NCBI RefSeq assembly: GCF_902769175.1
Contig: NZ_CACXNW010000007.1
Span: 1-64,000 of the forward strand
From: an uncultured Methanobrevibacter sp.
GTDB taxonomy: Archaea > Methanobacteriota > Methanobacteria > Methanobacteriales > Methanobacteriaceae
Direction of reading: 5' to 3'
DNA: 64,000 nt
Position numbers and translations under genes: made by a program
Notes under the pieces: generated by a model
Seen by the model: only the letters and a program-made list of their open reading frames with translations
What the model was told of the DNA's origin: nothing
Databases searched by the model: none
In this document: positions 1-64,000 of the stretch, in pieces
Layout of the letters: each line of letters begins with the position of its first letter
Numbering within the stretch: the first letter of the stretch is position 1

Positions 1-160
1 TTTAGAATTAAAAAAAAATGTGTTTTCGAATAGTTAAAATAAAAAAATTAAGTTATTGAATATTAAGAATAAAAAAAATTGAGTTTTAGAATATTTAGAA
101 TAAAAAAAGATTTGAGTTTTAGAATATTGAGAATTAAAAAAACATTTAAAATTTAAAGTA
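1..160. repeat. AT-rich tandem repeat upstream of the first gene
   Basis: About three imperfect units of 32-33 bp start near positions 57, 89 and 122. Each begins with GAATATT and contains an A-run followed by GAGTTTTA. A more diverged copy may lie at 1-56. No coding signal is seen. Confidence 0.6.
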
Positions 161-186
161 CAAAAATAATACTAAAGGACATTAAT

Positions 187-211
187 AAAAAAAAAAAAAA
201 AAAAAAAAAAA
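187..211 (+). repeat. Poly-A run of 25 nt
   Basis: An uninterrupted run of 25 A residues lies about 80 bp upstream of the ATP-grasp gene. It is the longest homopolymer I noticed in the window. Such runs are prone to length variation and to sequencing error. Confidence 0.9.
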
Positions 212-291
212 TCTATTTAAAAAATCAATGCCTGAATAACACAGGAGAATATATTCTTAAAAAATTATTAAAAAATTGATAGGGTAAAAGT

Positions 292-1983
292 ATGAGAAAT
301 ATCATAATTGTTGAATGCATATCTACAGGACTAAACTATGTTCAAGACATTATAAACAGAAACTATAATCCGATTGTTTTAGAATTGAAAATAGATGGGG
401 ATGAAAAAGCAAAGAAAGAGTATGATGAAATGCTCGAAATAACTTATGGCCTTATTGATAATGAATTCGAAATCATCTATGAAAAGGACACATATGAAGA
501 AAATCTTGAAATGGTTAAAAAGTATGATCCATTCTTGATTATTCCAGGAAGTGAAAAAGGAGTAACCCGTGCAACCAAATTAGCAAATGACTTGAATTTA
601 TTAGGCAATCCTATTGAAAATCTAGAAGCCATGACCTCAAAGGATGCAATGCAAAAGAGATTAGCTGAAAATAATCTTCGCCACATAAAAGGCAAGCTTG
701 TAAGTTCAGTTAAAGAGGCAAAAGAATATTACGATATGGAAGGCTTAAAAGAGGTTGTAGTGAAACTGACATATGGTGCAGCAACTGTCGGAGTGAATAT
801 ATGCAAAGACAAGGAGTCAATGATTAAGGCAGTTGAAAAGTCATTAACAGAGAATAACATTTATGGCGAAGCCAATGAGGACATCCTTATTCAAGAATAT
901 ATTTATGGTGAAGAGTATGTTGTTAATACAGTTTCCTGTGATGGAGTTCATCGTGTAACTACCATTTGGAAATACAATAAAATAAAGACAGCTGAAGGAT
1001 TTCCGATATATGACTACGATGAAACCATCAGTGAATTAGGTCTTGGTGAAGCGGAACTTGTTGAATATGCTTATGATGTAGCAGATGCAATAGGCATCAA
1101 ATATGGACCAGTTCATGGAGAATATATGGTAGATGAAAAGGGTCCTGTTTTAATTGAAGTTAATTGCCGCCCTATGGGAACCTATTTAGAAGCAAAATTC
1201 ATTGATGCATTTTCAGGCCAACATGAAACAGACAGCTCACTGGATTCATACATGAACCCTGAAAAATTCAAATATGAACAAATGAAAGGATATAATTTAT
1301 TAGGACATGCAGCTATGAAATCATTTATTGTGCCAAAAGACGTTATTGCAAAGTCTTCTCCAATGAAACATATCAGCAATAAGCTAAAAAGCCATAGCAA
1401 AACAATTCTAATTCCATTCAATAAAAGTCAAACATTTGTAAAAACACAGGATTTGGAAACCAGTTACGGAACCGTATTTTTAGTCCATGAGGATCCTTAC
1501 CAAATTAAAAAGGACATTGATTATTTAAGAAGCGTTGAAAAAAAATCATTCCAACTGGTTTTAAGTGAAGAGCATAAGAAAAAAATGGACTTTGATGAAG
1601 AGTATGAGGAAGAAATCAAATCTTTCGTAAGGAATATGAAAGGCTACGGAACTTGCATGATTATTACTGACACTAAATATGATGATTTAGATATTTTGCA
1701 ACTGTATCCTCAAGAATTAAAGGAAGACAAAGGAGAATTTGATGCTGTTTTCGTAAACTTAAATAAAAGCATGATGGAAACAAGTGATGAACTCATCGCT
1801 AAATTCATTTTAGACATTCTCGATAAAATAAAGGTTGGAGGATTAGTGTTTATTCCAAAAACCACATATGAATATATGCCTAATGGCAGAACAGGAGCTG
1901 AAGCACTTGTTAAAGCTTTAGACTTAAAAATTGAATTGCCATTGTATAATTTCCCAAAAATGTTGATCGCATCAAAAAGGTAA
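292..1983 (+). CDS. ATP-grasp domain protein (carboxylate-amine ligase-like)
   Basis: A 563-residue protein. The N-terminal part (about 1-105) has a pre-ATP-grasp look, and the ATP-grasp core runs from about 110 to 310. The core includes a lysine-bearing VVKLTYGAATVG segment, an EYIYGEEYVVN strand and the Mg-binding EVNCRPMG near residues 287-294. This arrangement resembles amino-acid ligases of the BacD/YwfE type and PurK/carbamoyl-phosphate-synthetase relatives. The last 120 residues contain FDAVFVNL and KVGGLVFIP strands reminiscent of the second half of a Rossmann methyltransferase; that part is inference. The start follows AGGGTAAAAGT. The gene stands alone between repeat-rich spacers. 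The substrate cannot be read from the sequence; an amino-acid or peptide ligase is the likeliest class. Confidence 0.75.
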   Translation: MRNIIIVECISTGLNYVQDIINRNYNPIVLELKIDGDEKAKKEYDEMLEITYGLIDNEFEIIYEKDTYEENLEMVKKYDPFLIIPGSEKGVTRATKLANDLNLLGNPIENLEAMTSKDAMQKRLAENNLRHIKGKLVSSVKEAKEYYDMEGLKEVVVKLTYGAATVGVNICKDKESMIKAVEKSLTENNIYGEANEDILIQEYIYGEEYVVNTVSCDGVHRVTTIWKYNKIKTAEGFPIYDYDETISELGLGEAELVEYAYDVADAIGIKYGPVHGEYMVDEKGPVLIEVNCRPMGTYLEAKFIDAFSGQHETDSSLDSYMNPEKFKYEQMKGYNLLGHAAMKSFIVPKDVIAKSSPMKHISNKLKSHSKTILIPFNKSQTFVKTQDLETSYGTVFLVHEDPYQIKKDIDYLRSVEKKSFQLVLSEEHKKKMDFDEEYEEEIKSFVRNMKGYGTCMIITDTKYDDLDILQLYPQELKEDKGEFDAVFVNLNKSMMETSDELIAKFILDILDKIKVGGLVFIPKTTYEYMPNGRTGAEALVKALDLKIELPLYNFPKMLIASKR

Positions 1984-1990
1984 AAAAAAA

Positions 1991-2137
1991 TATAGAATGG
2001 CTAAAAATAATTAAATTAAGGTAAAAAAATACAAAATAGTTAAAATAATTAAATTAAATCTAAAAAAATACATAATAGCTAAAAATAATTAAATTTAAGG
2101 CAAATAAATACCGAATAGCTAAAAATATTTAATTATA
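1991..2137. repeat. Tandem repeat, four 39-40 bp units
   Basis: Units start at about 1991, 2030, 2069 and 2109 (last one partial). Each has the pattern AATAG(C/T)TAAAA-TAATTAAATT followed by an A-run. They fill the first half of the spacer behind the ATP-grasp gene. The rest of the spacer (2138-2329) is AT-rich with an imperfect inverted repeat (ATGATTCT near 2157 with AGAATCAT near 2203) and nothing coding. Confidence 0.75.
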
Positions 2138-2329
2138 TGATTCTTTTTCAATAGTTTTTGTAGACAAATAATACTTTTGATAGAATCATAATCTTTTTTT
2201 ATTAATTAAGTTTATAAAAAATGAAAACAAATAATTGATAAGTGAAAATTATTTTTTAAACTCACCATAGAAAAGTGAAAAAAATTATTTGATAAAAATC
2301 ACAATACATAAAACTTTAAACATGATAAA

Positions 2330-3112
2330 ATGAAATACAAAATCTTAGAAAATCCCAATTATGAAGAAACTTATGAGCTTATTGAAGAAGGTCTAAGGAA
2401 AAAAGCAACCATATTGCTTTTTGCATGTTGTAGAGTAAGTTATGAAGGTCGTGCTTTAAGCGAACTTGATTATGGAGAAAGAATCATTATGATGAAGCCA
2501 GATGGATGCTTTTTGATTCATCAAGACAATAAGGTGGATCCAGTCAATTGGCAGCCTCCTAAATCAAGACCAAGAGCTTACATTAAAGATGAAATTCTCT
2601 TTTTAGAAAGCCACAGACGCAGTCCTCCTGAAAGATTGGAAGTTGAGGTTAGAAAAGTCCATTATGCAAATTATAACCTAATAGAAGATTATGAAGAGCT
2701 TGAAAGAGCAGGCTATGAAAAGGATATGGGAGATATGATTTGGGATAAGCCTCACATAATCGAAGAAGGATTCCGTCCAAACGTAAGAGAATATGCTACT
2801 GAGCATGGATATATTGATATTCTTGGAAAGGATAGTGAAGGAAACCTAATGATTTTAGAATTGAAAGCCCGTAAGGCAGGAATAGCTGCAGTGAAACAGA
2901 TTAGAAGATACTTATCTGACTTTGAAAATAGGGAAAATAAGGAAATCAAAGGAGAAGGAGAAAAGCAAAAGATTAGAGGATTGCTTGTTGCTCCATCTAT
3001 TGGTGATGATGCACTTGAGCTTTTGGAAGAGGAAGGAATTGAATTTGTAGCAGTAGAACCTCCAAGAGAGCTTAAGAAAGATAAAAAAGTCACTTTAGAT
3101 GCCTTTGGTTAA
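2330..3112 (+). CDS. nucS: Endonuclease NucS (EndoMS)
   Basis: 260 residues, the normal length for archaeal NucS. This is a RecB-like nuclease that cuts branched DNA or, as EndoMS, both strands at mismatches, working with PCNA. The catalytic residues line up with the Pyrococcus enzyme (D160, E174, K176, Q187) at an offset of three: D163 in GYIDILG, E177 and K179 in ELKARK, and Q190. The N-terminal half carries the dimerisation/DNA-binding domain. The C-terminal KVTLDAFG resembles a short PCNA-interacting tail. No clear ribosome site precedes the ATG, so the mRNA may be leaderless. mntP follows after 64 nt. An unrelated MutS-like ATPase lies 28 kb downstream. Confidence 0.93.
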
Positions 3113-3176
3113 AATTAATCAAAACATCAAATTATTAATCAGACAATCATTATTGAACAAATTAAAACATATTATT

Positions 3177-3746
3177 ATGGATTTCATATCAACATTATTG
3201 ATAGCAATTGCACTTGCTATGGACGCATTTAGCGTTTCACTTACAAAAGGATTCACCTTAAAGAACCTTACCAAAAGCCAAGCATTATGGTTTGGAATAT
3301 TCTTTGGAGGATTTCAGTCATTGATGCCAGTCCTTGGTTGGTTAGGTGGAATCCAATTGGAATGGCTAATCACCACTTTTGCACCATGGATTGCATTCAT
3401 ATTGCTAGTTCTAATCGGTTCAAACATGATTAGGGAAAGCTTCTCCAATGAAGATGAAGAAGAGACTTCTGACAAATTTTCATTTAAGGAACTGACATTG
3501 CTTGCAATAGCTAGAAGCATTGATGCATTTGCAGTTGGAATAACCTATGCAGTGTTAAAAACAGATATTTTAATTCCAGTAATAATAATTGGTGTTGTAG
3601 CATTTATCTTTACAATCATAGGACTTTATTTAGGTAAAAAAATAGGAAACTACTTTGGAGACAAATTTGAAATCCTCGGAGGAGTAATCTTAATCTTGCT
3701 TGGATTCAAAATACTCCTTGAAGGACTTGGAATATTAGTCTTATAA
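3177..3746 (+). CDS. mntP: Manganese efflux pump MntP
   Basis: 189 residues from the ATG at 3177, matching the usual MntP length. An upstream in-frame ATG at 3099 overlaps nucS and would add a charged tail with no family match, so the internal start is preferred. Six hydrophobic segments are visible in two repeated halves, each with the family's conserved acidic patch: ALAMDAFSVSLTKG near the N-terminus and IARSIDAFAVGITY near residue 120. The paired membrane aspartates are the expected Mn2+ ligands. A charged cytoplasmic loop (EDEEETSD) separates the halves. The protein should export Mn(II) from the cell. It is probably co-transcribed with nucS. Confidence 0.93.
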   Translation: MDFISTLLIAIALAMDAFSVSLTKGFTLKNLTKSQALWFGIFFGGFQSLMPVLGWLGGIQLEWLITTFAPWIAFILLVLIGSNMIRESFSNEDEEETSDKFSFKELTLLAIARSIDAFAVGITYAVLKTDILIPVIIIGVVAFIFTIIGLYLGKKIGNYFGDKFEILGGVILILLGFKILLEGLGILVL

Positions 3747-3829
3747 AAAAATATAATAAAAAAAGTGTAATCAAATATTTTTACAATGGTTTCAAACTAA
3801 ACAAACAGCGAAAATATTTTTGGTCAAGG

Positions 3830-3876
3830 TTTTTAAGCCGAAGGCTCAAAAAGCTTGGAGCTTGAGTTAAAGCTCC
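3830..3876 (-). terminator. Two consecutive hairpins at the 3' end of the minus-strand gene
   Basis: Read on the minus strand, a GGAGCTT/AAGCTCC stem encloses the stop codon of the gene ending at 3867. A second stem follows, TTTTTGAGCC with loop TTC and GGCTTAAAAA (one G-U pair). The arrangement fits transcript termination or 3'-end protection. Confidence 0.55.
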
Positions 3877-4367
3877 AAAACAAACCTTTCACCACTTAAT
3901 TCTTTTAAACGTTTTATCTCTTCCATTTGATGTCTTTTAGCATAGTCATTATATGGTTTAGGAGATAATGTGTGACCATCATACTCTAATTTATAGATGA
4001 CAAATTCATCAGTGTCTAAAGCAATTGTGTCTTCAGCGGTTTTCAATTCAATGCTGTTCAATTCATCCATAATGCTTTCAAACTCTTTTTCTTCCAAATC
4101 TATAAGTTCATCAAGGTCTCTTGATGCAAAGCTTGGATTGAATTGCATAGCTAATCCAATCATACCATTGATCTCTTTTCCATCAATCTCAAATACTGAT
4201 GCCCTAATATGATCCATATGCTTTACCATATGGTCTAATGTAGGTTTGGTAACTGGAATTTCACTTGCAGTTCCTAAAATGTTTATTTCATAATCATTTT
4301 TCCAATCCCCAATCCTATAAACTGCATAGTTAATATTATCACATTTTATCTCTTTTTCTTCAGCCAT
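3867..4367 (-). CDS. Conserved hypothetical acidic protein
   Basis: 166 residues, soluble, strongly acidic in the middle (DLDELIDLEEKEFESIMDELN), with no signal peptide or membrane segment. I do not recognise a family. It begins with MAEEKEIKCDN and is preceded on its own strand by AAGTGATAG, a fair ribosome site. It is convergent with mntP and divergent from the zinc-ribbon protein at 4616. Codon use looks like its neighbours, so it is probably a genuine lineage-specific gene. The gene ends inside a hairpin. Confidence 0.6.
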   Translation of the reverse strand: MAEEKEIKCDNINYAVYRIGDWKNDYEINILGTASEIPVTKPTLDHMVKHMDHIRASVFEIDGKEINGMIGLAMQFNPSFASRDLDELIDLEEKEFESIMDELNSIELKTAEDTIALDTDEFVIYKLEYDGHTLSPKPYNDYAKRHQMEEIKRLKELSGERFVLEL

Positions 4368-4615
4368 TCTATCACTTTAATCGTTTTAAAAATTAATGGC
4401 TTCTTAAACAAATGCCATTATTTAATTTATTAATTATATTATCTAATTACTAAATAAAATATTTTCCTAATAAAGAACTAAAAAAAGAAACAATTAAAGA
4501 CTAAAAAAGCAATTAAATTAAAAAGTATAAATAATATTAAATAAAAAATTAATAATAGATATTAATTACTAAATTAATTCTTATGAAGCATGATAAAAAG
4601 GAAGGAGGTTAAAAA

Positions 4616-5716
4616 TTGGTTAAATATTGTCAAGAGTGTGGAAATGCAAGTTATGACAGTGCACCAAAATGTGGAAACTGTGGTGCTATACTGCCTCCAA
4701 AATCTGAAGCAAACTCTAGACCCCCTAAATTAGATGGGAAATTCAAGAAAACAACTGTAATCAAAAGTACAAATGATTCAATATTTTCAGGCAAGTCAAG
4801 TGAAATTGGAAAGGGATTGTCTGAAAAATTATCTGGCTTTGATTTAAGCAAATTTAGCAATACCGCTAAAGATCAAAAAGCAAAGCAAAGTGTTGAACAA
4901 GTCCAAAGTTCTAAACCATCTTTTAGCAAAACCGCAACAGAAGGATTCAAGCAAAAGGATAAAGGAATAAAAAATCCTGCTAAAAAGTTCAGCACTCCAA
5001 AAACTGAAACTGAAACCAAAGAAGTTAAAAAGGAAACACCTAAGAAGGAAGCACCTAAAAAAGAAGTTCCTAAAAAGGTTATTCCTAAAAAAGAGAAAAA
5101 GGTTGAAACTAAGGAAATCAATAAACCTGCAAGCCCACTTTCCAATATAAACATTAGGAAAATAGGAATTGTAGCAATATTAGTATTGATAATTCTTTTA
5201 ATCGCAGGAATTGGACTCAATGGAATCCATAACCAAACTACAGATGAAGTAAAAAGCTATACTGATGGTGTAATCAGCTATAATTACTCTGGAAATTGGT
5301 CCATGTATAACAATACTGAAGGAAACAGCAATTCCAGCGATATTGCATTTAAAACTAAAGATAACACATTAATTGGATTCACAACTATTAAAAGCGATGA
5401 AATCACTTACGATAAGATCTTAAGTGACGTTAATGCAACTGCACACTCCTTAAACGGAGAACTTGTAGAATACAAAAACATTGAAGTTGGTGGAGTTCCA
5501 TCTTTAGAAATAACAATAAGCACTGCAGACCAAGGATACTCAAGATATATCTGTATCCTAAGGGATGGAGTATACTACAGCTTTGTCATAAACAATGGAA
5601 AATCCAGCAACAGCGACATAAGCGCTTTAAATACTCATGAAATCCAAAATATGATCAATAGTATTAGTTTCCCAAATGTCGACTATGAAGGAGTAGACAG
5701 TGAAAATATAGCTTAA
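4616..5716 (+). CDS. Zinc-ribbon membrane-anchored protein
   Basis: 366 residues from a TTG start that lies 7 nt after a perfect GGAGG. A zinc ribbon sits at the extreme N-terminus (C5, C8, C19, C22). It is followed by a Ser/Lys-rich disordered stretch and then a Lys/Pro repeat of the KKE-x-P type around residues 135-165. One membrane helix lies near 180-200. A C-terminal domain of about 160 residues outside the membrane contains Asn-x-Ser/Thr glycosylation-type sites. This zinc-ribbon, linker, TM, exodomain plan recurs in Methanobrevibacter proteins of unknown role. No enzyme motif is visible. The ribbon would face the cytoplasm. Confidence 0.7.
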   Translation: MVKYCQECGNASYDSAPKCGNCGAILPPKSEANSRPPKLDGKFKKTTVIKSTNDSIFSGKSSEIGKGLSEKLSGFDLSKFSNTAKDQKAKQSVEQVQSSKPSFSKTATEGFKQKDKGIKNPAKKFSTPKTETETKEVKKETPKKEAPKKEVPKKVIPKKEKKVETKEINKPASPLSNINIRKIGIVAILVLIILLIAGIGLNGIHNQTTDEVKSYTDGVISYNYSGNWSMYNNTEGNSNSSDIAFKTKDNTLIGFTTIKSDEITYDKILSDVNATAHSLNGELVEYKNIEVGGVPSLEITISTADQGYSRYICILRDGVYYSFVINNGKSSNSDISALNTHEIQNMINSISFPNVDYEGVDSENIA

Positions 5717-5830
5717 GTCTATTAAAACTAATATTATTAATTTTTTATTTTTTTAACTTCCTATTAAAAGTTATAAATTTCTTTTTTTCTTTTTATTTTA
5801 ATTCTTTTTGATGATTTACTATTTTTTAAA

Positions 5831-5926
5831 AATATTTAATTGAATAAAACAAATATTAAAATTAATTACTAAAATTCAAGAAATATAATATTTAATTGAA
5901 TAAAACAAATATTAAAAATAATTACT
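5831..5926. repeat. Direct repeat, two 40-bp copies
   Basis: Copies at 5831-5870 and 5887-5926 share AATATTTAATTGAATAAAAC and the following ATTAAAA/ATTACT tail, with 16 bp between them. They lie in the promoter-side spacer of the amidase gene. Confidence 0.8.
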
Positions 5927-5993
5927 GCTTATACTAAAATTTTATTAAAAATAAAATAAAATCAGATATAATAAACGATTTAGAGGTGAAAAC

Positions 5994-6833
5994 ATGAATA
6001 TTATCAAAATAGCTCTTTGTCAAATGAATGTGGTAGACAATAAGGATGAAAACATAAATAAGGCAATCCAAATGATTAAGGAATCTAAAAAACAAGGAGC
6101 TGATTTAGCGGTTCTTCCAGAAATGTTCAACTGCCCTTATGAAAATGAAAAGTTTATTGAATATGCTGAAGAAATGGAGGAAAGCATTACATTAAAAGAG
6201 ATTTCTAAAATTGCAAAAGAGGAAAATATTCATGTTTTAGCAGGATCAATCCCTGAACTTGAAAATGATGGCGATTCACAATCAATTTACAATACAGCAG
6301 TTCTTTTTGACAATTCTGGAAACATATTGGGAAAACATAGAAAGATGCATCTTTTTGACATTGACGTTAAAGGAAAAATCTGCTCTAAGGAATCAGACAC
6401 TTTAAGCGCAGGAAACGAAATTACAGTTATTGAAACCGAACTTGCAAAAATTGGAATCGGCATTTGCTATGACATCCGTTTTGTTGAATTATCCAGAATT
6501 ATGGCTTTAAATGGTGCAGAAATATTAATATTCCCTGGAGCATTTAATTTGACAACAGGTCCAGCCCATTGGGAAATCCTATTTAGATCAAGAGCATTAG
6601 ACAATCAAACATTTACTATTGGAGTTGCTCCTGCATTGGATAGGGATGCAAATTACAATTCCTATGGACATTCAATTGCAGTTAGCCCATGGGGAGAGCT
6701 TATTGAAGAGTTAGGATTTGATGAGGAACTAAAAATAGTTGAAATAGATTTAGATGAAATTGCTAGAATAAGAGAGGAAATTCCTGTTTTAAAAAATAGA
6801 AGAACTGATTTATACGAAATCAAGAAAAAATAG
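5994..6833 (+). CDS. Carbon-nitrogen hydrolase (nitrilase superfamily, omega-amidase-like)
   Basis: 279 residues with the full catalytic triad of the superfamily: E43 in LPEMFNCP, K117 in HRKMHLFD and C158 in GIGICYDIRF. The sequence around FDID and GPAHWEILFRSRALDNQ is closest to omega-amidase/Nit2 and archaeal amidases, which hydrolyse omega-amides such as alpha-ketoglutaramate. That substrate assignment is inference. It is a soluble cytoplasmic enzyme. The start follows GAGGTGAAAAC at ideal spacing. The gene is convergent with the HEAT-repeat gene and appears monocistronic. Confidence 0.88.
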   Translation: MNIIKIALCQMNVVDNKDENINKAIQMIKESKKQGADLAVLPEMFNCPYENEKFIEYAEEMEESITLKEISKIAKEENIHVLAGSIPELENDGDSQSIYNTAVLFDNSGNILGKHRKMHLFDIDVKGKICSKESDTLSAGNEITVIETELAKIGIGICYDIRFVELSRIMALNGAEILIFPGAFNLTTGPAHWEILFRSRALDNQTFTIGVAPALDRDANYNSYGHSIAVSPWGELIEELGFDEELKIVEIDLDEIARIREEIPVLKNRRTDLYEIKKK

Positions 6834-6906
6834 CAAACTTAACTAAAAAATAAAAATAAAAAAAATAGAAAGATAAAATAAATCTAAATTAATAGCAATT
6901 TAGATT

Positions 6907-7758
6907 TTATTTTAAGTTTCCTAACCTTTTCTCAAAGTAAGACAATTTTTTCTCATTGTCTGCAAATACTTCAATTGCAGTTTCCAAGACCCTTACTTCA
7001 TTGTCATAATCATTTGTTTGCCTATAAATGACACATAATCTTTTATATGGAGCATCTTTTGCTTGTCTTGAATAAACATATCTTTCATATTCTTTAATTG
7101 CCTTTTGAAGATTGGTCTTTTCCATTTCCTTGATTGTGCTCATTGGAATGACTTTTACAATAGCTTTTCCAGAATCCTTAGCTTTTTGTCTTTTTTGAGC
7201 TTTCTTAATTGCCTTATTACAGGATTTCTTAAAGTCCTTATCATCTTCGCCTTTTCTTGCTTCCTTGATCAATGCAATTGATTCATCAGTTGCTAAATCT
7301 CCTAAAGCTTGAATTGCAGCTAATTTTACACCCCAATCCTCATCATCAAGACATTTTGCTATAGTATCCAATTCATCTTCTGCTTGAAGCTCACCTAAAG
7401 CTTTAACAGCAACTTTTCTAACACCGAAGTCTTCATCATCTGTTGATTCGACAAAATAAGGAATTACCTTTTTATCTTCAGTTTCCTTAAGTGCAAATGC
7501 TAAGAATCTTTTATCCTTTCCTTCAGATTTAGCAAATTCATCAATCAATTTGTCTACAGCTACATCACCCATATTTCCTAAGATTTCTGCAGCTTTAAAA
7601 CGAATTTGAGCATTTTCATCTTTAGTAGCTTCAATTAAAGGTTCAATAATAGATTCATCATTTACCCTTTCCAAACTTGCAATAGCTAATTTCCTCTTAG
7701 CTACATCTTCATCTTTTAATGCTTCTATAGCTTCTTCAATAGATAATTTTTCAGCCAT
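6907..7758 (-). CDS. HEAT-repeat protein with TPR-like C-terminus
   Basis: 283 residues. Residues 1-175 form five to six HEAT/PBS-lyase-type repeats, seen as recurring DED-(W/F)GV(R/K)-A-x-ALG-L units. A Lys-rich linker (KKAQKRQKAKD) is followed by a helical C-terminus resembling a TPR unit (YKRLCVIYRQTNDYDNEVRVLETAI). Such proteins act as protein-binding scaffolds; phycobilin lyase activity is not implied in a methanogen. TGAGGTTTT precedes the start. It is convergent with the amidase and divergent from lhr across 367 bp. Confidence 0.8.
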   Translation of the reverse strand: MAEKLSIEEAIEALKDEDVAKRKLAIASLERVNDESIIEPLIEATKDENAQIRFKAAEILGNMGDVAVDKLIDEFAKSEGKDKRFLAFALKETEDKKVIPYFVESTDDEDFGVRKVAVKALGELQAEDELDTIAKCLDDEDWGVKLAAIQALGDLATDESIALIKEARKGEDDKDFKKSCNKAIKKAQKRQKAKDSGKAIVKVIPMSTIKEMEKTNLQKAIKEYERYVYSRQAKDAPYKRLCVIYRQTNDYDNEVRVLETAIEVFADNEKKLSYFEKRLGNLK

Positions 7759-7992
7759 AATAAAACCTCATAAATTAAAAATAAAAATCTTGTAATCTTA
7801 AAAATATTTTAATAAAAGAATTAAACATTTTATTAAATAATAATTTTGATTTAATAATATTTTAGTTTAAACTAATATTTAAATTAAAACTAATTTTTAA
7901 GTTAAACAAAATTTTGAATACAAATTATTAAATTAATTTGAATAAATAAAAACTAAACTATAAAATAAATAAATTACATAGATATTGAGTGA

Positions 7993-8080
7993 AACAATTT
8001 AATTATGCAACTACAATAACAAAAAAGAGCTAACAATTTAATTAGACAATTCAATAACAAAAAAAGAGCAAACAATTTAT
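7993..8080. repeat. Tandem repeat, two to three 39-bp units
   Basis: Copies start at 7993, 8032 and (partial) 8071 with AACAATTTAATTA, then CAATAACAAAAAA-GAGC. They occupy the region just before the lhr start. The remaining spacer 7759-7992 is simple AT-rich sequence with short TTTAAATTAAAAC motifs. Confidence 0.75.
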
Positions 8081-8125
8081 TATACTATAAATAACAGGAA
8101 AACCACCAAAATAAGATTTGATAAT

Positions 8126-10726
8126 ATGATAAAAAAACAGACAAAAAGCTATTCTAAAAAGCAGATTTATAAAAATCTCCACCCCTACGTTAAGGAATGG
8201 TTTGATAATAGCTTTGATGACTTTACACCTGCACAAAAGCAAGCGATTCCTGAAATACATAAGGGAAAAAACATCCTTGTTTCATCACCAACAGGATCTG
8301 GAAAAACATTAACTGCATTCCTATCTGTCATTAATGAATTGACAAGCCTTGCAGATAAGGGAAAGCTTGAAGACAAGGTATACTGCATTTACATATCTCC
8401 TCTCAAGGCATTGGACAACGACATCGAGAGAAATTTGGAACAGCCTTTAAATGAAATTGAAAAAATAGCTAAAAAGCCATTAAACATTCGTAAGGCTGTA
8501 AGAACTGGAGATACAAGCCAATACCAAAGAACAAAAATGCTAAAGAAGCCACCTCACATTCTAATTACAACTCCTGAAACATTGTCAATCCTTCTTGTTG
8601 CCCCTAAATTCCGGGAAAAGTTATCACATGTCAAATATGTGATTGTTGATGAGATACATTCATTGGCGGAAAACAAAAGGGGAGTTCATTTAAGCCTATC
8701 CTTAGAGAGATTGCAGGCATTGATTGGAGGATTTACAAGAATCGGATTATCAGCTACAGTCAGCCCCCTTGAGGAAGTGGCCAGATTCCTTGTAGGTTAC
8801 GAATATGGAATTGAAAGGGATTGCATTCTTGTTGACATAAACTACCTTAAGGAGCGGGACATTGAAGTGATTTCTCCAGTTGACGACATTGTAATAGCTG
8901 ACGATGAGGATACGAGAATGGCAACCTATGCATTGATAGATGACTTGGTAATGGAACATAAGACAAACCTTATCTTTACAAACACCCGTAGCGCAACTGA
9001 AAGATATGTTTACAACTTAAAGAAGCTTTATGGTGAGCACTTCAACAGCAACAACATTATGGCACACCACTCCTCACTTTCAAAGGAATCCAGATTGAGA
9101 ACTGAAGAAAAGCTAAAAAAAGGAGAGCTTAGGGCAGTTGTATCCTCAACTTCACTTGAACTTGGAATAGACATCGGATACATTGACCTTGTAATCCTAA
9201 TCAACTCTCCAAAGTCAGTTTCAAGAGCCCTTCAAAGAATAGGAAGAAGCGGACATAGGCTACATGAAAAATCTAAGGGAAGAATAATCGTTACAGATAG
9301 GGATGAACTTGTGGAATGCTCAGTGCTTCTTAAGAATGCCAAGGAAGGAAAAATTGACAATATAAAGATTCCAAGGGACTGCTTGGATGTATTAGCCCAA
9401 CACATATATGGAATGGGAATTGAAAACCCATGGGACATTGACTATGCCTATGACATAATCAGAAAAAGCTACTGCTATAAGGACCTTGATAGGGATGAGT
9501 ACGAAGATGTCTTAAGCTATTTGGCAGGAGAATATGTAGAGCTTGAGGAAAGATACGTTTATGCTAAAATTTGGATTGACTATAAGGAAAACACCTTTGG
9601 AAAAAGGGGAAAATTAGCAAGAATGCTTTATTCAACAAACATTGGTACAATTCCAGACCATTCTGCAGTTCTTGTAAAATGTGATGGAGAGACAATAGGA
9701 AAGGTTGAAGAGGACTTTATGGAAAAGCTTAAAAAAGGAGACAGCTTTGTCCTTGGAGGAAGAACCTATAAATTCAATTACGGCAAAGGAATGACAATAA
9801 ATGTTTCTCCAGCATCAGGACCTCCTACAATACCATCATGGTATTCAGAGCAATTGCCACTTGCATTTGACCTTGCAGTTGACATACAAAGGTTTAGATA
9901 CATATTGGAAAGCAGATTCCTGTATGCAAATTCCAAAGAGGAGATTATGGAATTCCTTCACGAATATCTTTATGTAGATGAATTTGCAGCAAATTCCATT
10001 TACGAATACTTCAATGAGCAATTCCTCTATGCACAAATACCTCATAAGCAAAGATTGCTTGTTGAGTATTACACAGGATTTGGAGGAAGAAAATTCGTTG
10101 TATTCCATAGCCTGTTCGGAACAAAGACAAATGATGCCATTGCAAGAGCTGTAGCTTATCTGGCATCTGACAGAAACAAGAGAAACATTACAATTTCAAT
10201 TACTGACAATGGATTTTACTTAAGCTCTGATGGAAAAATGGGAGCATTGGAAGCATTGAAGAGATTGACTCCAGACAACTTTGAAAACATTCTAATAAGA
10301 TCCCTTGATAAGACCGAAACATTGGCAAGCAGGTTTAGGCACTGTGCAGGAAGGTCTCTTATGACCTTAAGGAGATACAAAGGCCATGAAAAGTCAGTTG
10401 GAAGACAGCAAGTCAGAGGAAAGATATTATTGAAATATATTCAGGAAATGGACAATAATTTCCCAATCCTCAAGGAGTCAAGAAGGGAAGCAACTGAAGA
10501 TTATATGGATATTAAAAATGCAAAAAGAGTCATTTCATGGATACACAGTGGAGAAATGGAAATCAAAACAATTAATACGATTATCCCAAGCCCATTTGCA
10601 TTCAATCTTGTATCTCAAGGATATCTTGAAGTATTGAAACAGAACGACAAGTCTGAATTCACTAAAAGAATGCATAGGGCAGTTATAGAAAAAATCAAAG
10701 AGGAAATGAATAATGATTTTTATTAA
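8126..10726 (+). CDS. lhr: ATP-dependent helicase Lhr (Lhr-core)
   Basis: 866 residues, the length of archaeal Lhr-core. This superfamily 2 DNA helicase translocates 3'-5' and is linked to repair of stalled forks. Visible motifs are Q-like TPAQ at 34-37, Walker [11 protein letters not shown] at 53-62, DEIH at 175-178, SAT at 209-211 and motif [11 protein letters not shown] near 372-380. A winged-helix region and the Lhr-specific C-terminal domain ([29 protein letters not shown]) follow. No good ribosome site precedes the ATG. A TATA-like TTATACTATAAATA about 40 bp upstream implies a very short leader. The gene stands alone. Confidence 0.93.
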
Positions 10727-10899
10727 AAATTGTTAAATCTCTTAAGAAAGTTATATGATTATTTAAAAAGTTTTTAAAAGTTTAAAAATTATGAAAATTA
10801 ATTTAAAATGTATTAAAAATCCTTAAAAATATTTAAAAAGTTTTAAATACTATAAAAATATATCATATTTCGATAAATAATTCTTAAGGAGGGGGATAA

Positions 10900-11319
10900 A
10901 TGTGCTTGGAATTTTGGATAATACTTGCAATTGTATTCCTAATTGGAGAATTATTAAGTGGAGGATTCTGCTTATTGTCAATTGGAATCGGAGCAATAGC
11001 TGCAGCAATATTGAATTATTTTCAATATAACCTTACTATTCAAATCATTGCATTTATTATAATCACATTGATTTTCGTTCTGATTTCAAGGCCATTATAT
11101 AATAAGCTCAATAAGAATACTGTTGATAAGAAGTCAAATACAGAAAGGCTAATTGGATTAAAGGCAAAAGTCACAGAGGATATTAATTCAGATAAGATTG
11201 GAACCATCAAAGTAAATGGGGAAATTTGGAAAGCAATTTCAGATGAGGAAATATCCGAAGGAGAGGAAGTTGAAACCATAGCAATAGATGGAGTTAAGCT
11301 AAAGGTTAAAAAAGCTTAA
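10900..11319 (+). CDS. NfeD family membrane protein
   Basis: 139 residues of the short NfeD type: two to three N-terminal membrane helices (about 4-65), then a C-terminal OB-fold with LIGLKAKVTEDI and GTIKVNGEIWKAIS, the NfeD signature. NfeD proteins pair with SPFH/stomatin proteins in membrane microdomains, and an SPFH gene follows 170 bp downstream. A perfect AAGGAGGGGG precedes the ATG. The last six codons form the first part of a 45-bp tandem duplication that runs into the spacer. Confidence 0.88.
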   Translation: MCLEFWIILAIVFLIGELLSGGFCLLSIGIGAIAAAILNYFQYNLTIQIIAFIIITLIFVLISRPLYNKLNKNTVDKKSNTERLIGLKAKVTEDINSDKIGTIKVNGEIWKAISDEEISEGEEVETIAIDGVKLKVKKA

Positions 11320-11390
11320 AATCTTTATTGGGAAAAAAGAAAGATAAAGGTTAAAAAAGCTTAAAACCATTATAGGGAACAAAGAAATAA
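11301..11390. repeat. 45-bp tandem duplication starting inside the NfeD gene
   Basis: Copies at 11301-11345 and 11346-11390 share AAAGGTTAAAAAAGCTTAAA and a diverged ATT-GGGAA-AAAGAAA tail. The first copy contains the last codons and stop of the NfeD gene; the second is noncoding. Confidence 0.85.
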
Positions 11391-11489
11391 ATATTAACAT
11401 TTAAAAATAATTAATTAAACAAAAACAATTATTGAAATCTGAAAATAAGCATATCAAATAAAAATTATATTCATTTAGAAGGTGAAAAA

Positions 11490-12458
11490 ATGAACATTAT
11501 TTTATTAGTCTTAATCATAATAATCCTTGTAGTGTTTGCATCCAGAACCTTGCAAATATTAAGGCCTTATGAGAAAGGGGTTGTTGAAAGATTAGGAAAA
11601 TATAATAGAACTGTTGAAAGCGGTTTAAACATTATCATTCCATTTATCGAAACAATCAGAAAAGTTGACCTAAGGGAACAGGTTGTAGATGTTCCTCCAC
11701 AAGAGGTAATTACAAAAGACAATGCAGTTGTAGTTGTTGACTGTGTAATCTTTTATGAAGTCATTGATGCATTCAATGCTGTCTATAACGTTGCAAACTT
11801 CTATCAGGCAATTACCAAACTTGCCCAAACCAATTTAAGAAACATAATCGGTGATTTGGAATTGGACCAAACCTTGACTTCAAGGGAAATGATCAATACA
11901 GAATTGCGTGAAGTTCTTGATGTTGCAACTGACAAATGGGGAACTAAAGTAGTTAGAGTGGAAATTCAAAGAATTGAACCTCCAAAGGACATTGTTGAAG
12001 CAATGAGTAAACAGATGAAAGCTGAAAGATTCAAAAGAGCAACAATCTTAGAATCTGAAGGTTACAAGGAATCTGAAATCCAAAAAGCTGAAGGGGACAA
12101 GCAAGCTAAGATTCTTGCTGCAGAAGCAGAGGCAGAAGCAATCAAACAGGTTGCAGATGCAAAGAAATATCAAGAGATTGCAGTTGCAGAAGGTAAGGCA
12201 AAAGCTACTGAAATAACATATAATGCAATACATGCAGGAAATCCTACAAACGATTTGATTGCTATCAAATATTTGGAAGCTCTTGAACAAATAGCTGATG
12301 GAAATGCCACCAAAATCTTCCTGCCAACTGAAGTTTCTGGAATCTTAGGTTCAGTCGGAGGAATAGCTGAATTGTTCAAAGAAGATTCTGACAATGTAAA
12401 GGTTTTTGAAAAAACTTCTGAACAAAAGCAAATTGAAACCATGGAAAAAACTGAATAA
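11490..12458 (+). CDS. SPFH/Band 7 protein (stomatin/prohibitin-like, QmcA type)
   Basis: 322 residues: an N-terminal membrane anchor (2-20), then the SPFH domain starting RPYEKGVVERLGKY. It continues through VDLREQVVDVPPQEVITKDN and ends in a long Ala/Glu/Lys coiled coil (about 190-245, AEGDKQAKILAAEAEAEA). Such proteins oligomerise on the inner face of the membrane and partner with NfeD. The NfeD gene immediately upstream fits this pairing. The start follows GAAGGTGAAAAA. Length and domain order are normal for archaeal stomatins. Confidence 0.92.
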   Translation: MNIILLVLIIIILVVFASRTLQILRPYEKGVVERLGKYNRTVESGLNIIIPFIETIRKVDLREQVVDVPPQEVITKDNAVVVVDCVIFYEVIDAFNAVYNVANFYQAITKLAQTNLRNIIGDLELDQTLTSREMINTELREVLDVATDKWGTKVVRVEIQRIEPPKDIVEAMSKQMKAERFKRATILESEGYKESEIQKAEGDKQAKILAAEAEAEAIKQVADAKKYQEIAVAEGKAKATEITYNAIHAGNPTNDLIAIKYLEALEQIADGNATKIFLPTEVSGILGSVGGIAELFKEDSDNVKVFEKTSEQKQIETMEKTE

Positions 12459-12524
12459 AAACAAAAATTTAAAAATCAAAAAATATAAAATTAAATATAG
12501 AAATAATTGAAAAGAGGTGATATT

Positions 12525-12899
12525 ATGGCAAAAATGAATGCTGTGATTTTAGGATTTATACTAACATTAGTTGTAGCCCTATTCTTCAGCCGTTATGAAT
12601 TCTGGGGCCTTTTAATAGTTGGATTTATAGTAGGATACATTGCTCATGATGGAGCACTTGGCGGATTGTGGAATGCTGCTCTTGCAGGAGCATTCGGTTC
12701 AATAGTATCTGCAATCCTATTCGTAATACTTGTAACTGTTGGAGGAAGTGCATTAATGGGTCCTCTCGGAGGTCTTGCTGGATTTACAGTCTCTGGAATC
12801 ACAGGTTTTATTGATGTTATTCTTCAAATAATCAAATACATGATTGCTATGGGAATAACTGGTGCTATTGGTGGAGCAATAGCTGGAAAAGAAGAATAA
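12525..12899 (+). CDS. Small glycine-rich membrane protein (DUF5518-like)
   Basis: 124 residues from ATG 12525, chosen because AGAGGTGAT sits at correct spacing; an in-frame TTG at 12507 lies before that site. Four hydrophobic segments carry many Gly/Ala (FIVGYIAHDGALGGLWNAAL), and the protein ends in GGAIAGKEE. This resembles the small DUF5518 membrane proteins common in Methanobacteriales, for which no function is known. It follows the SPFH gene by 66 bp and may be co-transcribed, suggesting a membrane-organisation role (inference). Confidence 0.75.
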   Translation: MAKMNAVILGFILTLVVALFFSRYEFWGLLIVGFIVGYIAHDGALGGLWNAALAGAFGSIVSAILFVILVTVGGSALMGPLGGLAGFTVSGITGFIDVILQIIKYMIAMGITGAIGGAIAGKEE

Positions 12900-12978
12900 A
12901 AAATTTTATTTTTTCTTTTTCTTTATTTTTTTTAATACATTTTTTTATTTTTACTACTTTAAATGAATATTTTAAAAT

Positions 12979-13040
12979 AACCTACACTTTTTTACAACTT
13001 TAAATGATTAACCTACTCTTTTTTACAACTTTAAAAGATT
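12979..13040. repeat. Tandem repeat, two 31-bp units
   Basis: Copies 12979-13009 and 13010-13040 have the pattern AACCTAC(A/T)CTTTTTTACAAC with two mismatches over the unit. The rest of the 437-bp spacer (12900-13336) is T-rich. It includes a likely T-run terminator at 12905-12935 and further diverged copies of the unit to about 13090; I see no gene. Confidence 0.8.
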
Positions 13041-13336
13041 ATTTTAAATAAAATACTTTTTTATAGTTACCACTTAAGATGAATATTTAAAATAAAGTCT
13101 TCATTTTTATTTTAATTTTTATTCTAAAACTAATTAAATCGATTTTTTCTTTTTTCTTTTTTAAAAAATATTTAATCTCTTTTTTATGTCCTTTTTTTAA
13201 AATAAATTCTAAACAAATTAAAACAATCTTTCCTTTAAACTAAAAAACATTAAACTTTAAATTATATGAAAAATAAAAATCTAATAAGATATATAAAATG
13301 TTAATTGATTAATTTTAAAGTTTTAGGTGTGATTGA

Positions 13337-13870
13337 ATGGTAGATGCAGATAAGCAAAAAAATCCTAAAGGAAATAAAACTAAAAACAGTAGTTTGCCAG
13401 AGATAAATTTAAAATCATTGATATTTGGTGCAGCAGCATATGCATTTTTCCCACTTATGGCATATCAACATAATATTGATATCTTAATGGCATTTGCAGC
13501 TATTGGACCTCTTTATATAGGTTATGAGGCAAAAACAAAATTAAAAGCTGTCCTTTTAGGTATTGTTGGTGCAACACCATTACTCTACTTGGCATATGGG
13601 GGAATGATTGGAAACTATGTACCATCTGAAACTGGAGATTTAATCACTGTAGTTACAATTCTTGGCCTTGGTGCAATAATGGCATACTTCGGATCTTACC
13701 TTTACAAAGACAGATCCAAATCAAAAGAGGCTTACGAAGAGGCAAGCAGTTACAAAGGAACCAAGAACGTTCCAATTAAAATGAAAAAGATGGAAGACAC
13801 AGGAAGTGTAACAACCAATATCCGCAACCTCTTTTTACCAAGCAGAAAAAAGAAAGAAGAAGATGAATAA
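13337..13870 (+). CDS. Hypothetical membrane protein
   Basis: 177 residues. A basic, polar N-terminus (about 28 residues) is followed by four hydrophobic segments between about 30 and 122. A highly charged cytoplasmic tail ends in SRKKKEEDE. I recognise no family. Preceded by TAGGTGTGATTGA, a reasonable ribosome site. It stands alone between long AT-rich spacers and is convergent with purP. Codon use is like the neighbours, and it is probably a Methanobacteriales-specific protein. Confidence 0.65.
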   Translation: MVDADKQKNPKGNKTKNSSLPEINLKSLIFGAAAYAFFPLMAYQHNIDILMAFAAIGPLYIGYEAKTKLKAVLLGIVGATPLLYLAYGGMIGNYVPSETGDLITVVTILGLGAIMAYFGSYLYKDRSKSKEAYEEASSYKGTKNVPIKMKKMEDTGSVTTNIRNLFLPSRKKKEEDE

Positions 13871-14129
13871 AACAAATCTAATTTATTAGGATTTGAATAA
13901 ATCTTAAAATTAATAAACAAATCAAATCAATTAGAATTTAATAATTCTAATTATTCTATTTTTTTTAATATAATTCCAAATATCCTGTTTTTTAAATTGA
14001 TAGACACAAGTATTTTTTTAAATTTCATATTTATTTTGAAAATATGTTTTTTTAAAAAATAGTTTTAATAATGTCGAACTAAATAATGAGAAATAAAAAA
14101 AAGAAAAAAATAATGAAAAGATATTAAGT

Positions 14130-15221
14130 TTATGTAATGATCTTTTCAAATCCACCGTTTTCGAGTGCCATTTTAATTTCACGTGCAACTCTTCTTCCCA
14201 TACTCATACCTTCACCGTATTTGAGGTAACTGTAGGAAGAACCTTCCATGAAGGTGTTTGTACCACCATCAGTTCTTGCACTTGTTTCAAATACAACAAC
14301 TTCAAGGTTATCGTTAACAAGAGTTTGGATACAGAATGGACCGTTTAAACCAGGTTTTACTAATTCTGCAGCACTTTTAACTAATTTGTCACCGATTTCA
14401 AATGCTTGTGGGAGCAATGATTCTCTCATTACAACTGGGTGGTTACCAGTTACAACATAAGATGGGCTAATATCAATGGATAATTGGTCTTTAGCAGGCA
14501 TTCTTACAAATCCATCAATACTGGATTCGTATCTGCTGTCCATACCCATAAGTTCCACTTCATCATTTAATGCTGAGTAGAAATAGTGGATACAGTAGTT
14601 ACAACCGGATACATACTCTTCAATGTGAGCTTGTTCCACATCTGCATCTTCAATCCAGCCACGTTCTTTCATTGCTTCGATTTTTTCATCAAATTCTTCA
14701 GTAGATGAAGCTACGAAGTAACCTCTTCCACCTCTTGCTCCAGGGAACTTAACCATTACAGCACGGTCAATTTGTGAAGGGTCATCGTATTTCATTGGGA
14801 TTCTGATTTTACCGTTGACAAGCAATTGTCTTTCCAAGTCTCTTTCAGCTTCCCATCTTAAGATGTCTCTGTTACCGAACATAGGAACATTGAACTTGTC
14901 TTCAACATTGTCCAAACCTGCATATGCAACAAAGGATCCATGAGGAATAACGATTGCATTCATGTCTCTTAATTTTTGTTGAACATCTTCGTTTACAATG
15001 TCTTCAAATTTATCGACAATGATATATTCATCTGCTACATCAAAACGTTGATAAGGGACTTCTCTTCCTTTTGCACATACGATAGCAGTTCTAAATCCTT
15101 CTTGTTTAGCACCGTTAAGAATATGTAAAGAAGTGTGACTACCTAAAGTTGCGATAGTTATATTGTCTTTATCATATCCTTCTAAAATCTCCAATATTTT
15201 TTCTTTACTAACTTTACCCAT
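14130..15221 (-). CDS. purP: 5-formaminoimidazole-4-carboxamide ribonucleotide synthetase PurP
   Basis: 363 residues. PurP is the archaeal ATP-grasp enzyme that uses formate and ATP to formylate AICAR to FAICAR in purine synthesis, replacing the folate-dependent PurH step. Recognisable family segments are [20 protein letters not shown] at the N-terminus, [16 protein letters not shown] in the ATP-binding part, [16 protein letters not shown], and [19 protein letters not shown] near the metal site. The AGGAGATTAAAA ribosome site precedes the ATG. Its spacer to the phosphodiesterase gene is 393 bp and divergent. Confidence 0.95.
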
Positions 15222-15474
15222 TTTTAATCTCCTGAATGAAATAATTTTTCAGAAATAATCTTAAAATATAGAATATATTTATCGATAATAATATTATATT
15301 TTTATAAACTTATAAAGTTTTATTATTAATTTTCATTTGAAGTATATTAAACAAAACTTATACTGATTTTTAAAAAATTCCCTATACTGAAACGATATTA
15401 GAAAGAAAAAATATTAAAAAATGATGATTTTCTAAAAAACTATATAATTTATATTAAACAAAGTAATTATTGTT

Positions 15475-15563
15475 AAACAATTACTTAAGAAAAACTTAGA
15501 AGACTGGCAAAATAATTTATTTAAACAATCTTAAGAGAAACTTAGAAAACTGCCAAATTAATT
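15475..15563. repeat. Direct repeat, two copies of about 42 bp
   Basis: Copies at 15475-15518 and 15523-15563 share AAACAAT-CTTAAGA and AAACTTAGA-GACTG-CAAA. They lie in the purP/phosphodiesterase divergent spacer. The rest of that spacer (15222-15474) is AT-rich with probable TATA elements and no coding potential. Confidence 0.8.
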
Positions 15564-15614
15564 AATAGCTAAAACTGTTAAATTAATCTTAAAAACCAAA
15601 AGACATGTGAAATT

Positions 15615-16181
15615 ATGCTAATCGGACTAATATCAGACACACATATTCCAGATAGAAGAGTTAAACTTCCAGAAAAGGTTTTGGAAAGCTTTGAAAATGT
15701 TGAGTTAATACTTCATGCAGGAGACATTACAAGCCAAAGCGTTATTGATGAATTGGAAGCGATAGCTCCAGTTGTTGCAGTTGAAGGAAATATGGATCGA
15801 GTTGTTGGAGAGATTGATTTGCCTGCTGCAAAAGTCATTGAAGTGGAAGGTCATAAAATAGGAATAATCCATGGAGAGGTTTATCCAAGAGGAGACACAC
15901 AGCACCTATACTACAATGCATTACAGTTAGGTGTAGACATTCTTGTAAGCGGACATTCACATATAGCCCAATTGGAAAAGGTCAAGGATGTTATTTTAGT
16001 CAATCCTGGAAGTCCAACAAATCCAAGATTATCAGACCCCTCTGTAGCATTGATGGAAATAAATGGAAATGAGATAAGCATAGAATTCATACAAACTGGA
16101 AGACCTGTCTGTTCAGCATTGAATTTCTTTGAAGAAAAGGCAAAAAAGGACAAAGAGAAAGAAAACAATAAAGAGGAATAA
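15615..16181 (+). CDS. YfcE/MJ0936-type metallophosphoesterase
   Basis: 188 residues with all motifs of the small calcineurin-like phosphodiesterases: D8 and H10 in GLISDTH, D37 in HAGDIT, N59 in VEGNMD, H86 in IIHGE, and H114/H116 in SGHSHIAQ. The MJ0936 group hydrolyses phosphodiesters such as bis-pNPP with Mn/Ni; the cellular substrate is unknown. A charged Lys/Glu tail ends the protein. rlmE follows after 16 nt, so the two form an operon. The ribosome site of this gene is weak. Confidence 0.9.
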   Translation: MLIGLISDTHIPDRRVKLPEKVLESFENVELILHAGDITSQSVIDELEAIAPVVAVEGNMDRVVGEIDLPAAKVIEVEGHKIGIIHGEVYPRGDTQHLYYNALQLGVDILVSGHSHIAQLEKVKDVILVNPGSPTNPRLSDPSVALMEINGNEISIEFIQTGRPVCSALNFFEEKAKKDKEKENNKEE

Positions 16182-16197
16182 TTTAAGGAGGGCTAAA

Positions 16198-16824
16198 ATG
16201 GGAAGCAGATGGCAAGTGGAAAAGAAGAATGATCCTTATTATAAAAGAGCAAAAAGTGAAGAATACCGTTCAAGAGCATCATTCAAACTCAAACAGCTTG
16301 ATAAGAAATACAAGATCATTAAAGAGGGAGACACTGTAGTGGATTTAGGTGCAGCTCCTGGAGGATGGTCTCAAGTTGCTTTGGAAAAGGTAGGTGAAGA
16401 GGGAATCGTTGTAGGAGTGGACTTAAATAGGATAAAGCCATTCCCAGACCCTAATTTCTATGGAATCAGAGGAGACTTCACCAAAGACATTATTCAGGAA
16501 AAGGTTATGGAATTGACTAACGGAAAGGCAAAGGTCTTGATGTCTGATGCAGCACCTTCATTAACTGGAATCAAGGATTTAGACCATTTAAGATCTGTAG
16601 ACCTTGTTGAAACAGTATTTAAGATTGCAGACAATATTCTTGAAACTGAAGGAAACCTGGTAATCAAGGCATTTCAAGGAGCTGAATACAAGCGTCTTTT
16701 AGACAGCATAAAATACGATTTCAGAAAAGTGAAATCAACTAAGCCACCATCATCAAGACAAAAAAGCAAAGAAATGTATATTGTTGGATTAGGATATAGA
16801 AAAGGACCTAAAAGGAAAAAATAA
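16198..16824 (+). CDS. rlmE: 23S rRNA (uridine-2'-O) methyltransferase RlmE (FtsJ)
   Basis: 209 residues from the ATG after TTAAGGAGGGCTAAA; an upstream in-frame start inside the previous gene is rejected. The enzyme methylates the 2'-O of the A-loop uridine of 23S rRNA (U2552 in E. coli). The SAM site is VVDLGAAPGGWSQVA at 48-61. The catalytic K-D-K-E tetrad is at K30 (ASFKLKQL), D117 (MSDAAPS), K157 (VIKAF) and E192 (KEMYIV), spaced as in E. coli RlmE. It ends in a basic tail, and the stop lies within the first unit of a tandem duplication. Confidence 0.95.
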   Translation: MGSRWQVEKKNDPYYKRAKSEEYRSRASFKLKQLDKKYKIIKEGDTVVDLGAAPGGWSQVALEKVGEEGIVVGVDLNRIKPFPDPNFYGIRGDFTKDIIQEKVMELTNGKAKVLMSDAAPSLTGIKDLDHLRSVDLVETVFKIADNILETEGNLVIKAFQGAEYKRLLDSIKYDFRKVKSTKPPSSRQKSKEMYIVGLGYRKGPKRKK

Positions 16825-16907
16825 GAATTTTATAAATTTAATAAAAAAAGCATTGAATATGAAAATAAGAATTTTATAAATTTAATAAAAAAATAGTATT
16901 GAATAGG
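16818..16907. repeat. 44-46 bp tandem duplication at the rlmE 3' end
   Basis: Copies 16818-16861 and 16862-16907 share AAAATAAGAATTTTATAAAT and a following ATTGAATA(T/G)G. The first copy includes the rlmE stop codon. Confidence 0.85.
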
Positions 16908-16966
16908 AATAGTTAAAATTTTAATTAAAATTAGTTAAAATAAAAAAAGAAAGTTAAATAAAATAT

Positions 16967-17398
16967 TTATTTAACTGACAATGTATTATAAGCTTCTTGA
17001 GCTATCTTTAAATCTTCTCTTGTTTGTTTCAGTCTTTTATCAACTTCCGGAGCAGGCTTACCCATCGACAATGCACTTTCTACATCACTTAAATCATTTT
17101 GAACCCGTACAAGTTCCACTTTTGCATTTACAAACTCTCTTTCTAAAGTAATATTGTCCATAGCATAAATCTTATTACCAGTATCATTAAATTGAACCTC
17201 TAAATTGGTGCAATTAGATTTTAGCTCTGCTAATTGGTCATATTGAGTACCGGAAGAAATTCCACCAGTAAGATTAGAAGAGACTAGGCTAAAACCAATA
17301 TAAGCAATTGCAGCAACAGTAGCTACAATCATTATAACTCCTAAAACTGAAATTAGCATAGAAGTTGATTTGAATAGACCCAATCTTGATTTTCTCAT
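16967..17398 (-). CDS. Membrane-anchored coiled-coil protein, unknown
   Basis: 143 residues. A short basic N-terminus (MRKSRLGLFKS) precedes one hydrophobic helix (about 14-38), so it is membrane-anchored or exported. The remainder is a Gly/Ser linker followed by a helical, coiled-coil-prone segment (about 55-143) rich in Leu, Lys and Glu. No enzyme motif is visible and I do not recognise a family. ATGGTGAATTT precedes the start. It is convergent with rlmE and divergent from mcm. Confidence 0.65.
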   Translation of the reverse strand: MRKSRLGLFKSTSMLISVLGVIMIVATVAAIAYIGFSLVSSNLTGGISSGTQYDQLAELKSNCTNLEVQFNDTGNKIYAMDNITLEREFVNAKVELVRVQNDLSDVESALSMGKPAPEVDKRLKQTREDLKIAQEAYNTLSVK

Positions 17399-17519
17399 AA
17401 ATTCACCATAATATTATTTAAAAAATATCTAATACTATTATTAGTTTTAAATTTACACCTATTTATAATTATCAATTAAAACTGAAAATGATAATCGGAT
17501 AAAAAAATTAAAACTGAAT

Positions 17520-17603
17520 GTAAAATTATAACTGGATTAAATAAATAATAATTTGATAAAAGAATAAAAAATGATTGTAAAATTATAACTGGATTAAATC
17601 AAT
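17520..17603. repeat. Direct repeat, two 27-bp copies
   Basis: Copies at 17520-17546 and 17577-17603 share GTAAAATTATAACTGGATTA with a 30-bp gap. They lie in the promoter-side spacer of mcm. A TATA-like AAACTTTTATAA at about 17649-17660 is the only promoter sign there. Confidence 0.8.
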
Positions 17604-17689
17604 TTTACAAGCCAAATACAGTAGGAAAATGAAATTTTTTTTAAAATCAAATAAACTTTTATAAGATTAAATATAAAGAATATAATACA

Positions 17690-19687
17690 ATGAATTCCAC
17701 TAACAAATCAAAAACATCACTTTCAAAATTTGAGGAATTTTTCTCAACAGTTTACAAAAATGATGTATTTGAAATCTTAGAAAAATATCCTGATGAAAGG
17801 TCACTTACAGTCAATTACAAAGAATTGGAGATGTTCGATCCTGATTTAGCGGATTTGCTGATAAAAAAGCCTGATGAAGTTATTGCAGCTTCCCAAAAGG
17901 CTATTAAAAATATCGATCCATTAATGAAAGATGCAGAATTAAACATCAGATTTGAAAATCTTGACAACAACATTCCATTAAGTGATTTATTAAGTAAATA
18001 CATAGGCCAATTTGTGTCAGCTGATGGAATTGTCAGAAAAACTGATGAAATTCGTCCAAGGATTGAAACAGGAAGATTTGAATGTAGAAGCTGCATGAGA
18101 ATAGTTGATGTGGAACAATCCTCTGGAAACCATATCATGGAGCCTTCATTATGCAGTGAATGTGGTGGAAGATCTTTTAGATTGCTTCAAGAAGATTCTA
18201 AATACATAGACACTCAAAGCGCTAGAATGCAAGAACCTTTAGAAAACTTATCTGGAGGAACTGAACCAAAACAAATGCTTATGGTTTTAGAAGATGATTT
18301 GGTAGATGAATTGAATCCTGGAGACAAAGTAAGAATCACAGGAACATTGAAAACATTTAGAGAAGAAAGAAGTGGAAAATTCAAAAATTACATTTATGTA
18401 AATCATATTGAACCTTTAGAACAGGAATTTGAGGAACTTGAACTTAGTGAGGAAGACGAACAGAAGATTTTAGAATTATCCAGAGACCCTCATATACACG
18501 ATAAGATCATCAATTCAACTGCACCTTCAATTAGAGGTTACAGAGAGGTAAAGGAAGCTATTGCCTTACAGCTCTTTGGAGGAACAGTTACACAATTAGA
18601 CGATGGTACTCGTTTAAGGGGAGACATACACCTCTTGCTTGTAGGGGACCCTGGTATGGGTAAGTCTCAAATACTTAAATACGTTTCCAAATTAGCTCCA
18701 AGAAGTGTTTACACAAGTGGTAAAGGTACTTCAGGTGCTGGATTAACTGCAGCAGCAGTTAGGGATGAACTTGGAGGATGGTCTCTTGAAGCAGGTGCAT
18801 TAGTACTTGGGGACCAAGGTAACGTATGTGTAGACGAATTGGACAAAATGCGTTCAGAAGACAGATCTGCACTTCACGAAGCATTGGAACAGCAAACAGT
18901 AAGTATTGCAAAAGCAGGAATCATGGCAACATTAAATACAAGATGTTCTGTGCTTGCAGCGGCAAACCCTAAGTTCGGTAGATTTGACCAATATAAAGGT
19001 GTAGCAGAACAGATTGACTTGCCTTCACCTATTCTTTCTCGTTTCGATTTATACTTCGCACTTGAAGATAGGCCAAATGTGGAAAACGATAGAAAGATTG
19101 CTAGGCACATTCTTGAAATACATAAAACATCAAATGTAGAATATGAAATTGAGCCTGAATTGCTTAGGAAATATATCGCTTATGCACGTAAAAACATTAA
19201 TCCAACCCTTACTGATGAAGCTATGCAGGTATTGGAAGAGTTTTATGTTACAGTAAGAGGAGGAGGTGTTGAAGAGGACACTCCAGTGGCAATCACTGCA
19301 AGACAATTGGAAGCTATCGTTCGTTTAGCAGAAGCCAGTGCAAAGCTACAGCTTAAGGACAAGGTGGAAGCTTCTGATGCACATAGGGCTATCAAGCTAC
19401 AGCAATACTGTTTAGAAAAGATTGGAATGGATCCAGTATCTGGAAAGATCGATATTGATAAATTCGAAGGAAGACCTGCAACTTCAGATAGAGATTTAAT
19501 GAATAAGATCATGGCAGAGATTACAGAATTGGAAGGAGAATTTGATAAGGTTCCAGTTAAAATCCTAAAGCAGACAGCTGTGGAAAAATATGAGATAAGT
19601 GAAGAGAAAGTTGACGAAATCGTTAAAAATCTCAAGAACAAGGGAATGATCTTCGAACCTCGTAATGGTCTTATAAACAGACTATAA
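17690..19687 (+). CDS. mcm: Replicative DNA helicase MCM
   Basis: 665 residues, typical for archaeal MCM, and no intein. The N-terminal domain has a zinc ribbon (C132, C135, C155, C158) and an OB-fold. The AAA+ core shows Walker [10 protein letters not shown] at 319-327, Walker [10 protein letters not shown] around 380-387, sensor 1 AANPKFG with N426 and arginine finger R451 in SRFDLYF. A winged helix closes the C-terminus. The hexamer unwinds DNA ahead of the fork. The ATG has no ribosome site, and the TATA-like element sits about 30 bp upstream, so the transcript is probably leaderless. The last six codons begin a 41-bp tandem repeat. Confidence 0.97.
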
Positions 19688-19784
19688 GAGAACTTAAACA
19701 TTACAAATCTCTTGTAAACAGACTATAGGAGAACTTAAACATCACAAATGTCTTGTAAATAGACTATAAGACTAAATTAAACAT
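19669..19784. repeat. 41-bp tandem repeat x3 starting inside mcm
   Basis: Units start at 19669, 19710 and 19751 (last partial). Consensus elements are TCTTGTAAACAGACTATA and GAACTTAAACATCACAAAT. Unit 1 contains the last six mcm codons and the stop; units 2 and 3 are noncoding copies. Confidence 0.9.
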
Positions 19785-19787
19785 TTT

Positions 19788-19816
19788 TGCTTGATTCAAT
19801 CAAGCATTTTTTTTAT
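19788..19816 (+). terminator. Hairpin plus T-run behind mcm
   Basis: A perfect stem, TGCTTGATT and AATCAAGCA with a one-base centre, is followed by eight T residues and another T-run. It looks like a bacterial intrinsic terminator and should end the mcm transcript. The rest of the spacer to 20123 is plain AT-rich sequence. Confidence 0.75.
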
Positions 19817-20123
19817 TTTTTTAAATTTAACAAACTTGTTTTGAATTTTCTTTTTAAAACTAATAGTGTTTTGGAATATATCTATAATTTTAATTTTATT
19901 TTAAGCAGAAATAAATTAGATATTCTCATAATTTTTTTATTTTAATCAGAATAGATTAGATTTTTATCCAAATATTTTATTATATTAATAAATACATTAA
20001 TAAATGATAAAAAATATAACTTATATTAATATAATCCAAATACTATTTTAAAAAAGAATTATCCAAATTTTATTTGATTATAATTATTGCAAATTATTTT
20101 ATTATTCCAAAGAGGTGAAAAAA

Positions 20124-20531
20124 ATGGAAGATTATGAAAACTTATTAAACAGAGCTATTGACCAATTACCTCCTGAAGTATTTGAAAGCAAAAGGTTTGA
20201 ACCGGTTAAAGCATACTCTGTTATTCAAGGTAATAGAACATTCATTCAAAATTTCAAAGATGTTGCAGATTCTTTAAACAGAGATCCTCAACATGTATTA
20301 AAATATTTATTAAGAGAATTAGGTACTGCAGGTAACTTAGAAGGAGTAAGAGCAATCTTACAAGGTAAATTCAATCATTTCCTAATCAATGAAAGAATTG
20401 ATGAATATATTGAAAAGTATGTTATCTGCCATGAATGTAACAGACCAGATACCAAAATCATAAGAGAAGATAGGATATTTATCTTAAAATGTGCTGCATG
20501 TGGTGCAAAAGCTCCCCTTAAGCCATTATAA
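20124..20531 (+). CDS. Translation initiation factor aIF2 subunit beta
   Basis: 135 residues from ATG 20124, which follows AGAGGTGAAAAA; a GTG at 20115 is part of that ribosome site. The domains are those of aIF2-beta: an N-terminal helix, the alpha/beta core ([18 protein letters not shown]) and a C-terminal C2-C2 zinc ribbon ([10 protein letters not shown] and CAACGAK). Together with alpha and gamma it binds Met-tRNAi and GTP at initiation. The core and ribbon match the archaeal factor length. Spacers on both sides are long, so it is probably monocistronic. Confidence 0.95.
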
Positions 20532-20703
20532 ATTTTTTATATCTTTTCTTTTATTTTTTTATTAAAATTGATTTATTAAACTAAAACATGGATTATTAAA
20601 TTAAAATATTGATTTATTTTATTAAGCCATTCATTATCTATTTTAACGTATATCTTGTATTTTTATCAAAATTATTAATTTTTATTTACTTGAGTGTTTT
20701 AAA

Positions 20704-21747
20704 ATGTTTTGTCCAGAATGCGGTGCAACAGATGTTGAAATGATAGATGGAATCTGTAAAAACTGTTTTTTAAAGAAATTCCAACTTATGGAAATTCCAG
20801 AAAATATCTCTGTAACTGTCTGCAATCACTGTAATGCTAAATTAGATGAAGGAAAATGGAAAGATGAATACATTCCAGAAGAGGAAATCATCTATAGAGC
20901 ATTAGAGAGAAACATCACCCTTTCCGATTTGGCTGAAAACGAAGAGATTGAACTTGAAATTGGCCAAATGAGAGGAACAATTGCAGAATGTTATGTTGAA
21001 GCTATTGCAACTGTTTTAGGAGAAGAAGTGGTGGAAACACACACTCCAAATGTAAAGATCAATTACTCTGTTTGCCCTGACTGCAGCAAAAGGAATGCAG
21101 GATATTATGAAGCTGTAATCCAATTGCGTGCTGATGACAGGGAACTTAAGGAAGATGAAATAGAAAAGGCAGAGGAAATTGTCAACAGAACCCTTAACAA
21201 GCAATATAAAAAGGACAAATTAGCTTATATCCCTCAAGTTGCAAGGCTTAAGGAAGGAAATGACTATTATATCGGTTCACTTAAATCTGCTAAAAAAGTT
21301 ATAGAGCATCTTAAGGAAGAGTTTGGAGGAACTACTAAAGAATCTCCAAGACTTATAAGTGAAGACAAGTCTACAGGTAAGGGATTATACAGAATCTGGA
21401 TATCCTTAAGGCTTCCAAAATTCGTTAAAGATGATTTTGTAAAATACAATGACAATGTCTACCAGATCAATGATGTTGATGGAAACAGAATCCAAGTGAT
21501 AAACTTGGAAAATCAAGAGAAAATAGCATTGAAATGGAGAGAATATGACTCTATAGAAAAAATAGACCATCTTGAAGGTGTTCAAAAGGCAATCATAACA
21601 TCAAAGTCTCCAAGCACTCTTCAAATCCTTGACCCAGATGATTACAGCCCAATTGATTTGGAAATGACTGAAAAATTGGAAAAATACAATATTGGCGAAG
21701 AGATAGATGTTATAAAGATAGATGGCAAAATCTATATAATCTCATAA
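20704..21747 (+). CDS. 60S export factor NMD3-related zinc-finger protein
   Basis: 347 residues, an archaeal NMD3 homologue. Zinc-binding pairs are at C3/C6, C18/C21, C40/C43 and a later CPDC near residue 125. The central NRTLNKQYKKDKLAYIPQV region belongs to the NMD3 core. In eukaryotes NMD3 exports the large ribosomal subunit. Archaea have no nucleus, so a role in 50S maturation is presumed. The ATG directly follows TGAGTGTTTTAAA with a weak ribosome site. tyrS follows after 160 bp of repeat-like spacer. Confidence 0.88.
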   Translation: MFCPECGATDVEMIDGICKNCFLKKFQLMEIPENISVTVCNHCNAKLDEGKWKDEYIPEEEIIYRALERNITLSDLAENEEIELEIGQMRGTIAECYVEAIATVLGEEVVETHTPNVKINYSVCPDCSKRNAGYYEAVIQLRADDRELKEDEIEKAEEIVNRTLNKQYKKDKLAYIPQVARLKEGNDYYIGSLKSAKKVIEHLKEEFGGTTKESPRLISEDKSTGKGLYRIWISLRLPKFVKDDFVKYNDNVYQINDVDGNRIQVINLENQEKIALKWREYDSIEKIDHLEGVQKAIITSKSPSTLQILDPDDYSPIDLEMTEKLEKYNIGEEIDVIKIDGKIYIIS

Positions 21748-21907
21748 TCATTAATAAAGAAAAAATTTAATAATCTCAAATATTACCAAATAAAGAAATA
21801 AGAATAAAAATTTAACAATCCCAATTATTGCTAAATAAAGAAAATAATGGGAAAAACCAAAAATCTCATAATTATCAAATAACCGAATAAAACAAAAGTG
21901 TGATACA

Positions 21908-22873
21908 ATGAACATTGAAGAAAAAATTGAATTAATTCAAGAAGGAACTTTAGAAATCATTGATGTAGATGAATTAAAAGAAAAGCTTGAAAAAGAACAC
22001 CCTATTGCTTATACTGGATATGAACCTTCTGGAAAAATTCATTTAGGCCATGCAGTAACAATAATGAAGCTTAAACAATTACAGGATTTAGGATTTAAAA
22101 TCAAGATTTTACTTGCAGATTATCATGCTTTCTTAAATGGAAAAGGAACTGTAGAGGAAATAGTTGAAACTGCAGAATACAATAAAAGATGCTTCCAAGG
22201 ATTAGGACTTGGAGATGACACTGAATACATTTTAGGTTCATCTTTCCAAACCGGAAGCGAATACACTAATGACGTTTACCAATTAGCTACATTAACCACC
22301 TTGAAAAGAGCTAAAAGAAGTATGGATCAAGTCAGCAGACACGATGACAATCCAAAAGTGGCAAGTGTAGTTTATCCATTGATGCAAACTGCAGACATGT
22401 CTGCATTGGAAGTGGATATTGCATTAGGTGGTATGGAACAGAGAAAAATCCAAATGTTGGCAAGGGAAAACCTTCCAAGATTAGGAAAAGAAGCTCCTGC
22501 CTGTATTCACACTCCTTTGATTCATGGTCTTGACGGTGATGACAAGATGTCTTCAAGCAAAGGAAACTACATTGCTGTTGACGATGATGAAAAGACCATT
22601 AAAGACAAAATCAAGAAAAGCTACTGTCCAATGGGAGAAACTGAAGGAAACCCTATTTTGGAAATTGCAGACCACTTTGTATTTACACAGCAAGACACTT
22701 TGCTTATAGAAAGACCTGAGAAATTTGGTGGAAACTTAGAACTCACTAAAGATGAGTTATACCAAATGTACAGCGAAGAAAACTTGCACCCAATGGACTT
22801 GAAGAATGCAATGACCAAATTCCTTATTGACTTCCTTAAGCCAGTAAGAGACTTTATGGAGTCACAAGAATAA
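21908..22873 (+). CDS. tyrS: Tyrosyl-tRNA synthetase
   Basis: 321 residues, the compact archaeal TyrRS. The class I signatures are HLGH at 45-48 (in [14 protein letters not shown]) and KMSSS at 213-217. Tyrosine-binding segments (Y36-x-G and [13 protein letters not shown] with the [11 protein letters not shown] that follows) are present, and there is no C-terminal S4 domain, as expected for archaea. It charges tRNA-Tyr. GTGATACA precedes the ATG. The last five codons (ending MESQE) begin a 31-bp tandem repeat that runs into the spacer. Confidence 0.96.
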
Positions 22874-22951
22874 ATAAGGATTAAACTTGGAGTCAAAAGA
22901 ATAAATAAAGAGTAATTATAGGCTCACAAAATAAAAATAAGATTATAATTA
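22858..22951. repeat. 31-32 bp tandem repeat x3 starting inside tyrS
   Basis: Units start at 22858, 22889 and 22921 with GGAGTCACAAGAATAAATAA and variants GGAGTCAAAAGAATAAATAA and GGCTCACAAAATAAAAATAA. Unit 1 carries the last tyrS codons and stop. Confidence 0.85.
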
Positions 22952-22982
22952 TTATTTTTAAAAAAAGATAAAGAGGGATAGA

Positions 22983-23189
22983 ATGGAAGAAGAACCAGTA
23001 TATGAAATGAAACTTACCAATGGTATTGGAGAACAAATGCTTGCTCATGTTATTGAACAGTTCGATGTTGAACTTAAGCAAACTGAATTTGGACCAAAAC
23101 TCCAAGGAACAAAAGAAGAGCTTGAAAAAGCACAAGAATACATCGTTAAAGTAATGAAAGAAAGATTAGATGAATTAGATAAAAGATAA
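22983..23189 (+). CDS. Small conserved hypothetical protein
   Basis: 68 residues, acidic, with no signal peptide or membrane segment. A beta-strand-rich first half (YEMKLTNGIGEQMLAHVIEQ) is followed by an amphipathic C-terminal helix rich in Glu and Lys. I do not know the family. AAAGAGGGATAG gives a good ribosome site, and the gene follows tyrS closely, so it is likely a real co-transcribed gene of unknown role. Confidence 0.65.
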   Translation: MEEEPVYEMKLTNGIGEQMLAHVIEQFDVELKQTEFGPKLQGTKEELEKAQEYIVKVMKERLDELDKR

Positions 23190-23229
23190 TCTAATTTAAC
23201 TATCTTTACTTCCTTATTTTTATTTAAAA

Positions 23230-23405
23230 TTAAAAATACTTATTTTAGATTTTAATTATTATTTTAAAAAAAAATAACTAATTTAGATTATAATTTTAGA
23301 TTATATAATTAGTTTAAAAAAAATAACTAATTTAAATCATAATAATTAGTTTAAAAAAAAATATTAATTTAGATTTTAATTATTAATATAAAAAAAATAA
23401 CTTTT
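23230..23405. repeat. AT-rich tandem repeat between two convergent genes
   Basis: About four copies of a unit near 40-45 bp have the pattern TAATTAGTTTAAAAAAAATA-CTAATTTAGATT. The copies are diverged. It separates the small gene from thymidylate kinase. Confidence 0.65.
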
Positions 23406-23436
23406 TAAGAGTTTACTTAAATATCCTATTTTTAGA

Positions 23437-24027
23437 TTATAAAATACAATCCTTACAGATATCAAATAATGGAGCAACTTCTTTTTTAATATCAGAAGAC
23501 ACCTTATTTGGACCATTATTTGCATCAATTATCTTAATGTTATCATAGGATTCAGCCAAATCCAAATACTTCTGTTTCACTTCAGTTAAAAAGGCTTCGT
23601 TTTCGAATTTATCTTTTTTATCACATCTGTCAACAGATTTCTTAACATCCAAATCCAAGAGCAAAACCAAATCTGGAACCTTAGCATATTTATTTAACTC
23701 TTTAACCCATTCTAGTGGTTCTTGATACACAAAGCTTGAATAGAAAGATCTGTCGCTTATCACAACAGTGTTTTCCTTTTCCAAACTTTCAATCTTATCC
23801 ATCTGCATAAGTCTATCAGCAGCGAATAATAATCCTAAAATCCTTTGCATAGACTCTGAATCAGCATCGCTTCTAGCCAAATATTCTCTAATAAGCCTTC
23901 CAATTTCCATATCAGTCGGTTCTGTAATTGTTTCAACATTAAAGCCATTATTCTCTAGCCATTCCTTTAACAATTTTATCTGGGTTGATTTCCCAGAGCC
24001 ATCTATTCCTTCCAAAACTATATACAT
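23437..24027 (-). CDS. tmk: Thymidylate kinase
   Basis: 196 residues. It phosphorylates dTMP to dTDP with ATP. The P-loop is LEGIDGSGKST at 5-15. The DR-Y/S motif is SDRSFYSSFVYQ, and E-P-(T/G) is present as TEPTDMEIG. LVLLLDLDVKKSVDR leads into the LID. Its length is slightly short of 200-215 but complete. The ATG is followed immediately by the first beta strand, and no clear ribosome site precedes it, so it may be leaderless. Confidence 0.93.
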   Translation of the reverse strand: MYIVLEGIDGSGKSTQIKLLKEWLENNGFNVETITEPTDMEIGRLIREYLARSDADSESMQRILGLLFAADRLMQMDKIESLEKENTVVISDRSFYSSFVYQEPLEWVKELNKYAKVPDLVLLLDLDVKKSVDRCDKKDKFENEAFLTEVKQKYLDLAESYDNIKIIDANNGPNKVSSDIKKEVAPLFDICKDCIL

Positions 24028-24331
24028 AAGATAAAATTTATTTTTTTAGAATATATAATTTATCTAATTTGAATAGTTTTCACAAGCTCCCATAAAAAAC
24101 AATATATTAATAATGAATAATTAGAATCATATTTATAAAACTATTATATAATAAAATTAACATATTATTAATAGTTAGATTATTTTAAATAAAAAATCCT
24201 TAAACTAAGATTAAAATTGAAATAAAGCATTATCTCATAAATCAAAAACAAAAAAATTTTCATATTATAAAAATTAAATTAAATTAAATTTCTAAAAACA
24301 ATCAAACATCAAAATTATAGGAGATTACTTA
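24028..24331. other. Divergent intergenic region tmk / U32 gene
   Basis: This 304-bp AT-rich spacer holds the divergent promoters. Near 24270 there is a short run of AAATT units. A ribosome site (TAGGAGATTACTTA) precedes the U32 gene. I see no gene or hairpin worth naming. Confidence 0.5.
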
Positions 24332-26896
24332 ATGACATTACCTGAATTATTAGCACCTGCAGGAGACTATGACATATTGGTTACAGCAGTCAATGCAGGA
24401 GCTGATGCAGTATACATATCTGGAGAAAGATTTGGAGCAAGGGCATTTGCCAAAAACTTCACTTTAGAGGAAATAGAAAAAAGTGTGGAATATGCCCACT
24501 TGAATGGAGCAAAAATACATGTAACCGTAAACACATTAATAAACAACTTTGAAGTTGAAGATGTGGTGAAATACCTGTTCTACTTATATAAAATAGGTGT
24601 TGATGCAGTTATCGTACAGGACTTGGGAATCATTGAACTTATCAAAAACCTTATTCCTGGCCTTGAAGTCCATGCATCCACCCAAATGACCTTAAGCGAT
24701 TATGATTGTATCCTATGGGCTGTGGAAAACAATATCTCCAGAATAGTCTTCCCACGTGAAATAAGCGTCGATAAAATAGCTGAAATATCCAAAAAGCTAA
24801 AGGAATCAAATTTAAGCATGGAAGTTGAAGTCTTTGGACATGGAGCCCTCTGCTATTGCTTTAGTGGAAACTGCTACATTTCCTCTTACAACAGTGGAAG
24901 AAGCGGAAACAGAGGAGCATGTGCACAGCCATGCCGTAAGCAATACAAGCTTAAATATAAAAATTACAATGTTGGAAACGGATATCTCCTTTCAACCCAT
25001 GACCTTGCAGTCTACAAAGGATTGGATAGAATAGAAGATGCAGGTGTCTTTTCACTTAAATTGGAAGGGCGTATGAAGTCTGCAGATTACGTTGGAACAA
25101 TCACAAATGCATACAGACACTTGATAGATGGAGATGAAGGAGACTATGAAAAGGACTTAAGCCTTGTATTCAACAGACAATTTACAGATGGATACATTCT
25201 CAACCAAAAGCCTGGACAGGTATTGGGAAGGGAAAGCTCATGTCACGAAGGAGTCTACATTGGAAAGATCATAGAGAAAAAAGGTGAACTAATTACCATC
25301 GCTAAGGAAAACAAGGAATTCAAGATCAACCTTGACATTGGAGATGGAATAGGCTTCAAATACAAGGATAAAATCAAAGGAATCTACATCGACAACATCA
25401 AGGAACAGACTGACGAGTACATAAAGCTTGAAACAACAAGAAATGTAAGGGAAGGTGACAAGGTTCTCTTAAGCTATTCCAAATCAACTCATGACAATCT
25501 CAAGCAATTCCACAATGAAACAATAAGGCAAAACATCCCATTGGATTTAGACATCAGATGGACTGAAGACTTGAGGCTTAACATCAATGCCAAATTCAAG
25601 ATTGTTGAAAAGGGAATAAACAACGAAAACAAGGAAGAGGAATTTAACTTCAGATACATATCAGAAACCAAATTCGAACCTGCTCAAAAAAGGCCAATAA
25701 GCATTGAAGACATTGAAAAGCAAATGCTTAAAACAGGCTCAACATCATTTTACATTAACAGCTTAACCATAAATGGAATGCCTGAAAAAAGCTTTGTTCC
25801 TATTGGAAAGCTAAACAAGATAAGAAGAACCATACTTGATAAGGCTACCGAACTATTATTAGGCTATTACAAGCCTGACAAAAAGGAAATCAGAGCAACA
25901 AACAAACGCATTAGCCAATTCATTAAAGAATACAAAAGCTATACAGACATTCCAGTTAGAAATGAAAGATTGAACCTTTCAATATTTGCAGACAATTTGG
26001 AACTTATCAAAATGACTTCCAAATTGCCAATCCACAAGTATTTCTTTGATCCATCATTTTCATACAATAGCCCAGAGGAATACTTCAGCAATATTAAGGA
26101 TTTATTGAAAGAGGCATATTCCATCGTTTATAAAGGCAAGGAAAATACAAATGACAAGCTGGTTCTTGTCTTATCATCATTTATCAGCGATGAGGAAATA
26201 AATGAAATCAGCAAAATCATTGAAGGCTTGGAAGATGAAGGAATGAGAATCCCAATCATGTATGACACTCCAGGAATAGCTAACAGCTTTAATCATAAGG
26301 TTTATGGAAACCATAACCTAAATGTCTGGAATAGCTATAGCGTTAAAAACCTCTCTGATGCTGGCTTTGAAAGCATAATCCTATCTTCTGAATTGTCACA
26401 TACAGAAATCAAGGAATTGGTTTCAAAATACCAATTCATCAAGGGAGCTGCTGATGTAGACTTAAATCTAATCATTCAAGGAAACCTTGAAGTTATGAGC
26501 AGCAAGGATGACTTTTCAAATCTTAATGATGGAAAGGATTTTATAGTCAAGGATTCTTCAGATTATGCAATACTTGAAGACCAAAAGCGTAAGAAATTCA
26601 AATATAAGGTGGTCTTTGATTATAACATGCACAGCCATTTCATCAATAAGGACTGCTTATGCCTAATAGATGAAGTGGAATTGATTAAGGAAACTGGAGT
26701 GAACTCCTGCATAATAGATTGCAGATTCTCTTCACCGCAATACAGTTCTACAATAGTCTCACTTTACTCACAGGCATTAAAGGAAGACAACACATATGAT
26801 TTGAACTTGCTTAAAGAGCAAATAAATAACATAACATTATCAAGATTAAACAAAGGAAACTTCATTAATGGAAGAATACATGAAAAACCATGCTAA
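24332..26896 (+). CDS. U32 family (RlhA/TrhP-like) protein, copy 1
   Basis: 854 residues. The N-terminal 300 residues form the U32 barrel, beginning PELLAPAGDYDILVTAVNAG. They contain the family signature EVFGHGALCYCFSGNCYISS with cysteines C174, C176, C181, C197 and C201. U32 proteins were named as peptidases, but the studied bacterial members (RlhA, TrhP) are prephenate-dependent RNA hydroxylases acting on 23S rRNA or tRNA. A similar RNA role here is inference. Residues 300-850 form the longer DUF3656-type extension, ending in a second barrel-like repeat (CIIDCRFSSPQYSS). A paralogue follows 222 bp downstream. Confidence 0.85.
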   Translation: MTLPELLAPAGDYDILVTAVNAGADAVYISGERFGARAFAKNFTLEEIEKSVEYAHLNGAKIHVTVNTLINNFEVEDVVKYLFYLYKIGVDAVIVQDLGIIELIKNLIPGLEVHASTQMTLSDYDCILWAVENNISRIVFPREISVDKIAEISKKLKESNLSMEVEVFGHGALCYCFSGNCYISSYNSGRSGNRGACAQPCRKQYKLKYKNYNVGNGYLLSTHDLAVYKGLDRIEDAGVFSLKLEGRMKSADYVGTITNAYRHLIDGDEGDYEKDLSLVFNRQFTDGYILNQKPGQVLGRESSCHEGVYIGKIIEKKGELITIAKENKEFKINLDIGDGIGFKYKDKIKGIYIDNIKEQTDEYIKLETTRNVREGDKVLLSYSKSTHDNLKQFHNETIRQNIPLDLDIRWTEDLRLNINAKFKIVEKGINNENKEEEFNFRYISETKFEPAQKRPISIEDIEKQMLKTGSTSFYINSLTINGMPEKSFVPIGKLNKIRRTILDKATELLLGYYKPDKKEIRATNKRISQFIKEYKSYTDIPVRNERLNLSIFADNLELIKMTSKLPIHKYFFDPSFSYNSPEEYFSNIKDLLKEAYSIVYKGKENTNDKLVLVLSSFISDEEINEISKIIEGLEDEGMRIPIMYDTPGIANSFNHKVYGNHNLNVWNSYSVKNLSDAGFESIILSSELSHTEIKELVSKYQFIKGAADVDLNLIIQGNLEVMSSKDDFSNLNDGKDFIVKDSSDYAILEDQKRKKFKYKVVFDYNMHSHFINKDCLCLIDEVELIKETGVNSCIIDCRFSSPQYSSTIVSLYSQALKEDNTYDLNLLKEQINNITLSRLNKGNFINGRIHEKPC

Positions 26897-27118
26897 AGCA
26901 AAAAAGAAGATGAAATTAAAATAATAATGCTAAAAAAGTAAAAAAAAAGAGCATTTGATAAAATAATAAATGATAAAAAGAAAAAATAAGATGAAATTAT
27001 AACAATAAATCTAAAAAAACAAAAAATAAGACGAATTTATAATGATAAAGTTAAAATAAGCCAAATTATGAATTCATAAATTTATGAAAAAACAATTATC
27101 TTAAATTAGAGGAATAAA

Positions 27119-30100
27119 ATGAAATTACCTGAATTATTAGCACCTGTTGGATCTGCAGAGCATTTGAAGTTAGCAATATTGTCTGGTGCAAATTCAATAT
27201 ACTTGTCTGGAGAGAATTTTGGAGCAAGGAAATTTGCAGAAAACTTTTCAGTCCCAGAAATAAGGGAAGCTGTAAAGTATGCTCATTTGCATAATGTAAA
27301 GGTTTATGTAACTGTCAATATCCTAATCAAGGAAGGAGAATTGGAAAAGGTAGCGAATTACCTTCTTGAATTATATAAAATGGGCTTTGATGCAGTGCTT
27401 ATCCAAGACATTGGACTTGTAAGAATCATTAATGAAAACATCCCTAATCTTAAGATCCATGCATCCACTCAAATGAACATCCACAATATTGAAGGAATAA
27501 GATGGGCATCAGAACATAATATTAAAAGAATTGTTCTCCCAAGAGAGACTGAAATGAATGAATTGAAGGAGATTATCGATTATGCCCATTCATTAGGTAT
27601 TGAAATAGAGATATTCGCTCATGGAGCACTTTGCTACAGCTATTCAGGACATTGCCTACTTTCTTCAATGCAAGGAGGAAGAAGCGGAAACAGAGGAACC
27701 TGTGCTCAGCCTTGCAGGGAAAAATATGAATTGAACATAAATAAAACCAAAAAGATCAATGCTAAAAACGAAGGAAACTACCTCCTATCACCAAAAGACC
27801 TTTCATTATATGAACATCTTGATGAAATAATCAGTTTAGGTGTTGACAGCATAAAGATAGAAGGGAGAATGAGAAGCAATGATTATGTTGCAACTGTTGT
27901 CAAAAACTACAGAAAAAGACTGAACAAATTAAGGTATGACAAGACAAACAGGGAATTGAACAGAAACATCAAGGAACTGGAAAGGAAAAGCAAAGGGAAA
28001 AAGGGAAGAAGCACTGATTTGAAAAAGGCTCATGACAAGGAAAGAATAGCTGAGCTGAAAAGAGAACAAAAGCTTCAGAATATGGAATCCCTTGAAGAAT
28101 TGGAATTGGTATTCAATAGAGAGTTTACAACAGGACACTTGATTCCTAAAAACAATCCTATAATAATGAACAGGAAAAAGCCAGGACATCAAGGATTATA
28201 CATTGGACAAATCCACAGATACAATCCCCAAACAGAAGAGATACACATTTTGCTAAGGGACAATCTCATACACATTCCTGAAAAGGGAGATGGAATACTA
28301 ATCGAAACCAATCCAAATAGCCAAACCAATCCAAATGAAGATAATCAAGATAACAAAAACAGAAAAAATAAAACAAAACAGGATAAAAGAGCTAAAAGAA
28401 AGGAAAAAAGGACTAAAAGGGAAATCAAGGAAAGCATTCCTACTGATGGCAGCATCCAAACCTATGGATTTGACATATCCTCAAAACCTGTCCTAAAAGA
28501 TTCCAAAGACAAGCATTGGAGAAAAAGAGACAGGGACAAGGACATTGAAGGAAAGCTATTAGTTGTCAAAAGGGTTAGGGAAAACAGAAGAATCAATTTC
28601 CCACTGACTAAAGGCTCAAAAGTATTCCTTACAAAGAAAAACTCCCTTTTGAATGAAGTGAAGGACCTTCCACATAAAAAGGAAAACCATTACATTAAAA
28701 AGTCATTGCTTGAACTTTACTTTAGAATAGACAGCGACAATTATCCTCACTTAAAGGGAAATCTGAAATTGGATAACGGCAAGGTAATCACCCTTAAGGT
28801 TAAGGGAGAAAAGCCATGGGAAGAGGCAATCAAAAAGCCAATATCCAATGAAACAATCAAAAAGCAGCTTTTAAAGATTGGAGACTTGCCTTATTACATT
28901 GAAAAGATTACAGTAAACAATAACAAAAGCCTGTTCTCCCCAATAAGTGAAATAAATGAGCTTAGAAGAACTTTCTTCAATAGACTTGAGGAAGAGATCG
29001 TTGAAAGCTACAAGCCAAAAATTGAAGATATGGAAATAGCTGAAAGAAACATATTCAGATTATGTGAAGACTTTAGAAAGAGAATTGACTTGAAATCAAA
29101 AGTCGATGACAGCAAAGACAACAATCTATCACTTTATATCAATAGCTTGGAAATCCTAAAGGAACTGAATAAGGGCAATGAATCCATTTACAATAGAATC
29201 TATTTGGAAATTCCTTCAAATAAGGACTTTGAAGAATTCAACCAAGACATAATAGAAAACAAATCCTTGCAGGAGCATGAATTAAACATCAGCTACTGTG
29301 TCAATTTCCTTAAAGAGGCTATTGAAATTTCCCAAAATCAGGATTATGAATTGATCTGGAAGTTGCCTGACATTGCCCATAAGCAATCCAAGGAATCAAT
29401 AATGAAGATTATGGGAATCCTTAAAAAGATGAATTTGGACATTGACATAATGGTCTCTTCTATTGGATTGGATGATTCATTAAAAGACAAGTTCAATGTC
29501 AAACTTTATGGAAATTATCCATTGAATGTATTTAATATAGAATCTGTATTGGAACTTGACAATTATGAAACCATATCCATCTCTCCAGAGTTATATAAGA
29601 AAAACATTAAAGATTTGATGGAAGACTATTACATTGAACTTCATAAGGGCAAGGAGCTTCCTGAATTGGAACTTTTGGTTCATGGAAATATCGAATCAAT
29701 GATAACAAGAAAGGAATTGGTCTCTAAAAAGCAATTGAAGCTAATCAGCAAATACAATAAAAAGCAAATGATGAAGAGCAATCATGATTATTACAATAAT
29801 TTCTATATTGATTCAAATGAATATTATCTAAAGAATAGAAAAGACATGTATTATCCTATTAGAACCAGCTTGAATGAAGACACAATCATACTATTGAACT
29901 GTGAAGAACTTTGTCTAATCGATAATATAGACTATTTAAAGTCAATGGGAATCTCAAGCTTTTCAATAGATGCAAGATGGAAATCAGCAGATTACATTAA
30001 GGATATTGGAAAGACATATAAGGACATTATTGACGGAAAAACAGACAACATCAATGAATCTAAAAAAACAATAGCTGAATACTGTCCAAACATAACAAAG

Positions 30101-30127
30101 GCAAACTTTGAAAAGGGATTGAAATAA
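27119..30127 (+). CDS. U32 family protein, copy 2, with basic insertions
   Basis: 1002 residues, paralogous to the preceding gene over the whole length: both start PELLAPxG and share EIFAHGALCYSYSGHCLLSS (C172, C179; then C195, C199). It is about 150 residues longer because of two low-complexity basic insertions. One at about 270-315 is rich in Lys/Arg/Glu; the other at about 400-445 contains TNPNSQTNPNEDNQDNKN followed by a Lys/Arg tract. The insertions look disordered and could bind RNA (inference). AGAGGAATAAA gives a good ribosome site. Probably the same pathway as copy 1, with a different RNA target. Confidence 0.85.
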   Translation: MKLPELLAPVGSAEHLKLAILSGANSIYLSGENFGARKFAENFSVPEIREAVKYAHLHNVKVYVTVNILIKEGELEKVANYLLELYKMGFDAVLIQDIGLVRIINENIPNLKIHASTQMNIHNIEGIRWASEHNIKRIVLPRETEMNELKEIIDYAHSLGIEIEIFAHGALCYSYSGHCLLSSMQGGRSGNRGTCAQPCREKYELNINKTKKINAKNEGNYLLSPKDLSLYEHLDEIISLGVDSIKIEGRMRSNDYVATVVKNYRKRLNKLRYDKTNRELNRNIKELERKSKGKKGRSTDLKKAHDKERIAELKREQKLQNMESLEELELVFNREFTTGHLIPKNNPIIMNRKKPGHQGLYIGQIHRYNPQTEEIHILLRDNLIHIPEKGDGILIETNPNSQTNPNEDNQDNKNRKNKTKQDKRAKRKEKRTKREIKESIPTDGSIQTYGFDISSKPVLKDSKDKHWRKRDRDKDIEGKLLVVKRVRENRRINFPLTKGSKVFLTKKNSLLNEVKDLPHKKENHYIKKSLLELYFRIDSDNYPHLKGNLKLDNGKVITLKVKGEKPWEEAIKKPISNETIKKQLLKIGDLPYYIEKITVNNNKSLFSPISEINELRRTFFNRLEEEIVESYKPKIEDMEIAERNIFRLCEDFRKRIDLKSKVDDSKDNNLSLYINSLEILKELNKGNESIYNRIYLEIPSNKDFEEFNQDIIENKSLQEHELNISYCVNFLKEAIEISQNQDYELIWKLPDIAHKQSKESIMKIMGILKKMNLDIDIMVSSIGLDDSLKDKFNVKLYGNYPLNVFNIESVLELDNYETISISPELYKKNIKDLMEDYYIELHKGKELPELELLVHGNIESMITRKELVSKKQLKLISKYNKKQMMKSNHDYYNNFYIDSNEYYLKNRKDMYYPIRTSLNEDTIILLNCEELCLIDNIDYLKSMGISSFSIDARWKSADYIKDIGKTYKDIIDGKTDNINESKKTIAEYCPNITKANFEKGLK

Positions 30128-30318
30128 ATATTTATAAAAATTTACGAAATGAATCAAATATTCTAATCAGATTGAAATTGAAACTCTTGAAAATCAAAAG
30201 ATTTAAAAAACAATAGAAAAATAAAAGAAATTAACAATATGACAAAGAAAAAAAGGCAATTTAATTATTTTAAAAAATGTAAGAAATTATTTAATCATTC
30301 TTAAATTGAGGTAATCTT

Positions 30319-32244
30319 ATGGAAGGAGCAAATTTACAAAACATTAAGGGAATTGGAGACAAATTATCTCAAAAGATTATTGGTGAATTGGGAGGAGAAG
30401 AGGAATTAAACCGAGTAATTGATGATCTTGACCTTGAAAGACTAATAAGCATTGAAGGAATCAGCCAAAGAAAGGCAATTGAAATCATGAACCAATTAAT
30501 TGGAAATCCTGCCCAAAAGTTCTTGAAAAGCGAAAGGGCAATCCAACTGTACGAAGAGATAATAGAAAAGATAGTTGGCTATTCAAACACTTCCTACTCT
30601 AAAAACAGAATTCTGCTCCTTGCTCCTATAAAAGATGAAGCCATCATCAATGAAAGATTGGATTTTGTAATGAATGCAAAAGAGAAAGTAAGCCAATTGC
30701 CATTATATGACTTGGATAAGCTAATGAAAAACCTGCACACACCCAAGAAATCCAAAGCAAACTATGATGCAGCTAAGGCAATACTTGTAGAAAGCCATGA
30801 AGATGCCGACTACCTAATGGATTTAGGATTGAACAAATACTACACAATACTAACCGCCTCTGATTCACCATTCTTCCAGGAAGAATTGAAAGGATATGAA
30901 TTAATCTTTTACATATACACTGAAGGATTCCTTGACTTAGGAGACATGCCTAACTTAATTATGATAAACAAGGATGCTCCAGTTTATCAGCTTGTACCTG
31001 AAGTGATATTAGACTATTTCAAGGAAAACAAAGACTTATTTGAAAGAGTTTCTAAAATCAAGGAAATTTTAGGCGAGGAAACCGTCCTTAATGACATTGG
31101 TCCAATACTTGATGAGCTTGATAGCTACAAGACTAAAGAAGTGGATTTGGACGAAATTGTTAATAATGAAAAAAGACATATAGACCAAGAATTGAAAGAA
31201 AGAATTCAAAATATTGACCTTGAAGGAGATGAAGTACTCGACTTATTAAACAATGCTTTACCTGCCAAACTAGAAGAAATATTTAACGAAATTTTAAGTA
31301 AATCAAAGGAAACAATTAAGGCAGAAAGTGGAGTTTCATTTGACCCATTCATCAAGAAGTATCCGATTGAAATTGATGACATGGAAGTTGAAAGGATGAA
31401 GATGGAAATTCTTTCAAATTCTGAAAACAATTACTTTGATAAGAAAAGCACTGCTGCAGAACAGTTGGCATCAATTAAGGAAGAGGCTGAAAAGGAAGTT
31501 GAAGAGATAATCAAATTCGATTATGAATATGCATTAGGAAGCTTTGCATACCTCTATGATTTGAACAAGCCTGAGTTTTCCAATGAGTATGACCTTCATC
31601 AGGCACTTCACTTGGAATTATGCTTGAAAGAGAAAATCAGTGAAGAGGAAATTCAAAGAATCGATTATAAATTGAATGAAAAAGAGAATATTGCATTATT
31701 GACTGGAGCAAACAGTGGTGGAAAGACCACTTTGCTTGAAACAATCAGCCAAATAGCAATCCTTGGACAGATGGGAATGCCTGTTCCAGCAAAGGCTGCA
31801 AAGATTAAATTGCTAGATGAAATCTATCACTTTTCCAAAAAGAGATCTTTGGATGCAGGAGCATTTGAATCATTCCTGAATGTATTTATGCCTATTGTTA
31901 CAAGTGACTCAGAAAAACTGGTTCTCCTTGATGAGCTTGAAGGAATCACCGAATTGGAAGCAGCTGTTAAAATCATTTCCAGCTTCATTGAAATGATTGA
32001 GGAAAGCAATTCCTTTGCAATAATCGTAACTCACATGGCAAATGAATTGATGAAATATACAGACATTCGTGTAGATGGAATAGAAGCAACAGGGCTTGAT
32101 GAAAACTACAATCTGATTGTAGATAGAACTCCTAAGATGAATTACCTTGCAAAAAGTACACCTGAGCTAATTATAAAAAGGATGTATAACAATTCCGACC
32201 CAGAACTTAAAAAAGTCTATGGCAGAATACTTGAAAAATTCTAA
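30319..32244 (+). CDS. MutS-related ATPase with N-terminal helix-hairpin-helix
   Basis: 641 residues. The first 65 residues form a helix-hairpin-helix pair (LQNIKGIGDKLSQKIIGELG and ISIEGISQRKAIEIM), a nonspecific DNA-binding fold. The C-terminal 180 residues are a MutS ATPase: Walker A TGANSGGKTTLL near 461-472, the DAGAFESFL segment, Walker B LVLLDELEG near 533-541 and IIVTHMANEL. The middle has acidic coiled-coil helices like the clamp of MutS2. No mismatch-recognition domain I is evident. It is an archaeal MutS-like protein of unclear substrate, perhaps acting on branched DNA. GAGGTAATCTT precedes the ATG. Confidence 0.85.
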   Translation: MEGANLQNIKGIGDKLSQKIIGELGGEEELNRVIDDLDLERLISIEGISQRKAIEIMNQLIGNPAQKFLKSERAIQLYEEIIEKIVGYSNTSYSKNRILLLAPIKDEAIINERLDFVMNAKEKVSQLPLYDLDKLMKNLHTPKKSKANYDAAKAILVESHEDADYLMDLGLNKYYTILTASDSPFFQEELKGYELIFYIYTEGFLDLGDMPNLIMINKDAPVYQLVPEVILDYFKENKDLFERVSKIKEILGEETVLNDIGPILDELDSYKTKEVDLDEIVNNEKRHIDQELKERIQNIDLEGDEVLDLLNNALPAKLEEIFNEILSKSKETIKAESGVSFDPFIKKYPIEIDDMEVERMKMEILSNSENNYFDKKSTAAEQLASIKEEAEKEVEEIIKFDYEYALGSFAYLYDLNKPEFSNEYDLHQALHLELCLKEKISEEEIQRIDYKLNEKENIALLTGANSGGKTTLLETISQIAILGQMGMPVPAKAAKIKLLDEIYHFSKKRSLDAGAFESFLNVFMPIVTSDSEKLVLLDELEGITELEAAVKIISSFIEMIEESNSFAIIVTHMANELMKYTDIRVDGIEATGLDENYNLIVDRTPKMNYLAKSTPELIIKRMYNNSDPELKKVYGRILEKF

Positions 32245-32296
32245 AAAAAGACCAATACAAAAAAGATTTAAAAACTAAAAAAATCTAAAAATATGA

Positions 32297-32363
32297 ATTA
32301 AACAATGCTTTACCTGCCAAACTAGAAGAAATATTCAACTAATTTTAAGTAAATCAAAGGAAA
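32297..32363 (+). repeat. 67-bp displaced copy of part of the MutS-like gene
   Basis: This spacer segment copies coding positions 31245-31312 with only a few substitutions and one single-base deletion, in the same orientation. It begins ATTAAACAATGCTTTACCTG and ends AAATCAAAGGAAA. It lies 53 bp behind the gene it derives from and encodes nothing itself. Confidence 0.95.
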
Positions 32364-32421
32364 TTTAATATATTAATAAATTAAATATATTAACAGTTAA
32401 CTAAATTAATAGGTGATTTTT

Positions 32422-33039
32422 ATGGTTGGGTTCTCTGTTGAATTAGCAATTGTTGATTTTTTTGTTCCCATCTTATTTTTATGCTCTTTCTTAATCTTGA
32501 AAAAAAATTTGAAATCTAAAATGGAAAAAAAGCTCTACACCCTTTTTGTTATAGGAATGTCAATGTCTTTAATCATGGGATTCATAATCCCAACATATAA
32601 ATTAATAGTAGGATTAGGATTTTTAAAATTCACCCCACCAGGACATTTAATAGTCATGACAGGAATTGGTCTTTTAACTGCAGGAAGCTCTCTTTTTATT
32701 AATGTTTTTAAAGAAGAAGACTTAAGCAAATGGTGCGGTACAGGATTAATGATTCCAGTTGCTTATCTGAATATGCTCTGGATAATATTAGGAGTGATTG
32801 GAGAGGCACTTCTTTATATTTCCTTAATTAAGATAGCAAAAGAAAATAACTTAAAGAAACCAATAATCTTTCTAGCCATTTCATTCTGTTTTGTAATACT
32901 TATGGGAATGTGTGGATCCATAGAGAATGTGAATTCTGCATTAACTCATTGGATATTGGAAATAGTAAATATTTGTACACAATTTTTCTTGCTTTTAGCA
33001 GTGATGAATTTATTCCCAAAAAAAGAGAAAGCTTGTTGA
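32422..33039 (+). CDS. Hypothetical polytopic membrane protein
   Basis: 205 residues from ATG 32422, which has AGGTGATTTTT ahead of it; an upstream in-frame GTG at 32413 is inside that site. Six to seven hydrophobic helices alternate with short Lys-rich loops, and the chain ends in a KKEKAC tail. No transporter or enzyme signature is seen and I do not recognise the family. It marks the border between the conserved region and the accessory stretch. Confidence 0.65.
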   Translation: MVGFSVELAIVDFFVPILFLCSFLILKKNLKSKMEKKLYTLFVIGMSMSLIMGFIIPTYKLIVGLGFLKFTPPGHLIVMTGIGLLTAGSSLFINVFKEEDLSKWCGTGLMIPVAYLNMLWIILGVIGEALLYISLIKIAKENNLKKPIIFLAISFCFVILMGMCGSIENVNSALTHWILEIVNICTQFFLLLAVMNLFPKKEKAC

Positions 33040-33194
33040 TTTCATCTCTAACAAGCATCTAACATCATTGATATAATCCAGTTGATTTTCAGACTTTTTT
33101 TAAGCTCGAACTATGCTGGAATATCAGAATTATATAAGCCATGACAGATGTTTCGATTAGATAATCTCCCATATAAACCCAACCACTATTTTTT

Positions 33195-33257
33195 ATTATA
33201 TGATTAGATTAAACCTAAAATAAAAATTATATGATTGGATTAAACCTAAAATAAAAA
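33195..33257. repeat. Tandem repeat, two 31-bp units
   Basis: Units at 33195-33225 and 33226-33256 have ATTATATGATT(A/G)GATTAAAC and CTAAAATAAAA and differ at one base. They lie in a 730-bp gene-free stretch (33040-33770) that also holds the decayed transposon remnant and another duplication. Confidence 0.9.
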
Positions 33258-33304
33258 TATTTCTTTATTTTTTTAAGAAATTATTAAATAATTTTGCCCG
33301 TATA

Positions 33305-33463
33305 CTAACTCTCTTGCTTCACAGGTAGTTTACCCTTTCCTCCACGAGTAACCCTCGAAACAGGCAGCCTATCTAATGCCGGGTTTCTCCTAATCATCGA
33401 CAGCTAAAGCTTCCCTCATAGAAGGACCATAAACATCAGTCATAAAATATGATGCGACAATAT
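33305..33463 (-). pseudogene. Decayed C-terminus of a TnpB-like (IS605 OrfB) gene, possible omega-RNA remnant
   Basis: Read on the minus strand, this unusually GC-richer patch encodes, with two in-frame stops and one frameshift, YGPSMREALAVDD, then EKPGI, then TRGGKGKLPVKQES and a stop. A C-terminal KQE motif just before the stop is common in TnpB proteins of IS200/IS605 elements. In active elements the 3' end of tnpB and the right end also encode the guide (omega) RNA. Only the tail remains here, with no catalytic residues. Identification is by pattern memory and needs an alignment; another decayed gene is possible. Confidence 0.4.
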
Positions 33464-33518
33464 AATCTTTACTTAAGATTGTATATATAATTTTGTAATA
33501 AAAAAAACTATTTTTAAA

Positions 33519-33690
33519 AAATGTGGAAACCTACGCCACATACACAGTTATAAAACCCCTTCCTCAAAATCAAGCATTTTAAGAAGAAAACTTTATATGT
33601 AAAAACAGCAAAAATGTGGAAACCTACCCCCTATAACAGTGTTAAAAAAGCCTTACACAAAACTTAGCAAAAAGAAGAAGCAGTTAGCAT
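33519..33690. repeat. Imperfect direct duplication with shared ATGTGGAAACCTAC
   Basis: Two copies of about 75-90 bp begin near 33519 and 33612. The first 17 bases (AAAATGTGGAAACCTAC) are identical. The rest aligns at about 75% with small gaps. Each could start a tiny ORF beginning MWKPTP, but both stop within 20 codons. Confidence 0.7.
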
Positions 33691-33722
33691 TTAAATTAGA
33701 AAAATAAGAAAAAATTTTAAGG

Positions 33723-33763
33723 GTTTAATCAAGTTCTTTAAACAGAAGTTTTGTTAAACAAAA
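33723..33763. repeat. Dispersed repeat, copy 1
   Basis: The consensus is GTTTAATCAAGTTCTTTAAA followed by CAGAAGTTTTGCTAAACAAA; this copy has one change (GTTAAAC). It is internally palindromic (GTTTAA ... TTAAAC; GTTT ... AAAC). It sits just behind the 3' end of the minus-strand gene 33771-34004. Confidence 0.9.
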
Positions 33764-33770
33764 ATAGCTT

Positions 33771-34004
33771 TTATAATTTAGATTCGTCAATAGGAATAGG
33801 ATTATCCCGAGTACCGAAAAAGTCAGGCAACCTATTTCTAGCTATACACCATGCTTTCCATTCATAATATTTTTTAGGGTCTTCTTGCCATAACTTTTTA
33901 ATATGGGCTTTTTTACCATCATTATCTAGTTCTTCCATTTTTAGTACTTCTGAAGTATTTTCAAATCTACCATATCCTTCTGGACGATCAAAAGTGTACT
34001 CCAT
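33771..34004 (-). CDS. Small orphan protein flanked by dispersed repeats
   Basis: 77 residues, soluble, rich in Trp, Lys and Asp (KKLWQEDPKKYYEWKAWC), with no signal peptide. I know no family. TTAGGTGATAAA precedes the ATG, so translation is likely. It is enclosed on both sides by the same 36-41 bp repeat in direct orientation (33723 and 34050), which makes it look like a small cassette. The function cannot be stated. Confidence 0.6.
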   Translation of the reverse strand: MEYTFDRPEGYGRFENTSEVLKMEELDNDGKKAHIKKLWQEDPKKYYEWKAWCIARNRLPDFFGTRDNPIPIDESKL

Positions 34005-34049
34005 TTTATCACCTAATTAGTATTATATTCTTTGGCATTAATAAATTTT

Positions 34050-34086
34050 GTTTAATCAAGTTCTTTAAACAGAAGTTTTGCTAAAC
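34050..34086. repeat. Dispersed repeat, copy 2
   Basis: Identical to the consensus of copy 1 from GTTTAATCAAG through GCTAAAC, then diverging. It lies between the 77-residue gene and the solute-binding protein gene. Confidence 0.9.
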
Positions 34087-34245
34087 TTTATCAAACTTTT
34101 AAAATTAGATAAGTATTGAATTTATTTCAGAAATTTTATTAATAAAAGATTATAAATTATAATTATGTATAATATTAATGTTTTAGATTAATTAATTTTT
34201 AATTAAAGAGTTAATTATCTAATATAATTAATTGGGGCGAGAGTA

Positions 34246-35067
34246 ATGAAAAAATTAACAATATCAATATCAATTATTTTAATGCTCTTAATAATTGTAT
34301 GTGTTGGTTTCGGATTTTTTGATTTCTTAGGTAATCCTGAGACTTTTGATAACAATCCAGATAGTGCATTTGTCATTGGATTCAATAGTGAATTTCCTCC
34401 ATTTGGTTATGTGTCTGACAATGCCACTTATACTGGTTTTGATATTGAATTAGCTCAAGAGGTTGCTAAAAGGAATAATTGGACATTCAAAGCACAGCCA
34501 CTTATAGATTGGAACACTAAAAAAGTTTCTTTGGATAGTAAGGAAATTGACTGTATTTGGAGTGAATTCACTATCAATGGAAGAGAGAATGATTACCTTT
34601 GGACTAAGCCTTACTTTAACAATACCAAGTATGTTGTTGTTAACAAGGATTCAAATATCACAACTCTGGATGATTTGAATGGCACAGTTTTAGAAGTTCA
34701 AAAAGGAAGTTCAATCTTAAATACAATTGCAAAAAATGACACTCTAAACAAAACTTTTAAGCAAATAAATCAAGTGGATGGATACAACACCGCATTTAAG
34801 GATATGGTATCTGGAAATTGTGATGTTATAATACTTGATTGCTGTTTAGGAAGATATATGGTTAAGGAGAAATATACCAATACAAGAATCCTAAATGAAA
34901 CAGTTAACACTGAAGAATATGGGGTAGCATTTGCAAAAGATAATCATGAATTAAAAGATCAAGTTCAAAGAACTTTGGATGAAATGTATAGGGATGGAAC
35001 TGTAGAGAGAATTGCTAAAAAATACAGTGATTATGGTGTTCCTGAAGGTTTAATTTATCCAGAATAG
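34246..35067 (+). CDS. Amino-acid ABC transporter solute-binding protein (family 3)
   Basis: 273 residues. A signal peptide/anchor (about 5-26, LTISISIILMLLIIVCVGF) precedes a periplasmic-binding fold of family 3. The fold shows IGFNSEFPPFGYVSDNATYTGFDIELAQEVA, LDDLNGTVLEVQKGSS and YGVAFAKDNHELKDQV. Such proteins bind polar amino acids outside the cell and pass them to an ABC permease. No permease or ATPase is adjacent, so it is an orphan here, or possibly a sensor. The lead sequence GGGGCGAGAGTA is an unusual ribosome site. Repeat copies 2 and 3 flank the gene. Confidence 0.88.
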   Translation: MKKLTISISIILMLLIIVCVGFGFFDFLGNPETFDNNPDSAFVIGFNSEFPPFGYVSDNATYTGFDIELAQEVAKRNNWTFKAQPLIDWNTKKVSLDSKEIDCIWSEFTINGRENDYLWTKPYFNNTKYVVVNKDSNITTLDDLNGTVLEVQKGSSILNTIAKNDTLNKTFKQINQVDGYNTAFKDMVSGNCDVIILDCCLGRYMVKEKYTNTRILNETVNTEEYGVAFAKDNHELKDQVQRTLDEMYRDGTVERIAKKYSDYGVPEGLIYPE

Positions 35068-35300
35068 GGAAATTTAATCTCTATTTTGCAACATAACGAT
35101 TTAATGGGCTTGATTATACTAATGTTAAATGATAATGTATTCGGTGACTACTGAAACATTTATTTCACTCTTTTTATTATTTTTTTTTTAAATATTTAAT
35201 CAAATTATCTAAAAGTTATTAATTGTTTTAATTTATTTTTGACATGCTTTATCGAATTTTGACTAAAATGTATCGTGTCACATTCTCCATTTTGCATTTT

Positions 35301-35341
35301 GTTTGATCAAGTTCTTTAAACAGAAGTTTTGCTAAACAAAA
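35301..35341. repeat. Dispersed repeat, copy 3
   Basis: Matches the consensus with one change (GTTTGATCAAG). It is in the same orientation as copies 1 and 2 and lies behind the solute-binding protein gene. A weak fourth copy may be at 36402-36435. Confidence 0.9.
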
Positions 35342-35368
35342 TAGATTTAAAAAAAAAGTAAAAAATTA

Positions 35369-35465
35369 GGGTCTGTTGAAAACCTTTTTAAAAATTTATT
35401 TTAAATCTTTTTAACAGTGAAATTTAAAAATTTTTATATAAATTTATAGGATTTCAACAAAGCCC
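35369..35465. mobile_element. 97-bp MITE-like element with inverted ends
   Basis: The left end GGGTCTGTTGAAAACC and the right end, read inverted, GGGCTTTGTTGAAATCC are near-matching terminal inverted repeats. They resemble the GGCTTTGTTGAA ends of IS5-type (IS903-like) elements. Direct flanks AAAATTA(G) on both sides look like a 7-8 bp target duplication. The interior is AT-rich with partial self-complementarity and no ORF, so it needs a transposase in trans. The rest of the 463-bp spacer 35068-35530 is AT-rich and noncoding. Confidence 0.75.
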
Positions 35466-35530
35466 AAAATTAGATAAGATTATCTAAATTTTCATTAACA
35501 ATTAAAATTCAGGAAAAGGGTTTATATAGG

Positions 35531-35914
35531 TTATCCTAAATTTGTATTGTTGTTGGGATCTTTATAACTAGGTATGTCCCCACCATCAATTATCCATCCG
35601 ATAGGTACATCTCCACCGGATTGTAATCTTTCATTAGGATTAGGAACAGAAATAGTCCTATTCCTAGAAGATTGTAACCTTTCATCAGGATTAGAAACAG
35701 AAATAGTCCTATTCCTAGAAGATTGTAACCTTTCATCAGGATTGCTTGTGAAGATGCCTGGTCTTTCAGAACTTACTATTGCTTTGTGAACATTATGATC
35801 TCCACTATCAATTTTTTCAACAATGGAATGAGAGTTCAAATCAGCTGAAAAAGCACAGCCAATACCGAATACCAAAATAAATAATGAAATTAAAATTATT
35901 GTGGTTCTTTTCAT
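35531..35914 (-). CDS. Small secreted protein with 17-residue tandem repeats
   Basis: 127 residues. A clear signal peptide (MKRTTIILISLFILVFGIG, cleavage near CAFSA-D) is followed by about 35 unique residues. Two identical 17-residue units (SNPDERLQSSRNRTISV) and a third diverged one (PNPNERLQSGGDVPIGW) come next, then a short Gly/Asp/Asn tail. The units are encoded by nearly identical 51-bp repeats, so they are recent. GGTGAAAGA precedes the ATG. It could be a secreted adhesin-like fragment or a multi-copy peptide precursor with cuts at the RNR sites; both are guesses. No homologue is recognised. Confidence 0.65.
   Translation of the reverse strand: MKRTTIILISLFILVFGIGCAFSADLNSHSIVEKIDSGDHNVHKAIVSSERPGIFTSNPDERLQSSRNRTISVSNPDERLQSSRNRTISVPNPNERLQSGGDVPIGWIIDGGDIPSYKDPNNNTNLG
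35593..35745. repeat. 51-bp coding tandem repeats
   Basis: Near-identical units at 35644-35694 and 35695-35745 are preceded by a diverged one at about 35593-35643. Each contains GATTGTAA(C/T)CTTTCATCAG on the plus strand and encodes the SNPDERLQ unit of the minus-strand secreted protein. Confidence 0.9.
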
Positions 35915-35996
35915 TCTTTCACCATTAAAATTTAAAAAAAGTTCTATAAAAAAAGATTTTAATAAAAGGTTAATGGAATTTTTTAAAAAATTAATA

Positions 35997-36233
35997 TTTA
36001 AAAGATATTATTTTTTAAAATTATTTTAAGAACAAATGTTTCTCAAGATGAAAATTAAAAATAATGAGATTGTAAAAAAGTTTCGGCTTAAAATCAGAAC
36101 ATTAATTTTTATTTTTAAAGAAATCTGACAAAATTAAAATAAGCCTATAAAATTTTTCACTCTCAAAATAATATTTTTAAAATATATGTGAATAATATTT
36201 TAAAGATATTATTTTTTAAAATTATTTTAAGAA
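35997..36233. repeat. Direct repeat, two 36-bp copies 200 bp apart
   Basis: Copies at about 35997-36032 and 36198-36233 share TTTAAAGATATTATTTTTTA and AAATTATTTTAAGAA. They lie in the 767-bp gene-free stretch 35915-36681. That stretch also holds two promoter-like sites and a faint fourth copy of the dispersed repeat, and otherwise no convincing gene. Confidence 0.8.
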
Positions 36234-36308
36234 AAATTATTTCATAAGTATTTCGATTAACCATTCTTGTTTTTTATAGGACTTTCCCATATTAAGTATT
36301 AAGAAAGA

Positions 36309-36347
36309 AATATATAAATGTTATTATATGCAAGTATTTACTTGCAT
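36309..36347 (+). promoter_or_regulatory. TATA box with a 20-nt palindrome at the expected transcription start
   Basis: GAAATATATAAAT at 36307-36319 is a good archaeal TATA element. A perfect palindrome, ATGCAAGTA-TT-TACTTGCAT at 36328-36347, follows where transcription should start. The only ORF behind it (36368-36511, 47 codons, no ribosome site) is doubtful, so the transcript may be noncoding or relic. Confidence 0.5.
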
Positions 36348-36578
36348 CTTTAAATAATAAATAGTGCATGGAATATTGGGTTAAATTGAAAATTAAACCA
36401 AGTTTGGTCAAATTCCTTAATAGAAATTTTGGGAAAATAAAAAGTTTAGGAATTTGGGATTGTATAAATTTATTTGAAAAACTTTTTTTATTAAAAATGC
36501 TTATTTTTTAAATTGAAGAGTAAAATCCACTTATATCTTATTTATAAACATTTAAAAACTTTATTTTTTAAAATAAAG

Positions 36579-36617
36579 ATGCAAATGAGTGCTTACATGC
36601 GAAAATCTTTATATATG
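36579..36617 (+). promoter_or_regulatory. Promoter of the secreted-protein gene at 36682
   Basis: A TATA element CTTTATATA at 36607-36615 would start transcription near 36640, leaving a 40-nt leader with AAGGATGATA before the ATG. Just upstream, ATGCAAATGAGTGCTTACAT at 36579 resembles a degenerate version of the palindrome at 36328. Confidence 0.5.
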
Positions 36618-36681
36618 TCTTTAATATAATAATTAAATGTGTTAAGAACACGATAAAAATTTTTAATAAAGGATGATAATA

Positions 36682-37077
36682 ATGAATAGAAATATATTAT
36701 TCACTTTTACTATAATGATCATATCCATTGTTGGGCTAGGTATAGCATCAGCTGCAGATAACGGCACTATTAATGATATTGAAATTAATGATATCGATAA
36801 TGTAGTTGTTGCTAATGAAACTATTGATTCAATTAATGGCATTGATGATGAAGTTGTTGCTAACGAAACTGCTGATTCAAAAGAAGACATTGTTAAATTA
36901 AACCATACTATTATCTATGATACACCAGATAAGGAAAATAAGAACGTTAATAAGCCAATAGGCATTGCTACATTAGAAAAGGCTAATACCCAAAGCAATT
37001 ATGAATTAATTGAACTTTACTTCGACCAACTTATAAAAAACATAATGAATTGGATATTGAACACATTGTTCCTATAA
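36682..37077 (+). CDS. Small secreted protein, frame overlaps the next ORF
   Basis: 131 residues from ATG 36682, preferred over 36673 because of ribosome-site spacing. A signal peptide (MNRNILFTFTIMIISIVGLG, cleavage near ASAAD) precedes an acidic, Asn/Ile-rich region with a repeated VVANET(I/A)DS motif at about 35-60. The last 20 residues overlap another frame that looks more like real coding sequence. The natural protein may therefore run on into the next ORF through a lost or gained base in the A6 run at 37035-37040. No family is recognised. Confidence 0.55.
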   Translation: MNRNILFTFTIMIISIVGLGIASAADNGTINDIEINDIDNVVVANETIDSINGIDDEVVANETADSKEDIVKLNHTIIYDTPDKENKNVNKPIGIATLEKANTQSNYELIELYFDQLIKNIMNWILNTLFL

Positions 37078-37430
37078 TTGATGAAATCGATAGCATGTAT
37101 GTTACTGGACATAGCTGCAAAGAAATTTCAGAATATGCGAACATGACCCCTAATCAAGTTCAATACATTGTAGACACTCATCTCATTGAACCTATTAACT
37201 GTGATGAATTATCATATTCCGTTTACACTTTATACGGAACTGGAAGTCTTAAGGAACTTGCTGATAAGATTGGTGTTTCCCAAGATGATGTCTATAATAA
37301 GGTGCTTCAAATCAAATCAGGATACTATGGAATAAATTATAAAAAATTATTCCACGCTCGTGATATGATTGCTTTAACTTCAGGTCATTCTGATCTAGTT
37401 ATTAACAATAAAGAATATTATCACAATTAA
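37050..37430 (+). CDS. HTH-like ORF without its own start, likely the rest of a frameshifted gene
   Basis: The open frame reaches from 37014, just after a stop, to 37430. The only start is TTG at 37050, with no ribosome site. The protein has two helix-turn-helix-like segments, GHSCKEISEYANMTPNQVQY and GSLKELADKIGVSQDDVYNK, suggesting DNA binding. Read back across the A6 run, it joins smoothly to the upstream ORF (IELYFDQLI then KKHNELDIEHIVP). Either one gene was frameshifted or a recombination event joined two genes. T-rich sequence after the stop may terminate the transcript. Confidence 0.5.
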   Translation: MDIEHIVPIIDEIDSMYVTGHSCKEISEYANMTPNQVQYIVDTHLIEPINCDELSYSVYTLYGTGSLKELADKIGVSQDDVYNKVLQIKSGYYGINYKKLFHARDMIALTSGHSDLVINNKEYYHN

Positions 37431-37604
37431 TTTTTCTTTTTCTTTTTCTTTTTTTTATTTGTTTCTAATTTTTATTAACTTTTTTTAATGCTTTTTTATT
37501 TAATTTCAATTCTTTATTTCGATATTTTTTTAAAATTATTTAATTCAATTAATAGAATCATTTTCATCTATTGGCAAAGCATAATTTTTCCACTTAATAA
37601 CAAA

Positions 37605-37640
37605 CATTTATATTGTACCATTTCAATAAAGTACTTGCAC
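37605..37640 (+). promoter_or_regulatory. TATA box and TACTTGCA motif before the 93-residue gene
   Basis: CATTTATATT at 37605-37614 is the TATA element. GTACTTGCAC at 37631-37640, near the expected start point, repeats half of the palindrome at 36328-36347 at the same distance from its TATA box. AGAAGGTGAT follows at 37651. Confidence 0.45.
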
Positions 37641-37684
37641 ATATAATGTGAGAAGGTGATAAAATAATAGAAGTAATTGAGAAA

Positions 37685-37966
37685 GTGACAAAAGAATTGG
37701 AAAATCTTGGCCTTACACTGGATACTGTTGAAAATGAGCATATCCTTGAAGCATGCATAGCTAAGGTTGCATTGGCGGATAATTTAAAAAAGGAAGGAAT
37801 CGATTTCGATGAACTCGAAAATAAACTTTATCCTGATTCAACATTCGTTAATCAAATGATAATGCATCTTGATGATGGAGGATCTGATAATGATTTGATT
37901 TCAAGATTCTTGATTAAGGCTCTTGATTATTCACCAGAATTGCAGGATTTGTTCGAATCTCCTTAA
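37685..37966 (+). CDS. Small acidic hypothetical protein with uncertain start
   Basis: 93 residues from GTG 37685, but the strong ribosome site AGAAGGTGAT (37651-37660) is 25 nt upstream. Between them the frame is open and reads ATA-ATA-GAA-GTA, so translation may start at an AUA codon at 37664 or 37667, giving about 99 residues. The protein is acidic and helical, with no signal peptide and no recognised family. A clear hairpin terminator follows. The tight promoter-gene-terminator unit argues that it is expressed. Confidence 0.6.
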   Translation: MTKELENLGLTLDTVENEHILEACIAKVALADNLKKEGIDFDELENKLYPDSTFVNQMIMHLDDGGSDNDLISRFLIKALDYSPELQDLFESP

Positions 37967-37968
37967 GA

Positions 37969-37997
37969 AGAATAGATAAAAATCTATTCTTTTTTTA
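37969..37997 (+). terminator. Hairpin plus T-run
   Basis: The stem AGAATAGAT/ATCTATTCT encloses a four-to-five-A loop and is followed by seven T residues. It lies directly after the stop of the 93-residue gene. The rest of the spacer 37998-38270 is AT-rich with no gene seen. Confidence 0.75.
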
Positions 37998-38270
37998 CTG
38001 ATGCAATGATGTTAAAAAAAAACTGGAACTTTAAAACTTATATTAAGTTCTTTTGATGAACTACTTAGTTTTTTATCCCCATTTTATTTAATTAAGCTTT
38101 ATGAGCCACTGCATTACTTTTTTATCATTATTTACTTAATAAAGCCCCATATAATTAATTGCTTTACTTATATCATCATTTATTTTTTATTAAACTCGTT
38201 AAGAAAGTTTTTACAAAATATAAAAGGCTCATAGAAATTATTATTCTTTTTTTTAAATCCAGATTTTCTG

Positions 38271-38367
38271 AAATAAATTTAATGATATTGAAAAAAAGCA
38301 CATTTTATATATGAAAAAAAATAAATTTAATGATATTGAAAAAAAGCACATTTTATATTATGAAAAA
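38271..38367. repeat. 48-bp tandem duplication around a start codon
   Basis: Units 38271-38318 and 38319-38367 share AAATAAATTTAATGATATTG and the following AAAAAAAGCACATTTTATAT. They differ by one inserted base near the end. 48 bp is 16 codons, so the duplication stays in frame; the ATG at 38311 lies at the junction. Confidence 0.92.
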
Positions 38368-38625
38368 AATATATCATATAATAAAATTTATGGATTCAAC
38401 CTATTTAAGACCACATATGAATATATGTTAAAGAAATACCCAAGGAATGGAATTTTGAAGTTTAATAATATGACAATGCAAAAATTTTTTCAAAGGAAGA
38501 AATGGATTTATATGGAATACATGAAGAGAAAATTCAATATGTTTGAGAGAGAAAGCAAAAAGGATGAAATAATATATGATTTCGGGAATTACTTATTCAC
38601 ATTGCAATGGGAAGTTTTATTATGA
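38311..38625 (+). CDS. Small basic hypothetical protein upstream of glycogen synthase
   Basis: 104 residues, rich in Lys, Asn, Tyr and Phe, with no signal peptide or known motif. Its ATG arises at the junction of a 48-bp tandem duplication and lacks a ribosome site. Its stop overlaps the start of the glycogen synthase gene (ATGA), the arrangement of translationally coupled genes. It could be a real partner protein or the remnant of a longer gene. Function unknown. Confidence 0.5.
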   Translation: MKKNKFNDIEKKHILYYEKNISYNKIYGFNLFKTTYEYMLKKYPRNGILKFNNMTMQKFFQRKKWIYMEYMKRKFNMFERESKKDEIIYDFGNYLFTLQWEVLL

Positions 38626-39983
38626 AAATAATCATGGCATCTACAGAATTTGAAGGATTGTTGAAAACTGGAGGGCTAGGTGATGCAGTTACAGGAATTT
38701 GTCACAGCTTATCAAAGTATAATGACATTGAAGTTTATGCAGTAATACCTAATTACAGGAATTTAGATAGCAGTGACTTTGAAAAAATTGATGAAATAAG
38801 CTTAGATGATTCTAGATTCCCAAAAGAACAAACCAGTGCAAATCTTTTATATAAAAAAATAAATAATACAAATGTTTATTTGATTGACAATGAATATTAC
38901 TTTAATAGAGAAAACATTTACGGTTATGAGGAGGATTTGCTTAGATGGGCATTTTTCTGCCGTTTTATTTATGAGTTAATAGTTCAAAAAGACATGAATC
39001 CTGATATTGTCCACACTAATGATTACCATGAAGGTATGGTTTCTTATATCTTTAAAAATTCCAATTTGAATCCTCTTCCAAAATTTGTCCTTACAATCCA
39101 TAATGCATTATTCCAAGGGTATTATGAATTTCAAAGCGATGAAGAGAAATCATTGCTTGAATATTATATAAATTCCCCATGGCCTCAAGACAGCATTAAT
39201 CTATTAAAAGAATCAGTTTTAAAATCTGATGAGATATTGACAGTCAGCCCAGATTATGCAGAAGGCATGAAAGAAGAGAAATGGGGAAATGGCTTAGAGG
39301 ATTTGTATTTGGAAAAAGGGATCAAGGGATTTATAAATGGTTTGGACACCAGTTTTCATGACAGAGAAACTGATAATTTTGATGATTACTTGAATGTTAA
39401 AAAGGAATATAAAGCAAGAATACAAGAAAAATTTGATTTGAAGATTGATGAAAACATCCCTTTAATAACATATATCTGCAGATTAGGTATTCAAAAGGGT
39501 TCGGATATTGTTTATGAATCTTTAAATAACTTCATAGATAAAACCCAATTTATATTGTTAGGCACTGGCGTTGAAGAGTTTGAAGAGAAGTTTTCTAATT
39601 TCAAGCATGAAAATTTACATGCCATCATTGACTTTGATTCTGAACTTGCTAGAGAGTTGTACATTGCATCAGATATCTTTTTAATGCCTTCCTATTTTGA
39701 ACCTTGCGGAATAAGTCAGTTAATAGCCCTACATTATTCTTCTATTCCAATTGTAACAAATATTGGAGGATTAAAGGATACTGTGGAAGATGGAGTCAAT
39801 GGTTTTAAGATGAATGAATATTCTTCTGATGAATTAACAGATAAAATATTAATTGCAACCAGCATCTATCTAAATGATAAAAAAAGATGGAGGAATTTAA
39901 TGAAAAATGCATTCGAATCTGATAACCATTGGGACCACAGAATAAAAAATTATGTTAGATTATATAGGAAAATGGTGAAATAA
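38622..39983 (+). CDS. Glycogen/starch synthase (GT5)
   Basis: 453 residues from ATG 38622, where family homology begins (MKIIMASTEFEGLLKTGGLGD with the K-T-G-G-L substrate motif at 15-19). An upstream in-frame start lies inside the previous ORF. GT5 markers are PDIVHTNDYHEG, LTIHNALFQG, VSPDYAEGM, ICRLGIQKG and YFEPCGISQL with the acid/base glutamate. It transfers glucose from ADP- or UDP-glucose to alpha-1,4-glucan. A GH13 enzyme follows, so the two form a storage-glucan module. It is slightly shorter than bacterial GlgA. Confidence 0.9.
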   Translation: MKIIMASTEFEGLLKTGGLGDAVTGICHSLSKYNDIEVYAVIPNYRNLDSSDFEKIDEISLDDSRFPKEQTSANLLYKKINNTNVYLIDNEYYFNRENIYGYEEDLLRWAFFCRFIYELIVQKDMNPDIVHTNDYHEGMVSYIFKNSNLNPLPKFVLTIHNALFQGYYEFQSDEEKSLLEYYINSPWPQDSINLLKESVLKSDEILTVSPDYAEGMKEEKWGNGLEDLYLEKGIKGFINGLDTSFHDRETDNFDDYLNVKKEYKARIQEKFDLKIDENIPLITYICRLGIQKGSDIVYESLNNFIDKTQFILLGTGVEEFEEKFSNFKHENLHAIIDFDSELARELYIASDIFLMPSYFEPCGISQLIALHYSSIPIVTNIGGLKDTVEDGVNGFKMNEYSSDELTDKILIATSIYLNDKKRWRNLMKNAFESDNHWDHRIKNYVRLYRKMVK

Positions 39984-40081
39984 TACAAGACAAAAATGAA
40001 TTTATATTAAGGACATCTTAATATTGTCTACAAATTACACAAAATAGATAAAGGAAGGAATGCTAAAAGTGAGGGCTATTG

Positions 40082-41833
40082 ATGTTTGAAGTAATTTATG
40101 ATTCACAAGAATTGGAGTATAAAAGACCTTTTGGAGCAATTCCCATAAATGCAGATGTTGAATTTAAAATAAAAGCCAATCATAAATGCAAAGCAAAAAT
40201 GATCTTTAATTCAAGCTTAGGCAAGGAAGAATACGATTTAGAATGTCTAAGGCAAGATAGAGATTATTTTATTTACTATTTAAAATTAAACACTTCCAAG
40301 TATATTGGACCGATTTTCTATTATTTCAAATTTCAAGTTGAAGATAAAATATATTATTATTCCAATAATGAGGAATTGCAGGGAGGCATTGGAAAGCTTA
40401 GCTCTATAAAACCAAAAGGCCATTATCACTTTTATGTTTATGATTTAAAATATAAGGTTCCAGAATGGTTTAAAACTGGAATAACTTATCATATATTTGT
40501 AGATAGGTTTAACAATGATTCTTCAACCTTAGAAACAGTGGATAAAGAATTATGGAAAGTTTACGGAGGCAATCTAAAAGGAATAATTAACAAATTAGAT
40601 TACTTAAAGGATTTAGGAGTTTCCATAATCTATCTAAGCCCTATTTTTGAATCTGAAAGCCACCACAAATACGATGTTGAAGACTATAAAAAAATTACAA
40701 GTGATTTTGGAGATTTAGAAACTTTTAAGGAGTTAGTTTCAGAAATGAAAAAAAGAGACATGCATTTGATATTGGATGGAGTATTTAATCATTCCGGCAG
40801 CAACAGCAAATATTTCAATAAATACTCCAAATATGAAACTATTGGCGCATATCAATCTAAAGAATCCCCTTATTTTGATTGGTATACCTTTAACAGTTTC
40901 CCTGATGATTATCAATGCTGGAATGGCATTGACACTCTACCTGAACATAAGCAAGACAATGAGGATTTTCTAGACTATCTATTGTTTAATCAAGATTCAA
41001 TAGTGAATTATTGGATGAACTTAGGAGTGGAAGGATGGAGATTAGATGCTGCAGACTTGTTGACTGATGATTTCCTAAGAAAAGTATATGCAGTTGCAAA
41101 AAAGAACAATCCTAATTCAGTGATTATTGGAGAGTTATGGAATGACGGAACCAATTTCAGATATCATACAGAGAATGAAATTCATGAATATATGTGTGGC
41201 TGTGAACTTGAATCAGTCACCAATTACCCATTGCATGGTTTAATTTTACAATATTCAAATGGAGAATATGATTCAGCCAGATTCATTAAAGGATTTTATT
41301 CTCTTTTGGAAAATTATCCCATTGAATATTTTTATTCATTGCTAAACTTTTTAGGAACTCATGACATAGAAAGGGTATATCATCTTTTAGAAGGAAATGT
41401 TGATTATTTAAAATTAGCTATCCTGCTTTCTTTAAGCTTGCCAGGAGTTCCATTGATATACTATGGTGATGAAGCAGGATTGGATGGAGCTGGCGATCCA
41501 GATAATAGGCGCCCATTCCCATGGACCAACATAAATTCTGAAATCTATAATCATTATCGTTCAATGTGCCATATGAGAAACAATAATGATGCATTTAAAA
41601 GGGGATCCATTTATTTTGTAGAAAATTCTGATTTTTTAATTTTCAAAAGATCTTATGAAAATGAAAATATTTATGTTATTTTAAATAATTCCACTGAAAA
41701 AGAGCTGAATTTAAGCATTTTATCAAATGATGACATTAAGTTGAAAAATTTGGAAAATAATGAGGTATATGATATAAAAGATAAGTTATCCTTTGATGGC
41801 TTTAGCTATAAAATACTCTTGGAACAAATTTAA
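40082..41833 (+). CDS. GH13 alpha-amylase/neopullulanase-like glycosidase
   Basis: 583 residues, intracellular (no signal peptide). An N-terminal beta-sandwich (about 1-110) precedes the GH13 barrel. Conserved regions are LILDGVFNHSG, GWRLDAAD with the nucleophile Asp near 322, IIGELWND with the acid Glu near 351, and LGTHDIERV with the stabiliser Asp near 428. A C-terminal beta domain follows. This organisation matches neopullulanase/cyclomaltodextrinase enzymes that hydrolyse short alpha-glucans. With the GT5 gene 98 bp upstream it suggests glycogen turnover. The start is the ATG after TTG at 40079. Confidence 0.9.
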   Translation: MFEVIYDSQELEYKRPFGAIPINADVEFKIKANHKCKAKMIFNSSLGKEEYDLECLRQDRDYFIYYLKLNTSKYIGPIFYYFKFQVEDKIYYYSNNEELQGGIGKLSSIKPKGHYHFYVYDLKYKVPEWFKTGITYHIFVDRFNNDSSTLETVDKELWKVYGGNLKGIINKLDYLKDLGVSIIYLSPIFESESHHKYDVEDYKKITSDFGDLETFKELVSEMKKRDMHLILDGVFNHSGSNSKYFNKYSKYETIGAYQSKESPYFDWYTFNSFPDDYQCWNGIDTLPEHKQDNEDFLDYLLFNQDSIVNYWMNLGVEGWRLDAADLLTDDFLRKVYAVAKKNNPNSVIIGELWNDGTNFRYHTENEIHEYMCGCELESVTNYPLHGLILQYSNGEYDSARFIKGFYSLLENYPIEYFYSLLNFLGTHDIERVYHLLEGNVDYLKLAILLSLSLPGVPLIYYGDEAGLDGAGDPDNRRPFPWTNINSEIYNHYRSMCHMRNNNDAFKRGSIYFVENSDFLIFKRSYENENIYVILNNSTEKELNLSILSNDDIKLKNLENNEVYDIKDKLSFDGFSYKILLEQI

Positions 41834-41886
41834 AAAAAGGTTTAAGTTTAATAGATTTCATTAGATTAAAGTTTCAAAAGCATATT

Positions 41887-42020
41887 ATTAGATTTTAAAA
41901 AAAAATCATAAACTCTAATTTTACAACAAATAGTTTTCATAAATGCAAACAAATATTAGATTTCTAAAAAAAACATCAAATCTAATTTTACAAGCAATAG
42001 TTTTAATAAATGCAAACAAT
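41887..42020. repeat. Tandem repeat, two 66-68 bp units
   Basis: Units 41887-41954 and 41955-42020 share CTAATTTTACAA-AATAGTTT and ATAAATGCAAACAA. They fill most of the spacer between the GH13 gene and the next gene. Confidence 0.85.
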
Positions 42021-42070
42021 AATATACTATAAGAGACTATTATCATACATACATTATTAGGAGATTAAAC

Positions 42071-42508
42071 ATGTCTGACATTGCAAGAATAGTTATATTT
42101 AAAAAAGATAATGGGGAAGAGTTTATTTTTGATGATAAATATGTCCAAATAACCTCTTTGGAAAATAAGATGATGATTTTTAAATTTGAAGCTCCTCAAG
42201 AAAAATTGAAGGAAGGAACCGATTTTTTCAGTAAGTTCAATTCCTATGAACAGATTAAAGTTGATATTGGAGGAACTGGAGACATTCCATGCTATTTGAA
42301 AAGCTTATCACATATAGTAGGTAGAGGTCCTAAAAAAACCAATGGAGAACATTTAAATGGCATTTTCACATTATCTCTACAGCAAATAGTTGCAGCTCCT
42401 GATGCAGAGGAAGAGCAAAACTGTTTAAACTGTGCATTATCACAAAATGGTGTATGTTCAATTAAGGACAATAGTGAAAAAACAAGCTGTGATGATTATA
42501 AAAAATAG
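42071..42508 (+). CDS. Hypothetical protein with C-terminal cysteine cluster
   Basis: 145 residues. The first 110 look like a beta-rich soluble domain (IARIVIFKKDNGEEFIFDDK). The last 30 hold four cysteines (CLNCALSQNGVCSI, then SCDDY), a pattern that could bind zinc or an iron-sulfur cluster. AGGAGATTAAAC gives an excellent ribosome site. I do not recognise the family; a metal-binding protein is a fair but unproven guess. Confidence 0.65.
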   Translation: MSDIARIVIFKKDNGEEFIFDDKYVQITSLENKMMIFKFEAPQEKLKEGTDFFSKFNSYEQIKVDIGGTGDIPCYLKSLSHIVGRGPKKTNGEHLNGIFTLSLQQIVAAPDAEEEQNCLNCALSQNGVCSIKDNSEKTSCDDYKK

Positions 42509-42700
42509 ATTAATTGGTAAAAAGCCATTATATAAAAATTATTTAATCAATGCAGAAGGGAAAGCTGATTTTTTAAAAAAAAAATATGAAAAATAAAAAA
42601 AATAGGATAATTGATAAATATATTATCTATAAATTTATTTTAACAGAAATTGAGGAAAATTAAAAAATTTTCCAAAACTCAAACTTTTTAGAGTTAATGA

Positions 42701-42958
42701 TTATTTATACTCATTAACCTCTAAACTTTCTATTTCATCAAGGAAGACCCAAGTGATCCATTCTCCTCTGCGAAGTTCAAGCAAAAGATGAATTCCAGTT
42801 CTGCCATAGTCATGCATATCACATTGAACTATGCTGATTTGTTCACATCTTGTTCTGACATTATTTACGGTGACTCTACAATCCATATAATAATCCAAGC
42901 CATCAATAAATGGGTTATTGTTAGTTTCTATCTCTCTAATTATTTCTATTGCTTCCAT
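42701..42958 (-). CDS. Small hypothetical protein
   Basis: 85 residues, soluble, with alternating charged and hydrophobic residues suggestive of a beta-rich fold (GIHLLLELRRGEWITWVFLD). Cysteines occur in CRV, RCEQ and QCDM. A perfect AGGAGGTAAAAT precedes the ATG. No family is recognised. Strong translation signals and position-typical codon use support a real gene. Confidence 0.6.
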   Translation of the reverse strand: MEAIEIIREIETNNNPFIDGLDYYMDCRVTVNNVRTRCEQISIVQCDMHDYGRTGIHLLLELRRGEWITWVFLDEIESLEVNEYK

Positions 42959-43016
42959 ATTTTACCTCCTAAAATATATTATAAAAATCTTCTTTTACCT
43001 TGCTTAGACATCTGAT

Positions 43017-43220
43017 ATTAATTAAGCTCTAAGTGAGCTTTAGAAAACTAAATCTTTTTACACTAGTTTCTATTCCCCTAACTATTTCAAATGATTATAT
43101 ATTTAAAACCCCCTAAATAACATTTTAAATTCATATGAACTCATCTTTCTTTACTGTGATTATGATTTCTTATAATCAATTAAGTTCTAAACAAGCTTTA
43201 GAAAAAATAATCTTTTTACT
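43017..43220. repeat. Direct repeat, two 45-bp copies 110 bp apart
   Basis: Copies 43017-43064 and 43174-43220 share AATTAAG(C/T)TCTAA, AGCTTTAGAAAA and ATCTTTTTAC. They resemble the dispersed 33-35 kb repeat (AAGTTC-TAAAC-AAG-TTT). They lie in the 340-bp spacer 42959-43298, whose middle has no recognisable feature. Confidence 0.75.
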
Positions 43221-43298
43221 CCTCCAACCACATTTCCTTTTTTAAAGATTGGAAAAAGATATATATCATCAAAGTCATATTTTATATTGGTGTATATA

Positions 43299-43802
43299 AT
43301 GAGGTTAACTAAAATATTAATTTTTCTAATAATTTTAATGATAAGTGCAGGAATAGTATCTGCAGCAGATTTCAGTAATTTGAAAGCACCTTCCAACTTT
43401 AAGTTTGATGGAAATCAATCTTTTTATGAAACAAATATTTTAGGGATGGAAGATGTTGAAGGAGTAAGTTTAGATATTGTGACTAATGATGATTTGGAAG
43501 AAGCTAAAGAAGCACTAAACTCTGATGAAGATGCAAATATCTTAGATAGTTTTAAAAATGATTCTGATGTGAAATATACCGTAGAATCTACTGATGATGA
43601 AAATATTTTCTCCTTCACAGATGGTGTAAATGAATTAAAAGGTTATGTTGAATTGATTCAAATTGGTGATGAAAAATATGTTTTAGAGTCTTATGTTGAT
43701 AATGGAGATTCTGATGAGAAAGTAAACAAATCATTATCTTCATTAAAAGAGTTTAATGAATTAAATAATTTAAAGCCATTAGACCATAATTCAGATAATT
43801 AA
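43299..43802 (+). CDS. Small secreted hypothetical protein
   Basis: 167 residues from ATG 43299. A signal peptide (MRLTKILIFLIILMISAGIV, cleavage near SAA-D) is followed by an acidic mature chain of about 145 residues. This chain has a DSDEKVNKSLSSLKEFNEL tail and mixed alpha/beta composition. Similar short exported acidic proteins are frequent in Methanobrevibacter; no function is known. TATA-like TTTTATATTGG lies about 25 bp upstream, so the leader is very short. Confidence 0.65.
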   Translation: MRLTKILIFLIILMISAGIVSAADFSNLKAPSNFKFDGNQSFYETNILGMEDVEGVSLDIVTNDDLEEAKEALNSDEDANILDSFKNDSDVKYTVESTDDENIFSFTDGVNELKGYVELIQIGDEKYVLESYVDNGDSDEKVNKSLSSLKEFNELNNLKPLDHNSDN

Positions 43803-43854
43803 TCAATCTCCAATTATTTTTTTATTCATATCCCTATTTTCCATTTTGCTTTTT

Positions 43855-43917
43855 TTACTTCTTTACTCTTTTACTCTTTTACTTTTTTACTCTTTTACTC
43901 TTTACTTTTTTACTTTG
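43855..43917. repeat. TTTTACTC microsatellite
   Basis: Short units TTTTACTC, CTTTTACT and variants are repeated about seven times behind the secreted-protein gene. The T-richness probably also serves as a terminator. Confidence 0.8.
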
Positions 43918-43979
43918 TTAGGTTTCATAAGTTCTTTAAGCTAAGACATATGAAATCATGATTTCTTTTAAAAGAAAAA

Positions 43980-44687
43980 TTATACATTATAATTGAAATT
44001 CTTCTCTATATATTCCTTAACCCTTTCATTTAAATCAGCAAGCTCCTGATTATATTCAACATGTTTCAAATTCAAGTCATTGTTGATTTTAAAGCATATC
44101 AAGTCATCTTCATTAGGCCCAATTGCAAAAAGACGATCCAGAATCCTATTTGCCTTATCAAAGTCATCCTCCAAAAAGCAGATGTGCATTGAATAAATGT
44201 AATGCTCATTCTCAAATGGATATGCATCATGCTCCTTTTTAAGATATTCCTTGGCCTTTTCAATTTCTTCCTTCTCAATCAATACACTTGCTATTCTAAC
44301 ATATACTCCCATATATCTCGGATTTATTTGGGCTAATCTTTTATACTGTCCTAAAGCCTTATCCAGTTCTCCCAAAATCTCATAATTCCATGCCAAAATA
44401 AAATTTATTTCTTCTACATCAGGCCATTCTTCCAATATCTTTTCATAGCATTCCCTTGATTTCCTAAAGTCCTCCTTATCCCAATATTCCATAGCCTTTT
44501 TCTTAAGGTCATGATAATGCTTGAAATTTTCAAATGGCAAAAGCTCGCTTCCGCAGTCTGAACAAATTTCTCCACCCTCATTAACCTCACTAAAGCATTT
44601 AGGGCAAAACTTTTTAGGATAGGCGCCGCAAAAGGGACAAAAATCGAATTCTTCAGAATAATCAGTACCACATGCATTACACTTCAT
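43980..44687 (-). CDS. Double zinc-ribbon TPR protein
   Basis: 235 residues. Two zinc ribbons open the protein (C3/C6 with C17/C20, then C28/C31 with C42/C45). TPR-like helices follow from about 58 to 215 (AMEYWDKEDFRKSRECYEKI, LDKALGQYKRLAQINPRY). The architecture suggests a protein-protein adaptor that may also touch nucleic acid. AAGGGTGATAAT precedes the start. It is convergent with the secreted-protein gene. Confidence 0.75.
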   Translation of the reverse strand: MKCNACGTDYSEEFDFCPFCGAYPKKFCPKCFSEVNEGGEICSDCGSELLPFENFKHYHDLKKKAMEYWDKEDFRKSRECYEKILEEWPDVEEINFILAWNYEILGELDKALGQYKRLAQINPRYMGVYVRIASVLIEKEEIEKAKEYLKKEHDAYPFENEHYIYSMHICFLEDDFDKANRILDRLFAIGPNEDDLICFKINNDLNLKHVEYNQELADLNERVKEYIEKNFNYNV

Positions 44688-44810
44688 ATTATCACCCTTT
44701 AAATTATGTATTCCTAAATATTTTTCAAACTATAAATTGCAAATAAAATATAGGAACGATAGTATTTAAAGTTAATGAATTTGAAAAAATTTCATTAAAT
44801 CACATAATAC

Positions 44811-44898
44811 AATATCCAAACAATTAATGAAATAAATGAAATAAAAAAAAACAAAAACATATGAAAAATATCCAAACAATTAATGAAATAAATGAAAT
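44811..44898. repeat. Direct repeat, two 32-bp copies
   Basis: Copies 44811-44842 and 44867-44898 share AATATCCAAACAATTAATGA and AATAAATGAAAT. The 375-bp spacer 44688-45062 otherwise holds only AT-rich sequence and the promoter of the first C69 gene. Confidence 0.85.
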
Positions 44899-45062
44899 TT
44901 AAAGAAAATCACAAAACACATAATAAAATATTTAAACTAACAAAAAAAGAAAAAACATTAAAGAATAAATTTATTTATCAAATAGACTTTTTTGTGAATG
45001 GAATTATGTAGAATAGTTTTAAGCATAATGATCATTTCACTTAAATTATAAGAAGGATTTTT

Positions 45063-46709
45063 ATGTTAGAAATGAAAAATTTATCAAAAAAATTAATAGT
45101 CATATTTTTATGTGGGCTGCTAGTGTGTAGCATACAGGCATGTGCAGCATGTACTGCTGTATACGTAGGGCAGGATGTTAGCGCAGACGGTTCAATAATT
45201 ATCGCCAGATCAAACGACCATCAAGACGTTTGGGGAAATCATATTACAGTGATTCCAAGGGTAGAGAACCAAGAGGGACGCTTTATGCCTGTAAGTGGGG
45301 ATGGAAAGGTAAAGATGGAACTTCCATCAACCACATATAAATACACAGCAACACCCTATATGAATAGTACAACTGCATACAATGGAGCATCTCATGATGC
45401 AGCTGCCTGCACTAATGAATATGGAGTTGCCATGACCATGTCCGTTACAGCATTTCCAAATGATGCTGCATTGAAAGCAGATCCATTAGTTGAAGAAGGA
45501 ATTACTGAAGATACAGCAGTGGACCTTGTGGTTTGTCAGAGTAAAACAGCAAGAGAAGCTGTAGAAAAGCTTTGTGGAATCATTGACAAGTACGGGAGCA
45601 GTGAAACCAATATTGCCCTCATCGCTGACCAAAATGAAACATGGTATGTAGAGATGTATACTGGACACCAGTATTCTGCAGTGAAATTGCCATCTGACAA
45701 GGCATCTGCATTTGGTAATGAATTTAACTTAGAATACCTGTCTGACTATGAAGACAACATCACATCAAAAAATTTAACCAAACTTGCAGAGGAAAAGGGT
45801 TTTGCTGTACATGGCAAAAATAATGAAATCAATTTATATGAAACATATTCTGGAATTGATATGGCTTTCGATTACTCACATTTGAGGACTTGAATAGGAC
45901 ACCATCTTTTATCCCCTTCAAACTACAGTGCAGACTACAGTTTAAACACTATGTATCCTCTCTGCTTTACACCAGACAAGAAAGTTTCAATGGAAGATGT
46001 CTGTCAAATTTACCGAAACAGATATGAAGGAACAGAATATTCTCCTGATGAAACTGGCAGAGGTGAAATTAGGGTTATTGGAACTGAGACTACACTAAGT
46101 GCCCATGTCTTACAGGTGTACCCAGACCTTCCAGCAGAAATGTCATGCGTCAGTTGGGTCAGTTCTGGTCCGGCAGTTTGTGGAGTCTATGTGCCAGTCT
46201 CCAACGATTGCCTAAATGTCAGTGAGGCTTATGGAGCCAATCAACCTGCAAATGAGAAAGAAACCTTTGATACAGATCACTACCCATATTATGTATTTAA
46301 GGAACTTTGCGATCGTGGTATAGGACCTGAAAACTACAAACCTTATGGTAAGCCTGTACAAGCCTACTGGAAAGAAGCGGAAGCAAATATGTTTACTGGA
46401 ATGAGTGAAGTCATTAAAAAGGCTGAAAAAATAGAGGATAAGGAGACTAGGGCAAAATATATCACAGCATACTGTAATGAGAAGCAGAGCCAAGCATTCG
46501 CAGACGGTCAAGAAATATTGAATGATGTGACTTGGATACAAAACAAAAACAGTAAAACACTTAAAGTCAAGCTCAATCCTGAAACCCATGAACTAACTGG
46601 TGAGAAGATAGAGATTCCTCCAATGAACATAAGCCTTAATGCAACAAAATATAAACATGTTCCAGAGGTGCCAAATGGAGGATTTGAATTTAAACTTCCA
46701 TTTACCTAG
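45063..46709 (+). pseudogene. C69 family dipeptidase, copy 1, broken by an internal TGA
   Basis: A secreted Ntn-hydrolase of the U34/C69 dipeptidase family. A hydrophobic leader (11-29) ends directly before C30 in AACTAVYVGQDVSADGS, and that cysteine becomes the N-terminal nucleophile after processing. One reading frame runs 548 codons but is cut by TGA at 45891-45893. The neighbouring paralogue has TGG (Trp) there and ATG where this copy has ATA, so two G-to-A changes explain the lesion. Everything after the stop is otherwise open and conserved. Truncation, readthrough or a sequencing error are the options. The gene would encode a gut peptide-degrading enzyme. Confidence 0.85.
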
Positions 46710-46795
46710 TTATTGCATATTACTGCAATTGATGCAAATGGAATCTCTAAACTAATTCATTCAGTAAGGAAACTGCAGAGAAATTTCATATATGC

Positions 46796-46830
46796 AAAGG
46801 AATTTATTTTCCTTGTTTTTTCTTTTTTTA
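46796..46830 (+). terminator. Hairpin plus T-run behind C69 copy 1
   Basis: The stem AAGGAA/TTCCTT is followed by G and a long T-run with one C. The paralogous gene ends with an equivalent hairpin, so it was duplicated together with the gene. Confidence 0.6.
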
Positions 46831-47358
46831 AAAAGTTTGAACTATTCGATTTTTCTTTTTTTTAAGAGATTTAAACTACTTTTTTCTTTTTTAAGGAGAT
46901 TTGAACTAATTTTTTCTTTATTAAGACTTTATGATTATTATTTACTAATTGTTTCAATTGAATTTTAATTCTAATTTTACTTGTTTAAAGTAGTTTATTG
47001 AAAAAATAATTAATTAAAATGGTTTAAATTAGTTCATTAATTGAAGTTTTGTAAAACATAACCCTATTTAAAAAAAGAAAAAAATCTAAAGATAAACAAA
47101 AAATAAACCAACAGATGAAAAAAAAAAGAAAAAATTTCTAAATTTAAACAAAAAACAAACCAACAGATGAAAAAAAGAAAAAAATCACAATTATGAAAAT
47201 AAACATGGAAATCAGTATAACAATGTTAAAAAGTATGATTGAACAAGTTTATAAAATAATTGCAAAAAAGTATATAAACTACAAAAAAAGAAAAAATAAT
47301 AGGGATGACATTATTTATTAAATTTTGTGTAATATTTAAACATCAAATGAATGTTTAG
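46831..47358. repeat. Repeat-filled spacer between the C69 paralogues
   Basis: Three diverged units with TTTTTCTTTTTT-AAG-GATTTGAACTA lie at about 46830-46925. Two units with AAACCAACAGATGAAAAAAA lie at about 47085-47175. A weak relative of the dispersed 35-40 bp repeat is at about 47020-47060. No gene is seen. Confidence 0.6.
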
Positions 47359-49013
47359 ATGAATTATATGATAGAGTTAAAATATTTATCCAAAAAAGGG
47401 ATAGTCATAATTTTATGTGTGCTGTTATTGTGTGGAACACAAGCTAGCGCAGCATGTACTGCAATATATGTAGGCTCAGATGTCAGTGCTGACGGTTCAA
47501 CAATCATGGCAAGGTCAAACGACTTTCCAGAAGTTTATGGGAATCACATCACAGTTACTCCAAGAGTAGAAAATCAACCGGGACGATTTATGCCAGTAAG
47601 TTGGGATGGAAAGGTAAGACAGAGATTCCGGCAACAACTTACAAATACACTTCAACACCATTTATGAATAGTACAAGAGCATATAATGGATTTAATCAGG
47701 ATTCAACTGCCTGCACTAATGAATATGGAGTAGCAATGACTATGTCCGTTACAGCATTCGCAAACAATGCTTCATTGGAAGCAGACCCATTAGTGCCAGA
47801 GGGCCTTACAGAATTTGCTGCAGTGGATCTTGTAGTTTGTCAGAGTAAAACAGCAAGAGAAGCTGTAGAAAAGCTTTGCGGAATCATAGATAAATACGGA
47901 AGCAGCGAGTCCAATATTGCAATCATCTCTGACCAAAATGAAACATGGTATGTGGAGATGTATACTGGACACCAGTATGCTGCAGTGAAAATGCCTAAAG
48001 ACAAAGTAGCAGTCTTTGGTAATGAATTTACCTTAGAATACTTGTCTGACTACGAAGACAACATCACATCAAAAAATTTAACTAAACTTGCAGAAGAAAA
48101 GGGTTTTGCTGTACATGGCAAAAATAATGAGATTAATTTGTTTGATACATATTCTGGAAAGGAAATGACTTTCGATTATTCTCATAGGAGGACTTGGATG
48201 GGACACCAACTTCTATCCCCTTCAAACTACAGTGCAGACTACAATCTAAACGCTATGTATCATCTCTGCTTTACACCAGACAAGAATGTTTCAATAGAAG
48301 ATGTCTGTCAGATTATCCGTAATAGATTTGAAGGAACAGAATTTTCCCCTGAAGAAAATGGCAGAATTGATGTAAGAGTTATTGGAACAGATACAGCACT
48401 AAGTGTACATGCATTACAGGTTTTCCCAGACCTTCCAGCAGAAATGTCATGTGTCAGTTGGGTCAGTACTGGTCCAGCACTTTATGGAGTGTTTGTACCT
48501 GTCTCTAACGATTGCCTAAATGTCAGTGAAGCTTATGGAGCAAATCAAGCTGCAAAGGACAAAGAAACCTTTGATACAGATCACTACCCATATTATGTCT
48601 TTAAGGAACTTAACACCCGTTGTTTGGAACCAGAGGATTACCAAGCTTATGGTAAGCCTATTAGAGCTTACTGGAAAGAAGCAGAGCATAATATGTTCGA
48701 AGGAATGAGTAAAGTCAATAAAAAAGCAGCAACAATGAATGATAAGGATGCAAGGGCAAAATATATCACTGCATACTGTAATGAGAAGCAGACCCAAGCA
48801 TTCAATGATGGGAAAGTACTGCTGGATGATGTGATTTGGACACAAAACAAAAACAGTAAAACACTTAAATTAAAGCTCAATCCCGAAACCCATGAACTGA
48901 CTGGTGAAAAGATAGAGATTCCACCTATTAACATAACCCTTAATGCAACAAAATATAAGAACATTCCAGAAGCGCCAGATGAGGGATTTCCATTTAAACT
49001 CCCTTTTACCTAG
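47359..49013 (+). pseudogene. C69 family dipeptidase, copy 2, broken by a 1-base deletion
   Basis: Paralogue of the preceding gene, with the same leader and nucleophile C33 in AACTAIYVGSDVSADGS. The first frame runs to 47667, and the rest of the enzyme continues in another frame from about 47601 to 49013. Comparison with copy 1 shows the join: GTA then AG-ACA where GTA-AAG-ACA is expected, so one A is missing near 47617. After the shift the enzyme is intact to its end. As assembled, neither C69 copy yields a full-length protein. Confidence 0.85.
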
Positions 49014-49099
49014 TCTTCTAAGTGTATGGCATTGAGAAAATAAGGGGAATATACTATAGTCTCTATTAGACAATATAAATTAAAATAAAACAATTTATG

Positions 49100-49135
49100 C
49101 AAGGAAATCATTATTCCTTGTTTTTTTCTTTTTTT
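49100..49135 (+). terminator. Hairpin plus T-run behind C69 copy 2
   Basis: The stem CAAGGAA/TTCCTTG around a six-base loop is followed by T7-C-TT-C-like T-runs. The 328-bp spacer 49014-49341 then holds diverged copies of a unit with AAAACTATTT-TAAAATAAAA, related to the repeat at 50642, and no gene. Confidence 0.7.
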
Positions 49136-49341
49136 TTAACTTAAAAAAACTATTTTTAAAAATAAAAGGATCATAAAAAAATTATTAAAAAAACCTATTT
49201 CTTAAAATAAAAGATTAATTGGAGGTATGTCACGATTATGACCATCACTCACTTTTTTTCTTAACTTATTTTCCTTTAAATTTATATACAAAGAAGTACA
49301 ATTCCTTATTATAGAAATAAATAATTTAGGTTGTGTATTTT

Positions 49342-49680
49342 ATGGTTTTAAGAGATGATACAATAAATCAACAATTATTAATCCTTCTTGACTTGAGAGA
49401 TTTGATTCCGAAAGACCATCCGCATTATTTTATAAAAAACGTTGTCGACACAATGGATTTCACAGAAGTCCATAAAAAATTCGAAGGAAAGCCTGGAGAA
49501 TCTGCATATTCTCGTGCAATGCTGCTTAGAGTAACATTAATGGGTGCGTTCGATGGAGTATTATCCAGCAGAGACCTGGAAGAGCAAGTAAATAGAAATA
49601 TCGCTTACATGTACCTTGCAGGCATGCTAAAACCAGATTTCAGAACATTTGCAAGATTCAAAGAACAAAAAAGAGATTAA
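49342..49680 (+). pseudogene. Truncated transposase (N-terminal DUF772-type domain, IS1182/IS5-like)
   Basis: 112 residues from ATG 49342. The sequence matches the N-terminal domain of IS1182-type transposases: LIPKDHPHYFIKNVVDTMDF, AYSRAMLLRVTLMGAFDGVL, SSRDLEEQVNRNIAYMYLAG and PDFRTFARFKEQ. It stops exactly where the catalytic DDE domain should begin. Full transposases are near 450-550 residues, so this is a remnant, unless the DNA-binding half has been kept for another use. A long-armed hairpin lies 43 bp downstream. Confidence 0.8.
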
Positions 49681-49722
49681 TAAAAGATTTTTTTGGATTT
49701 TGGAAAAATTAAAAAAAAAAAT

Positions 49723-49764
49723 GGGATCATGAATTTGTTTTTTTTTTTTCAAATTTGTGATCCC
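49723..49764. terminator. 15-bp-arm hairpin with T-run loop
   Basis: Arms GGGATCATGAATTTG and CAAATTTGTGATCCC are complementary except at two positions and enclose 12 T residues. It sits between the transposase fragment and the convergent coiled-coil gene. It may terminate both, or be the folded end of the lost insertion sequence. Confidence 0.65.
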
Positions 49765-49802
49765 TCTCAAAAGTAAAAAAAAGAAAAATATCTGAAAATC
49801 AA

Positions 49803-50249
49803 TTATTTAGCATATTTTTGTTCAAATTCTTCTTTTTCTGTAGCGATTTTACCTTCTAAAGTAGTTACTACAGTAGCTGTTTTATCTTTAAATTCAGCAA
49901 TACTTTCCTCGTAATTAATAGTTTCAATAGTGTCATCAAGGTCTTCTTGAAGGTTTGCAATTAATTCATTTTTTGCTACTTGTATTCTTAATTGTGTTCT
50001 TAAGAGAATTTCTTCTAAAATGTTTTCTGCTTTAAATAAAATAAAGTCAGCATCTTCACCATTGTTTTCAATTGCTAATTCAACTTCATTAGATAAAACA
50101 GCAACAGCTAAATCTGCATCATCTAAAGCATCTTCGATTCTTGCATCAGCTAAAGCAAGATGTGATTCTAATTTTTTTTGATTTCTAGCTTTTTTGTTTT
50201 CTAATACTTTTTCTTCGAATTTTATTTTAGCGTTAGCCTTTTTTTTCAT
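49803..50249 (-). CDS. Coiled-coil protein, 5' end displaced by homopolymer frameshifts
   Basis: The intact frame gives 148 residues, nearly all helix: charged coiled coil rich in Glu, Lys, Ala and Leu, with an acidic middle. No family is recognised. On the minus strand a better start (ATG at 50314, after ATGGTGAAAAT) begins MSFEEKKEEFNIKK. It then needs one frame change in the run at 50272-50279 (8 T) and another at 50239-50246 (8 T) to join this frame through EEKILAANEKK. Removing one base from each run restores a 169-residue protein. The gene is probably about 510 bp long (49803-50314). Confidence 0.65.
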   Translation of the reverse strand: MKKKANAKIKFEEKVLENKKARNQKKLESHLALADARIEDALDDADLAVAVLSNEVELAIENNGEDADFILFKAENILEEILLRTQLRIQVAKNELIANLQEDLDDTIETINYEESIAEFKDKTATVVTTLEGKIATEKEEFEQKYAK

Positions 50250-50641
50250 TAGCAGCTAATATTTTTTCTTCTTTTTTTTATATTAAATTCTTCTTTCTTT
50301 TCTTCAAAACTCATATTTTCACCATATTATTTAATTATTATTAATAAAAGTAATTTATTAACACATTATTATATGCTTCTCATCATTAATTAATATTTTC
50401 ATTATAAAATTCATTTTTTAAATATTGTTTACTATTATTAATTAAAATAATTTCAAATTATCTTAATAAAAAAAAATAAGTAGACATATGATAATAAACA
50501 TATGCCCTATAAGACTGGCAGAAAATCCTGATAAATCAGTTGATTTAAATATCTTTACCCTTCAAGTTGCAATGATCCAAAGTTGACAAAAATTGTAATA
50601 CAGATAATCCTTTCATGACATATTGTGTAATTAAAAAAAAA

Positions 50642-50815
50642 TGATTAAAAAAACCATTTCTTAAAAAAAAAAGATTAATTAAAAGAATAATTGAAAAAAA
50701 CTATTTCCAAAAATAAAAGATTAATTAAAAGAATAATTGAAAAAAACTATTTCTAAAAATAAAAGATTAATTAAAAGAATAATTGAAAAAAAACTATTTC
50801 TAAAAATAAAAAAAG
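50642..50815. repeat. 46-bp tandem repeat, about 3.5 units
   Basis: Units contain GATTAATTAAAAGAATAATT, G, an A-run and CTATTTCTAAAAATAAAA. The last copies are nearly identical. They lie directly behind cbiK. The rest of the 512-bp gap 50315-50641 is AT-rich without a gene. Confidence 0.9.
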
Positions 50816-50826
50816 AGAATGATGAT

Positions 50827-51615
50827 TTAATTTAAACCATCAATAGCATTTTGAACATGCTTAATGTAAACATCCCTAATGTCTTTAGATTGAGCAAGTC
50901 CTTCTATTACACATTCAACTTCATAGCCTTCTGATGCAAACATGTTTTTCCATGAATCATCTTCATCTCCAGCCATATCGTTTTGTGCATGATCACCAGC
51001 TACAACCATTAAAGGTTTTAATACAACCTTCTTGTAATCCCCTTCTTTTACCATAGCCAATACATCATCATAATCAGGCTTTGCTTCAACAGTACCAATA
51101 TAATAATTATTGAATCCCTTATCCTTTAGCATTCCCTGTAATTTGGTATAAACCATATTACTTTCCGCAGGAGAGCCATGACCCATGAATACAACTGCTG
51201 TATCGTCATCGTAATCTCCTTTAGTTGTAATGCTTGCAATTAAGTCTTCAAAGTCTTCATCGGAGATTAATAAAGGTTCTGCAATTGGAATGTTTTCAAA
51301 TTTGTCAATATACTTATCTACGGTGTCCTTGATCTTGAAATGATATTCAGTACCATTCATAATGTGGGTAGGTTGGATTATAACTGTTTTAACGCCATCA
51401 GCTAATGCCCTTTCCAATGCTTCCTCTACATTATCAATATGCAAATCATCACGTTTTTTCAAAATGTTTATAACCATTTGGCTTGTAAATGCCCTTCTCA
51501 TTTCATAATCTGGAAATGCTTCATCAATATCCTTTTCAATAGCTCCAATAGTAAGGGCACGGTTATTGTTATAAGAAGTACCGAAACTTACCACTAAAAT
51601 AATCTTGTCACTCAT
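50827..51615 (-). CDS. cbiK: Sirohydrochlorin cobaltochelatase CbiK
   Basis: 262 residues, the bilobal CbiK form, not the short archaeal CbiX-S. It inserts Co2+ into sirohydrochlorin, the entry step of anaerobic corrin synthesis. The metal-site residues align with Salmonella CbiK (H145, E175, H207) as H146 in MGHGSPAESN, E177 in TVEAKPDYDD and H209 in AGDHAQNDMAGDE. There is no signal peptide, so it is cytoplasmic. TAGGATGATAAT precedes the ATG. It is the last gene of the minus-strand cbi cluster, separated from cbiC by 388 bp, so it may have its own promoter. Confidence 0.93.
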   Translation of the reverse strand: MSDKIILVVSFGTSYNNNRALTIGAIEKDIDEAFPDYEMRRAFTSQMVINILKKRDDLHIDNVEEALERALADGVKTVIIQPTHIMNGTEYHFKIKDTVDKYIDKFENIPIAEPLLISDEDFEDLIASITTKGDYDDDTAVVFMGHGSPAESNMVYTKLQGMLKDKGFNNYYIGTVEAKPDYDDVLAMVKEGDYKKVVLKPLMVVAGDHAQNDMAGDEDDSWKNMFASEGYEVECVIEGLAQSKDIRDVYIKHVQNAIDGLN

Positions 51616-51854
51616 ATTATCATCCTAATAAAATAAAAATTTTTTAATTGAATTATTTATATTTTAATTTATTATTATACTAATTTTTCATTTTAAATAA
51701 AAATTTAAAATTATTAAATTATACTTTATAAAAAGAAATATTTAAAAATATTGATTAAAAAATAAGAGAGAAATCAAAAAGATAAGATTTAAAAATATTA
51801 GCTAAAAAAGCAGATAAGATATAAAAGAAAAGAAGAGAATGAATAAAATAAAAT

Positions 51855-51874
51855 TTTCATGTAATTACATGAAA
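51855..51874. promoter_or_regulatory. Perfect 20-nt palindrome between cbiC and cbiK
   Basis: TTTCATGTAATTACATGAAA is a perfect inverted repeat 240 bp upstream of the cbiK start and 130 bp behind cbiC. No T-run follows on the minus strand, which makes an operator somewhat likelier than a terminator. Confidence 0.45.
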
Positions 51875-51910
51875 TGAAAAAAAAAGATAAAAAAATAATA
51901 AAATGAAATT

Positions 51911-51992
51911 AAAAATATAAAATTTAAAAAAGAAAAAAAATAATGAAACAGACCTAAAAATATAAAATTTAAAAAAGAAAAAAATAAGGAAA
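51911..51992. repeat. Direct repeat, two 37-38 bp copies
   Basis: Copies 51911-51948 and 51956-51992 share AAAAATATAAAATTTAAAAA and AGAAAAAAATAA-GAAA. They lie in the cbiC-cbiK spacer (51616-52003), which has no other gene-like content. Confidence 0.8.
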
Positions 51993-52003
51993 TGGAATTC
52001 AAA

Positions 52004-52642
52004 TTATTTCATTTGATCCCTTAAGATATACAATAATGCATTGGAAATGGCAGCTGCAACATTGCTTCCACCTTTACGTCCACGAGCAACTATATATGGA
52101 ACATCACATTCCATTATCAACTCTTTTGATTGGACCACATTAACAAATCCTACAGGAACTCCAATGATAAGTTCAGGATTGAGTTTACCTTCTTGAATCA
52201 ATTCATATAATCTAATCAAAGCAGTTGGAGCGTTTCCTATTGCAAAAATCAATGGTTTATCCAAGCTTGCAGCCTTATCCATAGATGCTCTTGCACGTGT
52301 GGAATGATTCTTTTTAGCCATTTCACGAACATCATCATCACTCATAAAGCAGAAGACTTCACCGCCATGCTTCTTAAGCTCTGCCTTATTGATTCCTGCC
52401 TTTGCCATATTAGTGTCAGTTACAATGCAAGCACCCTTTTTTATTGCTTCCAATGCCTTATCAACAACATCTTCTGAAAAGTATAAATTATCCACATAAT
52501 CAAAATCTGCAGCTGTGTGAACTGCCCTTTTAATGATTGGTGCCAATTTTGGATCCAATTCATGAGGCAATTCAGATTCAATGATTTCCATACTCCTGTT
52601 TTCAATCTCAGCAGGTTCAACTTGTTCTAATTCAATTTTCAT
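52004..52642 (-). CDS. cbiC: Cobalt-precorrin-8 methylmutase CbiC
   Basis: 212 residues, the normal CbiC length. It moves the methyl group from C-11 to C-12, giving cobyrinate. The catalytic histidine is H42 in KRAVHTAADFDY. Other family segments are DTNMAKAGINKAEL, RARASMDKAA, IFAIGNAPTALIRLYELI and VGVPVGFVNVVQSKE-like IIGVPVGFVN. AAGTGATAAC precedes the ATG. cbiA lies 78 bp upstream and cbiK follows, so these act in sequence with the other cluster genes. Confidence 0.95.
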   Translation of the reverse strand: MKIELEQVEPAEIENRSMEIIESELPHELDPKLAPIIKRAVHTAADFDYVDNLYFSEDVVDKALEAIKKGACIVTDTNMAKAGINKAELKKHGGEVFCFMSDDDVREMAKKNHSTRARASMDKAASLDKPLIFAIGNAPTALIRLYELIQEGKLNPELIIGVPVGFVNVVQSKELIMECDVPYIVARGRKGGSNVAAAISNALLYILRDQMK

Positions 52643-52720
52643 GTTATCACTTCATTTTCTGATATCAGTAATTAGCCAATATAAATCATAATCAATAATA
52701 ATCTTTAAAAATAATTTAAC

Positions 52721-54073
52721 TTAATTTTTCCATTCCTGTGCCTTTTTAACAAAAGACTTTGCGAAATTAGGGTTTGCAGGAAGATAAATATGAGGGAAAC
52801 CAGCATATAGGCTATCTGAACCATGACAGCAAAGATATTCCACTCCATTAGATGCCTTTTTAGCCATAAATGATTCTCCACAGTTTTCACTATCATAATA
52901 ATGGAATTCATGCACCCTAATGCTGTCATCCTTTTTGCATAATAGATTATCCTCCAATGCAGTTATTTCAATATAGCCAAAACGCTGCAATTTATCTGTC
53001 TTTATGCAATTTCCTTTGATAAAACCAACCATAGGAATATTTTCAATGGATTCATGTAAATACATGAAACCCCCACATTCGGCTATTGTAGGAATTCCCT
53101 TTTCTATAATGTCCTTAATTTCATTGCATAATTTCTTATTTTTAGATAATTCTTCAGGATATAATTCAGGATAACCTCCACATAAATACAATCCAGATAT
53201 ATTCTCTGGAAGCTTTTCATCTTCCAATGGGCTGAAATAGACCACTTCACATCCTAAGTCTTCCAATATCTCAATGTTTTCCTTATACATAAAGCAAAAA
53301 GCATTATCACGGGAAACTGCTATGCGAGTCTTTGGTTCATTGGAATCGGCTTTGCTGTTTTCAATCAATTCCTTAAAATCATCGCTTGCTTCAAGAACTG
53401 GCGCAGACTTGGCTAATTCAAAGAGACCATCTAAATCAATGTATTTTTCTGCCAGTTCTCTAAGGCCATTGATTTTCTCCTTAATATCTTCAATCTCATC
53501 TGCAGTGATTAGACCTAAGTTTCTGCTTCCAATGGAATACTTTTCTTCCCTTGGCAGGAATCCATATGCCTTTATGCCTTCTCTTTCAACTATATCCCTT
53601 AAAAGAGGGTAGAGCATTGGAGAAATGCCATTGAAGATTACACCTTCAACCATGCTTTCGGCTTTGAATTCCTTAAATCCTTTTATGATTGCTGCTGCAG
53701 AATTGCTCATTCCTTTAGCATCAATAATCAAAACAGCAGGAGCCTTAATGGATTTGGCAACTTCCCAAGCGCTTGCCCTTCCTTCAACTCCTATTCCATC
53801 ATAAAATCCCATAGCACCTTCAATTATGCTTAAGTCCTTACCGCAATTGCGGATGAACTGGTCGCATAACATCTCTTCAGTTGAGAAATAAGGGTCTAAA
53901 TTATGGGTTTCTACATTAAAGACCTTTCTGTGAAACATAGGATCAATATAATCTGGCCCTGATTTAAATGAAGCTATTTCCAAACCTCTGTTTTGAAATG
54001 CAGCAAGCAAAGCCATAGTTATAGTTGTTTTTCCACAATTACTGTTGGTTCCAGATATTAATATTCTATTCAT
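52721..54073 (-). CDS. cbiA: Cobyrinate a,c-diamide synthase CbiA
   Basis: 450 residues from ATG at 54073, where homology starts (MNRILISGTNSNCGKTT); a GTG 15 bp upstream is also in frame. It is a glutamine-dependent amidase that converts the a and c acetates of cobyrinate to amides with ATP. The N-terminal dethiobiotin-synthetase-like domain has the P-loop GTNSNCGKTT (8-17) and KSGPDYIDP. The C-terminal class I amidotransferase has GLYLCGGYPELYPEEL, the nucleophile Cys in IAECGGFMYL near 330 and HEFHYYDSE. Its start overlaps the end of cbiET by 8 nt, so the two are translationally coupled. Confidence 0.95.
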   Translation of the reverse strand: MNRILISGTNSNCGKTTITMALLAAFQNRGLEIASFKSGPDYIDPMFHRKVFNVETHNLDPYFSTEEMLCDQFIRNCGKDLSIIEGAMGFYDGIGVEGRASAWEVAKSIKAPAVLIIDAKGMSNSAAAIIKGFKEFKAESMVEGVIFNGISPMLYPLLRDIVEREGIKAYGFLPREEKYSIGSRNLGLITADEIEDIKEKINGLRELAEKYIDLDGLFELAKSAPVLEASDDFKELIENSKADSNEPKTRIAVSRDNAFCFMYKENIEILEDLGCEVVYFSPLEDEKLPENISGLYLCGGYPELYPEELSKNKKLCNEIKDIIEKGIPTIAECGGFMYLHESIENIPMVGFIKGNCIKTDKLQRFGYIEITALEDNLLCKKDDSIRVHEFHYYDSENCGESFMAKKASNGVEYLCCHGSDSLYAGFPHIYLPANPNFAKSFVKKAQEWKN

Positions 54074-55256
54074 CCTGACCACTTCCACTAATAATGAATA
54101 TAGGATTTTGTGCTATCAGCATATGCAAATCAGCAATTGCCTTGCCTTTTGATACTGCAACTTGAACAATGTCCCCACTTATTCCAACATTTTTAAGGGA
54201 ATTGAGACCTGCCATAACATTTTCAAGAGTTACAGCAGTTATTACAAATCTCATGTTGCTGTTTATTCCATATAGATAACTGACAATTTCATCCATATTT
54301 CCAGAGCTTCCTCCAATAAAGGCTACATCAGGAACCGGAAGGCCCTCAAGACATTCTGGTGCCAAACCACAGATTGCCTCTACATTATCCAAATGGAATT
54401 TTTCACAGTTTTTCTCCAATAAGCCTATAGCCTCTTCATTCTTATCAAAGGCATAAACCTTGCCGTCATATGCTGAAAAGGCCATTTCAATTGTTACAGA
54501 ACCTGTTCCGCAGCCAATGTCATAAGCTATATCATTTGGAGAAAGTGACAATTTAGATAAGCATACAGACCTCACTTCTGACTTTGTCATTGGAACTTTT
54601 CCCCTAATGAATTCCTCATCAGGAATGCCTGTTCGGATTCTTGAATCAAAATCAGGGTTTTCTATAATCAAAACTGTCAATGAACTGAATTCCTTTCCGG
54701 ATAAATCTGATATGATTGTTTCTTGAATTGATTCCTCTTCAGAGCCTAGGTTTTCACCAACCCAAACCTTTAAGTCTCCAAAGCCAAACTTATCCAATTC
54801 CTTCTGCAATTCTGGAACATTTTTACCTGTTAAGGCAAAGGTGAACCTATTTCTGCCAACTGATGAAACGATGTTTGTATCGATTCCATGACAGCTTATC
54901 AGATTTGCATCCTTCCAAGGAAGTCTGCATTTTGCAAAAAAGTAGGAAACTGATGAGATTCCAGCAATTAGATTAGGATCATAATTCTTTAAGGTGTCTG
55001 TCAATTTTTCAGCAGCGCTATAAAATCCGACATCTCCAGATACTAAAATTGCAATTCTTTCTCTGTCTTCTTTTTCTATTATTTCTAAAATATCATCAGA
55101 TAAATAAGCATTAAAACTTGGTTTATTCAAATGGGAAAACTCGTTTATTAATCTTTTAGCACCAATTAAAATATCTGCCTTTTTAATCAGCTCTAAAGCT
55201 TCAGAAGTAAGAGTCTTTTCACTCATTCCCATTCCAATAATGTTGATTTCTTTCAT
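54066..55256 (-). CDS. cbiET: Fused cobalt-precorrin-7 C5/C15-methyltransferase and decarboxylase CbiET
   Basis: 396 residues from ATG 55256; an ATG six bases upstream is also possible. The N-terminal half (1-200) is CbiE, a tetrapyrrole methylase with INIIGMGMS and ILVSGDVGFYS. The C-terminal half (about 205-396) is CbiT, a SAM methyltransferase with AYDIGCGTGSVTIEMA and VPDVAFIGGSSGN. Together they methylate C-5 and C-15 and remove the C-12 acetate carboxyl. Archaea more often keep cbiE and cbiT apart, and the fusion (like bacterial CobL) is a bacterial habit. The start overlaps the cbiJ stop by a few bases. Confidence 0.95.
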   Translation of the reverse strand: MKEINIIGMGMSEKTLTSEALELIKKADILIGAKRLINEFSHLNKPSFNAYLSDDILEIIEKEDRERIAILVSGDVGFYSAAEKLTDTLKNYDPNLIAGISSVSYFFAKCRLPWKDANLISCHGIDTNIVSSVGRNRFTFALTGKNVPELQKELDKFGFGDLKVWVGENLGSEEESIQETIISDLSGKEFSSLTVLIIENPDFDSRIRTGIPDEEFIRGKVPMTKSEVRSVCLSKLSLSPNDIAYDIGCGTGSVTIEMAFSAYDGKVYAFDKNEEAIGLLEKNCEKFHLDNVEAICGLAPECLEGLPVPDVAFIGGSSGNMDEIVSYLYGINSNMRFVITAVTLENVMAGLNSLKNVGISGDIVQVAVSKGKAIADLHMLIAQNPIFIISGSGQDE

Positions 55257-56005
55257 AAGCATTTACTCCTAATGGCATCCTTAGCTTCTTCTACACTTAG
55301 CCCTTCTTCATTAACTAATCTGGATAAAACAACAACTTCCATGCCACATTCCTTTGCAGCATCTATCTTTTCTAAAAAACCACCAGCATTGCCTGATTCC
55401 TTAGTTACAAGTATATCTGCACCTATTTCCTTGAATTGAGCCATATTGAATTCCTTTGAAAACGGACCTTGCATACCACAAAGATTTTTCATAGGATATC
55501 CTAAGTCCAAACAAGCCCTCATTCCTTCAGGAGAAGGCAGCATACGCAAATAAACTCTTTCCTGGAAGTTTTCTATTTCAGTTAATGCAAGAGCCTCCTT
55601 TGCTCCCATTGAGGAAAATATCAGACCTTCAGTGCCATTTAGATAATCAATCAGATCTTCCATGCTAGAGCATTTTACAGCATCTTCAATCTCAATGGAT
55701 TCCCGCAAGACTCGAATGTATTCAATGCCCTTTTCAGCACAGACCTCCCTGATATGCTTGCTTATTTCTGTTGCATAAGGATGTGTAGCATCAAAGACAA
55801 ATTCAGTTTGCTCGTCTTCAAATAGTTTTCTCATAGCATCTGGCTTTAACCTTTTAGGTTGAACTATGACAGGAGGTTCATATTCCAATACTTTCTCCCC
55901 ATATTCAGTAGCAACACAGACAATAGATGGAACCTTGTTTTGAGATAGGAATTCAGTTAAGAGACGTCCCTCAGTAGTTCCACCAAATAAAACAATTTTA
56001 TGCAT
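55253..56005 (-). CDS. cbiJ: Cobalt-precorrin-6A reductase CbiJ
   Basis: 250 residues from ATG 56005, set by the GAGGTGTAAAA site just ahead; a longer in-frame ORF begins at 56041 but lacks one. It reduces cobalt-precorrin-6A to 6B with NADH. Family marks are KIVLFGGTTEGRLL at the N-terminus, FVFDATHPYATEISKHI, GKEALAL-like MGAKEALAL, CGMQGPFSKEFN and VTKESGNAGGFLEK. The length matches CbiJ/CobK. It lies between cbiH (187 bp upstream) and cbiET (overlapping). Confidence 0.94.
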   Translation of the reverse strand: MHKIVLFGGTTEGRLLTEFLSQNKVPSIVCVATEYGEKVLEYEPPVIVQPKRLKPDAMRKLFEDEQTEFVFDATHPYATEISKHIREVCAEKGIEYIRVLRESIEIEDAVKCSSMEDLIDYLNGTEGLIFSSMGAKEALALTEIENFQERVYLRMLPSPEGMRACLDLGYPMKNLCGMQGPFSKEFNMAQFKEIGADILVTKESGNAGGFLEKIDAAKECGMEVVVLSRLVNEEGLSVEEAKDAIRSKCL

Positions 56006-56192
56006 TTTTACACCTCTAAAAATAGAGTTTGAAATTATCAATATGAATTATAGTATATTATAAATTGAAAGTATTTAAGTTTATACTTAATTAGAATTTA
56101 GTTATTTTAAGTTTGGTTAAATTAAATTATTTTAATCCAAATTAGTTAAATTAATTTTATTAAATGTATGATTTTGATTAGAATTTAGACGT

Positions 56193-56924
56193 TTATACTC
56201 CTTTATAACCTCTTGGAGTTACCATCTTATTATCAATGATTCTTGTATTGGCATTTCCAATGAAGACTGTGGTGAACATATCCACTTCTGTGTCCTTAAG
56301 TTCTAAAAGGCTTGTTATATGATACTCTTCACCATCTCTTCCAATATTTCTTACATAACCGCAAACGGTGTCTTCTCCTTTGGATTTCAATAATATTTCA
56401 CACGCCTTTTTCAAGTAGTCCTTTCTTTTATGGCTTGATGGATTATAAAGGCAAATGCAGAAATCTCCTTGAGCAGCTAAATCCAATCTCTTTTCAATAA
56501 GTTCCCAAGGAGTGAGGAGATCTGATAAGCTGATAACAGCAAAATCATGACCTATTGGAGCACCTAAAACTGCAGAACCGCTTAAAACAGCACTTATGCC
56601 TGGAACGATATCAATTTCAACATCAGGAAAATCAACAGACAATTCATAAACCAATCCTGCCATACCATAGACTCCAGCATCCCCACTGCAGACTACAGAT
56701 ACACAATTGCCTTCAGATGCCTTTTCCAATGCCATTTTACATCGGTCAACCTCTTTAGTCATTCCAGTGTATAAGTATTCCTTTTCAGGCAAATACTCTT
56801 CTACAAGTTCCACATATTTTTTATAACCTACTATCAAATCTGAATCTTCAAGAGTTTTTCTTGCAGCAATGCTAAGAAATAACTCATTTCCAGGACCAAT
56901 ACCAACAACAGATACACATTTCAT
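56193..56924 (-). CDS. cbiH: Cobalt-precorrin-3B C17-methyltransferase CbiH
   Basis: 243 residues of the tetrapyrrole methylase fold. It methylates C-17 and drives ring contraction. Motifs are VVGIGPGNELFLSIAA at the N-terminus, VVCSGDAGVYGMAGLVYE for the SAM site, VPGISAVLSGSAVLGAPIGHDFAVISLSD-type sequence around residue 115, and a C-terminal TTVFIGN. No extra C-terminal domain is present. GGAGGCTAAAATTT precedes the ATG. The spacer to cbiG upstream is filled by a 49-bp tandem repeat. Confidence 0.95.
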   Translation of the reverse strand: MKCVSVVGIGPGNELFLSIAARKTLEDSDLIVGYKKYVELVEEYLPEKEYLYTGMTKEVDRCKMALEKASEGNCVSVVCSGDAGVYGMAGLVYELSVDFPDVEIDIVPGISAVLSGSAVLGAPIGHDFAVISLSDLLTPWELIEKRLDLAAQGDFCICLYNPSSHKRKDYLKKACEILLKSKGEDTVCGYVRNIGRDGEEYHITSLLELKDTEVDMFTTVFIGNANTRIIDNKMVTPRGYKGV

Positions 56925-57007
56925 AAATTTTAGCCTCCAATAGACACCTAAATAATTATTATTAGCATTAAATTGAAATTTTATATTATATTGAATAATT
57001 AATTTTT

Positions 57008-57173
57008 GAATTATTAAAATTTTGATTATTAAACTTACTTCATAATTAAATTCATTGAATTATTAAAATTTTGATTATTAAACTTACTTCATAATTAAAT
57101 TCATTGAATTATTAAAATTTTGATTATTAAACTTACTTTATAATTAAATTCATTGAATTATTAAAATTTTGAA
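57008..57173. repeat. 49-bp tandem repeat x3.4 between cbiG and cbiH
   Basis: Units start at 57008, 57057, 57106 and 57155 (partial). Elements are GAATTATTAAAATTTTGATT and AAACTTACTT(C/T)ATAATT. The copies are almost identical, so the array is recent or kept uniform. Confidence 0.95.
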
Positions 57174-57211
57174 TCATATTAAATATTATTAATTTTATTG
57201 AATTTCCAAAC

Positions 57212-58237
57212 TTACTTTTCCCATGAAATAATAGGGTCATTTATCGCTAAAGCAACAGTTACCCCTGCACCATCACAGGTATCCTTTCTTCTAATCAATT
57301 TTCCATTGCTTTCCATAACTGCGGAACGTTCGCAAACATTGTCAACTTCCACAACACTTTTAACAAAGTCTGACTTTGTAAAGTCACCTTCAAGACTGTT
57401 AAGCTCATCTGCACTATAAGTGATAAATGGCAAATCATATTTTCGAGCAAATTCCAAGATTCCCTTTTCATCAGCCTTTTTATCAATGCTTGCCAAGGCC
57501 TTTAAAGACAAAAGATGATAATTCTCTTTTTTCAATATATTCAAGATGGATTCTTCTATCGCTTCAAAGCTTATATTCTTTCTGCATCCAATTCCTACTG
57601 TAATAATTTGCGGAACCAATAACAATATATCTTTCTTATACTCATTTTCAAAATCATTATGGCTGATTATTATATCATAGTCACTATCAGAACTTTCCAA
57701 ATCATTAATAAAAACATTATTTGGCAGATTTCCACCTATCTGATAGTCAGATTTTACATGTATTGGCTTTCCTTTCAACAATTTAGATGAAACCAATTTA
57801 ATGCATTCAGGATTTAAAATCTGCAGTTCTTGGCTTTTTGCCCAAGTATCAATTGCAAATACATTATTTATATCAGTTGCAGTTGTAATGACTGGAATTG
57901 CATCTAATATTCTAGATATCTGAAGAGCCAATTCATTTGCTCCGCCGATATGTCCAGAGAGAATTGGTATAGAGAATTGTCCCAATTCATCAACAACAAT
58001 TACAGCAGGATCTTTTGTTTTAGTCTTTATGTAAGGAGCAATTGCCCTTAATGCTATTCCTATTGCACCTACGAAAATAAGAGCATCATCATTAGAGAAA
58101 TGTTCCTCTGTCCAAGTTGACAAAGCACCTTTCCCACAACGGCTAAAATTAACATCATTATCTTCAGATAATGAATTTGATAATTTAAATGCTATTTCCA
58201 TACCATTATCTGTAAATGCAATAATTGATACTTTCAT
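57212..58237 (-). CDS. cbiG: Cobalt-precorrin-5A hydrolase CbiG
   Basis: 341 residues from ATG 58237, which has TGAGGTTAATA ahead; a start 12 bp upstream is inside that site. It opens the delta-lactone and releases acetaldehyde. The N-terminal domain has ISIIAFTDNG-like IIAFTDNGMEIAF and DDALIFVGAIGIALRAIAP with AVIVVDELGQFSIPILSGHIGGAN. The C-terminal CbiG-C domain has TVGIGCRKNISFEAIEE and VCERSAVMESNGKLIRRK. All three CbiG regions are present, so the protein is complete. It lies 54 bp downstream of cbiF. Confidence 0.94.
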   Translation of the reverse strand: MKVSIIAFTDNGMEIAFKLSNSLSEDNDVNFSRCGKGALSTWTEEHFSNDDALIFVGAIGIALRAIAPYIKTKTKDPAVIVVDELGQFSIPILSGHIGGANELALQISRILDAIPVITTATDINNVFAIDTWAKSQELQILNPECIKLVSSKLLKGKPIHVKSDYQIGGNLPNNVFINDLESSDSDYDIIISHNDFENEYKKDILLLVPQIITVGIGCRKNISFEAIEESILNILKKENYHLLSLKALASIDKKADEKGILEFARKYDLPFITYSADELNSLEGDFTKSDFVKSVVEVDNVCERSAVMESNGKLIRRKDTCDGAGVTVALAINDPIISWEK

Positions 58238-58291
58238 TATTAACCTCACATTCTAAAGGAAAATTAGTTTACGACTTACTCTTAGTGAAAA

Positions 58292-59047
58292 TCATTTTTT
58301 AGCTTGTCTGAACTCTGTTGAAAAATCATCTGCATAAAGACGTGACAATGAATATTCACTGTCTAAAACATCCCCAACAATTATCAAAGCGGTTTTGGTA
58401 ATGTTGTTTTCCTGTGCAGTTTCATATAATGTTCCAACAGTACAGCGCATTACCTTTTCATCAGGCCAAGTTGCCTTATAGACAATTGCAGCAGGAGTGT
58501 CTTCAGTGTATTTTCCTTTAACAAGCTCTTTAGACAATTCCTTAAGAAGTCCAGTGCTTAAGAAAATAACCATAGTTGCACCATGTTCTGCAAATGAAGC
58601 AATGCTTTCCTTTTCCGGAACTGGAGTTCTTCCTGCCATACGTGTGATTATTACGCTTTGACTTACATCAGGTAAAGTGTATTCTGCTTTCAATGCTGCT
58701 GCAGCACCACAGAAGCTTGAAACTCCAGGACAAACATCATAGGAAATTCCTTCCTCATCCAATCTGTCCATCTGTTCACGAATAGCACCGTAAATACTTG
58801 AATCTCCAGTGTGTAAACGAACAGTCATCTTATTTTCCTTTTCAGCTTCAAACATCTTTTCCAAAACTTCATCCAATGTCATTTTAGCACTGTCATAAAT
58901 TTCACAAGAGTCTTTAGCATAATTTAACAAATCAGGATTTACTAATGAACCTGCATATATAATAACATCTGCTTCTTTTAATAATTCAGCACCTCTGATT
59001 GTTATTAAGTCTACAGCTCCACTTCCTGCTCCTACAAAATGAATCAT
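58292..59047 (-). CDS. cbiF: Cobalt-precorrin-4 C11-methyltransferase CbiF
   Basis: 251 residues, a tetrapyrrole methylase. It methylates C-11 of cobalt-precorrin-4. Motifs are VGAGSGAVDLITIRGAELL, VIIYAGSLVNPDLL (the CbiF/CobM-specific AGSLV), VRLHTGDSSIYGAIREQMD, CPGVSSFCGAAAALKAEYTL and IITRMAGRTPVPEKES. GGAGGCAATAATT precedes the ATG. A repeat-filled spacer of 283 bp separates it from cbiD upstream. Confidence 0.95.
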   Translation of the reverse strand: MIHFVGAGSGAVDLITIRGAELLKEADVIIYAGSLVNPDLLNYAKDSCEIYDSAKMTLDEVLEKMFEAEKENKMTVRLHTGDSSIYGAIREQMDRLDEEGISYDVCPGVSSFCGAAAALKAEYTLPDVSQSVIITRMAGRTPVPEKESIASFAEHGATMVIFLSTGLLKELSKELVKGKYTEDTPAAIVYKATWPDEKVMRCTVGTLYETAQENNITKTALIIVGDVLDSEYSLSRLYADDFSTEFRQAKK

Positions 59048-59105
59048 AATTATTGCCTCCGCATATTTTAAATTATTTGATTATTATTAATTGATTGATA
59101 TTAAA

Positions 59106-59310
59106 TTGATTATTTTAAATTAATTGATTGCTTAATCAATAGATTAATATTTTTTTAATTAATTGATTATTTTAAATTAATTGATTGCTTAATCAATAGA
59201 TTAATATTTTTTTTAATTAATTGATTATTTTAAATTAATTGATTGCTTAATCAATAGATTAATATTTTTTTAATTAATTGATTATTTTAAATTATCAATG
59301 GTAATAGTTA
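59106..59310. repeat. 57-58 bp tandem repeat x3.3 between cbiD and cbiF
   Basis: Units start at 59106, 59163, 59221 and 59278 (partial) and are practically identical apart from one T. Each holds an inverted repeat ATTGATT-GCTT-AATCAAT that could fold into a hairpin in the cbi transcript. It is the most uniform array in the window. Confidence 0.95.
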
Positions 59311-59330
59311 TCGTTTTAAAATTCTTAAAA

Positions 59331-60470
59331 TTATTCTTTCCATAACTGCTTAAGTTCATTTACATTTTCACTTTCAAATAAAACGCCATAGTATTCTCCA
59401 GTGTTAGCAAAGCATATGAATCCTACCTCTATATCATCAGGGACTCTTCGCTCGATATTATGTTCTATTCTGCCCTTTAGAACTTCCATAGTCTTATCCA
59501 ACAGATTCTTTTCATATAGGATATCCAATACTGCATTTGTAGTTACACATTTTTGAATCTCCTTTAATGTCTCTAAGTCTGCTCCAGCATCTAAAGCACA
59601 GGACAATAGGGTTTCTATCCTACCATCACCATTATGGGAATGGGTATTGAACAATCCAATGCCCAATTTTACAAACTTGCCTATATGTCCGATTAGAAGA
59701 ATCTTTTTGAATCCATACTCTACAGAACTGTCTAAAGCAACATCAATGAAATTACTGCACATTATTCCTGGTTTTGTAGATAATTTCAAATCCTCTTCTG
59801 TAAACTTCTTTCCAAAGTTTCCTAAAAAGATAAGTATAGAATCGTTTCCTTCAGCAGATATTACACTTACTTCCACTTTAATTGAATCTGCAAGTGCCTT
59901 AGCACTCATAGGCTCAACGATTCCAGTTGTGCCTAATATTGAAATTCCACCAACGATTCCAAGTTCAGGGTTAAATGTCTTTTTAGCTATCTCTTCACCT
60001 TTCGGCACAGAAATCAAAACATTAAATCCACCATCATATCCATATTCCTTAGCCAACTCATTCAATGAATCCCTAATCATCTTTCGAGGAACTGAATTGA
60101 TGGCAGCTTCACCTACTGGCTGGTCAAGGCCTCCCTTAGTTACTCTGCCTACCCCTTTACCTCCTTCAATAAGAATTTCATTGGAATCAGGAACTAAAGT
60201 GACTTTGGAAGATACTAAAATTCCATTGGTAATGTCAGGATCATCTCCGCTATCTTTTTCAATTGAACAGCTTGCAAGATTTTCATTGAATTGAGGACTT
60301 AAAACATCTATGACAAGGCCTGTCTGATTAGGAGTTGTGATAGAAACAGAATCCATTGCTTCCTGAGTGAAAATCATTGCAGCTGCTGCCTTTGATGCTG
60401 CTGCAGCACAGGTTCCTGTTGTATAACCACAACGCAATAATTGCTGATTCACTAAACGTTTTTCTGCCAT
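59331..60470 (-). CDS. cbiD: Cobalt-precorrin-5B C1-methyltransferase CbiD
   Basis: 379 residues, the full CbiD length. It methylates C-1 in the anaerobic route and has no relation to the tetrapyrrole methylases. Signatures are LRCGYTTGTCAAAASKAA at the N-terminus, KGVGRVTKGGLDQPVGEAAI, GGISILGTTGIVEPMS, LIGHIGKFVKLGIGLFNTHS and the HNGDGRIETL that follows. TGAGGAGTTTAT precedes the ATG. Its presence confirms the anaerobic, early-cobalt pathway. Confidence 0.96.
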   Translation of the reverse strand: MAEKRLVNQQLLRCGYTTGTCAAAASKAAAAMIFTQEAMDSVSITTPNQTGLVIDVLSPQFNENLASCSIEKDSGDDPDITNGILVSSKVTLVPDSNEILIEGGKGVGRVTKGGLDQPVGEAAINSVPRKMIRDSLNELAKEYGYDGGFNVLISVPKGEEIAKKTFNPELGIVGGISILGTTGIVEPMSAKALADSIKVEVSVISAEGNDSILIFLGNFGKKFTEEDLKLSTKPGIMCSNFIDVALDSSVEYGFKKILLIGHIGKFVKLGIGLFNTHSHNGDGRIETLLSCALDAGADLETLKEIQKCVTTNAVLDILYEKNLLDKTMEVLKGRIEHNIERRVPDDIEVGFICFANTGEYYGVLFESENVNELKQLWKE

Positions 60471-60647
60471 ATAAACTCCTCAAATAATAAAATTAAAGCA
60501 AAATCAATAAATATAAGTCAATTAAACTAATGAAACTAAATTAAATGAAACTAAATTAAATTAAACTAAATTAAACAATTTAAATAAATTAAATAATTAA
60601 ACTAAACTAATTAAATATCCAATATTACGTAAAATAAAGTGAAATGA

Positions 60648-61334
60648 TTACTTTACAACCATAATAGTAAAGTAACCCATTTTTCTATCAAATTCATCTA
60701 AGCTTTTATAGATCTTTTCATTTTCCAAACCGCAGTTTTCAACTGCATATACATTGTCTTCAATGCCTAATTCCTTTAATGTTTCAATCAGCTTAGGCAT
60801 TGATTTGCCTATTTTCATTAAAACCTTAGATCCAGGCATTTGCAAAGCTTCCTTTAAGTCAATTCCAGTCGCAGGAAGTATATGCAACGGTTCATTCATT
60901 GTTGTCAAACCTATCTTCAGCTGGGAAGCAGAAGCGCAAAAGCTTGTAACACCTGGAATGACTTCAACTTCATAACCCTTTTCCAACAGCTTATCCATAG
61001 TATATGCAAATGTTGAATAGATTGTCACATCTCCAAGGTTTAACATTGCAACATCTTCTCCATTATCAAGAACTTCAGCTATAGCATCTGCAGCTTCATT
61101 ATGGCTTTTGGCTAAAATGTCCTTATCCTTTGTCATAGGAAATTCCAACATCATTATCTCCTTATCGGATAAATCGATTGCTTGAGAGACAATAGACAAT
61201 GCCGATGAATCACCGGTTCCAGTATGTGGAGTTGCAATATACTTGGATTGAGCAATCTTATTCATTGCTTTTACTGTAATCAATTCCGGATCTCCTGGCC
61301 CAATACTTACACCATATAATTTTCCTTTTTCCAT
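60648..61334 (-). CDS. cbiL: Cobalt-precorrin-2 C20-methyltransferase CbiL
   Basis: 228 residues of the tetrapyrrole methylase fold. It methylates C-20 of cobalt-factor II/precorrin-2. Motifs are GVSIGPGDPELITVKA, MLNLGDVTIYSTFAYTMDKL and VIPGVTSFCASASQLKIGL. AAAGGGTATTAAA precedes the ATG. It is the first gene of the minus-strand cbi cluster and divergent from cbiM. The spacer to cbiD is 177 bp and rich in short AAATTAAAC units. Confidence 0.94.
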   Translation of the reverse strand: MEKGKLYGVSIGPGDPELITVKAMNKIAQSKYIATPHTGTGDSSALSIVSQAIDLSDKEIMMLEFPMTKDKDILAKSHNEAADAIAEVLDNGEDVAMLNLGDVTIYSTFAYTMDKLLEKGYEVEVIPGVTSFCASASQLKIGLTTMNEPLHILPATGIDLKEALQMPGSKVLMKIGKSMPKLIETLKELGIEDNVYAVENCGLENEKIYKSLDEFDRKMGYFTIMVVK

Positions 61335-61919
61335 TTTAATACCCTTTCTATTATGAAATCATCACTAAATTGCCATAAAAACAATTTTCCACTAAAAATT
61401 AATTGACTGAATAATATTCTGAAGGAATATTCATAAAGAAATACTCCTTTTCTTAAATTAATTTTTAAAAATATCAAATAAACTTAATAATAAGAATTAA
61501 TAAAAATACTATTAGGTTTTGCTTTAAATGAATAAATTATAGTTTAAATTAGTTTATCATTTAGTATTGTATTAATAAAAATTTTAATTTTTAATTTTTA
61601 GTTTAAATTTATCTTATTAATATGCTAATTAAAAATTATGTTTGCGACGATATATAAATATGCTCATAAGTTTTTTTATTAATCAAAATTTTAAGTTAAC
61701 TAAGGAATTAATAAAAAAATTACTTAAAATAAAGCAAACTTAATTATATTATGTTATAGGCTTTATTTTAAAATAAAAATCACAGAATTATTAATAAAGA
61801 TTTATATATAATAAATAATATAAATAATAGTTAATCAATTTAGGTTTAGAAAATATTAATTTAAATTGATTTATAGTTATATCAATTTTTTTTTGATATT
61901 AATTTGGAGGAAAAAAGTT
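61335..61919. promoter_or_regulatory. Divergent control region between cbiL and cbiM
   Basis: This 585-bp gene-free stretch must hold the promoters of both the corrin cluster and the cobalt transporter. For cbiM, AAAGATTTATATATA at 61797-61809 is a strong TATA element, giving a leader of about 90 nt. A second possible TATA (GATATATAAATA) lies near 61650. I looked for a B12-type riboswitch core and did not see one. Confidence 0.5.
61413..61431. promoter_or_regulatory. Inverted repeat upstream of cbiL
   Basis: AATATTC-TGAAG-GAATATT is a perfect 7-bp-arm inverted repeat 80-100 bp before the cbiL ATG. It is a candidate operator for metal or corrinoid control of the cluster, or a leader hairpin. 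Confidence 0.4.
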
Positions 61920-62585
61920 ATGCATATTATGGAAGGATATTTACCATTAACATGGTGTATCATATGGTTTGTCATATCATTCATCATTGTTGCATTCGGT
62001 ATTTATCAAATCAAAAAAATCGTAGATGAAACCCCTGAATCCAAATCCTTACTCGCTGTAAGTGGAGCATTCATGTTCATCTTATCATCTTTAAAACTAC
62101 CATCTGTTACTGGAAGTTGTTCTCACCCTTGTGGTAACGGATTAGGTGCAGCATTATTCGGCCCTGCTGTAACTGCTGTACTCGCAACTATTGTACTTAT
62201 TTTCCAAGCATTATTACTTGCTCACGGTGGAATAACCACCTTAGGTGCAAACATTTTCTCAATGGGTATCGTAGGTCCATTCATTGCTTGGCTTGTATAC
62301 AAAGGATGTCTTAAAGTTAATATTTCATCAACCATTGCAATTTTCTTTGCAGCATTTTTAGGTGACTTATTAACTTATGTAGCTACTTCATTCCAATTAG
62401 CTTTCGCATTCCCTGCTCCAACCTTTGGTGCAGCATTAACCGCATTCTTAACTATCTTTGCAGTTACCCAAGTGCCATTAGCTATTGGTGAAGGTATCTT
62501 AACCGTAATCATATGGGACAGATTAAAAGCTTACAAACCAAAATTATTAGACAAATTAGGTGCATTAGCTCCTAATGAAGCATAA
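61920..62585 (+). CDS. cbiM: Cobalt ECF transporter S component CbiM
   Basis: 221 residues from ATG 61920, placed by GGAGGAAAAAAGTT. This start gives the N-terminal Met-His-Ile-Met-Glu-Gly needed for metal binding, where His2 and the amino group ligate Co2+; a longer ORF upstream would destroy that site. Six to seven membrane helices and the [20 protein letters not shown] motif, with its second histidine, are present. It binds cobalt and delivers it through CbiQO. cbiN follows after 11 nt. Confidence 0.96.
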
Positions 62586-62596
62586 GGTGATTAAAC

Positions 62597-62884
62597 ATGA
62601 ACACATCAACATTAATTATATTAGCAATAATCTGTGCAATCATTTTCATTGCACCGTTAGCAATGTATAATGGTCATGGAGAAGACGATGGATACTTTGG
62701 CGGTTCAGACGATGCAGCAAGTGAACAAATTGAAGCTACTAACTTCGAACCATGGTTTTCATCAATTTGGGAACCACCTAGTGGTGAAATAGAAAGTTTA
62801 TTATTCGCTCTTCAAGCAGCTATAGGAGCAATCATTATAGGTTACTTCTTCGGTTATTGGAGAGGACAAGGTAAAGAAGAATAA
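62597..62884 (+). CDS. cbiN: Cobalt transport protein CbiN
   Basis: 95 residues with two membrane helices (about 4-24 and 65-88) and an extracellular loop containing GEDDGYFGGSDDAASEQIEA and EPWF, all typical of CbiN. It assists CbiM in cobalt loading. AAGGTGATTAAAC precedes the ATG. The stop codon is inside a 10-bp-arm hairpin. Confidence 0.93.
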   Translation: MNTSTLIILAIICAIIFIAPLAMYNGHGEDDGYFGGSDDAASEQIEATNFEPWFSSIWEPPSGEIESLLFALQAAIGAIIIGYFFGYWRGQGKEE

Positions 62885-62908
62885 TTCTTCTTTATCGATT
62901 TTTTCTTT
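62873..62908 (+). terminator. Hairpin over the cbiN stop codon, then a T-run
   Basis: AAAGAAGAAT and ATTCTTCTTT form a perfect 10-bp inverted repeat with a one-base centre and are followed by TTTTTTC and T7. It may lower transcription into cbiQO (partial terminator) or protect the cbiMN message. Confidence 0.55.
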
Positions 62909-62943
62909 TTTTAATTTATATACAATAAATATCTAGTGATTTT

Positions 62944-63639
62944 ATGAAATTTGACATGGATTATATAGCACACAATAATGAATTAACTGAAACAAATCCC
63001 TACTTTAAATTGTTTTTAACTCTATTCCCGCTAATTCTGACTTTAGCACTAGATAACCTTTATTTTGATATATTTATATTTATAGTAATGTCTATCGTTA
63101 TACTTGCTATAGCAAAAATCGATTATAGATCATACTTAAAGTTTTTAACAATTCCAATGGCATTTCTTGTTATAACATGTATATTTTTAATATTATTCTT
63201 TGGAAAAGGAGATGTAATATATGAAACAGGAATATTTGGAATTGTAGTGACAACAGATTCATGGCATTATGGTATATATACATTCTTTAGAGTGATGGGA
63301 TGTTTGCCTTCATTAGGTTTTCTTGCATTGACAACACCAATTGCAAAAATCTTCCATTGCTTAGACACAATGAAAGTCCCTAAAATTGTTATTGAAATAG
63401 GACTTTTAATGTATAATACAATATTCATATTCCTAAATGAAATAGACACAATGCAGAAAGCCCAAAAAACAAGAATGGGATACAATTCATATATGAATTC
63501 AATGAAATGCTTAGCGGATCTTATTAGCAGTATATTCTTAAGGTCTTTAGATAAAAGTGAAACATTGCAACATAGTTTAGATTCAAGAGGTTATACTGGA
63601 GAGCTTCCAGTTTATGTACCACCAAAAAAGGAGGAATAA
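62944..63639 (+). CDS. cbiQ: Cobalt ECF transporter T component CbiQ
   Basis: 231 residues with five to six membrane helices and the coupling-helix motif around RSLDKSETLQHSLDSRGYTG, the conserved A/S-R-G segment that contacts the ATPase. It links CbiM to the CbiO ATPase. TAGTGATTTT lies before the ATG. cbiO starts one base after its stop. Confidence 0.94.
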   Translation: MKFDMDYIAHNNELTETNPYFKLFLTLFPLILTLALDNLYFDIFIFIVMSIVILAIAKIDYRSYLKFLTIPMAFLVITCIFLILFFGKGDVIYETGIFGIVVTTDSWHYGIYTFFRVMGCLPSLGFLALTTPIAKIFHCLDTMKVPKIVIEIGLLMYNTIFIFLNEIDTMQKAQKTRMGYNSYMNSMKCLADLISSIFLRSLDKSETLQHSLDSRGYTGELPVYVPPKKEE

Positions 63640-63640
63640 A

Positions 63641-64000
63641 ATGTTAGAAGTAAAAAATATAAAATATTCTTATAATAAAGATTATCAGGCACTTAAAGGA
63701 GTCAGCTTAAAAGTTGAAGAAGGTGAAATGGTTGCTCTTTTAGGTAAAAATGGTGCTGGAAAATCTACTTTGTTCCTTCATTTAAATGGTATTTACGAAC
63801 CTGATGAAGGTCAAGTGTTTATTGAAGGAGAGGAGCTAAAATACGACAAGAAATCATTGCTTAAATTCAGACAAAAAGTAGGTATTGTATTCCAAAACCC
63901 AGATGACCAAATATTTGCACCTACTGTTGAAGAGGATGTAGCATTTGGCCCATTAAACTTAGGATTGCCAATGGAAGAAGTTCAAAAAAGGGTAACTGAT
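63641..64000 (+). CDS. cbiO: Cobalt ECF transporter ATPase CbiO (partial)
   Basis: The first 120 codons of an ABC ATPase, cut by the window end. Walker A is GKNGAGKST at 35-43, and the Q-loop GIVFQNPDDQIFAPTVEEDV is characteristic of ECF-type ATPases. The Walker B and signature motifs lie outside the window. GGAGGAATAAA precedes the ATG. It energises cobalt uptake by CbiMNQ. Confidence 0.95.
   Translation, partial: MLEVKNIKYSYNKDYQALKGVSLKVEEGEMVALLGKNGAGKSTLFLHLNGIYEPDEGQVFIEGEELKYDKKSLLKFRQKVGIVFQNPDDQIFAPTVEEDVAFGPLNLGLPMEEVQKRVTD

Follow-up and report, generated by a model that had tools for sequence, protein, structure and literature searches.

Three near-identical copies of a short repeat, all in the same orientation, enclose two genes in a 64,000-nucleotide stretch of DNA from an uncultured Methanobrevibacter sp. 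(contig NZ_CACXNW010000007.1, positions 1 to 64,000; this whole stretch is referred to as the window). The arrangement raises the question of whether the locus is a cassette system, as the original prediction suggested from the letters alone, and, if so, which enzyme builds it. The window feature is very probably an orphan member of a group of CRISPR-derived arrays, for which we coined the name "gene-sized-spacer arrays". In these, 37-bp repeats that follow a leader are separated by inserts of about 0.2-4 kb, the arrays go with an effector-less clade of Cas1-Cas2, and fragments appear to be copied into them at repeat 1.

Architecture of the window array

The predicted number and orientation of the copies were borne out, and the part shared by the three repeats, first put at 36-41 bp, measures exactly 37 bp, with 0-1 mismatch from the consensus and flanks that diverge immediately (Table 1). 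When up to 3 mismatches were allowed, the 25-bp core of the repeat was found only at these three sites, both within the window and genome-wide, and 0 times in 100 shuffles. The repeat is partly palindromic, as had been noticed (GTTTAA..TTAAAC, followed by GTTT..AAAC), and has inverted-repeat arms with a 7-bp centre. The mini-hairpins of the element showed no compensatory base changes, so a role in RNA structure is unsupported.

Table 1. Features of the array and related repeat copies, in window coordinates
Feature	Position	Strand	Remarks
Leader	33511..33722	+	212 bp, conserved; last base abuts repeat 1
Repeat 1	33723..33759	+	37 bp, leader-proximal
Insert 1	33760..34049		290 bp, viral-type DNA, one complete gene
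77-aa gene	33771..34004	-	phrog_19593, E 8.4e-30; putative MuF-toxin immunity gene
Repeat 2	34050..34086	+	37 bp
Insert 2	34087..35300		1,214 bp, between repeats 2 and 3
Family-3 extracellular solute-binding protein gene	34246..35067	+	complete, 273 aa; PF00497, E 3.9e-30
Repeat 3	35301..35337	+	37 bp
Possible decayed terminal repeat (tentative)	41846..41881	+	covariance model, 12.4 bits only, E 0.68
Diverged isolated repeat copy	47022..47057	+	covariance model, 29.6 bits, E 2.5e-4 in 24 kb

The repeats bracket first the 77-residue gene and then the solute-binding protein gene, in agreement with the prediction. Over its full length, insert 1 can be aligned (76%) with a section of a longer insert in the array of genome G025 (L045:8326-8617), and in a second match the alignment also ends at 34049 while the partner DNA runs on. 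In insert 2, positions 34116-35074 are 82% identical to a paralogous locus of the window genome (G000:C8:103411-104390); no near-identical source for either insert was found in this genome.

By BLAST, the leader is 70-80% identical over its whole or nearly whole length to the leaders in loci L089, L095, L057, L058, and L053-L055, and the matches stop at the repeat in every one of these relatives. The leader has no match in Rfam. A conserved block at 33278-33501 was considered as part of it and rejected as a separate feature that occurs once in most genomes, which restricts the leader to the interval in Table 1. Within that block, 211 bp (33291-33501) are 75-100% identical across much of the family and 100% identical in one other species, with no Rfam match. 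This sequence is single-copy in most genomes with a match and adjoins a MutS2-like gene in the window, G012, G004, G002, and G005; it is possibly a conserved RNA or a small gene outside the array.

Among the degenerate relatives that had been proposed, the one near 47020 was recovered by a covariance model of the element (described below), whereas those at 36402, 43017, and 43174 found no support from it. The weak site at 41846 matches the position of the terminal repeats of G004 and G002 (L054:1834-1870 and L055:4002-4038), about 190 bp before a conserved 145-aa gene. Two sites elsewhere in the window genome (C27:10044 and C18:3983) carry more strongly diverged copies. Such isolated copies at C27, C18, and 47022 might be expected if the element were a dispersed short repeat, such as a terminator or a MITE, that flanks two genes by chance. 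We give this explanation hardly any credence: it is already refuted by the three near-identical copies beside a conserved leader and, in relatives, by arrays with as many as 17 copies that all point the same way and by arrays adjoining cas1-cas2. As for terminator, MITE, or tRNA-att origins, the window holds no tRNA and no Rfam family.

Other repetitive sequences were seen in the neighborhood. MITE-like, multi-copy sequences of about 120 bp lie at 35348-35472 and 36051-36173 and share 87-94% identity with copies found on several contigs of the window genome. At 45063-49013, a secreted hydrolase-like gene occurs in tandem copies, partly frameshifted and 78-82% identical, with the downstream spacer repeated too. 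G012 carries a tRNA-like gene between two degenerate repeats (L061, G012:C48, 3850-4110) at the chromosomal site that corresponds to the window array.

Linkage to Cas1-Cas2 in related genomes

The DNA to the left of repeat 1 recurs in related Methanobrevibacter, where a diverged version of the element invariably marks its end. A covariance model built from 22 such elements and run on 139 genomes of the family found the element in 26 of them, with 49 matches in one genome. Exact-pattern scans with the window core gave no match in the relatives' contigs or in viral contigs because the repeat sequence is species-dependent; the family was thus found through similarity of surroundings, then through the covariance model, and then through linkage to cas1. 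On contig C11 of G025, 17 repeat copies, mostly identical and in a single orientation, have small genes between them. Genomes G003, G041, and G038 are presumably M. ruminantium M1, M. smithii ATCC 35061, and M. millerae SM9, respectively. Both cas1 and cas2 are full-length at the locus of the presumed M. smithii type strain, which would make the system accessible in a cultivated organism.

The linked enzymes are CRISPR adaptation proteins. In G003, G005, G012, and G014, a window-type leader lies between cas2 and repeat 1, directly upstream of cas2-cas1. Family models identify the products as Cas1 (TIGR00287, E 5e-45) and Cas2 (TIGR01573, E 2e-8), and the solved structure closest to this Cas1 is itself a Cas1 (4n06, E 5e-61). 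The active-site glutamate is conserved in 27 of 28 proteins (the remaining one has an E-to-D change), and the histidine and aspartate in 28 of 28. The linked integrase, for which the original prediction suggested a search, is CRISPR Cas1-Cas2 rather than an integron integrase or tyrosine recombinase.

A search with the linked Cas1 divided the Cas1 proteins of the family into group A (at least about 50% identity to the query), group B (38-46%), and group C (about 26%). Group A goes with arrays in which hundreds to thousands of bases separate one 37-bp repeat from the next, group B mostly with ordinary arrays of 37-bp repeats and 36-bp spacers, and group C with ordinary arrays of 30-31-bp repeats and 36-bp spacers. 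At least 13 group A loci carry their own 37-bp repeats, whose sequence is largely unrelated between species while the length remains constant. In the Cas1 tree, group B forms one clade with full support and every group A protein lies across that branch; the Cas1 proteins of gene-sized-spacer arrays make a clean clade only with the root between them and the ordinary group. The genes common to all 30 group A loci are cas1 and cas2 only, and no effector, cas6, or cas4 family recurs within 7 kb of cas1-cas2 among these loci. A tyrosine-integrase-like gene (about 360 aa, phage-integrase-like) lies near cas2, on its upstream side, in 9 of the 30 and may mobilize the locus.

The window array itself has no cas genes beside it. 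The window genome carries its own group C locus with 134 repeats and no group A cas1 in an 88%-complete assembly, which makes the window array an orphan or a relic that may not be served by Cas1-Cas2 today. Similarly, cas1 genes are mostly broken or missing in genus g1, where the arrays may therefore be relics or decaying. In G014 cas1 is broken and in G003 it is split (L058, L089), with cas2 and the leader still there.

Sizes and sources of the inserts

The 88 inserts measured in 16 arrays span 32-4299 bp with a median of 878 bp; 36 are at least 1 kb and 86 at least 200 bp long. In ordinary arrays of the other Cas1 groups in the same family, the median spacer is 36-37 bp. The inserts are thus neither short nor near-uniform as CRISPR-Cas spacers are, and only one is below 60 bp; short spacers, one of 32 bp and a few of 39-123 bp, are exceptional.

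The origin of several inserts could be traced. The single-contig genome G036 holds an array with eleven identical repeats, in which inserts of 529, 499, 414, and 483 bp are 99.2, 99.8, 99.3, and 100% identical, respectively, to stretches elsewhere in the chromosome, from the first through the last base. Their sources are intact in place, inside ordinary genes such as that of an acyltransferase. Both borders of a 2,623-bp insert in the same array match the methanogen virus vir080 to within 3 bp. The two leader-proximal inserts of G097 match its own chromosome (335 bp at 98.8%, 333/335 bp; 440 bp at 97.7%), and a 448-bp insert of G025 corresponds end to end, at 84.6%, to a provirus stretch (C66 8178-8578) that carries the gene directly downstream of MuF. 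These matches are our strongest data. Because the source locus remains in place, the process copies rather than cuts. Six traced sources are plain chromosomal sequence with no repeat or recombination site at their ends and share no PAM or end motif beside them, apart from a weak A bias at position 4; the traced inserts are internal fragments of genes, and there are no transposons among the sources. Viral and other DNA is thus copied with exact ends and bordered by repeats, in a pattern of repeat duplication.

Addition takes place at the leader end. Near-identical self copies occupy the leader-side half of the array in G036 and the leader end in G097, whereas no source of this kind was found for the distal ones. 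Between G060 and G073, 99.1% identity extends up to and including the final base of repeat 1, beyond which the two share nothing, and G036 and G041, 96% identical outside repeat 1, differ in array contents. Both of the latter hold pieces of one viral MuF region with different ends, indicating that the region was taken up independently. The window's own locus lies between the MutS2-like gene and the conserved 145-aa gene. There, two leader-proximal units of G004 (2,965 and 400 bp) are absent from G002, with exact borders and flanks that are 96-99% identical. At asd, where G003 carries a cas1-cas2 array, only one repeat is left in the window genome; the 60 bp to its right are identical to those that follow the terminal repeat in G003. 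This is the single-copy scar that had been anticipated. The variation in content that was also anticipated is present between close relatives, and the element was not found to be frequent beside core genes in conserved context.

Could these have begun as ordinary CRISPR arrays, in which recombination between repeats or insertion of mobile elements later put long DNA in place of, or into, the short spacers? Ordinary arrays of the sister Cas1 group have the same repeat length of 37 bp, the few short spacers described above do exist, and the repeats are able to recombine. Nevertheless, nearly all inserts are at least 200 bp long in arrays whose repeats are often all identical, the insert ends coincide exactly with the repeat borders, the traced sources are not transposons, and the newest, leader-proximal units are already long, which together make later replacement quite improbable.

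Integron-like cassettes, for which the element would be the recombination site of a tyrosine recombinase (as with IntI, pdif/Xer modules, or recombinase-associated immunity-gene clusters), would account for the repeat-gene-repeat form, the inverted arms and 7-bp centre, the exact presence/absence between repeats, and the integrase-like gene near cas2. That gene, however, is missing from 21 of the 30 loci, all of which have cas1 and cas2. A PF00589 search found no conserved array-linked integrase (IntI) and, in most genomes, general chromosomal recombinases unlinked to arrays. The repeat sequence changes between species at a constant 37 bp, and recent inserts are internal gene fragments from sources without a recombination site at their ends. 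We thus strongly disfavor such cassettes and consider them highly improbable. What stands of the original prediction is a repeat-insert-repeat system with varying content; pre-formed cassettes with their own recombination site give way to copied arbitrary fragments.

Taken together with the Cas1-Cas2 linkage, these features are best explained by the following mechanism for gene-sized-spacer arrays. Cas1-Cas2, the probable inserting enzyme, would take a double-stranded fragment of viral or chromosomal DNA and join its ends to both ends of the leader-proximal repeat, as in CRISPR adaptation, and repair or filling-in would duplicate the repeat. Uptake would involve arbitrary fragments, those with complete genes being retained more often. 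A point against this reading is that Cas1-Cas2 in known systems handles prespacers of about 30-40 bp, compared with 0.3-4 kb here.

Stored genes and comparison with known systems

Among 85 insert proteins, 9 match PHROG 19593, 3 the phage MuF family, and 3 ADP-ribosyltransferase toxins; others belong to ligase, reductase, ion channel, and similar families, and known defence genes are almost absent. In viral contig L173, the order is portal, MuF (a head protein), homologue of the window 77-aa gene, protease, and capsid, which places the homologue directly downstream of MuF. MuF followed by a gene of the 77-aa family is also found in G036 inserts and in the G025 array. Small genes directly downstream of MuF are proposed immunity genes of MuF toxins in bacterial temperate phages (PMC5576092), and from this shared position the window 77-aa gene is probably a MuF-toxin immunity gene.

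The longest frame is closed in 40 of 68 inserts, compared with 15.6 +/- 3.1 (host) and 17.7 +/- 3.4 (viral) in random fragments, a 2.3-2.6-fold excess of complete genes that reflects either selection that keeps them or preferential uptake. Because complete genes are over-represented, the array can act as a gene-capture platform, and the retained genes may well be useful. Alternatively, capture of long DNA may be real but functionless, with an effector-less adaptation module that collects fragments and genes as passengers. As expected for idle capture, the most recent inserts are fragments of the cell's own DNA, of which some are open at both ends, cas1 has decayed in several genomes, and an effector is missing. 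On the other side, complete genes are in excess, the MuF-adjacent small gene family recurs with 4 copies in one array and in the array loci of several genomes, and cas1-cas2 is conserved in about 30 genomes of the family. We consider functionless capture unlikely, but not negligible. A bolder reading of the gene-sized-spacer arrays, attractive but tentative and in our judgment just short of probable, is that of a CRISPR-derived gene-capture organ. In it, kilobase DNA, including complete viral immunity genes, would be stored and expressed, conferring new traits and a heritable, gene-based immunity with neither guide RNA nor effector, as an integron made from CRISPR parts.

If the proposed mechanism is right, a CRISPR integrase would store whole genes, beyond guide-sized fragments, and methanogens of the human gut and the rumen would have turned one branch of CRISPR integrases into a device that collects genes. 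The system would explain where some accessory and viral genes of Methanobrevibacter come from, connect CRISPR adaptation with casposons and integrons in a form open to testing, and could offer a candidate enzyme for insertion of long DNA at a fixed short site.

We found no description of gene-sized-spacer arrays in the open-access literature, a search that covered no preprints and few subscription papers. The genome paper of M. ruminantium tabulates 2 CRISPR regions (PMC2812497), in agreement with the two ordinary arrays that we saw in a genome of this type; since these account for both regions, the gene-sized-spacer locus was apparently not counted there. The system could be new as a whole though each of its parts is known, or, on a stricter view, could be a variant of the CRISPR adaptation module.

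With CRISPR adaptation modules the arrays share Cas1 and Cas2 homologues, a leader, 37-bp direct repeats, acquisition at the leader end, and self as well as viral sources. They differ in that the inserts are variable and 0.2-4 kb long (as opposed to uniform and about 36 bp), complete genes are kept, no effector, cas6, or cas4 is present, and no PAM was seen. Integrons and archaeal integrons likewise form an array of gene units that new units enter at one end. Unlike in integrons, there is no IntI here and no attC-type site in captured DNA (the sources of six inserts are without the repeat at their ends), arbitrary fragments are taken up, and Cas1-Cas2 replaces the tyrosine recombinase. Recombinase-associated acquired immunity-gene clusters of Bacteroides are arrays of small immunity genes separated by a repeated sequence, but these have another type of integrase and repeat, and arbitrary chromosomal fragments are also captured here.

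In casposons, which are transposons bounded by terminal inverted repeats and encoding a PolB and a Cas1 of their own, Cas1 is likewise tied to insertion of kilobase DNA with target duplication (PMC4046053). The inserts described here have no PolB or Cas1, Cas2 is present, the target is always the array repeat, and neither PolB nor any other gene besides cas1-cas2 is conserved in the 30 loci. The MuF polymorphic toxins of temperate phages, with their downstream immunity genes (PMC5576092), show the same order of portal, MuF, and small downstream gene, the last of which is stored in the window; those are known from bacterial phages, whereas here they occur in methanogen viruses and are stored in an array, with a putative immunity function. 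On these comparisons, we regard the system as one that works like an integron and is built from a CRISPR adaptation module.

Follow-up and report, generated by a model that had tools for sequence, protein, structure and literature searches.

Peptidases of family C69, a family of Ntn hydrolases, are represented by the profiles PF03577 and NF033678 and include bacterial dipeptidases of solved structure (5IAU, 5IMH and 5IMG). Searches for literature on C69 in Methanobrevibacter found nothing. For the intestinal Methanobacteriota, raised pseudogene counts and the loss of formate-use genes (fdhABC), the latter in an intracellular lineage, have been reported, and the loss of formate-use genes is described for Methanovirga (PMC13135261; PMC11287868). 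In this study, we analysed the window, a stretch of 64,000 bases (bases 1-64000 of a contig of 65,885 bases) from an uncultured Methanobrevibacter sp. whose assembly of 3.12 Mb in 65 contigs is rated 88% complete. The window carries two C69 genes, each interrupted by one lesion, and we consider it probable that the pair has undergone real and recent pseudogenisation in the course of a genome-wide erosion that is accompanied by the expansion of an insertion sequence. The genome shares with the eroding intestinal and protist-dwelling Methanobrevibacteraceae portrayed in those reports a raised pseudogene count, and its formate transporter gene fdhC is broken; it differs from them in that its fdhA and fdhB are intact, in that it is large, and in the insertion-sequence expansion measured here.

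The two C69 genes are arranged in tandem, with 83% identity between them at the DNA level (Table 1). Copy 1 reads from its ATG to its terminal stop with a sole internal stop codon, at codon 277, and copy 2 is in frame from either of two ATG codons (47359 or 47368) and then continues in a different frame to its end; since its two tblastn pieces join at 47610-47628, copy 2 has one frame break near position 47617. These reading frames, together with matches to the PF03577 profile (copy 1 at 224.6 bits, the parts of copy 2 at 179.3 and 25.4 bits), agree with the first-pass annotation of this DNA, which had described two neighbouring C69 paralogues with one lesion apiece, a TGG changed to TGA at 45891 in copy 1 and a break near 47617 in copy 2. 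The pieces of both copies score under the cut-off of 250 for NF033678. The site of the TGA is Trp in all 15 aligned relatives, all 15 read straight through the site of the frame break, and the intact orthologue in a related genome, G015, is without either lesion. Both copies also keep, as had been annotated, a hydrophobic leader and a Cys as first residue of the mature domain; this Cys is invariant in 15/15 relatives and presumably, from its role in the C69 family, is the nucleophile. The proposal that the two genes have matching terminators held in part, as the hairpin after copy 2 was flagged by the terminator scan whereas its counterpart after copy 1 is weaker and was not flagged. A tRNA scan and an Rfam scan of the window were both empty.

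Table 1. Positions of the C69 gene pair and of adjoining features in the window.
Feature	Position	Strand	Details
Putative C69 dipeptidase gene, copy 1	45063..46709	+	548 codons plus stop; one TGA at 45891-45893
Weak hairpin and T-run, possible terminator after copy 1	46795..46825	+	z -1.7; unflagged by terminator scan
Putative C69 dipeptidase gene, copy 2	47368..49013	+	alternative start 47359; one frame break within 47610-47628
Hairpin and T-run, possible terminator after copy 2	49099..49128	+	z -3.4; flagged (49099-49121)
Shortened insertion-sequence copy, both ends kept, with N-terminal part of DUF772 transposase (49333-49680)	49205..49790	+	

As a complete reading frame is missing in both copies, with one TGA in the first and one frame break in the second, we regard them as pseudogenes of the C69 family and not as functioning members. 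The profile match across both halves of both copies and the Cys of the mature domain place them with the C69 peptidases, and their leaders suggest that the interrupted genes once specified secreted enzymes, whose substrates, judging from the family, would be dipeptides. Interruption and the presence of a leader peptide distinguish the copies from the known family members; some relatives of the copies differ further in carrying C-terminal Ig-like domains or a terminal hydrophobic segment. The intact G015 gene matches the three solved bacterial dipeptidases with E values of 2e-44 to 3e-43; because the AlphaFold model of the G015 protein is poor (mean pLDDT 49), this kinship rests on sequence. 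Among the intact relatives, two (L016 and L023) have C-terminal Ig-like domains and one (L024) has a C-terminal hydrophobic segment, additions which suggest a form of the enzyme displayed on the cell surface. A search with PF03577 found no further C69 gene in the assembly, at its 88% completeness.

A 32-kb contig of G015 that is collinear with much of the window has a single intact C69 gene in the same place and between the same neighbours. A tree of 18 proteins places the two copies together as sisters (support 100/99), with the G015 protein next to them (92/89); the duplication therefore occurred in this lineage, and it postdates the split from G015. Synonymous divergence (dS) is 0.45 between the copies and 0.75 between each copy and the G015 gene, the latter being close to the median of 0.79 for 206 intact shared genes, and dN/dS is 0.28 between the copies and 0.21-0.22 to G015. 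These values indicate that the copies diverged while both were selected genes, under purifying selection, and that the lesions came late. Of the sites that are invariant among the other intact relatives, an average of 6.5 are changed in copy 1 and 4.4 in copy 2, compared with 0-7 in the 15 intact relatives. Neither copy has a second lesion, which, with assumed indel rates, limits the age of the lesions to less than about 0.018 substitutions per site; with half of the dS as the time since duplication, this bound corresponds to roughly the final tenth of that time. A stretch of about 9.6 kb at 32413-42000 of the window, missing from the G015 contig, carries genes for a solute-binding protein, a starch-synthase-type glycosyltransferase and an alpha-amylase.

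Beyond the window, 1.26 Mb of the source genome was compared with 1.21 Mb of G015, both being partial samples with this one relative as the yardstick, and 21 of 227 shared genes were found to be broken here versus 3 of 228 in G015 in the reverse comparison (Fisher p 1e-4). An excess of pseudogenes over a relative, which is a criterion for erosion of the type seen in protist endosymbionts, is thus present in these partial samples relative to one genome. The survey had flagged 24 of 230 genes, three of which were dropped as antisense-like ORFs judged by eye, and copy 2 is not counted separately because both copies match one G015 gene. This stricter survey supersedes an earlier and looser one (22/162 here and 8/172 in G015) that had counted stops in N-terminal extensions and artefacts of tandem duplicates. 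The suggestion in the first-pass annotation that selection had recently been relaxed is supported by dN/dS, the counts at invariant sites and the bound on lesion age, with the difference that the relaxation is genome-wide and not specific to the pair.

The broken genes mostly encode transporters, oxidoreductases, and surface or accessory proteins. Those for transport comprise a MATE transporter, a xanthine/uracil-type permease, a sodium symporter and the formate transporter (fdhC); the enzymes are two aldo/keto reductases, an FMN oxidoreductase, a LeuA-like enzyme, trpA, trpB, a xylose-isomerase-like protein, a radical SAM protein and a metallophosphatase; and the others are a histone paralogue, a beta-helix surface-type protein, DUF2149, SseB and ARPP-1 proteins, two proteins without a family, and C69. 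Among the 14 genomes with a match to fdhC the gene is broken only here, and the same is true of trpB among the 13 genomes with a match above cut-off. In one region (L082 of G000:C21, 11950-18056), fdhC, the gene of the DUF2149 protein and the neighbours of the latter, one of them heavily degraded, form a cluster of broken genes that adjoins the intact fdhA and fdhB. The identity class of a gene was by itself no predictor of breakage (7/104 genes at >=90% identity and 14/123 below it; p 0.26), a result that speaks against the reading preferred here.

Thirty core genes with functions in translation, replication, RNA and central metabolism are intact, 28 of them having an NCBIfam match and 22 a match above the curated cut-off, and as this panel was hand-picked from the list of intact genes after the list had been seen, its intactness is partly due to selection. 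For two of its members, the genes for Mtd and aIF2-beta, the only stop lies upstream of the family match, within an N-terminal extension. The chance that 21 breaks distributed at random by length would spare the panel (11,004 of 71,632 codons) is about 0.03, a value which applies to a panel chosen post hoc.

The second genome-wide feature is the insertion sequence, a shortened copy of which sits just downstream of C69 copy 2. Its left end was found at 19 further strong and 2 weak places in the genome and its right end at 17 strong and 2 weak places, amounting to about 20 copies of the element. In at least 23 of the 36 strong matches the end lies some 200 bases or less from the terminus of a contig (17 at the contig start and 6 at the far end), which indicates that the assembly is interrupted at the copies of this element, the behaviour of an accurate short-read assembly. 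The left end had no match in 13 of 18 further genomes of the genus and a single match in each of the remaining five, strong only in G013; metagenome bins may lose repeats of this sort, but the single-contig genome G003 is also among those without a match. Beyond the element, an ORF of 148 aa on the minus strand (49803-50315) looks frame-broken at poly-A tracts near its start (~50236-50310), and no match confirming that break was found in our own or the G015 samples.

Sequencing error, which the first-pass annotation had also offered, would mean that both C69 genes are intact in the organism and that the assembly carries many small errors, and we judge this to be improbable. Consistent with it are the completeness of only 88% for a genome of 3.1 Mb and the state of the strongly conserved trpA and trpB, which contain three frame breaks despite a dN/dS of only 0.04. 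The breaks lie in L129 (G000:C3:20001-40000, 12339-14331), two in trpA and one in trpB, in genes with 94-96% protein identity to G015 and beside other, intact genes of the trp region; they could be due to a bad assembly patch. In addition, mcrA, which is expected to be essential and is intact in the source genome, reads in G015 as two pieces with a TGA (G015:C36:14622-16179), through an assembly fault or in reality, and faults in core genes therefore do occur in such assemblies. Sequencing error is nevertheless made less likely by the mixture of lesions: the 21 broken genes contain about 16 nonsense and 10 frame changes, and several of the stops require more than one base change. This count omits a stop close to a start, two stops in an insert that aligns poorly, and another next to a frame break. 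Sequencing error is also made less likely by the higher median dN/dS of the broken genes (0.135, versus 0.078 for intact genes; p 0.012) and by the contigs ending in a repeat, a pattern typical of short-read assemblies, in which errors of this kind are rare. Moreover, none of the 26 other shared neighbours in the window is broken relative to the collinear G015 contig, as against both C69 copies, a contrast that exceeds chance, and a bad assembly patch around the C69 locus was rejected on this ground. This comparison, in which G015 itself shows one split gene, left out four antisense ORFs and covered the window outside 32.4-42.0 kb and 49.8-50.2 kb, which are without a G015 counterpart.

There is a slim chance that the losses are specific to C69, the enzyme being lost repeatedly in this methanogen family independently of genome-wide erosion. 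The distribution of C69 is patchy, with a PF03577 match in 16 of 138 genomes of the methanogen family, belonging to 2 of 17 genera, and in 4 of 19 genomes of the genus, in which a DNA search, confined to the genus, added C69 pieces in G017 and G018. Outside the source genome there are 22 copies, 20 of them assessable once those of G017 and G070, which are cut by contig ends, are excluded, and four of these 20 are broken at different places: that of G003 by an internal deletion, that of G018 by 5' truncation and a frame break, and those of G069 and G072 by frame breaks. This patchiness and the broken copies elsewhere speak for the preferred reading as well. The 16 open copies include two (G050c and G057b) that are free of lesions but run off the examined stretch. 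The remnant in G003, a finished single-contig genome of 2,937,203 bases, resembles the pair in being a dead member of the same family in the same genus that is followed, judged by eye, by a similar hairpin and T-run; it differs in having been killed by a large internal deletion and in that the neighbour genes of the window were not found beside it within the 120 kb inspected. Against a cause restricted to C69 stands the breakage of twenty unrelated shared genes in the source genome, although the two causes are compatible with each other.

It is very unlikely that the pair serves for on/off variation, or as a reserve in which an intact gene is regained when the copies recombine. The first-pass annotation had pointed out that recombination could rebuild an intact gene, and the geometry allows this, since the lesion of copy 2 maps upstream of that of copy 1 and a single crossover between them, where there is an identical run of 44 bases (45531-45574 in copy 1), would leave one uninterrupted gene. 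However, tests for past exchange gave no clear signal: of 2000 shuffles, 213 produced an identical run as long as the longest one (44 bases), and the run at fourfold sites had a p of 0.34; clear past gene conversion between the copies was rejected on these results. For windows of 30 codons, the lowest divergence was matched by 126 of 2000 shuffles and the highest by 59, an unevenness that is weak and is also explained by varying constraint. On/off variation, likewise put forward earlier, is not supported, and switching by a simple repeat was rejected, as a search for a hypermutable repeat at the lesions found tandem repeats only between the genes and none inside them, and neither lesion lies in a long homopolymer; similar lesions also occur in many other, single-copy genes of the genome. 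Recoding, in which read-through of the TGA (as selenocysteine or otherwise) and a programmed frameshift in copy 2 would allow both proteins to be made, is scarcely credible. The downstream parts of both copies are still conserved, as recoding would have it, but this is explained by the youth of the lesions; the 15 aligned relatives have Trp at the first site and no frame break at the second, and Methanobacteria are described in PMC13135261 as being without a selenocysteine pathway.

Real and recent pseudogenisation during genome-wide erosion thus remains the reading that we prefer. A single C69 gene was duplicated in tandem after the split from G015, and both copies were maintained as enzymes for most of their history; very recently, each would have been inactivated by one mutation when the organism no longer needed the function. 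The pair would now be decaying together with about a tenth of the other shared genes, in a genome through which copies of the insertion sequence have spread. Potentially, the loss is tolerated as the gut community or the host supplies peptides or amino acids, and weak selection in a small population may be driving the erosion.

Two broken dipeptidase genes alone are ordinary, and the eroding genome is of more interest. Possibly, although we think it rather unlikely, the source organism, as part of the Methanobrevibacter ruminantium clade, is only beginning to be restricted to a host, perhaps inside a protist, and in its genome a burst of the insertion sequence and fresh losses precede shrinkage. 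The fresh losses in such a genome would be those of secreted peptidases, formate uptake (fdhC), tryptophan synthase and several transporters. If that were the case, the twin C69 genes would serve to date the switch, both having been inactivated, independently of each other, within the final tenth of the history that they share. On a practical level, the annotated fragments in the assembly should not be taken as working small proteins. The C69 lesions, the excess of fresh lesions and the insertion-sequence burst would together indicate that, in a clade of gut methanogens, erosion is at an early stage, and the loss of formate uptake and of tryptophan synthesis would create a dependence of this organism on its neighbours.
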